A stretch of DNA of 33,474 nucleotides from Deltaproteobacteria bacterium (GTDB lineage: Bacteria > Desulfobacterota > Syntrophobacteria > BM002). Where the stretch lies: contig JAFDGZ010000031.1 in the NCBI GenBank assembly GCA_019309045.1, positions 1 to 33,474 on the forward strand. Direction: 5' to 3'. The notes beneath the pieces are model-generated. The model was not told the DNA's origin. It saw only the letters and a program-made list of their open reading frames with translations, and did not search any database. A program made the translations under genes and the position numbers. Of this stretch, positions 1 through 33,474 are shown piece by piece. Position 1 is the first letter of the stretch. The number at the start of each line of letters is the position of its first letter.

Positions 1-1172
1 TCAGTTTTTCTGAGGTGGCTGTCGGCTTCGACCAGGAGCAGGCTCACCAGGAGAGCCAGCGCTGCCTCAACTGCGGCGTCTGCTCCGAGTGCATGGAGTG
101 CGTCCGCGTCTGCGAACGAGATGCCGTCGACCATCGCATGAGCGAGCAGGAAGTGGAGATCAAAGTGGGCAGCATCATTCTGGCCACGGGTTTCGACGCC
201 CTAGACCCTGCTTCTATACAGCAGTACGGCTACAACCGCTATGCCAATGTGTATACTGCTCTCGAGTTCGAGAGAATGAACAATGCCGTGGGTCCCACAG
301 GCGGACGTATTTTGCTGGCCAATGGCGAGCCACCCGCCAGCGTCGGCATCATCCACTGCGTTGGCAGCCGGGACGTCAACTACCACGAGTACTGCTCCCG
401 CGTTTGCTGCATGTACGCCCTGAAGTACGGCCATCTCATCAAAGAAAAGGTGGGCCACGACACTAGAGTGTATAACTTCTACATTGACATGCGGTGTTTC
501 GGCAAAGGCTACGAGGAATTTTACCGCCGCTTGCAACACGAAGGCGTCATCTTCATTCGCGGCAAGCCAGCAGAGATAACAGATCAGCCGCAGAGCCTGG
601 AGGAGGAAGGCAAACTCATTGTAGTGACGGAAGACACCCTGCTGGGCAGAAGGTTGCGGCTGCCCGTAGATATGGTGGTTCTCTGCACTGCCATGGAACC
701 TGCCGAGGATGCAGCAGAAATGAGTCGAGTCTTTGGCGTCAGCCAGGGAAGTGATGGATTTTTCTTGGAGGAACACCCAAAGCTCGGGCCGGTGTCCACG
801 GCCAGCGACGGCATTTTCCTGGCAGGTACCTGCCAGGGGCCCAAGGATATTCCAGATACTGTCTCGCATGCAGCTGGGGCTGCGGCGCAGGCTCTTGCTC
901 TAGCCAGTCGAGGAAAGGTGGCGATCCCCTCCACTACCTCCTGGATCGATCCCGATGTGTGTGCCGGTTGCCAGAGCTGTATCCAGCTCTGTGCCTACTC
1001 TGCCATAGACTTCGACGAGCGCCGCCTGGTTTCCGTGATCAACGAGGCTCTCTGCAAAGGCTGCGGCAGTTGCGCTGCCTTCTGTCCGAGCGGGGCGGCA
1101 CGCATCAAACATTTTACAGGCAAACAGATATTCGCAGAAATAGAAGGTATTCTTGAAGAGGTAGGTTCCTGA
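1..1172 (+). CDS. HdrA-like flavin/Fe-S oxidoreductase subunit, 5'-truncated
   Basis: The reading frame is open to the left window edge (codons from position 3), so the start lies outside; a GTG at 15 is only an internal Val. The protein resembles subunit A of heterodisulfide reductase, the FAD subunit that bifurcates or confurcates electrons in cytoplasmic Hdr complexes. Visible parts, in order: a Cys-rich segment at nt 61-114 (RCLNCGVCSECMECVRVC), of the kind found before the flavin domain in GltD/HdrA hybrids; an ATGF flavin-domain strand; the HdrA cluster motif HCVGSRD followed by YCSRVCC (about nt 355-411); AGTCQGPKDIPD near the flavin-domain end; and a C-terminal 2[4Fe-4S] ferredoxin (nt 957-1110, CAGCQSCIQLC and [12 protein letters not shown]). 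It sits 19 bp upstream of mvhD, the usual HdrA partner. The N-terminal FAD-binding GxGxxG part is not in the window. Family certain; exact complex inferred. Confidence 0.9.
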   Translation, partial: SFSEVAVGFDQEQAHQESQRCLNCGVCSECMECVRVCERDAVDHRMSEQEVEIKVGSIILATGFDALDPASIQQYGYNRYANVYTALEFERMNNAVGPTGGRILLANGEPPASVGIIHCVGSRDVNYHEYCSRVCCMYALKYGHLIKEKVGHDTRVYNFYIDMRCFGKGYEEFYRRLQHEGVIFIRGKPAEITDQPQSLEEEGKLIVVTEDTLLGRRLRLPVDMVVLCTAMEPAEDAAEMSRVFGVSQGSDGFFLEEHPKLGPVSTASDGIFLAGTCQGPKDIPDTVSHAAGAAAQALALASRGKVAIPSTTSWIDPDVCAGCQSCIQLCAYSAIDFDERRLVSVINEALCKGCGSCAAFCPSGAARIKHFTGKQIFAEIEGILEEVGS

Positions 1173-1191
1173 CTGTTATTGGAGGGCAAAA

Positions 1192-1614
1192 ATGGCTGAT
1201 TTTGAGCCGACGATCATTGCTTTTGTCTGTAACTGGTGCACCTACACTGCTGCTGATCTGGCGGGTACCTCCAGACTGATTCAGCCTGCCAATGTGCGAA
1301 TGATTCGCATGATGTGCACGGGCATGGTGGATCCCAAATACATCATCAAAGCCCTTCTGGAAGGTGCAGACGGGGTGCTGATAAGCGGCTGCCATCCAGG
1401 GGACTGCCACTACATCAACGGCAATCTCAAGGCCCGCCGCCGGGTAAAATTGCTGAAAGAGATCCTGCCCAGATTTGGCTTTGACGAGGCCAGATTGAAA
1501 ATGACCTGGATAGGCGCCAGTGAAGGAATCGATTTTGCCGAAACCATGAAAGAACTGATGGCCGAAGTGAAAGCCCTGGGCCCCAACACTGTTCGCAAGC
1601 AGATGGTGCTGTAG
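1192..1614 (+). CDS. mvhD: MvhD/FlpD-like [2Fe-2S] electron-transfer subunit
   Basis: 140 residues, the usual length of the delta subunit of methyl-viologen-reducing hydrogenase (MvhD/FlpD). In methanogens this small [2Fe-2S] protein passes electrons from a hydrogenase or formate dehydrogenase to the FAD of HdrA. Expected cysteines are present: C13 and C16 (CNWC), C42 (MMCTGM), C67 and C72 (GCHPGDCHY). The position that is selenocysteine in some methanogen relatives is not recoded here. An SD-like GGAGGG lies just before the ATG. It sits between two hdrA-like genes in a tight same-strand run (19 bp after the first, 30 bp before the next gene), which supports a role as connector of an Hdr complex. 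No hydrogenase large subunit or formate dehydrogenase catalytic subunit is in the window, so the ultimate electron donor is not visible. Confidence 0.93.
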   Translation: MADFEPTIIAFVCNWCTYTAADLAGTSRLIQPANVRMIRMMCTGMVDPKYIIKALLEGADGVLISGCHPGDCHYINGNLKARRRVKLLKEILPRFGFDEARLKMTWIGASEGIDFAETMKELMAEVKALGPNTVRKQMVL

Positions 1615-1644
1615 GCACATCCCTGTTGCTGCTGGAGGAGAGTG

Positions 1645-2790
1645 ATGGCTGCAGTAAGCATAATTGAAGTGCAAGAAGGAAATCCGGTCATTTCGCTGCG
1701 ACAATTCTTCAAAGAACTACTCCGCCTGGACGAAGTGATCGGTCTGTTGGCGGCACAACACCTCCCTATGAAGAATGTGGTGATGCCCACCTTGATAACA
1801 GACCCTGAAAAGCTCGCGGGTGTCGATCCATTAGCGCCGGCGTTTCCCCTCAATGCAGCCAAGGTGGTGGCCAAACTCACCCGGAAGCCGTTAGGGGGAA
1901 AGATCCTGGCTGTGCTCAGGCCTTGTGAGATCCGCGCCTTTATCGAGCTGGTCAAGTTGAAGCAGGGTATGGTGACTGATGTGGTGCTGCTGGGTGTAGA
2001 CTGCCTCGGCGCCTACAGTAACATCCACTATCCTCAGTTTGCCGGTGGTGATGGCCCGGAGTCGACTCTGAGATTCTATCGAAACATCTGGAACAACAAG
2101 GGGACAGCCTGCAACGATTTTGATCTGTCGGCTGCCTGCAAGGCCTGTGAACATCCTGTGGCAGACAATGCCGATATTCTCATAGGTTTGCTGGGAATGA
2201 ACATTGAAGAACAGCTCCTGGTGCAGGGCAACACCGAAAAAGGTGCGGCTCTCCTGGCCCAGACGGGCATGCCGGCAGGCAGGGAGCCAGCTGAGAGAGA
2301 AGAGGCAGTGACAGCGCTGCTACAGAGCCGCTGCAATTATCGCGATCAGATGTATGCTGCCACCAGCGAGGCTACGGCTGATCTGGCCAAACTCACCAGC
2401 TATCTGGCCAACTGTGTCAACTGTTACAACTGCAGGGTTGCCTGCCCCGTCTGTTACTGCAAAGAATGTGTCTTTGTCACCGACGTCTTCGATCACGAAC
2501 CATGGCAATATCTTCGCTGGGCCAGCCGAAAAGGTGTGCTCAAACTGCCTACTGATACGGTCTTTTACCATCTAACCAGGCTGGCTCACATGAGTACTGC
2601 CTGTATCGGCTGCGGCCAGTGCTCCAATGCCTGTCCGAATAACATCCCGGTCATGGAGTTGTTCAGGACTATTGCCAGCTACACCCAGGCTGCCTTCGAT
2701 TGCGTGGCTGGCCGAAGTGTTGATGAACAGCCGCCTCTGTCGGTGTTTCGAGAGCATGAGTTTCCGGAAGTTACCGGCGGCAAAGAATAG
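1645..2790 (+). CDS. FrhB/FdhB-like flavin and iron-sulfur oxidoreductase
   Basis: 381 residues. The first 230 or so resemble the C-terminal domain of the F420 hydrogenase/formate dehydrogenase beta family (FrhB/FdhB), with the recognisable stretch LRPCEIRAFIELVKLKQ at about residues 91-107. The C-terminal part carries a dense cysteine cluster (CVNCYNCRVACPVCYCKEC) and a second motif, CIGCGQCSNACP, consistent with two [4Fe-4S] clusters. Family members carry FAD and move electrons between a hydride carrier and Fe-S partners. Nothing in the window indicates F420 synthesis, so the substrate may be a different carrier. ATG 1645 is chosen over GTG 1642 because the GGAGGAG at 1634-1640 is properly spaced only for the ATG. 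It lies 30 bp after mvhD and 53 bp before the next hdrA-like gene, so it is probably a subunit of the same complex. Confidence 0.85.
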   Translation: MAAVSIIEVQEGNPVISLRQFFKELLRLDEVIGLLAAQHLPMKNVVMPTLITDPEKLAGVDPLAPAFPLNAAKVVAKLTRKPLGGKILAVLRPCEIRAFIELVKLKQGMVTDVVLLGVDCLGAYSNIHYPQFAGGDGPESTLRFYRNIWNNKGTACNDFDLSAACKACEHPVADNADILIGLLGMNIEEQLLVQGNTEKGAALLAQTGMPAGREPAEREEAVTALLQSRCNYRDQMYAATSEATADLAKLTSYLANCVNCYNCRVACPVCYCKECVFVTDVFDHEPWQYLRWASRKGVLKLPTDTVFYHLTRLAHMSTACIGCGQCSNACPNNIPVMELFRTIASYTQAAFDCVAGRSVDEQPPLSVFREHEFPEVTGGKE

Positions 2791-2843
2791 GGCCGTCCTG
2801 CCTTGGAATCTGAGAGTCATCAGGAAGCGTGAGGTAAGCAAGC

Positions 2844-5800
2844 ATGAGGAAGAAAACAGGCTCGGCTCTGGTAGTAGGGGCGGGAATCAGCGGTATTCGA
2901 GCTGCCTTGGATCTGGCCGAATTTGGCTATCAAGTCATTCTCATAGACAGGACACCTCATCTTGGCGGAGTCCTGACGCAGCTGGACTATCAGTTTCCCA
3001 CTGATCACTGCGGCATGTGCAAGATGCTGCCGCTGGTGGAGCGAGATCATTCATCCCAGTACTGCCTGCGCAAGGGGCTTTTTCACGAAAATATCGACAT
3101 CCTGCTTTCCACGGAATTGGTGAATCTGGAGGGGGAACCCGGCAAGTTCCAGGCAACATTGCTGCAAAAAGCCAGCATGGTCGACCCCGAACGCTGCAAT
3201 GGCTGTGGGGAGTGTTCGCTTGTCTGTCCTGTGGAGGTGCCGGACGAATTCAATGCTGGTCTCAGCCTTAGAAAAGCAGTGTATTTGCCTGTACCCCACA
3301 ATATTCCCAATCACTACGTGGTTGACATGGCTTCCTGCACCATGTGCGGCGAGTGTGAGAAGGTGTGTGCCACAGGCGCCATTGATTTTGGCTGGGAGGC
3401 GCGGCGGCAGTTTCGTATTCTGGTGGTAGATGATGAACTCATCATTCGGGATTCCTTGAAAGAGTGGCTCGAGGAGGAAGGCTTCCGCGTGGACATGGCC
3501 GCCTCCGGGGCCGAGGCCCTGGAGCAGCTTGGCAGGGAATCCTATCAGCTGATGCTGCTGGACATCAAGATGCCCGGCATGGACGGGGTGGAGGTGCTGC
3601 AGCGCTCCAAAGAGGTGCGCCCTGAGCTGCCGGTGGTAATGATGACCGCCTATGCTACGGTAGAGACTGCTGTGGAGGCGATGAAAATTGGCGCTTACGA
3701 CTATTTGATGAAGCCTTTTGATCCAGAGACTCTTGTTCCCCTGGTAGTCAGGTTGTATGAGGGGCTCGAGCGCCGAGGCGAAAAGCAGCTGCAGGTGGGC
3801 GCAGTGATCCTGGCTGCCGGCTTTTGCTCGTACAATCCAGCTGCAGACAGGAATATCTATGGTTATGGTCTGCTGCCCAATGTGGTCACCAGCATGGAGT
3901 ACGAGCGAATGGTTAGCCGCACTGGACCGAGCAGCGGCAGGCTGCTGCGGCCAAGCGACGGCAAACAGATCCGCAGGATTGCCTGGCTGCAGTGCGTAGG
4001 CTCCAGGGACCGGCAGGGGGATGCTGATTATTGTTCGGCTGTATGCTGCATGATTTCCATAAAGGAGGCCTTGCTGGCAAAAGAGCGCAGCCAGGGAGAG
4101 GTGCACACCGCCATATTCTATATGGACATGCGAACCTTTGGCAAAAACCACCAGAGGTATCGCCACAGAGCGGAGCATGATTTCGGTGTGCAGTTTATCA
4201 GGAGTCGCGTGCACTCGGTATCGCCAGCCAGCCAGGAGGGCGATATTCTGGTTTCCTACACGGATGCGGCGGGAGTGAACAGAGAAGAACCCTTTGATCT
4301 GCTGGTGTTGGCAACCGGTCAGAGACCACCAGCAGGAGCGGCGGCTCTGGCTGAGATGACCAGTGTAGATCTCAATTCCTGGGGATTTTGCCAGGTGGAA
4401 GAATTCTTCCCGAGCCGCAGCAGCCGGGAGGGTGTCCTGGTGGCTGGCTCATTTTCTGGTCTGCGCGATATTTCCGAATCTGTGGTGCAGGCCAGTTCAG
4501 CAGCATGCGCAGCCTCACAGCTGCTCCACTCCAAAGGAGGAACCCTTGCTGCAGAAGTGAGGCTTCAGGATGACTATCGAGACGTCTCTCGGGAGCCTCC
4601 TCTGTTATACGTAGCCATCTGTACTTGTGGGGGCAAACTGCAAGAGGATACAGCTCTGCAAGAAATCGAAAAAATGCTTGCCTCTCGCCCTGGAGTGGTG
4701 GGGGTAGAGCGCATTCAACGGGTTTGCACCAAAGAGGGCTGGGCGCAGCTCGAAGATGCCCTGCGGCAAAGTGAGGCCAATCGGGTTGTTATCGGTGCCT
4801 GTATGCCTTATGTGTACACAGAGAGATTGCGCCAACTGGGCCAGCGTCTCGGCCTGCAGCCGGCACTTATGGATGTGGTGGATATTCACTCTGCAGCCCT
4901 GGCTTCTGGCGACGAGCAAGGCAGCCAGCAGGGAACTGCGGCGATCTGGTCGGCCCTGGCCATGGCTATGGGCAAGCTGCAGGGCATGGATCCTCTGCCG
5001 GCGACGCAAAAGAAAATCATCCAGAAGGCCCTGGTGGTGGGTGGCGGTATCGCTGGTATGACTGCAGCTCTTGCCATTGCTGACCACGGATTCGAGGTTG
5101 TGCTGGTGGAGCAGCAGGCAGAGCTGGGTGGTAATTTGCGCTGGCTTGCCCGCACGCTTGGCAGTAGTTCTCCCAGGGAGCTTCTGGAGGCAACAGTCAA
5201 GAGAGTCGAAGACCACCCGCACATTTCTCTTTTCAAAAAGGCCCGAGTTGTGCACTCGATCGGAAGTGTTGGACATTTTCTCACCACCATCGAGAAAGAA
5301 GACGGCCTTGGCGAGATCTGCAAGCATGGCGTCGCTGTATTGGCCAGCGGCGGTGAAGAGGCGAAAACCAAATCTTATTGCTTTGGGGAAAGTGAGAGCA
5401 TCGTCACCCAACTGCAGCTGGAGGAGGGGCTTGATAAGGGCAGCATTGATCCAAGAGAGCTCAAAGTGGTGGTAATGATCCAATGCGTTGATTCCCGTGA
5501 GGAGCCCCGAAATTATTGCAGCAGAGTCTGCTGCGGTTCAGCCTTGAAAAACAGTCTCTATCTTAAAAAGATTAACGAGGATATTACTGTCTATATCTTC
5601 TATCGGGACATGATGACCTACGGTTTCCGGGAGACTCAGTTCACAGAGGCCAGAGAAGCCGGGGTGCTGTTCATCCAGTACGATCTGCAGCAGAAGCCTG
5701 TGGTAACAGTGGCTGACGGCCGCCCAAGTGTGCGTGCCAGGGAACCTGTGCTGGACAGGCAGATAGTGATTCACCCAGATCTGCTGGTGCTCGGTACAGG

Positions 5801-6275
5801 TATTTCTCCTGGCAACAACGAGGAACTGGCAAGAATTTTTGGAGTAGACCTGGACGAAGATGGCTTCTTCCAGGAGGCGGAGTCCAAATGGAGGCCCGTT
5901 GATTTTCTCAAAGAGGGGATCTTCACCTGCGGCATTTCCCTTGGGCCGCGTGACATTGCGGAGTCCATCGCTTCTGCCGAGGCAGCGGCGCAACGGGCCT
6001 TAAGGATCCTCGGCAGGGATTGTCTGCTCGCCGGAACAGTAGTGGCAGAGGTACACCACTCTCTGTGCGCCCTCTGCGAGAGGTGCATACAGGCATGCCC
6101 ATACGGGGCCAGGTGGCGGGACGAGGAGGAAGAAAAGGTAGTGGTGGACGAGCTCATGTGCCAGGGATGCGGCTCCTGTGCAACAGTATGCCCAAACAGC
6201 GCCTCGGTAGTGCGCAGCTACAGAGATCAACAGGTGTTTTCCATGATTGATGCTGCGCTGGATGAGATTTTCTAG
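2844..6275 (+). CDS. Double HdrA-like subunit with embedded response-regulator receiver domain
   Basis: 1143 residues, an unusually long HdrA. Order: FAD-binding VVGAGISG (about 9-16); DHCGMC (C56, C59) after the flavin fold; ferredoxin insert (CNGCGECSLVCP and CTMCGECEKVC, about 115-178); a complete receiver domain at about 190-312, with acidic pair D196/D197, phospho-acceptor D240 (LLDIKMPGMDG), T268 and K290 (MKPFD); the rest of the flavin domain with QCVGSRD and YCSAVCC; a degenerate HdrA N-terminal-type domain (ICTCGG); a second FAD domain (VVGGGIAGM, about 731 on) with QCVDSRE and YCSRVCCG; and a C-terminal 2[4Fe-4S] ferredoxin. The reading frame is continuous, so the receiver is a true insertion and not a separate gene. 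Start: GAGG at 2831-2834, nine bases before the ATG. HdrA is the flavin subunit of cytoplasmic electron-bifurcating complexes; control by phosphorylation is inferred. No histidine kinase gene lies in the window. Confidence 0.92.
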   Translation: MRKKTGSALVVGAGISGIRAALDLAEFGYQVILIDRTPHLGGVLTQLDYQFPTDHCGMCKMLPLVERDHSSQYCLRKGLFHENIDILLSTELVNLEGEPGKFQATLLQKASMVDPERCNGCGECSLVCPVEVPDEFNAGLSLRKAVYLPVPHNIPNHYVVDMASCTMCGECEKVCATGAIDFGWEARRQFRILVVDDELIIRDSLKEWLEEEGFRVDMAASGAEALEQLGRESYQLMLLDIKMPGMDGVEVLQRSKEVRPELPVVMMTAYATVETAVEAMKIGAYDYLMKPFDPETLVPLVVRLYEGLERRGEKQLQVGAVILAAGFCSYNPAADRNIYGYGLLPNVVTSMEYERMVSRTGPSSGRLLRPSDGKQIRRIAWLQCVGSRDRQGDADYCSAVCCMISIKEALLAKERSQGEVHTAIFYMDMRTFGKNHQRYRHRAEHDFGVQFIRSRVHSVSPASQEGDILVSYTDAAGVNREEPFDLLVLATGQRPPAGAAALAEMTSVDLNSWGFCQVEEFFPSRSSREGVLVAGSFSGLRDISESVVQASSAACAASQLLHSKGGTLAAEVRLQDDYRDVSREPPLLYVAICTCGGKLQEDTALQEIEKMLASRPGVVGVERIQRVCTKEGWAQLEDALRQSEANRVVIGACMPYVYTERLRQLGQRLGLQPALMDVVDIHSAALASGDEQGSQQGTAAIWSALAMAMGKLQGMDPLPATQKKIIQKALVVGGGIAGMTAALAIADHGFEVVLVEQQAELGGNLRWLARTLGSSSPRELLEATVKRVEDHPHISLFKKARVVHSIGSVGHFLTTIEKEDGLGEICKHGVAVLASGGEEAKTKSYCFGESESIVTQLQLEEGLDKGSIDPRELKVVVMIQCVDSREEPRNYCSRVCCGSALKNSLYLKKINEDITVYIFYRDMMTYGFRETQFTEAREAGVLFIQYDLQQKPVVTVADGRPSVRAREPVLDRQIVIHPDLLVLGTGISPGNNEELARIFGVDLDEDGFFQEAESKWRPVDFLKEGIFTCGISLGPRDIAESIASAEAAAQRALRILGRDCLLAGTVVAEVHHSLCALCERCIQACPYGARWRDEEEEKVVVDELMCQGCGSCATVCPNSASVVRSYRDQQVFSMIDAALDEIF
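3411..3779 (+). other. Receiver (REC) domain inserted inside the HdrA-like gene
   Basis: This segment encodes about 123 residues of CheY-like fold between the ferredoxin insert (ending GAIDFGWEARRQ) and the strand that normally follows it directly in HdrA (LQVGAVILAAGF). All phosphorylation residues are kept: acidic pair D196/D197, D240 as phospho-acceptor, T268 and K290. No DNA-binding or enzymatic output domain is attached other than HdrA itself. Confidence 0.9.
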
Positions 6276-6351
6276 ACCCTGAGGACCGCAGATGCCCTGC
6301 TTGCCGCCGAGACCATAGAAGCAAACAGTAAAGCAAAACAGTGGAGGTCGT

Positions 6352-6921
6352 ATGACTGAACAGCAAACATCCCAGGGCCGCATACCTCTGGCGAAAGAAT
6401 CAATTGCCAGCGTTCGAGAGCTCCTCAAAGAATGTATGCAATGCGGAACTTGCACTGGTTCGTGCGCAAACAGCTACGCTATGGACATCACTCCGCGGAA
6501 GCTGTGGCGGCTCGTTCAGCTGGGCTTTCAGGAAGAGATTTTTGCCAGCAGGACCTTTTCCCTCTGCAGCAGCTGCTACTATTGCACCCTGCGATGCCCG
6601 AGAGGCTTGCCCTTGACAGAAACGATTCATGCGCTCAAGCGGCTTGCTGCTGCCCAGGGATTCGTTGCCGACAAGAAAGGTCCGCGCTTCTACCGCTCGT
6701 TTCTCGGTACTGTTCGTCGCTACGGCAGGGTGCGGGAGATGGAGCTCATGGGACGCTATTTCCTGAGCATGAAAAACCCCTTGCTGCCGCTGGCATTTGC
6801 TCCTCTTGGCGTCAAGCTGATGCTCAAAGGCAAAGTAGCACCTGAAATCCCCAGGATATTCGGCCCTGGCAAGCTGGAAGCCATATACCGCAAAGTGGAG
6901 GAACTGGAGTCAGGCTCATGA
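6352..6921 (+). CDS. hdrC: HdrC-like 2[4Fe-4S] subunit
   Basis: 189 residues, typical for soluble HdrC. Two canonical CxxCxxCxxxC motifs are present at C28/C31/C34/C38 (CMQCGTCTGSC) and C72/C75/C78/C82 (CSSCYYCTLRCP), each expected to hold a [4Fe-4S] cluster. HdrC relays electrons from HdrA to the catalytic HdrB. The C-terminal hundred residues are basic and helical without membrane segments, so this is a soluble subunit, unlike the membrane-fused HdrC of the second module. GGAGGT at 6343-6348 is the ribosome site, spaced only three bases from the ATG. The stop codon overlaps the hdrB start (ATGA), which indicates translational coupling. The 76-bp gap after the preceding hdrA-like gene shows no obvious terminator, so it is probably in the same operon. 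Confidence 0.94.
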   Translation: MTEQQTSQGRIPLAKESIASVRELLKECMQCGTCTGSCANSYAMDITPRKLWRLVQLGFQEEIFASRTFSLCSSCYYCTLRCPRGLPLTETIHALKRLAAAQGFVADKKGPRFYRSFLGTVRRYGRVREMELMGRYFLSMKNPLLPLAFAPLGVKLMLKGKVAPEIPRIFGPGKLEAIYRKVEELESGS

Positions 6922-7787
6922 AATACTTTTATTATCCCGGTTGTTCTCTGCAGGGTACGGCCATGGAATACCACATTGCCACCAAAGCGATAATGGCTGC
7001 CCTGGTTGTGGATTTGCACGAAATCGATGACTGGACCTGCTGCGGCGCCAGTGCAGCAGAGGCGGTGAACTCTCTGCTGTCGCTCGCCCTGCCGGCACGG
7101 AACCTGGCTCTGGCCGAACTAGCAGATTCTCACTGTGACGTGGTAATTCCCTGCAGCGCCTGCTTTCTGAACCTGAAGAGAGTGGAGGTGAAGATTCGTG
7201 AAGATGCTGGACTCCTGGGGAGATTGAACGAGGTACTCGAGGTGGAGGGCCTCAGCTACTCGGGCAGCCTAAAATCCCGGCACCTCCTGGATGTGCTTGC
7301 CCATGACCTGGGTGCCGATATGATTGCTTCCCATCTCAAAAGAGACCTGGCTTCACTGCAAGTCGCCCCCTATTATGGCTGCCAGTGTCTGCGTCCCTAT
7401 GGTGATTACGACGACCCTGAACAGCCACACTCCATGGAGCTGCTCATCAGAGCTCTGGGTGCTGCCGTGTTTCCCTGGACCGTGGCGGCAAAATGTTGTG
7501 GTGCTGGTCTGATGACCACTAAAAAGGAAGTGGCCCTTGAACTGACCGGAGCAATCCTGGCTGCTGCCAGAGGAGCAGACTGCATCGTGACGGTCTGCCC
7601 CATGTGCCAGATGAATCTGGAGAGTGCTCAGAGAAAGATTTCCCGCCTGCGAGGTGAGAAGTTGTCCATACCTGTGCTCTATCTGCCGCAGCTCATCGGT
7701 GTTGCCCTGGGATTGTCCGCAGAAGCTCTCAAGCTGCAAGCCAACATGATTCCTGCTCGCTCCCTGCTGACAAAGGTGGCTGGGTAG
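6918..7787 (+). CDS. hdrB: HdrB-like subunit with two CCG domains
   Basis: 289 residues, the usual HdrB length. It has two CCG (cysteine-rich) repeats: first, YPGCSLQG, WTCCGAS and CSAC; second, YYGCQC, KCCGAG and CPMC. In methanogen HdrB these cysteines hold two non-cubane [4Fe-4S] clusters that reduce a heterodisulfide. In bacteria the natural disulfide or other substrate of this family is usually unknown, so only the cluster chemistry can be transferred. The ATG overlaps the hdrC stop by four bases. This is the last gene of the first Hdr module and is followed by a 544-bp gap. Confidence 0.94.
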   Translation: MKYFYYPGCSLQGTAMEYHIATKAIMAALVVDLHEIDDWTCCGASAAEAVNSLLSLALPARNLALAELADSHCDVVIPCSACFLNLKRVEVKIREDAGLLGRLNEVLEVEGLSYSGSLKSRHLLDVLAHDLGADMIASHLKRDLASLQVAPYYGCQCLRPYGDYDDPEQPHSMELLIRALGAAVFPWTVAAKCCGAGLMTTKKEVALELTGAILAAARGADCIVTVCPMCQMNLESAQRKISRLRGEKLSIPVLYLPQLIGVALGLSAEALKLQANMIPARSLLTKVAG

Positions 7788-7897
7788 GGTAATAGTCGTT
7801 GTCGCAGCTAACCTGTACTTTCCCTGGAGGCAGATTGAAAGACAAGGCATCCAAATGAAAGAATAGCAGTCTAAGCCAGCAGATTGATGAAATATTC

Positions 7898-7926
7898 TTA
7901 CCGTGGAAACATTTTTGTGCTATATT
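7898..7926 (+). promoter_or_regulatory. Candidate sigma70-type promoter with extended -10
   Basis: TTACCG (7898-7903) is followed by 17 bases and then TATATT (7921-7926), with TG one base upstream of the -10 (TGC-TATATT), an extended -10 arrangement. The -35 is weak. If used, it gives a leader of nearly 400 bases ahead of the membrane Hdr module. Judged by eye only. Confidence 0.35.
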
Positions 7927-8150
7927 GGCAACATTCCATATGAGGGCTGGCTTTCTGCAAAGAGTCTGCTTGCGGGGTTGCTTTCCGAAACTGGTGTTGA
8001 TGGCTAACTGAGTTACCCGGCATCTGCTTTTCCTGCGGTTCGTCTCGTGTCCGATTCCCTCTCGGTTCTTCATTTGCAAACTATCAGGGCGAATTAAGCC
8101 AAGGGCCCACGATGGTTACAAAGTAGATTTTCATTTGCCGGTGTGTTGTC

Positions 8151-8186
8151 TGCCTCTGGTAGTTTTTCCCTGCGGGGAGAGAGGCA
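8151..8186 (+). promoter_or_regulatory. Possible stem-loop in the leader of the membrane Hdr module
   Basis: A 7-bp stem, TGCCTCT (8151-8157) with AGAGGCA (8180-8186), encloses an inner TCCC (8167-8170)/GGGA (8175-8178) stem with loop TGCG. A flanking GGGCC (8103-8107)/GGCCC (8195-8199) pairing could close a larger structure. No U-tract follows, so it is not a standard terminator. Function unknown. Confidence 0.3.
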
Positions 8187-8236
8187 AGCCTCATGGCCCC
8201 AGATGGTAGGATCTAGCCGTCCAGGTGTTATTGTTG

Positions 8237-8267
8237 TTGAAAACACTGCTTTTGCTACCTGTATGAT
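8237..8267 (+). promoter_or_regulatory. Candidate sigma70-type promoter for the membrane Hdr module
   Basis: TTGAAA (8237-8242) and TATGAT (8262-8267) each match the consensus at five of six positions, but the spacer of 19 bases is longer than ideal. Transcription would begin near 8274, about 58 bases before the ATG at 8332. This is the better placed of the two promoter candidates in this gap. Confidence 0.4.
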
Positions 8268-8331
8268 GCAGGGGCGCGTTCAATGGGCTTTCTCCTGTTA
8301 GAAAGCCACAAGTCAATTGGGGAAGAGGAAG

Positions 8332-10101
8332 ATGTTTTTCTCCGCTACTCTGTATTGTGCCCTCCTTGTTTTTGCACTAGGTACAGCTTATAAAATTTCG
8401 ATCTGGTTTCGCGCCGCAATTCCTGGAGATAGAAGAGCAATTCCCGCTTCTAGCAGGCTGTCAGCTGCAGTCAGAGGGATCGTCTCCACCCTGGGCAGTG
8501 CGAAAATCGTGACGCTGTTCAGGGTTTTTTTTGTAGACGTCCTCCTGCAGATAAGGCTGCTTCGGCAGGACTTTCTCAGGTGGTTCATGCACATTTGTAT
8601 CTATGGCGGTTTCATGCTGCTCCTGCTGATGCATGCCCTGGATAAATTCATTACGCAGCCGCTTTTTCCTGGATATTTCCCAACTCTTAACCCCTTCATG
8701 TTCTTGAGAGATCTTTTCGGTGCTCTGGTCCTGCTGGGTATTATTATAGCGGTCTACCGGCGCTATATCTTGAAGGTTCCGAGTCTGCGGAGCCGCGGGC
8801 AGGATCACTATGCTATCCTGATCCTGACAGTGATCATCTTGTCAGGCGTGTTGTTGGAAAGTAGCAAGATTACCTCTTACTCTAGATTCAAAGAAATGGT
8901 CAGTGAGTACACGGTGGCCGCCGATGAAGAAGAACTCAGGACACTGGAGGCCTACTGGGTAAAGGAGCTCGGTCTGGTCTCACCGCAACTATCTGGGCCT
9001 TTCGATGCGGCAACCCTGGAGATGGGCAAAGAAGCTCACGAGATGAACTGCGCTGAATGCCATTCACGGCCGCAGTCCGCTTTTCTCAGCTACGCTTTGT
9101 CCAGGGCTATCAAGCCCATAGCCCTGACTCTGGATCGGGTCAACATTCTTGCCATTTTCTGGTATATTCACTTTCTTGCCTGCTGGCTGGGCCTTGCCTA
9201 TTTGCCCTTCAGCAAGATGTTTCACATATTTGCCGGTCCCCTGAGTCTTCTTGCCAACGCCGTCATGGAAGAGGGGAAATCACTGCCTGCCAATGTGGCC
9301 ACCAGGGAAGTAATGGAACTGGATGCTTGTACCCACTGCTGCAGTTGCAGTGTGAGCTGCTCCATGAGCGCGGCCTTTGCAAGCATCGGCAATGTGAATA
9401 TTTTGCCGTCGGAGAAGTTAGCCGCAGTCAAGGCCTTTATAACTGGCAACAATATGACGGAGCAGCAACTGAGGCTGCTTCGCCAGGGGCTCTACCTGTG
9501 CACCAGTTGCAATCGCTGCACTGAGGCATGCCCAGTGAGCATACACCTTCAGGATCTGTGGCTGCACCTGAGGGAAAACCTTCTGCAACGAGGAGAGCCA
9601 GAACTGCTTGCCCTGACGCCCTTTTCTTACACTCGCGGCCTGGGGAGGCAAGAGCTGCTTGCAGAAGATTACCTGGCACCATTGACGGCAGCCAGGGAGG
9701 CTATTATAGAGAAATGGGGGGAGGTGGCAGGGCCGGACAGGGTTCCAGGCCTAAAGCCTCTCGACCAGGAATTCAAGAGCAGTCTCGATTTATCCACGCA
9801 GGCGAGCACATTCTCCGCCTGCTTCAACTGCCAGACCTGCACCACAGTGTGCCCGGTGGTGGCCAGTTTCGAGCACCCTCAGGAGGAACTAGGTCTGTTG
9901 CCGCATCAGATTATGCATGCCTGTGCACTTGGCCAGCGCGACTTGGCCCTGGGCTCCTATATGCTATGGGATTGTCTTAGCTGCTACCAGTGTGAGGAGC
10001 AGTGCCCGCAGGGAGTGTGTCTCACTGAGGTGTTCTATGAATTAAAGAGTCTAGCCATAAAGCAGTTTGCCGAAAAAATTTCCCAAAAAGAGGGAAGATG
10101 A
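8332..10101 (+). CDS. QmoC/HdrE-like membrane cytochrome b with heme c motif, fused to two HdrC modules
   Basis: 589 residues. The N-terminal third is a NarI-like membrane domain with about five hydrophobic segments. Two histidine pairs fit bis-His heme b sites: one pair 14 residues apart in the second helix (MHICIYGG and MHAL), the other 18 apart in the fifth (IHFLACW and MFHIF), the latter spacing as in NarI. Between helices four and five, a roughly 90-residue loop carries CAECH (C240, C243, H244), a c-type heme site; NarI topology puts it in the periplasm. The cytoplasmic tail has four CxxCxxCxxxC motifs, starting at C333, C390, C497 and C548, that is, two tandem HdrC-like modules. Start: ATG 8332 follows a purine-rich GGAAGAGG; a TTG at 8317 is less likely. 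The stop overlaps the next gene (ATGA). Likely role: quinone or cytochrome-linked electron transfer to HdrB. Membrane partner identity is inferred. Confidence 0.88.
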   Translation: MFFSATLYCALLVFALGTAYKISIWFRAAIPGDRRAIPASSRLSAAVRGIVSTLGSAKIVTLFRVFFVDVLLQIRLLRQDFLRWFMHICIYGGFMLLLLMHALDKFITQPLFPGYFPTLNPFMFLRDLFGALVLLGIIIAVYRRYILKVPSLRSRGQDHYAILILTVIILSGVLLESSKITSYSRFKEMVSEYTVAADEEELRTLEAYWVKELGLVSPQLSGPFDAATLEMGKEAHEMNCAECHSRPQSAFLSYALSRAIKPIALTLDRVNILAIFWYIHFLACWLGLAYLPFSKMFHIFAGPLSLLANAVMEEGKSLPANVATREVMELDACTHCCSCSVSCSMSAAFASIGNVNILPSEKLAAVKAFITGNNMTEQQLRLLRQGLYLCTSCNRCTEACPVSIHLQDLWLHLRENLLQRGEPELLALTPFSYTRGLGRQELLAEDYLAPLTAAREAIIEKWGEVAGPDRVPGLKPLDQEFKSSLDLSTQASTFSACFNCQTCTTVCPVVASFEHPQEELGLLPHQIMHACALGQRDLALGSYMLWDCLSCYQCEEQCPQGVCLTEVFYELKSLAIKQFAEKISQKEGR

Positions 10102-11003
10102 CCGTGAAATATGCGCTCTATCTTGGCTGTCAGATTCCGGCTCGTCTCAGCCAGTACGAATACTCCGCCCGAGCAGTATTGCGGAAACTAACAGTAGAAC
10201 TGGTGGACATAAAAGAGTTCAACTGCTGCGGTTATCCGCTGAGAAGCTTCGATTTTCGCACATTCGTCTTTTCTGCCGCCAGGAACCTGGCTCTCGCTGC
10301 CAGGGCAGAATTGGACATGATAGTTCTCTGCAAATGTTGCTTCGGCAGCCTCAAGAAAGTGGAGCACCTGTTGCATCAAGATTCTGCCTGGCGGGATGAT
10401 ATCAATGGCCTTCTCAGCAAAGAAGGGCTGCGGTACACAGGAGATATTGAGGTCCGTCATCTCCTTTCTGTGCTTTACCACCAGGTGGGCCTGGAAGCCA
10501 TAAAGGACAAAATAGAAAAGCCGTTCCATGCTCTGAAAATTGCAGCCCATTACGGCTGCCACGCCCTGCGGCCGAGCAGGATTGTCCAGTTCGACGACCC
10601 ACTGGCCCCCTCCATATTTGATCAACTGGTAGAGGCAACCGGAGCAGAGAGCATCTCCTGGGCGGCACAACTGGAGTGCTGTGGCGCGCCCCTGGGCGGC
10701 GTAAACGACGAACTATCTATGAGCCTTACCGAGAAGAAGCTTACAGACGCCCAAAGATCTGGAGCAGAATACCTTTGCACTGCCTGCTCCTACTGCCAGC
10801 TCCAGTTCGATGTTGTCCAGGGCATTATGGTGGACAGGCAGGGGAAAGACCACGGGCTTGCTGCCATTCTCTACCCTCAGCTCCTTGGTCTGAGCCTGGG
10901 TATCCCCAGGGATGCCCTGGGGTTTGCTCTGCACAGGCTGCCCGCAGACGACATAGAGAAGTACCTGGCAGCGGAACCTCAGGGAGAAGCAGCGGAGGCG
11001 TGA
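10098..11003 (+). CDS. hdrB: HdrB-like subunit of the membrane-linked module
   Basis: 301 residues with two CCG domains: LGCQIPAR, NCCGYP and CKCC in the first half; YGCHALRP, ECCGAP and CSYC in the second. These are the ligands of the paired non-cubane [4Fe-4S] clusters of HdrB. It is clearly a paralogue of the hdrB at 6918-7787, sharing the layout but differing in most of the sequence. Its ATG overlaps the stop of the cytochrome/HdrC fusion by four bases, and the Sec-HdrA gene follows after 91 bp. The trio therefore has the composition of a membrane Hdr/Qmo-type complex. The physiological substrate cannot be read from sequence. Confidence 0.92.
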   Translation: MTVKYALYLGCQIPARLSQYEYSARAVLRKLTVELVDIKEFNCCGYPLRSFDFRTFVFSAARNLALAARAELDMIVLCKCCFGSLKKVEHLLHQDSAWRDDINGLLSKEGLRYTGDIEVRHLLSVLYHQVGLEAIKDKIEKPFHALKIAAHYGCHALRPSRIVQFDDPLAPSIFDQLVEATGAESISWAAQLECCGAPLGGVNDELSMSLTEKKLTDAQRSGAEYLCTACSYCQLQFDVVQGIMVDRQGKDHGLAAILYPQLLGLSLGIPRDALGFALHRLPADDIEKYLAAEPQGEAAEA

Positions 11004-11094
11004 ACACCTTTCCACGGATGTATATTCTTTCACCTTACCAGACGAGGTACAGGTTTTCCATGTTTACTGTAACGGCGAGAAAGGAGAATAACCT

Positions 11095-14000
11095 ATGACC
11101 GGGGCGGTGATGGTGGTGGGAGGCGGCATCGCCGGCATGCAGACATCTTTGGACCTGGCCGATTCCGGCTACTATGTCTATCTGGTGGAGAGATCAGCTT
11201 CCATAGGTGGTCTCATGTCCCAGTTGGACAAGACATTTCCCACCAACGACTGTGCCATGTGAATCATCTCCCCCAAACTGGTCGAGGTCGGCCGGCATCT
11301 GAACATTGAACTCCTGACTCTTTGCGAAATAGAGGATATCTTCGGGGAGGCTGGGGATTTTACGGTCAGGCTCAGACAGCATCCTCGCTATGTTGATATG
11401 AACAAATGCATTGCCTGCGGCACCTGTGCGGAAAAATGCCCCCGCAAGGTAGCCAATGAGTACAATGCGGCGCTCGACAAACGCAAAGCAATCTACGTGC
11501 AATACGCCCAGGCAGTGCCGCTCAAATACACTATTGACGCTGAGCACTGCATCTATTTCGAGAAAGGCAAGTGCAAAGCCTGTGAGAAATTCTGTCCCAC
11601 CGGCGCCATTGATTTTGCTGATCAGGAAAAAGAATTGAGCCTCAAAGTGGGGGCCGTTGTCATTGCCCCCGGGGCAAATGTGTACGACCCTGCCGTCTAC
11701 GATGTCTATGGCTACAAAAGATTTGCCAATGTGGTAACCAGCTTGGAGTTTGAACGCATGCTGTCCGCCACCGGCCCCTATGGCGGGCACCTGCTGAGGC
11801 CTGCTGACGGCAAAGAACCGGAGAAAATCGGTTGGCTCCAGTGTGTCGGCTCCCGTGACATTCATCCGGGGACCAATCCGTATTGTTCTGGTGTGTGCTG
11901 TACCTACGCCATCAAGGAGGCCATTGTTGCCAAGGAGCACCTCCGGAATTTGGCTGCTACTGTCTTCTATATTGATATACGCACCCATGGCAAGGATTTT
12001 GAGAAATACTACAACCGGGCCAAAGAGATGGGGGTTCGCTTTGTCAGAGCAAGAATCGGCAAAGTGCGGCCAGCAGATGCAAAAGGCAATCTGCGCCTCT
12101 GCTACACCAACGAGGCCGGTGCCCGGATCGAGGAGGATTTTGATCTGCTGGTGCTTTCTGTGGGGCTCCAGCCAGCGGTCCGGACAAAGCATCTGGCCAG
12201 TACCTTGGACATTCTGCTTGATCAGTATGGTTTTGTCGAAACGCCCACCTTCAAGCCAGTGAGTACATCGAGAGGCGGGATTTACATATGTGGTACTGCC
12301 AATGGTCCCAAAGACATCCCGGACGCAGTGATGGAGGCAAGTGCTGCAGCCTGTGCTGCTTCCTGCAGTCTGGCAAAAGTTCGGGGCACTCTGGCGCGCG
12401 AGAAACCCACCGTGCCATTGCAAGAGGTTTCTTCTGAGAAGCCGCGGATCGGTGTGTTTGTCTGTAACTGCGGTGTCAATATTGGCGGAGTGGTGCGTGT
12501 TCCCGAAGTTGTTGATTATGCCAAGAACCTGCCCAATGTGGCATATGCCGAGGAAAACCTTTTTTCTTGTTCCCAGGATGTGCAGGAGGCCATACGGCAG
12601 GTAATCATTGCAGAAAGACTGAACAGAATCGTGGTGGCAGCTTGCTCGCCGCGCACTCACGAACCACTATTCAGGGAGACCTTAGAATCTGCTGGCCTCA
12701 GCAAGTATTTATTTGAGATGGCCAACATCCGCAACCAGGACTCGTGGGTACACCAGAATGACCCGGATGCCGCCACCTTGAAAGCCAAGGACCTGGTACG
12801 CATGGCAGTAGCCAAGGCTGCGCTTCTTGCTCCGCTTGAGGAACAACACTTTCCCATTACCCAGACAGCATTGGTGGTTGGAGGAGGTCTGGCGGGCATG
12901 CAGGCCGCCCTCAGCATTGCCGACAGCGGCTTTGCTGTCCATCTGGTGGAAAAAACAGCACAACTGGGCGGCCAGGCTAACCACATCCAGTGGAACTGGA
13001 AGGGGCAAGATGTGCAAGCATTCCGGACGTTGTTAGAGGAGAAGATTCGTCAACATCCTCTCATCAACATACATCTTGGCACAGAAATAGATTATGTGAA
13101 CGGCTTTGTGGGCAATTTCCGCTCCACTCTCAGAAAGACAGGAAGCGGCAGGCAGGCCATTACAGTGGAGCACGGCGTCATAGTGCTTGCTACCGGGGCA
13201 AGACCTTACAAGCCTGAAGAGCATCTATATGGCAAACACCCGCACGTTTTCATCTGGCATGAACTGGATGAACTGGTGGTGCGCCAAGATCCAACTGTGG
13301 CTGAGGCGCGTTGCGGCGTCTTCATTCAATGTGTTGGCTCCAGGAACCAAGAACGTCCATATTGCAGCCGTATCTGCTGCAGCTACAGCCTGACGGCAGC
13401 GCTCAAAATCAAGAAAATAAATCCCAGGGTGAATCTTTACATCCTTTACAGAGATATCCGCACCTACGGTCTCAGGGAAGATCTTTATGCCAAGGCCCGC
13501 TCCCAGGGGATAATGTTCATCCGCTATGATTCCCAGAACCCGCCCAAGGTGACGGTGGGAGAGGATGGGGCTCTGGAGATCACGGTTGTGGATCAGGTGC
13601 TGCGGCGGTTGGTCAAGTTGCAGCCCGACTTCATCAATCTGGCCAGCGCAATTGTTCCTTCTGCAGTGGACGAGTTGGCCCGGATACTGAAAGTAGCAGT
13701 CAACCAGGAAGGCTTTTTCCAGGAAGCACACGTAAAATTGAGACCGGTTGATTTTGCTACAGACGGCATTTTTGTATGCGGTCTAGCTCACTATCCGAAA
13801 GACGTGGACGAGTCTCTTACGCAGGCTATGGCGGCGGCGAGTCGTGCCGTGGCCGTGCTGGCAAAAAAACAATGGGTGAGCAGCGGTCAGGTGGCCCGGA
13901 TTGATGAAACAACCTGTGTTGGCTGCCAGGGATGTGCCCAGGTGTGCCCCTACGGGGCTGTAGAGTATGTGGAAAGAGAGCGCATCTGCCAGGTCAATGT

Positions 14001-14118
14001 GGCCTTGTGCAAGGGCTGCGGCAGTTGCGCCGCAGCCTGTCCCTCAGGCAGTGCCCGCTTGCTCGGCTTCGAACGCCAGCAATTGCACGCCCAAATCACT
14101 GCCTTCATGCAAGCGTGA
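11095..14118 (+). CDS. hdrA: Selenocysteine-containing double HdrA-like subunit
   Basis: Read through an in-frame TGA (11260-11262, residue 56), this is a 1007-residue protein. Without recoding, a gene caller would start at ATG 11398 and lose the N-terminal FAD motif (VVGGGIAGM, residues 7-15). The sequence before the TGA ends in FPTNDCAM and continues [12 protein letters not shown], exactly where HdrA has a conserved Cys. Order after that: ferredoxin insert (about 100-180), QCVGSRD and YCSGVCC, an HdrA N-terminal-type domain ([10 protein letters not shown]), a second FAD domain (from about 592) with QCVGSRN and YCSRICC, and a C-terminal 2[4Fe-4S] ferredoxin (from C941). AAGGAGA at 11081-11087 is well spaced for ATG 11095. 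HdrA selenoproteins are known from methanococci and some anaerobic bacteria. It is probably the FAD subunit of the module encoded just upstream. Confidence 0.9.
11260..11295 (+). promoter_or_regulatory. Selenocysteine UGA codon with SECIS-like hairpin
   Basis: The UGA is at 11260-11262. Fifteen bases later CUGGUC (11278-11283) can pair with GGCCGG (11290-11295), giving six pairs including two G-U pairs, around the loop GAGGUC (11284-11289). Bacterial SECIS elements are short hairpins shortly downstream of the UGA with a GGU-type apical loop that SelB binds; this one has GGU in the loop and plausible spacing. Folding was judged by eye, without an energy calculation. Confidence 0.75.
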
Positions 14119-14154
14119 AGACGGAGCCCGACTGGCGCCGTTGCCTGTGCTCAA

Positions 14155-14257
14155 CCTCTGCCCTCAGAGGGCCGAAGCAACACTACAGCCAGATTCTACC
14201 AGCACCAGGGCAGCGGTTGTGCCTGCCGCTTTCTAGAAGACGCACATTTTTTGTGCG
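14155..14257 (+). other. Short inverted repeats between hdrA and purD
   Basis: Three small inverted repeats lie in the 284-bp gap after the Sec-HdrA gene: CCTCTG/CAGAGG with a CCCT loop (14155-14170); AGCGG/CCGCT (14212-14230); and CGCACA/TGTGCG around five T (14241-14257). None is followed by a clear run of T, so none is a convincing intrinsic terminator. They could still stabilise the 3' end of the Hdr transcript or act at the purD promoter. Confidence 0.3.
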
Positions 14258-14268
14258 AGAAATTCGAT

Positions 14269-14297
14269 TTGACTCGATCCCGCCTTTCTGCTACTTT
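14269..14297 (+). promoter_or_regulatory. Candidate purD promoter
   Basis: TTGACT (14269-14274, five of six consensus bases) is followed by a 17-base spacer and TACTTT (14292-14297), a weak -10 with a TGC immediately upstream that makes it an extended -10. It lies about 105 bases before the purD ATG, and the T-loop inverted repeat at 14241-14257 is just upstream. Confidence 0.4.
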
Positions 14298-14402
14298 CCA
14301 TCGGCATACAAACAAAGAGCTTTTTCAAACGATTGCCCAGCAAAGAAGCCAAAGCGGCTGAATTTGCGGTCCAGGTAAGAGGAAGGAAGGGTGAAGCAGG
14401 GG

Positions 14403-15698
14403 ATGAAGATACTCGTTATCGGCAGCGGTGGTCGCGACCATGCCATTGCCTGGAAGTTTTCCCAGAGCCCCAGGGTGCGAAAGGTCTATGTGGCCCATGG
14501 CAATGCCGGCATTTCTCAAACAGCGGAATGTGTCAATGCCAGGACCATAGAGGAGATGGCAGCATTTGCCGCCGAAGAGCGCATTGATCTGACCTTTGTG
14601 GGTCCCGAGAGTCCCTTGTCTGCTGGCATTGTGGATCTTTTTGAACAGCAGGGACTAGCCATTGTGGGGCCGACCAGGGCGGCAGCCAGGTTGGAGTACT
14701 CAAAATGCTACGCCAAGGAGTTGATGAGGGATCTGGGCATTCCGGTGGCAGACTTTGAAATTTTTGACGATCCTGCCCGGGCACGCGACTATGTACGGCA
14801 GGTGGGCTACCCGGTGGTGGTCAAGGCTGACGGACTTGCTGCTGGCAAGGGCTCACTGGTGTGCGACGATGTTGCTCAGGCTGAAGAGGCCGTTCATCTC
14901 CTCATGGAAAAGTGCATCTTCGGAGACTCCGGCAAGAAGGTGGAAATAGAAAGGCGGCTTTACGGTAGAGAGCTGTCGTTTTTCTGCTTCACCGACGGCG
15001 ATTCAGTCATGCCAATGGTGGCGGCGCAGGATTACAAGAGGGCCAGAGACAACGACGAAGGCAAGAATACCGGCGGCATGGGATCCTACTCTCCTCATCC
15101 CTGGCTGACTGAAGAGATGTCGCGCAGCATCATGGACCGCGTAATACTGCCCCTGATTCACGGTTTCAGAGAGAAAACAGGAATCGTGTACAAAGGCGTG
15201 CTCTACGCAGGCTTGATGCTGGTGGAAGAAGGCGAGGACATCATCCCCTATGTGCTGGAGATCAATATCAGGCAAGGGGATCCCGAGGCCCAGGTGATCT
15301 TGCCGCGCCTGGAAAACGACCTGGTGGATATTTCCGAGGCCATTGTGGAAGGGAGACTCCACGAGATCCAGCCCCGCTGGCACCCTGACTACCGTCTCTG
15401 CCTCATAGCGGTAAGCGGCAGGACAAGAGGGAAAAAGGGATGGTACAAGGGATATCCCGAGCGCTACAAGATCGGCGTGCCCATCAGCGGCCTGGGACAG
15501 GTCGATCAGGAGTGCCTGGTTTTCCATTCCGGCACAGGCTTTGGTGAAGATGGCCGACTCATCACCACTGGCGGCCGAGTCCTCTGTATTGTCAGCAGAG
15601 GGCGAAGCCTGGCAGAGGCTAGAGACAAAGCCTATCGGGAAATGGCCAAAGTGGAATTCCAGGGAATGTACTACCGAAGCGATATCGGCAAGGAGTAA
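14403..15698 (+). CDS. purD: Phosphoribosylamine--glycine ligase
   Basis: 431 residues, normal for PurD, which joins 5-phosphoribosylamine and glycine with ATP in the second step of purine synthesis in the cytoplasm. The N-terminus MKILVIGSGGRDHAIAWKF matches the family start, which is why ATG 14403 is preferred over the in-frame GTG at 14391; the GGAAGGAAGG at 14381-14390 is a ribosome site, though a little far. Other family marks: VGPESPLSAGIVDLF, the ATP-grasp VVKADGLAAGKGS, KNTGGMGSYSP, and EINIRQGDPEAQ near the metal site, where most relatives have a Phe in place of the Gln before GDPE. Four bases separate its stop from the purE start, so the two are co-transcribed. Confidence 0.96.
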   Translation: MKILVIGSGGRDHAIAWKFSQSPRVRKVYVAHGNAGISQTAECVNARTIEEMAAFAAEERIDLTFVGPESPLSAGIVDLFEQQGLAIVGPTRAAARLEYSKCYAKELMRDLGIPVADFEIFDDPARARDYVRQVGYPVVVKADGLAAGKGSLVCDDVAQAEEAVHLLMEKCIFGDSGKKVEIERRLYGRELSFFCFTDGDSVMPMVAAQDYKRARDNDEGKNTGGMGSYSPHPWLTEEMSRSIMDRVILPLIHGFREKTGIVYKGVLYAGLMLVEEGEDIIPYVLEINIRQGDPEAQVILPRLENDLVDISEAIVEGRLHEIQPRWHPDYRLCLIAVSGRTRGKKGWYKGYPERYKIGVPISGLGQVDQECLVFHSGTGFGEDGRLITTGGRVLCIVSRGRSLAEARDKAYREMAKVEFQGMYYRSDIGKE

Positions 15699-15702
15699 GA
15701 CC

Positions 15703-16269
15703 ATGCCCTTCCCGGGTATGAAAGCAATCACAGCTGTCGGCGACTATCCCAGCGTTGGCATTGTTATGGGAAGCGACTCCGATCTGCCGATAATGCAGGA
15801 AGCACTCGAAACACTGGTCTCTCTCGGAATTTCTGCCGAGATTACAGTTGCCTCGGCTCACCGTTCTCCAGCGCGAGCGAGCCAGTATGCCAGAGCCGCT
15901 CTAAAGCGGGGCCTCAAAGTGATTATCGCCGGTGCTGGCGGGGCTGCCCATCTTGCCGGAATCTTGGCAGCCGAGACTACTCTGCCAGTGATAGGAGTGC
16001 CCATTGGCTCTTCGCCACTGGGTGGATGGGATGCGCTGCTGGCCACGGTGCAGATGCCAGCCGGCATTCCAGTAGCCACCATGGCGGTGGGCAAGGCCGG
16101 TGCCCGCAATGCTGCCATTCTGGCGGCGCAGATTTTGGCAGTCGGCGACTCTGCCATCAGAGAAAGACTGCGGCACTACAAACAGGAGCTTGCCCGCAAG
16201 GTGGAAGAGAAGGCTGCCTCTTTGGAGGAACACCTCAGAGCTAAGCAAGAGAATGGTTCTCCTTCTTAA
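15703..16269 (+). CDS. purE: N5-carboxyaminoimidazole ribonucleotide mutase or AIR carboxylase
   Basis: 188 residues. PurE carries out the carboxylation-linked step that forms CAIR in purine synthesis. Family motifs are clear: GIVMGSDSDLP, VASAHRSPAR, IIAGAGGAAHLAG, GGWDALLATVQMPAG and PVATMAVGKAGARNAA. ATG 15703 follows AAGGAG (15690-15695) with seven bases of spacing; an upstream in-frame extension to 15541 would lie inside purD and is rejected. No purK is nearby, so whether the substrate is N5-CAIR (class I) or AIR plus CO2 (class II) cannot be settled, although the sequence looks more like class I. The 3' end overlaps the next gene by 17 bases. Confidence 0.94.
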   Translation: MPFPGMKAITAVGDYPSVGIVMGSDSDLPIMQEALETLVSLGISAEITVASAHRSPARASQYARAALKRGLKVIIAGAGGAAHLAGILAAETTLPVIGVPIGSSPLGGWDALLATVQMPAGIPVATMAVGKAGARNAAILAAQILAVGDSAIRERLRHYKQELARKVEEKAASLEEHLRAKQENGSPS

Positions 16270-16912
16270 GTCTTCCCTGGATTCGTCCAGCCATAGTGTC
16301 AAAAAAGCTGCAGAGATCATACGTGGGGGAGGGGTAGTGGCCTTCCCCACGGAGACCGTTTATGGACTCGGCGCCCTTGCCAGCAATGCAGCTGCCGTAG
16401 AACGAATATACCGCCTCAAGAGGCGCAGCCGTGACAAACCCATCAGTATCTTGATCCCTGATCCTGCCCAACTTCAGCATTATGTAGCTGACATTCCTCC
16501 AGGTGCCCGACGGTTGATGGCCCGCTTTTGGCCTGGACCACTGACCCTCCTCTTTCCTGCTGTCCCGGAGGTGCCCTCCCTGCTCATGGGCGGCAGTGGC
16601 AAGATTGGCATACGGCTTTCATGTCATCCTGTTGCCAGTCTGCTGGTGAGGCAGATTGGCGCGGCTATTACCGCCACCAGTGCCAATCGCTCGGGGGCGC
16701 CCAGCTGCTGCAGCTGCGCAGAGGTAATCGAGCAGTTTGGCTCAGAGTTAGATGCGGTAGTCGACGGCGGCTTGACGCCCGGGAGCAAAGGCTCTACAAT
16801 TGCCGATGTAACTACCCGTCCTCCCGAGATTTTGCGAGTTGGGGTGATTTCGGCTCGCGAGGTTCTCACCTGTTGGCAAGGTGGGGAACCGCAGGCTGAA
16901 GACTCCTCCTGA
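16253..16912 (+). CDS. tsaC: Threonylcarbamoyl-AMP synthase (TsaC/Sua5/YrdC family)
   Basis: 219 residues. The family makes threonylcarbamoyl-AMP from threonine, bicarbonate and ATP for the t6A modification at tRNA position 37. Motifs seen: VAFPTETVYGLGALA near residue 28, KRRSRDKPISILI (the KxRxxxKP substrate loop), FWPGPLTLLF, ATSANRSGAP and STIADV. It has no C-terminal Sua5 domain, so it is the short TsaC type. ATG 16253 lies inside the end of purE, with only a weak purine stretch (AAGCAAGAG) before it, so expression probably depends on translation of purE. Its pairing with purine genes is common housekeeping context and adds no further function. Confidence 0.93.
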   Translation: MVLLLKSSLDSSSHSVKKAAEIIRGGGVVAFPTETVYGLGALASNAAAVERIYRLKRRSRDKPISILIPDPAQLQHYVADIPPGARRLMARFWPGPLTLLFPAVPEVPSLLMGGSGKIGIRLSCHPVASLLVRQIGAAITATSANRSGAPSCCSCAEVIEQFGSELDAVVDGGLTPGSKGSTIADVTTRPPEILRVGVISAREVLTCWQGGEPQAEDSS

Positions 16913-16997
16913 GAGGGTGCTCTATCTGCCCTGCTCAGCACACAGAGGGTGGCAATACTTCTACTCACAAAATAAGTGTACTGCAGCCGACTAAGCG

Positions 16998-19900
16998 ATG
17001 CAGGCACCCCCAATGAGAAAACCCTTTTCGACAAAATTTTTTGAAATGGTGCGAGGGAACCTGATCTCGCGGGTTTTCGGCTTCCTGCGCGAGGTGGTGG
17101 TGGCCTTCTACTTCGGGGCCAGCCGGGCCACGGACGTTTTTGCTATAGCTTTCACCATTCCCACTCTTTTCCGGCGAATCCTTGGCGAGGACATGGTGGA
17201 GAAGGCCTTTCTGCCTTCCTTCCGGCAGCTAGTGGCGGCGGGTCACTTTCGACGGGCCTGGCTTCTGGCAAGACGGACATTTTTCCTGATGGTGGGCTGT
17301 CTCCTCCTTCTCATGGCTCTCTGCTACCTTTTTGCTCCCAATCTGGTAGGGGTGATTGGCGCTGGTCTGGATGTAGAGGGATTTGAACAGGCGAAGCAGA
17401 TGACCTACTATGTGCTGCCATTCATGCTGGTGATAGGCTTGGCAGCGTTCACGGGGGGGCTGCTGCTCTTTCTGGATGCAACAGGGGTCTATGCCTTCGC
17501 CCCTGTGTTTCTCAGCGTTGGCGTCATCCTCGGCATTGTTGTCTTCAAGCCATTTATGGGGATGTACAGTATTGCCCTGGGTTTTGTGCTCGGCGCTCTC
17601 CTGCAGTTGTTTTTCCAGGTACCTTTTCTGGTCCGAGCAGCTCGCCGCAACTGTCTGCATATAGAGTCTGTGCTTCGACCTGAAGGGGAATCCCTGCCCG
17701 AGCTCCGGGAAGTGGGCCGACAATCGGGCTGGATTTTTCTGCAGTCTCTGGCCAGCAAGACAGTGGAAGTGGTTGATCGTCTGCTGGCCTCCTTTCTGGT
17801 TCCTGGCAGTGTGGCGGCTCTTTATTTTGCTCAGAGGCTGGTGCAGGTACCCAACGCGGTGCTCGGTCTCTCTGTAGGCAGAGCCGGCGTCACCGACCTG
17901 AATGATCAGGTACAAAAGGAAGACTGGCAAGGTTTTCGCTGCACCGTGGTCAAGGCAATTCGTTACAACATCAGCACCATGCTGCCAGTGACAGTCTTCA
18001 TTGTTTCTCTTTCGGCGCCCATAACTGCCATCATTTTTCAGCGCGGTGCCTTTGGCAGCAGTTCTGTGCAGCTCACATCACTGGCATTTGCCTTGTACGG
18101 TTTGGGGCTTCTCGGCATGAGCATCTGGAGTCTCTATACCAGGATTTTCCCGGCACTGGCCAGAAATGAGATTCCCCTCTATACTTCACTGCTCTGTGCT
18201 TTGCTGAATGTGGCGCTGAGCCTGCTGCTGGTTCACACACCACTCAAACATGGGGGCCTGGCCCTGGCCTCCTCTATTGCCTTCACGGTCAATGCGCTGC
18301 TCCTCTTCTTGGCGCTCAATGGTGAACTGCGCAAGCGGGGTCAGAGGGCAGTGGGCTGGCAGGACCTGCGTGAGACGGTATTGTCAATTGCTCTGGCCAG
18401 CGCCATGGGCGGGTTGATCGCCTGGGGCGCCTATGGACAGCTGCACAGTACGGCAACCCTGGCCCGAATGCCCGTCCTGTTGTTTCACTGGGGAGAGGTC
18501 ATTGCTCTGGGTGCAGCTCTTGGCGCCGGAGGCCTGGCTTTTCTCTGCTGTCTTGGCTACTGGGGTTCGTTTCATCATACAGGCGGTCTGCTGCCGGAGC
18601 GGGTCATCCTCACTGGCGGCGGCACTGGGGGGCATGTGAATCCGGCACTGGCCATAGCTGAAAGCATCAAAGAACAGAGTCCAGCGGCAGAATTTCTTTA
18701 TGTGGGAGTTCAGGGGAGGGCTGAGTCAGTTATTGTTACCAGGGCCGGTTATCCCATTCGCTATGTGCGGGCCCTGCCTTTTCCTGGACTGCGACCTTCT
18801 TGGTCTCTTGTTCGCTTCGTGCTGGCACTGCTGCAGGGAGTTGTCCATTCTTTCTGGCTCATAGCAACGTTTCGGCCCAATCTCATCATTGGCACTGGCG
18901 GTTATGCCAGCGCGCCTCTCATTCTAGCCAATACTTTCATGCGTGCTGTTGGCATGAGCCGGGCTCGCGTCATTATCCACGAACAAAACAGCGTGCCCGG
19001 CAAACTGAACCATCTCATAGGCCGTCGGGCTGACCAGGTGCTGCTGACTTTCCCGCAGACCAAGCACTATTTCCCTAGAAACAGTGCGGTCGTCGGCTAT
19101 CCAGTGCGGCGCTCTGTTACTGACAAGGCGGGTTCTGTGAACAAAGAGAAACTCCCCTTTGCCGTGCCTGCTGGCAGGCGGGTGGTCTTTGTGTTCGGCG
19201 GTTCCCAGGGTGCTCGGGCCATCAATAGGGCGGTGGTGGATGCCCTGGGGCACCTGGGCCAGCGCAAGCAGGAGATCTTCATCATCCATGGGGTGGGGCT
19301 CATGAATGGGCCCCAATATTATGCCTGGGAAGACACCAGCGAACGACTGCACCGCACCTACGATGAAGCACAGAGACAGGAAATTGCTTCCTATTACTAT
19401 GCTCAGGACTATTTTCACAACATCGGCGATATTTATGCCATCAGTGATCTGGTGGTCTGCCGTGGCGGTGCGGGCAGTCTCAACGAAATATCAGCCATGG
19501 GAAAACCGGCCCTCATCATCCCCAAGGCCAATTTGCCTGGAGATCACCAGGTGATGAATGCCAGGGCCATGAGCAAGGCTGGGGCAGCAGAGATCATTTA
19601 CGAAGATACAGTCATTGAGGAGGGTGCTCTGCTCGAGAGGGTGGACGGCAAGGAACTTGCTGCACGAATATTGTCCCTGTTGGACGCGCCTGAACGTCTC
19701 GAACGGATGGCCGCCTGTTCGCGCAACTTCATGAAACAGGACGCCCTGCAACGGATCATGTCAGAAATATACCATGGCAATCAGCAGGAGCAGCCCTCCG
19801 GTGAAGAGCCCACCGAGTGGGAGCCTCCTTTGCTGGGAAATGAGCAGCTGCTGGCCCGCCTGCAACAGGTAAGGCAGCAGCTGCCTGAGCGCTACCATCC

Positions 19901-20630
19901 CAAGATGGTGGTGCCTTCTCCGGACGACCTGGAATACTATCGCCATCGGGCTGCTTCTTTGCTGGCGGCTCCTCACTGGCAGGAGCGCAATCTTGGAGTC
20001 AAGCTCATCGGACTATTGAAGCATGCAGAAAAGCTACCCTCTCTCCTTTATTTGCTCACAGAACGAAAGCCTGTGAGCAGGTTGCAGCGACTCTTTGGCG
20101 GCGATTACCAGCAGGTGGGCTTTATTCGGCGCAATATCCTGACCGCTCTGCAAATGCTGGATGTTTGGGACAGTGAGATAGAGGCTCGGGTGTTGGAGTC
20201 CTTGGAAGACGGCTATTATGAAGTAAGAGCCCAGGCAGCTCGAACCATGGCACACTTTGCCGACAGACTCAACGACCGGAGGCTGGCTGAAGAGAAGTTG
20301 CTGGCGCTTCTTGCTGATCCTTCCTTTGAGGTAGTTCTAGAGGCTGCCCTGGCCTTGGGAAAAGTGGCGGATGACGAACAGGTGGCGGAGCAGTTGCTGG
20401 AGCTGCAAGAGCATCACTACTGGCAGGTTCGCAATGCAGCCCTCAGATCGGTTGCCGCCCTGGTGGAAAGAGGCGTCATCAGGGACCGGGCCCGCATACA
20501 ATGGCGTGTGGAGAGTTTCATCTTGACAATGACCGATTTCAGGCCTCACTTTGCAATCAAGGAGACCTATCGTCGGCTGATCAGCCTTTGCAGGGATAAT
20601 AGCACTGAGAATGATGCAGATGCCGGTTAG
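16998..20630 (+). CDS. MurJ-MurG-HEAT fusion protein
   Basis: 1210 residues in one uninterrupted frame. Residues about 10-525 are MurJ/MviN, the multi-spanning lipid II flippase; the start ISRVFGFLREVVVAFYFGAS is diagnostic and many hydrophobic segments follow. Residues about 535-925 are MurG, which adds GlcNAc to lipid I on the cytoplasmic face: LTGGGTGGHVNPALAIAES, GTGGYASAPL, HEQNSVPGKLNHL, FVFGGSQGARAIN, CRGGAGSLNEIS and GDHQVMNARAM, with an extra roughly 35-residue Tyr-rich insert near residues 770-805. Residues about 950-1200 are helical repeats like HEAT repeats. The fused order flippase, transferase, scaffold would place lipid II synthesis next to export. Two in-frame ATGs (16998, 17013) are possible; neither has a good ribosome site. 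The next gene is an MraY homologue. Both enzymatic parts keep their key motifs; function of the fusion is inferred. Confidence 0.9.
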   Translation: MQAPPMRKPFSTKFFEMVRGNLISRVFGFLREVVVAFYFGASRATDVFAIAFTIPTLFRRILGEDMVEKAFLPSFRQLVAAGHFRRAWLLARRTFFLMVGCLLLLMALCYLFAPNLVGVIGAGLDVEGFEQAKQMTYYVLPFMLVIGLAAFTGGLLLFLDATGVYAFAPVFLSVGVILGIVVFKPFMGMYSIALGFVLGALLQLFFQVPFLVRAARRNCLHIESVLRPEGESLPELREVGRQSGWIFLQSLASKTVEVVDRLLASFLVPGSVAALYFAQRLVQVPNAVLGLSVGRAGVTDLNDQVQKEDWQGFRCTVVKAIRYNISTMLPVTVFIVSLSAPITAIIFQRGAFGSSSVQLTSLAFALYGLGLLGMSIWSLYTRIFPALARNEIPLYTSLLCALLNVALSLLLVHTPLKHGGLALASSIAFTVNALLLFLALNGELRKRGQRAVGWQDLRETVLSIALASAMGGLIAWGAYGQLHSTATLARMPVLLFHWGEVIALGAALGAGGLAFLCCLGYWGSFHHTGGLLPERVILTGGGTGGHVNPALAIAESIKEQSPAAEFLYVGVQGRAESVIVTRAGYPIRYVRALPFPGLRPSWSLVRFVLALLQGVVHSFWLIATFRPNLIIGTGGYASAPLILANTFMRAVGMSRARVIIHEQNSVPGKLNHLIGRRADQVLLTFPQTKHYFPRNSAVVGYPVRRSVTDKAGSVNKEKLPFAVPAGRRVVFVFGGSQGARAINRAVVDALGHLGQRKQEIFIIHGVGLMNGPQYYAWEDTSERLHRTYDEAQRQEIASYYYAQDYFHNIGDIYAISDLVVCRGGAGSLNEISAMGKPALIIPKANLPGDHQVMNARAMSKAGAAEIIYEDTVIEEGALLERVDGKELAARILSLLDAPERLERMAACSRNFMKQDALQRIMSEIYHGNQQEQPSGEEPTEWEPPLLGNEQLLARLQQVRQQLPERYHPKMVVPSPDDLEYYRHRAASLLAAPHWQERNLGVKLIGLLKHAEKLPSLLYLLTERKPVSRLQRLFGGDYQQVGFIRRNILTALQMLDVWDSEIEARVLESLEDGYYEVRAQAARTMAHFADRLNDRRLAEEKLLALLADPSFEVVLEAALALGKVADDEQVAEQLLELQEHHYWQVRNAALRSVAALVERGVIRDRARIQWRVESFILTMTDFRPHFAIKETYRRLISLCRDNSTENDADAG

Positions 20631-20743
20631 CATCACTGTGAGCAGGCTATTGAGTGTATGTGCTGCAAGACTCTTAGAGAACACTCTTTGTTGATACGCC
20701 AGCAGGCATGGCCTGCACACGGAGACAGCCCTGGAGGAAGCCA

Positions 20744-21850
20744 ATGATATACCATCTTGGTCGCTGGCTGCAGAGCCAGTTCGAATGGCTTGGTTTTTTT
20801 CGGCTGGTCAACTATTTGAGCTTTCGCTCGGTGATGGCGGCGCTCACGGCTGTGCTGATCGTCTTTATCCTGAGCCCCAGGTTTATCCGAGCCATGCACC
20901 GGCGGCATTTTCTGGATCACATTCGGGAGACGGGCATCTCCTCGGCCTTTGACAAGGCTGGCACCCCCACCATGGGAGGGGTGCTCCTGGTGGTGGCCGT
21001 GGCCGTCTCTGTAATGCTGTGGTGCAACCTGACCAATTCGTTCTTGCTCCTCTGTATGGGGGCAATGCTCTGGTTCGGTGGCATCGGCTTCTGGGACGAC
21101 TGGTTGAAAAGTAAACATGGCAGCGGCCAGAAGGGACTCGGTGAAATAACCAAGCTGCTTCTGCAGACGGCCTTTGCCCTGCTGTTCATTCTTTTCTTTC
21201 TAGGGCCTTACTCGCCTGTGGGCCAAGATGTGGCGAGCAAACTTTACGCTCCCTTCGTCAAGAGACCGTTGTTGGATGTGGGAATCATCTATGGCGTATT
21301 CCTGCTTATTTTCATGCTCCTGGTGGCCAACGCCGTGAACATAACCGACGGTTTGGATGGCCTGGCCATCACTCCTTCCATTTTTGTGGTCGCAGTGCTC
21401 GGGGTGTTTGCCTATGTGATGGGCAACAAGATCTACTCGGCATACCTCCAGTATCCCTATCTGCGGGGCGCGGGGGAATTGACTGTATTTGCCTCGGCAT
21501 TCATTGGTGCCGGTCTCGGTTTCCTCTGGTACAATGCTTATCCGGCCCAGATTTTTATGGGGGATACAGGCTCCCTTGCCATAGGAGGTGTGGTGGCGGT
21601 GATCAGTGTTCTTCTAAAGCAGGAGCTGCTTTTCCCATTGCTGGGTGGGCTGTTTCTTGTGGAGGCCCTCACCTCACAGATCCAGGACAAGATAGGTGTT
21701 CGCTGGCTGGGCCGGAGAATATTTTACAGGGCCCCGCTGCATCACGGCCTGCAACACCGGGGTTTTGCAGAAACCAAGGTGGTCATCCGTCTGTGGATTG
21801 TTTCTGGCATCCTGGCACTAATTGCTCTCGCCACTTTGAAACTGCGTTAA
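20744..21850 (+). CDS. mraY: MraY-family phospho-sugar transferase
   Basis: 368 residues with about ten hydrophobic segments. MraY transfers phospho-MurNAc-pentapeptide to undecaprenyl phosphate, making lipid I, the substrate of MurG. Conserved blocks: KAGTPTMGG, GFWDDWLKSK (the DD pair), NAVNITDGLDGLA, FMGDTGSLAIGG and the C-terminal VVIRLWIVSGILALIAL. One oddity: the usual APxHHHFE motif reads APLHHGLQ, so the third His and the following Glu are replaced. ATG 20744 is chosen because GGAGGA (20733-20738) sits five bases upstream; an ATG at 20708 is less likely. The gene follows the MurJ-MurG fusion by 113 bp with no terminator evident. It could be the only MraY of the cell or a paralogue; the window cannot tell. 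Confidence 0.92.
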   Translation: MIYHLGRWLQSQFEWLGFFRLVNYLSFRSVMAALTAVLIVFILSPRFIRAMHRRHFLDHIRETGISSAFDKAGTPTMGGVLLVVAVAVSVMLWCNLTNSFLLLCMGAMLWFGGIGFWDDWLKSKHGSGQKGLGEITKLLLQTAFALLFILFFLGPYSPVGQDVASKLYAPFVKRPLLDVGIIYGVFLLIFMLLVANAVNITDGLDGLAITPSIFVVAVLGVFAYVMGNKIYSAYLQYPYLRGAGELTVFASAFIGAGLGFLWYNAYPAQIFMGDTGSLAIGGVVAVISVLLKQELLFPLLGGLFLVEALTSQIQDKIGVRWLGRRIFYRAPLHHGLQHRGFAETKVVIRLWIVSGILALIALATLKLR

Positions 21851-22218
21851 CTAGACATCCTCTTTGCAAAAATCCTCAGCCAATCACCAGCAGCAAACAG
21901 CGAGACTGGTTGCCGTATGGGTCTATGCTCACAGGAGTGTAGCGCGGCAGGCACTGGTCTTTGCGGCCAGCTAACCGCGTGGCTTTTACAGCCCTGGTTT
22001 GCAAGGCGGCGACGCAGCAGAGGCTCCCGGGAAAGGCCAGGACTTGTCCTGGCGTCGAGTTATGTGAGGGGCAGTCATTTTGGAATGAAACATGCATTCA
22101 TCCCCGAGTTGATGGATGGCTATTCCCACAATTGTGTGGTTTGAAACACCTTAGAGCGAGCGCCGAGCAACCGGTTTTTCTTCTCCTGTACTGAATTCTC
22201 TGCTGGTGGAGAAGTAGG
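21851..22218 (+). other. Intergenic region upstream of the cyclase gene
   Basis: This 368-bp gap holds no gene I can support. Short open frames of 75-77 codons exist on the plus strand (21917-22144, 21961-22194) but show no recognisable protein features and no good ribosome sites. A weak inverted repeat, GAATG/CATTC with a seven-base loop, is at 22083-22099. No convincing -35/-10 pair was found. Confidence 0.4.
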
Positions 22219-23640
22219 GTGCTGCTGAGGACGACCGTGGTCCGTAAGCTGCGCATACCAATATTCATCAAGTTTACCTCCCTGGCGACCCTGGGAATCC
22301 TGGTGATAATTTCTACTATCAGTATGAGCGTACTCAGTCGGCAGCGGCAGCAGTATACCAGGCAGTTGATCAAGTTCGGCGCCACCATGGCGCGCTATGT
22401 GGCTACCAACAGTCCGGAGGACTTGCTGGAAGGAGTTGAGCTATCCCTCTACCAGCTGGTCAGCAGGATCGCCAAGAACGAAGAAGTGGTTTTTGCTCTG
22501 ATCTGTAACAACAAAGGGATAGTGCAGGCCCACAGTGACATCAGCTTGGTGGGAAGCCGCTATCTCGCCCCTGCCATGCTGCAGCCGGTGAAAACTGACG
22601 GCAATCTCGAGGTGCACAGCTATCATAAAGGAGATGAAACCCTGCTGCTCTTTTCGGTGCCAGTCATGTACCAGAAGGTTGAGGTGGGGGAAGTTTATCT
22701 GGCACTGACTACCAGGTACATTGAAGACAGTATTTCCAATGCCAAGGTCTTTATTTTTATCCTCACCCTGGCCATAACTATCACGGGAATTGCCATGAGC
22801 ATGATTCTCAGCCTCTACTTTTCCCGGCCGATCCAGCGGCTGGTGAAGGGGGTGGAGGAGATTGGCAAGGGGAACCTTACTTATCGGGTAAATCTTGCCC
22901 GCAATGATGAACTCGGTGATCTTGCCGAAGCCTTCAACCGCATGGCAGAGGACCTGCGGTTGAAAGAACGCATTCAGACCTCATTTGGTCGCTATGTGAC
23001 TCCAGAGATCGTCGAGCGGATTCTTGCCAGTCCTGATGACGAGTGGCTGAAGGGTGCCCGCCTGGAGACCACAGTGGTTTTTGTGGACATTCGCGGTTTT
23101 ACTTCTCTAGCCGAGCGAACAGAACCCGAGATGATTGTTGAACTGCTGAATTCCTATTTCACTCTGGTGACAGATGTCATCATCAAGCATGGCGGCTATC
23201 TGGACAAATTTGTCGGTGACTCGGTAATGGGGGTGTTCGGGGCGCTCGCTGTTGATCCACTGCACCCCGAACGGGCGGTGCAGGCTGCAGTGGAGGTGCG
23301 GCAAAGTCTTGTTGCCCTGAATCAGAAACACGGCAGGGAAGCCGATCCCATCCACGTTGGCATCGGTATAAATACAGGCGAAGTGGTTGCCGGCAATCTG
23401 GGATCGAACAAGCGCATGGAATACACCGTGATCGGCGACAATGTCAATGTGGCCTCACGGCTTACCGATCTGGCAGGATTGGATGAGATTCTCATCAGTG
23501 AGCAAACTTATCTCAGGGTTAAAGACAATCCGGGGTTTGCTCTGCGAGAACGTGGCAATGTGGAAATCAAAGGTAGGCAGGAGCCAGTAAAGGTCTATGA
23601 GGTACTGGATTATGTGGAACAGGCTGTGGCGGAGCAGTAA
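22219..23640 (+). CDS. Membrane class III adenylate/guanylate cyclase with HAMP domain
   Basis: 473 residues: first membrane helix about 18-38, an extracytoplasmic sensor region about 40-172 (possibly PAS/Cache-like), second helix about 176-200, HAMP about 200-253, and a class III cyclase domain about 280-460. Catalytic residues are visible: metal-binding D290 (FVDIRGFTS) and D334 (FVGDSVMG), adenine-selecting K330 and D407 (VIGDN), and the transition-state pair N410/R414 (NVASRL). The Lys/Asp pair favours cAMP over cGMP. It probably makes cAMP in response to an envelope signal. GTG 22219 is taken as start, with GGAG at 22208-22211 seven bases upstream; another GTG at 22237 is possible. The next gene begins within its last codons, so a LysM deacetylase and a lipoprotein are probably co-expressed. 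Confidence 0.92.
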   Translation: MLLRTTVVRKLRIPIFIKFTSLATLGILVIISTISMSVLSRQRQQYTRQLIKFGATMARYVATNSPEDLLEGVELSLYQLVSRIAKNEEVVFALICNNKGIVQAHSDISLVGSRYLAPAMLQPVKTDGNLEVHSYHKGDETLLLFSVPVMYQKVEVGEVYLALTTRYIEDSISNAKVFIFILTLAITITGIAMSMILSLYFSRPIQRLVKGVEEIGKGNLTYRVNLARNDELGDLAEAFNRMAEDLRLKERIQTSFGRYVTPEIVERILASPDDEWLKGARLETTVVFVDIRGFTSLAERTEPEMIVELLNSYFTLVTDVIIKHGGYLDKFVGDSVMGVFGALAVDPLHPERAVQAAVEVRQSLVALNQKHGREADPIHVGIGINTGEVVAGNLGSNKRMEYTVIGDNVNVASRLTDLAGLDEILISEQTYLRVKDNPGFALRERGNVEIKGRQEPVKVYEVLDYVEQAVAEQ

Positions 23641-24679
23641 CTCCGCCGTAAGACCCGTGATAGTGGCAGCAGCAGTCTTTGTTATGCTGCTTTGCCCACC
23701 GCTTCGAGGAGAAGGATCTGCCTTTTGTCTCTGGCCTTCCACGCCTCTGTCAGCGGAAGAGGCCCAACAGCTGCCCACATTTCAGTCAGAGAAGACCGTG
23801 GTCTATGTGGTGAAACAGGGTGATAGCCTGCCAGAGCTGGCCCAACGGTTCTACGGAGATCCACAAAAGGGCTGGCTCATTAACCAGGCGAATGACGGAG
23901 TGGAGCTGCTTCCCGGACAGGTTCTGGTTATACCGCTGGAGCCAAGCAATCTAGGAGGACTCCAGCAGGAGGGCTATCAGCTGGTGCCCGTGCTGACTTA
24001 CCATCACTTCAGCAGGCAGTGCAAAACGGCACTCTGCATGCCTATTGACAAATTTAGCGATCAGATGGCTTTCTTGAAGCGGCAGGGCTATCATACGGTG
24101 AGCATGAAGCAGGTGCTGAGGTTTCTCTCTTATGAAGAGCCGCTGCCGCCGAAGGCCATAGCCATAACCATCGACGACGGTTACAGCTCTGTCTACGATC
24201 TTGCCTATCCGGTGCTGCAACGCCTTGGCTTCAAGGCCACTCTGTTTATCTACACCGATTTCATCAATAGCAGTTCTAACGCTCTGAGCTGGAACCAGCT
24301 GAAGGAGCTAGCAGAAGCAGGTTTTGAAATTGAATCGCATACTCTCAGTCATGCAGATCTGACGCGCAAAAAGCCAGGGGAGAGTGACGCCGGCTACCTG
24401 GCCAGGGTGAGGCGGGAGCTGGTGGAATCTCGTCGGCTCATCAAAAAAAAGGTGGGCCAGGAAGCAGTATGGCTTGCCTATCCATATGGTCGATTCAATG
24501 ATCTGGTGATCACCATGGCCAAACAGGCGGGCTATCGTGGTGGCGTTTCAGTAATGCGCGGTACGAATCCTTTTTTTGCGGATCCGTTCAAAGTAAAAAG
24601 ATATCAGGTCTTTAATTCGGTCTCGAAGCAGTCGCTTCTTACCATGTTGAAGACGTTTGCCCGGGAAAATCTTCAATGA
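23612..24679 (+). CDS. Exported LysM/polysaccharide deacetylase (NodB family)
   Basis: 355 residues. An N-terminal hydrophobic stretch (VIVAAAVFVMLLC, about 16-28) suggests a signal peptide or anchor. Next is a LysM peptidoglycan-binding motif (YVVKQGDSLPELAQRFYGD, about 66-84), then a NodB deacetylase domain with PVLTYHHF, TIDDGYSS (catalytic Asp pair) and SHTLSHADL (metal histidines). It probably removes acetyl groups from peptidoglycan or another envelope glycan in the periplasm. ATG 23612 has GAGG nine bases upstream; ATG 23597 is in frame but its AAAGG lies only three bases away. Either start overlaps the cyclase gene. The stop overlaps the next start by four bases (ATGA). Confidence 0.9.
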   Translation: MWNRLWRSSNSAVRPVIVAAAVFVMLLCPPLRGEGSAFCLWPSTPLSAEEAQQLPTFQSEKTVVYVVKQGDSLPELAQRFYGDPQKGWLINQANDGVELLPGQVLVIPLEPSNLGGLQQEGYQLVPVLTYHHFSRQCKTALCMPIDKFSDQMAFLKRQGYHTVSMKQVLRFLSYEEPLPPKAIAITIDDGYSSVYDLAYPVLQRLGFKATLFIYTDFINSSSNALSWNQLKELAEAGFEIESHTLSHADLTRKKPGESDAGYLARVRRELVESRRLIKKKVGQEAVWLAYPYGRFNDLVITMAKQAGYRGGVSVMRGTNPFFADPFKVKRYQVFNSVSKQSLLTMLKTFARENLQ

Positions 24680-25905
24680 AAGGTCGGCTGTTTATCTGTT
24701 TGCTCTGGCTCTGTTTTTGCGGCAGCATCATCAGCGGCTGTGCTGCGTGGCAAAACAGCTTTTGGGACACGCCTTTGCAGAGGAAAAGGACAGCGGAGGC
24801 TCGCCTGCAGCAAGTGCTGCTTGAGCGGGCTTTGCAGTATGAACAGCAGGGTGAACCAGTGAAGGCCCTGCAGACGTATGATGCTGCCCTGGCAGTTCTA
24901 CAGGCCAACAAGGCCGAACTGCAGGCCTCGCTACGGCAGCGTGCTGAAGAGCACTATCTGAAAGGTCGAGCCCTCTGGGAACAGGGAAAGTATCAGCAGG
25001 GTCGTCATGAGCTCTTGCTTGCCTTGCGGTTGCGGCCCGACTATCCAGAAGTGCTCGCCTTGCTGCAGCCCAAGGAGAGGTTCCGTTCGTGGCGCTACGT
25101 GATACATCGGGTCAAAGAAGGAGAATATCTCACCGCCATTGCCAAACGATACTACGGCGACCAGACAAAATTCGACATTATTGCCCGGTTCAATAACCTT
25201 GAAGATGCCACTACAATACATGCAGGCATGAAGTTGAAAATTCCTGTCATAGAAGGAGTGAAGTTCCTCCCTGAAAAAACTGCCTCTAGCAGGACTGCCG
25301 CAAAAAGAAGTGGTGGCAAGCTATCTCTGCAGAAGTCTGCCAGCAGTGGCGCCAAGGAGAGGGCCCTCAGTGAGGCAGCTGTCAGGCAGAGACTCCCCAT
25401 GCAAACGGCAGCGCTTGCCGCCACTGAAAGCGAGGCCGCTGCCGGGGAAATCTATGATCCCGTCAACAGTTATGAAGAACATGGCATCAGCCTTTTTGAG
25501 GACGGGCGCTACCTGGCAGCACTGGTTGAGTTTCAGAAGGTGCTCAACAGTTACCCGGAAAGAAAAAAGAGTCGGCAATACATGGGGCGCGCCCATTATA
25601 GGCTGGGCCTTGCTCTCCTGGAAAAAGGCGACTACTTGGAAGCCCGCAGTCATTTCAAAAGGGCGCTCACCTTCGACCAGCAATGCACCCTTTGCCGCAG
25701 ATATCTGCAGAAGTGTGAAGCTACTTACAAGAGCATACACTATCGCAAGGGAATTCAATACTTTGAAGCAGAAGACCTGGAAAAGGCCATACACGAGTGG
25801 CAGCTCGTCAAGCAACTTGATCCTCATTACAAGCAGGTGCAGAGTTACCTGAACAGAGCAGCAACTTTGCTAGAGAAAATCCGCAAACTCAAGAGAGATT
25901 CCTAA
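24676..25905 (+). CDS. LysM- and TPR-containing lipoprotein
   Basis: 409 residues. The N-terminus is a lipoprotein signal (lipobox ISGC, lipidated C22). Two TPR-like helical regions (about 50-120 and 270-400, e.g. ISLFEDGRYLAALVEFQKVL) flank a LysM motif at about 141-192 (HRVKEGEYLTAIAKRYYGD) and a Lys/Ser/Ala-rich linker. The LysM resembles that of the upstream deacetylase. Such proteins usually act as periplasmic scaffolds on peptidoglycan. The start overlaps the deacetylase stop by four bases. No catalytic residues are apparent and a specific role cannot be assigned; partnership with the deacetylase is an inference from the shared LysM and the overlap. Confidence 0.85.
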   Translation: MKGRLFICLLWLCFCGSIISGCAAWQNSFWDTPLQRKRTAEARLQQVLLERALQYEQQGEPVKALQTYDAALAVLQANKAELQASLRQRAEEHYLKGRALWEQGKYQQGRHELLLALRLRPDYPEVLALLQPKERFRSWRYVIHRVKEGEYLTAIAKRYYGDQTKFDIIARFNNLEDATTIHAGMKLKIPVIEGVKFLPEKTASSRTAAKRSGGKLSLQKSASSGAKERALSEAAVRQRLPMQTAALAATESEAAAGEIYDPVNSYEEHGISLFEDGRYLAALVEFQKVLNSYPERKKSRQYMGRAHYRLGLALLEKGDYLEARSHFKRALTFDQQCTLCRRYLQKCEATYKSIHYRKGIQYFEAEDLEKAIHEWQLVKQLDPHYKQVQSYLNRAATLLEKIRKLKRDS

Positions 25906-25974
25906 GCCGGATGTTTCTGGGGGCAGCCTGGCTACTGGTTGTGGAGAGCAAACATGAGGCTGGGCTTGCTTTGG

Positions 25975-26868
25975 TCATTCTTCTGGCGGCAGATGTTGCT
26001 TGCCACCGAGAGGTTTGTCTCCGGTGAGAGGCTCTTTGCGGTTCTCAATGAGTGCATAAGCACTGTGATTGTGTATGGACTCGAAGTTTTCCGAGTCCAC
26101 GGAGTACCAGGTAATATTGCTGTCCTTTTCAAGTCTGGCTGCAATGTCGCGCACCACGTCTTCCACAAATTTCGGATTCAGATGAGCCTTTTCAGTTACA
26201 TACTTTTCATCAGGTCGCTTGAGCACCGAGTAAACATCGCATGAGGCCTCGGACTCCACCAATTGAATCAGTTCTTCCAGCCAGACAAAGCGTTTGAATC
26301 TAATGGCAACCCTGACAATACCTCTCTGGTTGTGAGCTCCAAAGCTGCTGATTTCCTTGGAGCAGGGGCACACAGTGGTGATCGGCACATTTACTTGCAC
26401 TATGAGATCGTAGCCATACTGGTCGCTCAGAGAGCCAGTCAGGTGGACGCCATATTCCATCAAGCCAGAGGACCCGGACACTGGTGACAGCTTCTCGATG
26501 AAGTAGGGGAAACTGATCTGCAGGTGGGCAGATTCTGCCTGCAGGCGCTCCTTCATGGCCTCCAGAATAGTAGCATAATTGCGAATATGGATCTCCCCGT
26601 GATACTCGTTGAGAATCTCTATGAAGCGACTCATGTGAGTGCCCTTGAATTCTTTGGGCAGGTTGACATACATGTTGATGCTGGCAACAGTTTGCTGACG
26701 GCCATGACTTCTGTCCAACACCGTAACAGGATAGCGGATGTTCTTTACTCCCACTTTGTCGATGTTGAGGTTGCGGTGATCCCGGAAATTCTGGATATCG
26801 ATTAGAGTTTCTGTGCCCGCCCAACGATCACGGACGAGTTCATGCGGTTTGTAGCCCAACTTTACCAT
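25975..26868 (-). CDS. folE2: GTP cyclohydrolase FolE2 (type IB)
   Basis: 297 residues, the full FolE2 length. It converts GTP to 7,8-dihydroneopterin triphosphate, the first step of folate synthesis, and replaces the Zn-dependent FolE in many bacteria. The diagnostic block VPITTVCPCSKEISSFGAHN contains C167 and C169; IHNHSAYA near residue 265 is also typical. It starts 19 bp after the end of cooC on the same strand, so the two genes probably form an operon. The pairing makes sense if folate is in high demand for tetrahydrofolate-bound C1 units in the Wood-Ljungdahl pathway, although that pathway is not in the window. It converges on the LysM/TPR gene with 69 bp between the ends and no obvious terminator. 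Confidence 0.95.
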   Translation of the reverse strand: MVKLGYKPHELVRDRWAGTETLIDIQNFRDHRNLNIDKVGVKNIRYPVTVLDRSHGRQQTVASINMYVNLPKEFKGTHMSRFIEILNEYHGEIHIRNYATILEAMKERLQAESAHLQISFPYFIEKLSPVSGSSGLMEYGVHLTGSLSDQYGYDLIVQVNVPITTVCPCSKEISSFGAHNQRGIVRVAIRFKRFVWLEELIQLVESEASCDVYSVLKRPDEKYVTEKAHLNPKFVEDVVRDIAARLEKDSNITWYSVDSENFESIHNHSAYALIENRKEPLTGDKPLGGKQHLPPEE

Positions 26869-26887
26869 TGCTCTACTAGCTCTCGAA

Positions 26888-27649
26888 TTATGAAGTCAGA
26901 CTTTTTGCTATTTCTTCGAGGACCCTCCTGGTGGTCCCCGTCACATCCGCGGCAAATTCACCGCGGAGATCGGCTTCGATTATTCTTTCGTCATAAGGGA
27001 TAAAGCCCAGGAAGGCAAAGCCTGCCAGCGCTTCGAGCAAGAACTCACGGTCGTGATTGCCGCGCACCTTGTTGCCTACAAAGGCGAGATTATTCAAACC
27101 AATATCAGCCGCTAGAGTCTTTATCTTGCGGGCCACATCGATGCTGCGGCGGCCAGGCTCCACCACTATAATCAGTCTGTCTACGGCCTGGGCCGTACCT
27201 CTGCCCAGGTGTTCAATGCCGGCAGCCATGTCCATAATAACTATTTCGCCGCGGGCAAGAATAAGATGGGCTACAAGACTCTTGAGCAAGGCATTTTCTG
27301 GACAAACACAGCCGGTTCCTCCCTGGGTGACACCGCCCATGACCATGAGACGAATGTTGCCGTGTGACAGGGCAATCTTTTCAGGGAGGTCGTCCACTTT
27401 GGGATTCAGTTTGAAAAAACCTCCTATGGTGCCCGGCTGGACCCCTGTTCTCTCCGCTATGAGGGATTTCATTTCTGTTATGGGTGGCAGAGATTCAGCT
27501 CCAGGGATGCCGAGAGCCACTCCCAGATTGGCTGCCGGATCTGCATCTATGGCAAGCACCCGGTTTCCCTGGTCGGCAAACCGGGTGCACAAAAAGGCCG
27601 TCAGAGTAGTCTTGCCAACACCACCCTTGCCGCTTACGGCGACTTTCAT
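26888..27649 (-). CDS. cooC: CooC-like nickel insertion ATPase for CO dehydrogenase
   Basis: 253 residues of the SIMIBI/ParA-like class. Walker A is GKGGVGKTT at 7-15, followed by DADPAANLG (34-43). The CVC pair (C114 and C116) matches the CXC metal site that sets CooC apart from ParA/MinD. CooC loads Ni into the C-cluster of carbon monoxide dehydrogenase at the cost of ATP, so a Ni-CODH is expected elsewhere in the genome. SD-like AGGGA precedes the ATG by about five bases. It is upstream of folE2 on the minus strand, with a candidate promoter near 27763-27791. Confidence 0.92.
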   Translation of the reverse strand: MKVAVSGKGGVGKTTLTAFLCTRFADQGNRVLAIDADPAANLGVALGIPGAESLPPITEMKSLIAERTGVQPGTIGGFFKLNPKVDDLPEKIALSHGNIRLMVMGGVTQGGTGCVCPENALLKSLVAHLILARGEIVIMDMAAGIEHLGRGTAQAVDRLIIVVEPGRRSIDVARKIKTLAADIGLNNLAFVGNKVRGNHDREFLLEALAGFAFLGFIPYDERIIEADLRGEFAADVTGTTRRVLEEIAKSLTS

Positions 27650-27762
27650 AACTGTCCCTTCGAGCTGCCGGTCGATATCCGGGAAAGGCTACTCCGCAAC
27701 ATATTGCACCAAGGCACGATCATCAGTATGGGGAGATGTACCTCTGAAAGAGCCTCTCACGT

Positions 27763-27791
27763 CTATAATATAAAAATATATCAGCTGGCAA
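27763..27791 (-). promoter_or_regulatory. Candidate promoter of cooC-folE2
   Basis: On the minus strand TTGCCA (27791-27786, five of six consensus) precedes an A/T tract in which TATTAT (27770-27765, spacer 15) and TATAGA (27767-27762, spacer 18) are possible -10 boxes. On the plus strand the same tract contains a perfect TATAAT (27764-27769), but without a recognisable -35. The direction is favoured by the cooC start 114 bases beyond. Confidence 0.35.
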
Positions 27792-28003
27792 CAGTGAAAG
27801 CAAATGAAAACCATTGGCCGGCTGTCAAAGCCATGGAGGGTTGTCTACATGCTTCGTTTTTTGCTGCTGCAAGCACGAGCGTGCCAACCACTACCACTAC
27901 CGTTTACCGCCGCTGTTGTTGCCTGTTGTGATGCAAAAGCTGCTGAGGGCGGCCTTGCCATTGCAGGCCATATGCCTGTTTAGCAAGCAGCTGTCCAGAT
28001 TAT

Positions 28004-28034
28004 TTGCGAAGAGTCGCCGTATTTGAGTTAAAAT
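28004..28034 (+). promoter_or_regulatory. Candidate promoter of the universal stress gene
   Basis: TTGCGA (28004-28009, four of six consensus) is followed after 19 bases by TAAAAT (28029-28034, five of six), which merges into a run of alternating A and T. It lies about 100 bases before the ATG at 28137. Confidence 0.35.
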
Positions 28035-28048
28035 ATATATAAAGACGA

Positions 28049-28074
28049 AGAGAGTGCTTTAGAAAGCAATCTCT
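28049..28074 (+). promoter_or_regulatory. Hairpin in the leader of the universal stress gene
   Basis: AGAGA (28049-28053) pairs with TCTCT (28070-28074), then a G-A mismatch, then TGCTT (28055-28059) with AAGCA (28064-28068) around the loop TAGA. The ten pairs with one mismatch sit between the likely promoter and the ATG. No U-run follows, so it would be a leader structure rather than a terminator. Function unknown. Confidence 0.4.
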
Positions 28075-28136
28075 GCTGTGGCTCCATTTGGCATCACTCC
28101 TAGAGGGATGTTTGCAGCCGGAAAGGAGGGAGATAT

Positions 28137-28601
28137 ATGGTTGACATCAAGAAAATCTTGTATCCTCTTGATTTCTCCGAGTGTTCGTATGCGGTTCTCC
28201 CCTGGGTTCTTGCCCTGGTAGAGAAATTCCAGGCCGAAGTCTATCTTCTTTACGTGGCTCGCGACTTGCGCTACTTTGCGGGCTTCCATGTGCCGCACAC
28301 CTCCATTACCGGCTTTGTCAAAGAAGTGGGGGAGGCAGCTGAAAAGATGTTAGATGAGGTCTGTGAAGAGCACCTGCATGGCTGCCCCATATTCCAGCGT
28401 CAGGTAGTGGTGGGAGAACCTGGCGAGGAGATCGTCAGGGCGGTGGACAGGGAGAAAGTAGACCTGGTGATCATGGGAACTCATGGCCGCAAAGGAATCG
28501 ACCGCACCCTGTTTGGCAGTGTTGCCGAGTATGTGGTGAAGAACTCCTCGGTTCCGGTGCTCACCATAAACCCCTTCAAGAAAGCAAAGCAGACATCATA
28601 G
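28137..28601 (+). CDS. Universal stress protein (UspA family)
   Basis: 154 residues of a single Usp domain. The start MVDIKKILYPLDFSECS is typical, and the nucleotide-binding pattern GTHGRKGIDRTLFGSVAEYV near residues 117-136 is the ATP-binding G2xG9xG(S/T) form, so this is probably an ATP-binding Usp. Such proteins are induced under stress, starvation or redox shifts; the direct target is rarely known. The ribosome site AAAGGAGGG (28122-28130) is very strong. It is monocistronic: its end converges on sdhB with 51 bp between. Confidence 0.93.
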   Translation: MVDIKKILYPLDFSECSYAVLPWVLALVEKFQAEVYLLYVARDLRYFAGFHVPHTSITGFVKEVGEAAEKMLDEVCEEHLHGCPIFQRQVVVGEPGEEIVRAVDREKVDLVIMGTHGRKGIDRTLFGSVAEYVVKNSSVPVLTINPFKKAKQTS

Positions 28602-28652
28602 GTGCTGTCTCTTGTTGCAGCCCAGGTTGGTGTACCGCGGGATTACTGGGGG

Positions 28653-29423
28653 TTAAAGCTTGACTTTGGAGACAAAGGCGGCTTTGAGGAACTCTCGGTT
28701 CATGCGCGCAATGTTGGTTATCTTGATTCCCTTGGGGCACTCCACCTCGCAGTCGCGATGATTGGTGCAGTTGCCGAAGCCGAGTTCATCCATTGCTGCC
28801 ACCATGGCAAGGGCGCGCTTGGCTGCCTCTGGCCGCCCCTGGGGCAGCAAGGCCAGATGGGAAATCTTGGCGCCGACAAAAAGCATGGGTGAGGCATTGG
28901 GGCAGGCAGCCACGCAGGCGCCGCAACCGATGCAGGCGGCAGCATCAAAGGCGAGCTCGGCATTTTCCTTGGCCACCGGTATGGTGTTGGCTTCCGGGGC
29001 CTGGCCTGTGTTGACAGATACGTAGCCGCCAGCCTGGATTATTTTGTCCAGACCGCTGCGATCCACGGCCAAATCTTTGATTACCGGAAAGGCTCGAGCC
29101 CGGAAGGGTTCGATGACGATGGTGTCACCATTGCGGAAATGACGCATGTGGAGCTGACACAGGGTGGTTTCCTTCTCGGGACCATGGGGCCTGCCGTTTA
29201 CCACGGCACCGCACATACCGCAAATGCCTTCCCGGCAATCATGGTCAAAGGCAATGGGATCTTTTCCTTCCAGGGTGAGGTGTTCATTGACGATATCGAG
29301 CATTTCCAGAAAGGAGGCGTCAGTGGGAATACGGTCTGCCTGGTAGGTCTCGAACTGTCCTTTGGCATCAGGGCCAGGCTGTCGCCACACCTTCAGGGTG
29401 AGATTGATGGTCGTACTGCTCAC
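28653..29423 (-). CDS. sdhB: Succinate dehydrogenase/fumarate reductase iron-sulfur subunit
   Basis: 256 residues. Three cluster motifs are visible: [10 protein letters not shown] for the [2Fe-2S] cluster (about 63-72), [12 protein letters not shown] for the [4Fe-4S] cluster, and [14 protein letters not shown] for the [3Fe-4S] cluster. This subunit carries electrons between the flavin of SdhA and the membrane cytochrome b. The start is a GTG overlapping the sdhA stop by four bases (GTGA), with GAGGAG seven bases upstream. It is the last gene of the minus-strand run. Whether the complex works as succinate dehydrogenase or fumarate reductase cannot be decided from sequence. Confidence 0.95.
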
Positions 29424-31333
29424 TTGTAGCTCCTCTGTGCCAGTTCCACGTTTTCAAACTCCAGCGGTTCTTTGTGCAAGACAGGTTCCTTGCCTTCGCC
29501 GGCAAACTCCCAGACCGCCACATGGCGCATGTTGTCGTCATCCCGCTTTGCTTCATGCTCTTCTGTCTGGTATGCCTCGTTAAAATGGCAGCCACACGAT
29601 TCTCGACGCGCCAGGGCGTCTAACACCATCAGTTCAGCGAACTCGAGGAAGTCTGCCACCCGAATTGCCCGACTCAGGGAATCGTTGAATTCAGCTGCAG
29701 AGCCAGGGACATAAGCATTTTCCCAGAATTCCTGACGTAAATCTCTAACCAGCTCTCTGGCCCTGGCGAGCCCTTCGTTATTTCTGGACATACCACAGTA
29801 GTCCCACATAATGTGGCCAAGTTCACGGTGAAAACTGTCTACTGTACGGGTACCTTTCATGGACAGCAGGCGATCGAGGTAAGCAGCTGCTTCCTTTTCT
29901 GCATCCTTGAATGCCTGATGGCTGGTAGTTATCTCCTCTATGGGGGTGCCGGCCAGGTAGCCGCCAATGGTATACGGAATAATGAAGTAGCCGTCAGCCA
30001 ACCCCTGCATAAGGGCGCTGGCACCCAGACGATTGGCACCGTGGTCCGAAAAATTTGCCTCCCCCAGCACGAAGAGGCCGGGGATGGTGCTCATCAGATT
30101 ATAGTCCACCCACAAACCTCCCATGGTATAGTGGGAGGCGGGATAAATCATCATGGGCGTCTTGTATGGATCCTCGGCAACAATCTTTTCATACATCTGA
30201 AACAGGTTGCCATATTTTTCCTCAATTGCGGCAACACCCATTCTGGCAATTGCATCTCGAAAATCCAGATACACGGCCCGACCTGTCGGCCCTACCCCCC
30301 TGCCTTCGTCACACTCCCTTTTGGCAGCCCGCGACGCCACATCCCGCGGCACCAGGTTGCCGAAGCTGGGATACATCCTTTCCAGGAAGTAGTCTCGTTC
30401 CGAGTCGGGGATGTCTTTGGGCGGACGCCTGTCACCAGGGTTCTTGGGAACCCAGACCCTGCCGTCATTGCGCAGACTCTCGCTCATCAGGGTGAGTTTG
30501 GACTGGTAGTCGCCGTGAACCGGGATGCAGGTAGGATGGATCTGGATAAAACAGGGGTTGGCAAAGCCGGCGCCCTTCTTGTACGCTTGCCAGCAGCAGC
30601 TTACATTGGATGACATCCCGTTAGTGGAAAGGAAGAATACGTTGCCGTAGCCGCCGGTTGCCAGCACCACGGCATGCGCCAGATGGCTTTCGATTTCACC
30701 GGTGTTCAAATTGCGCACCACTATGCCGCGGGCCTTGCCGTCCACTATCACCAGATCCAGCATTTCCCGCCGGGGAAACATTTCTACCTGGCCAAGGGCA
30801 ATCTGGCGCATCATTGCCTGGTAGGCGCCCAGCAGCAATTGCTGGCCGGTCTGTCCCTTGGCATAGAAAGTACGCGCCACCTGAGCTCCGCCGAAGGAGC
30901 GATTGTCCAGAAGCCCTCCGTACTCCCGGGCAAAAGGAATGCCCTGGGCCACGCAGTGGTCGATGATGAGGTTGCTGACTTCGGCCAAACGATACACATT
31001 GGCTTCCCTGGCCCGGAAATCACCGCCCTTGATGGTGTCGTAAAACAGCCGCCAGATACTGTCTCCGTCATTGGGATAATTCTTGGCAGCATTGATGCCC
31101 CCCTGTGCCGCAATGCTATGAGCCCGGCGTGGCGTATCTTGAATGCAAAAGGTCTTTACATAATAGCCGAGCTCTGCCAACGAGGCTGAAGCAGAGCCCC
31201 CAGCCAGGCCCGTGCCCACCACGATGATCTGGAATTTTCTCTTGTTGGCAGGGTTCACCAGTTTGAGTTCGAAACGGTGTCTCTCCCATTTACTTTCGAG
31301 AGGACCGCCTGGAGCTTTTGCATCCAGTTTCAT
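29420..31333 (-). CDS. sdhA: Succinate dehydrogenase/fumarate reductase flavoprotein subunit
   Basis: 637 residues, full length. The FAD site [20 protein letters not shown] is near residue 38; the flavin-linking His lies in [14 protein letters not shown]. Active-site blocks [15 protein letters not shown] and [20 protein letters not shown] are intact. The sequence resembles the SdhA/FrdA of quinone-linked complexes with a single di-heme cytochrome b (the type of Wolinella, Bacillus and many Desulfobacterota). AGGAGGT precedes the ATG. It sits 12 bp after sdhC and overlaps sdhB by four bases. Confidence 0.96.
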
Positions 31334-31345
31334 GGTAAGACCTCC

Positions 31346-31996
31346 TCACTTCATAAAGGAGATGGCAAGTGGGAGCGTGCCAAAACCCAGGGCCACAATG
31401 ACGGCAAAGACAATGCTGGCCTTCTCGATGAACGGCATATACTTGGGATGACTGGCGCCCACAGTCTGAAAGGCGCTCCACAGGCCGTGCCTCACATGCA
31501 AGGCCACAATCACCATGGCGATGGTGTAGAAGATGATGTAGCCAGGGTGGGAAAATACCTGGGTCAGCACATCAAAAATTGTCCTGCTGCTGCGATCGAC
31601 GAAAAATCTCGATACAGTGCTCAGGTGAATAATGACAAAGAGTAGAATCAGGATCCCGGTATAGGGCATGGTCCGGGAAGACAGGGTACGTCCACCGCTG
31701 CCGGTCTTGTCCATAGCATACTTGAGCGGGCGTGCTTTGCGGTTTTCCAGAAAGAGCACCACAGCAATGATGATGTGGACCAGGGCGCACAGTACCAGCC
31801 CCACCTCCATGACCACCAGGAGAGGCCCCAGGGCATGTACGTGCTCAGAGTAGGAATTGAACGAGGCAGCTCCCAGGTAAATAGAAAGATTACCCACGAG
31901 ATGTGCTGCCAGAAAAAGCAGAAACAGCATGCCGGTTATGGCCATCAACTGTTTCTTGCCCACCGAAGTGCTCAGGGTGCGAACTAACCAATTCAT
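31346..31996 (-). CDS. sdhC: Succinate dehydrogenase/fumarate reductase cytochrome b subunit
   Basis: 216 residues with five hydrophobic segments, the pattern of the di-heme class-B cytochrome b of SDH/FRD. Candidate heme histidines lie in LAAHLVGN, LVHIIIAV, VIIHLST and ALHVRHGLW. The membrane subunit exchanges electrons with menaquinone; the absence of an sdhD gene fits a single-anchor complex. The start at 31996 gives the family N-terminus MNWLVRTLSTSVGKKQL, with a GGGGGA about five bases upstream; a longer frame starting at 32119 would add 41 residues that are not membrane-like. It is followed by sdhA after 12 bp. Confidence 0.92.
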   Translation of the reverse strand: MNWLVRTLSTSVGKKQLMAITGMLFLLFLAAHLVGNLSIYLGAASFNSYSEHVHALGPLLVVMEVGLVLCALVHIIIAVVLFLENRKARPLKYAMDKTGSGGRTLSSRTMPYTGILILLFVIIHLSTVSRFFVDRSSRTIFDVLTQVFSHPGYIIFYTIAMVIVALHVRHGLWSAFQTVGASHPKYMPFIEKASIVFAVIVALGFGTLPLAISFMK

Positions 31997-32137
31997 CCTC
32001 GTCCCCCGGGAGAAAATGTCCTGCTGTTTGTCTCTATTGACTGTACTTCTCGACCAGACGGTTGCCTCAGGCGCCTGTGATGTTTGCTGCTGCTTTTCGG
32101 CTGCCGCTAATTGCATCATTCAGCGCTGATGCCACTG

Positions 32138-32698
32138 TCAGTCCACGGTGGCGTACTGTCTTACTCCCTGTTCGTAGAGATCATTGCCTCGCACATCATT
32201 TACTACAATTACAGGAAAGTCCTCAACTTGCAGTCTGCGAATTGCTTCTGGTCCAAGGTCCTCATAGGCAATAATCTCCGCTTTCTTGATTGCCTGGGCC
32301 ATCAAAGCGCCGGCTCCGCCGATGGCTGCCCAATAGACAGCCTGGTAGCGAACCATGGCATCTCTTACAGCCTGGCTCCTGCCGCCCTTGCCTATCATGC
32401 CTTTAAGACCCTGTTGGAGCAGTTTCGGGGCGTAATCGTCCATGCGATAACTCGTGGTAGGACCCGCCGCTCCTACTGCCATGCCGGGGCGAGCCGGCGA
32501 CGGTCCCACATAGTAAATGATCTGGCCGCGAATATCAAAGGGGAGTTTTTCTCCCGCCTCGAGCAAAGCAAGCAACCGCTTGTGAGCTGCGTCTCTGCCA
32601 GTGTAGATTACGCCGCTGAGCAGCACCCGGTCGCCGATTTGCAGCGGCTCCAGATCCGCGCTGGTCAAAGGAGTGGTAAGTCTTACTGGTTCAGTCAT
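32138..32698 (-). CDS. fumB: Class I fumarate hydratase, beta subunit
   Basis: 186 residues corresponding to the C-terminal half of one-chain class I fumarases. Marks: LLSGVIYTGRDAAHKRLL, YYVGPSPARPG, GAAGPTTSYRMDDY, GKGGR and EDFPVIVVNDV. With the alpha subunit it hydrates fumarate to malate at an oxygen-sensitive [4Fe-4S] cluster. It starts 20 bp after the alpha gene on the minus strand. A 141-bp gap leads to sdhC with no clear promoter, so fumarase and SDH genes may be one operon. The closely related L-tartrate dehydratase beta subunit is an alternative, but the SDH neighbours favour fumarase. Confidence 0.92.
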   Translation of the reverse strand: MTEPVRLTTPLTSADLEPLQIGDRVLLSGVIYTGRDAAHKRLLALLEAGEKLPFDIRGQIIYYVGPSPARPGMAVGAAGPTTSYRMDDYAPKLLQQGLKGMIGKGGRSQAVRDAMVRYQAVYWAAIGGAGALMAQAIKKAEIIAYEDLGPEAIRRLQVEDFPVIVVNDVRGNDLYEQGVRQYATVD

Positions 32699-32718
32699 CT
32701 TGAAACTGTCTCACTTGC

Positions 32719-33474
32719 CTAAAGGCATATTTCTTTGTGCCGCGCTGCATGGCACTGTATATTCACTGCCACCGGCAGGCTGGCAATGTGGCACGGCATC
32801 ATTTTCACGTGTACTGCCAGAGAGGTGATGCGTCCACCCAGACCCTGCGGCCCAATGCCAAGGGAGTTTATTTCGGCCAGGAGCTCCTGCTCCAGGGCAG
32901 CCAGCTCCTTGTTGCTGGCCGGAGAGCCCACTGGACGGAGCAGCGCTTTTTTTGCCAGCAGGGCCGCCATCTCGAAAGTGCCGCCGATACCCACCCCCAC
33001 AATAGTGGGCGGGCAGGGGTTGGGCCCTGACTCTTTTACTCTCTGGACCACATATTTCTTGACGCCGTCCCGGCCGGCAGCTGGAGTGAGCATGGTTACC
33101 CGGCTCATGTTCTCACTGCCCCCTCCTTTGGGAGCAACGATCAGGCGCAAATGCTCGCCCGGCACAAGAGCTAGGTGGATTACTGCCGGGGTGTTGTCAC
33201 CAGTGTTGGCGCGAGTAAAAGGATGGCAGATGCTCTTGCGCAGATAACCCTCATGGTAGCCCTGGCGTACTCCCTCTGTGATGGCCTCTTGCAGGTCTCC
33301 ACCCACAAGGTGCACTTCCTGTCCCAGTTCCACGAAGACCACCGCAAATCCAGTGTCCTGGCAGATGGGTATCTGTTTGTCGCGGGCTATGGCGGCGTTC
33401 AGGAGAAGCTTCTCCAGGATGTCTTTCCCCGTGGGGGATACTTCCTCTGCCAATGCCTTTTCGAGGGCCTGTTC
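32719..33474 (-). CDS. fumA: Class I fumarate hydratase, alpha subunit, 5'-truncated by window end
   Basis: The frame is open to the right window edge; the visible 251 codons are the C-terminal part of the Fe-S hydro-lyase alpha subunit, which is usually about 280 residues. Motifs: PICQDTGFAVVFVELG, with a cluster-ligand Cys; HPFTRANTGDNTPA; PKGGGSENMSRV; ESGPNPCPPTIVGVGIGG, with another cluster Cys; and GIGPQGLGG. The [4Fe-4S] cluster is the catalytic Lewis acid. A TTG at 33451-33453 could be mistaken for a start; reading through to the edge gives EQALEKALAEEVSP, which fits continued coding. It is the first visible gene of the fum-sdh run. Confidence 0.93.
   Translation of the reverse strand, partial: EQALEKALAEEVSPTGKDILEKLLLNAAIARDKQIPICQDTGFAVVFVELGQEVHLVGGDLQEAITEGVRQGYHEGYLRKSICHPFTRANTGDNTPAVIHLALVPGEHLRLIVAPKGGGSENMSRVTMLTPAAGRDGVKKYVVQRVKESGPNPCPPTIVGVGIGGTFEMAALLAKKALLRPVGSPASNKELAALEQELLAEINSLGIGPQGLGGRITSLAVHVKMMPCHIASLPVAVNIQCHAARHKEICL

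Follow-up and report, generated by a model that had tools for sequence, protein, structure and literature searches.

To our knowledge, little is known of how anaerobes tune electron bifurcation to a changing redox supply. The locus described here raises the question of whether an HdrA subunit can carry its own two-component switch. It lies at the start of the window (the whole stretch of DNA analysed, a 33,474-nucleotide contig, C31, from a deltaproteobacterial genome), where a continuous open reading frame encodes RR-HdrA, a double HdrA with two FAD modules and an inserted receiver domain. Genes for HdrB and HdrC partners accompany it, as they do in most of the long related loci (Table 1).

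A receiver domain within a double HdrA subunit

RR-HdrA matches the methanogen HdrA of structure 5odc (phmmer E=2.8e-91). Residues 5-185 align with 143-313 and residues 316-557 with 319-561, and about 130 residues of RR-HdrA occupy what is a connector of about 5 residues in 5odc. An AlphaFold model, calculated with 53 homologues as input (mean pLDDT 86, pTM 0.85), matches HdrA structures (8rvu_a, TMt 0.94, E 1.9e-40 with Foldseek). The Fe-S cysteine ligand motifs are invariant in 53/53 aligned homologues. The protein scores 679.5 and 542 bits with the NCBIfam models for methanogen HdrA and HdrA2, below their cut-offs of 1100 and 1400 bits. By its sequence, RR-HdrA is a relative of HdrA and not a CoB-CoM enzyme.

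Table 1. Features of the operon and of the RR-HdrA gene (window coordinates)
Feature	Position	Strand	Remarks
HdrL, C-terminal part (HdrA with GltD/NfnB-like insert)	15..1172	+	Cut by contig start; N-terminal part ends contig C14 (L205:10135-11166)
MvhD-like Fe-S electron-input subunit	1192..1614	+	NF045873, 136.9 bits, below its cut-off
FrhB/FdhB-like 4Fe-4S protein, 382 aa	1642..2790	+	Profile matches
RR-HdrA, whole gene	2844..6275	+	Double HdrA with inserted receiver, 1143 aa
First FAD module, N-terminal part	2856..3173	+	GAGISG motif; Cys59 equivalent to HdrA Cys197
Inserted ferredoxin domain	3174..3407	+	Two CxxCxxCxxxC motifs (C118/121/124/128, C165/168/171/175), invariant in 53/53
CheY/NtrC-type receiver, aa 190-312	3411..3779	+	D196/D197 3429-3434; D240 3561-3563; T268 3645-3647; K290 3711-3713
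First FAD (TrxR-like) module, return	3780..4523	+	C384/C397/C401/C402
Region with conserved Cys 593/628/653	4524..5003	+	Resembles HdrA N-terminal Fe-S domain of second module; identity inferred from Cys pattern
Second FAD module (GGGIAG) and C-terminal two-cluster ferredoxin domain	5004..6272	+	Profile matches, alignment
HdrC-like	6352..6921	+	TIGR03290
HdrB-like, two CCG domains	6918..7787	+	Profile matches

The receiver is recognised by Pfam PF00072 (Response_reg) at residues 192-298 (E=3.7e-33), scoring 114.5 bits where the cut-off is 30.2, and FAD and 4Fe-4S domain matches surround it. In the model it forms a full (βα)5 fold whose catalytic residues are placed as is normal for receivers, with D240 at the end of strand 3, T268 at the end of strand 4 and K290 after strand 5. 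The initial annotation had proposed a complete receiver at about residues 190-312, with D196/D197, D240, T268 and K290 all present and an unbroken reading frame across both borders, and both points hold. Its description of the domain as inserted in the flavin domain can be made more precise: the receiver follows the inserted two-cluster ferredoxin domain and precedes the point where the chain returns to the FAD domain.

These five residues (DDDTK) are invariant in 47/47 aligned canonical full-length homologues. In a separate set of 25 sequences from a search of 60 genomes, D196, D197, D240 and T268 are invariant and K290 is present in all 24 sequences that reach its position. The junctions are equally rigid: exactly 15 residues separate C175 from receiver strand 1, and exactly 27 separate K290 from V318, in 53/53 aligned homologues. 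Because the same junctions recur in independent genomes with linkers of fixed length, a sequencing or assembly error at 3411 or 3779, raised initially as a possible cause of the fusion, is ruled out.

Both parent kinds of architecture are familiar. Methanogen HdrA of the HdrABC complex (5odc, 7bkb, 8rvu) shares with RR-HdrA the TrxR-like FAD fold, the inserted and C-terminal ferredoxin domains, the cysteine motifs and the HdrB/HdrC partners; RR-HdrA differs in having two modules per chain and a receiver of about 122 residues in the connector. Double or remodelled HdrA proteins of ANME archaea and Moorella (HdrA3/4; HdrA9-11) have two fused modules with a complementary N-terminal domain and Cys197 (PMC9012536). 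RR-HdrA shows a comparable pattern, in which the Cys197 equivalent belongs to the first module and N-terminal-like cysteine motifs precede the second. In HdrA9-11 a whole domain (NfnB) is inserted in the ferredoxin region (PMC9012536); the insert of RR-HdrA is a signalling receiver rather than a redox module, and the order of modules differs. The receiver itself is close to the AtoC/NtrC type, with DDDTK and Y287 in common, but it lies within a redox enzyme and lacks the DNA-binding and AAA outputs of NtrC-family response regulators. Receivers coupled to enzymatic outputs are already known.

A literature search on HdrA with a receiver, CheY or two-component control, with most subscription journals outside its reach, found no description of a receiver inside HdrA, and the initial annotation likewise knew of no characterised example. 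A viral structure search with the model returned generic receiver and flavoprotein matches only. One related locus that has been described is hdrL/hdrA4/hdrCB of Desulfobacterium autotrophicum HRM2, which has similar gene types (HdrL, FdhB-like, HdrA4, HdrC, HdrB) and regulators in the figure legend; it was compared by description only, and the parts of that description available mention no receiver within HdrA (PMC2702500).

Distribution and origin of the fusion

A pattern scan of 84,980 species genomes found the fusion at 80 further loci, all apparently in Desulfobacterota; the short patterns derive from the source lineage, so that insertions of greater divergence may have escaped the scan elsewhere. 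Named carriers include Desulfospira joergensenii DSM 10085, Desulfosarcina alkanivorans PL12 and Desulfoferrobacter suflitae DRH4, and sulfate reducers make up most of the group that carries the fusion. The fusion occurs in 25 of the 60 genomes searched, the source genome included, among them 10 of 12 other members of the source family; in an even sample of the phylum, 15 of 395 genomes match it.

Loss of the catalytic Asp or Lys in homologues had been named initially as the mark of a decayed domain. None of the 47 aligned canonical homologues in the main group shows such a loss. The Desulfovibrionales, in contrast, have lost the acidic pair (an intact DD in 0/6 aligned) and often T268, while keeping D240, and a single MAG contig, L052, carries D240G, the only such case among canonical homologues. 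Decay is accordingly accepted for the Desulfovibrionales and rejected for the main clade, where DDDTK conservation refutes it. Identical junctions in independent assemblies, those of the D. joergensenii, D. alkanivorans and D. suflitae strains included, lead to rejection of an assembly or annotation artefact. The probability that artefact or decay explains the fusion is negligible. Since the Desulfovibrionales retain the fusion without the acidic pair, phosphorylation does not appear essential everywhere. In one single-contig genome (G004), RR-HdrA is broken within the receiver and its remainder lies about 650 kb away (L033 and L138), through either rearrangement or misassembly.

Orthologous operons without a receiver, sought with the FrhB-like neighbour as marker, occur in three families. 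In a tree built from the non-receiver parts by a quick search without bootstrap, all fused genes form one clade (SH-aLRT 99) in which the Desulfovibrionales are nested, with the receiver-less orthologues outside; one long-branched receiver-less row, L186, adjoins the fused clade. The tree supports a single insertion of the receiver into an older operon; multiple independent insertions find no support in it. Stand-alone receivers with DDDTK lie downstream in five Desulfovibrionales clusters (L104, L105, L107, L108 and L110). In the receiver-less operons of one family, HdrC is followed by stand-alone receivers and a kinase, so the signalling link seems to predate the fusion.

Kinases encoded beside the operon

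The initial annotation saw no kinase nearby. This is most probably an effect of the contig edge: the window begins inside HdrL, which leaves the kinase out of view. When the source genome was searched with the HdrL of a related locus (L044), contig C14 proved to end with a match to residues 1-343 (84% identity), and the window contig to begin with one to residues 741-1125 (80% identity). The C14 genes directly upstream of HdrL, which share its strand and follow the gene order of L044 and L045, encode a 778-residue kinase with heme-type motifs, a protein of REC-PAS-HATPase architecture, a universal stress protein and a stand-alone receiver. From this synteny we infer that C14 and C31 join into one operon, the gap between them hiding about 1.2 kb of HdrL. 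The membrane kinase of this genome has two c-heme-type motifs in a predicted Cache-like periplasmic domain.

Among the 40 named loci flanked by 5 kb or more on both sides, 37 encode a histidine kinase, although these loci are mutually related and do not amount to 40 independent tests; at 19 of the 40 a kinase lies in a co-directional downstream run. The genomic background is 54 HATPase_c matches in the 3.9 Mb of the source genome. The kinase of 18 named loci is predicted to have a membrane helix on each side of a domain with CxxCH and Cx3-4CH. The Cys and His of the heme-type motifs are invariant in the aligned kinase sets, with CXXCH invariant in A4/A5. The sensor model is Cache-like, its best solved matches including WalK and the heme sensor GSU0935, and the linked kinase gave no match to PF11845 (DUF3365/Tll0287) at E<=0.01. 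Sensors of the sCache_heme/DUF3365 type share the periplasmic Cache-like fold and CXXCH (PMC12889525), whereas the linked kinase has two heme-type motifs. The linked sensor kinases probably carry heme.

The sensor family was rejected as an operon-specific marker, being present in 124 of 395 genomes of the phylum; most of its top-scoring copies adjoin RR-HdrA. A kinase with heme motifs also adjoins a receiver-less orthologous operon, and kinase types beside RR-HdrA vary between lineages. By their neighbourhood, the operon kinases are candidate partners of the RR-HdrA receiver. NtrC regulators, found in several RR-HdrA clusters, are possible alternative targets. Next to one RR-HdrA operon (L191:12695-14017) is a gene for a USP-REC-USP protein.

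Two other readings concern the signalling proteins of these clusters. The fused receiver could be a sink for phosphate, or a competitor for it, through which the other response regulators of the operon are tuned while the enzyme is left unaffected. Several receivers do occur per cluster, such as the REC-PAS-kinase and the stand-alone REC of the source genome, but nothing about a sink calls for a place inside an enzyme core, with linkers of constant length, and this role is very improbable. Information might instead flow in reverse, the redox state of the HdrA clusters or FAD modulating receiver phosphorylation and so reporting redox load to the kinases and sigma-54 regulators. Clustering with stand-alone receivers, hybrid kinases and NtrC regulators would suit this, as would a reported Fe-S-binding receiver that feeds back on its two-component system (PMC7078487). 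The conserved anatomy, however, fits control of enzyme output equally well, and reverse flow seems quite unlikely.

A possible route from signalling to electron flow

There is, in our judgement, about an even chance that phosphorylation of the receiver gates the ferredoxin (low-potential) branch of a probably electron-bifurcating HdrL-MvhD-FrhB-RR.HdrA-HdrC-HdrB complex, which makes this the likeliest of the readings considered. RR-HdrA would be the FAD subunit of this putatively bifurcating cytoplasmic complex. The operon kinases, here the membrane kinase with heme-type motifs and the REC-PAS-kinase, would phosphorylate D240, with a resulting β4-α4/β5-α5 rearrangement involving T268 and Y287. 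This could move the ferredoxin domain with respect to FAD, or open or cover the face at which ferredoxin docks, and low-potential electron output would then track the redox or ligand state of the periplasm. For Hdr complexes of solved structure, low-potential electrons are anticipated to exit through the inserted ferredoxin domain, and movements of the HdrA mobile arm have been interpreted as conformational gating (PMC12350162). Short linkers of fixed length at this expected exit make the receiver well placed for gating. The initial proposal that two-component control acts on a bifurcating complex is strengthened, and so partly supported, by the site-exact conservation, the supported single insertion and the adjacent kinases; the phosphotransfer, the gating and the reaction of the enzyme are proposed steps.

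The receiver might instead govern assembly or location, its phosphorylated form or simply its fold docking RR-HdrA onto a partner, which could be HdrL, a membrane kinase or an external ferredoxin. The inserted ferredoxin domain of solved HdrA is a docking site for polyferredoxins (PMC12350162), and persistence of the fusion after loss of the acidic pair in Desulfovibrionales fits a retained binding role. A purely structural role, however, leaves unexplained both the strict DDDTK conservation of the main clade and the linkage to kinases. Docking is an unlikely explanation, if one to be taken seriously.

The gating hypothesis can be extended to a more specific and rather tentative proposal, in which a transmembrane kinase with a periplasmic sensor of multi-heme type reads the state of electron carriers in the periplasm, phosphorylates the RR-HdrA receiver and so directly sets low-potential output in the cytoplasm without transcription. 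If this is so, electron bifurcation would be under fast two-component control independent of transcription, and the built-in receiver with its linked kinases would constitute a direct switch from signalling to energy metabolism. Cultured carriers (D. joergensenii, D. alkanivorans and D. suflitae) make the idea testable, with receiver-less orthologues and the decayed Desulfovibrionales receivers as natural controls.

Scans for promoters and terminators over 1100-8500 gave results near the shuffled background and were set aside. Downstream, at 8317-11003, an HdrD-like protein that weakly matches nitrate-reductase-gamma is encoded, followed by a second HdrB-like gene. An HdrA paralogue at 11095-14118 has an in-frame TGA (11260-11262, NDCAMUIISPK) at the position equivalent to Cys197 and is a probable selenoprotein. 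Further on, 16998-20630 is a single open reading frame of 1210 residues that matches MurJ, MurG and HEAT repeats.
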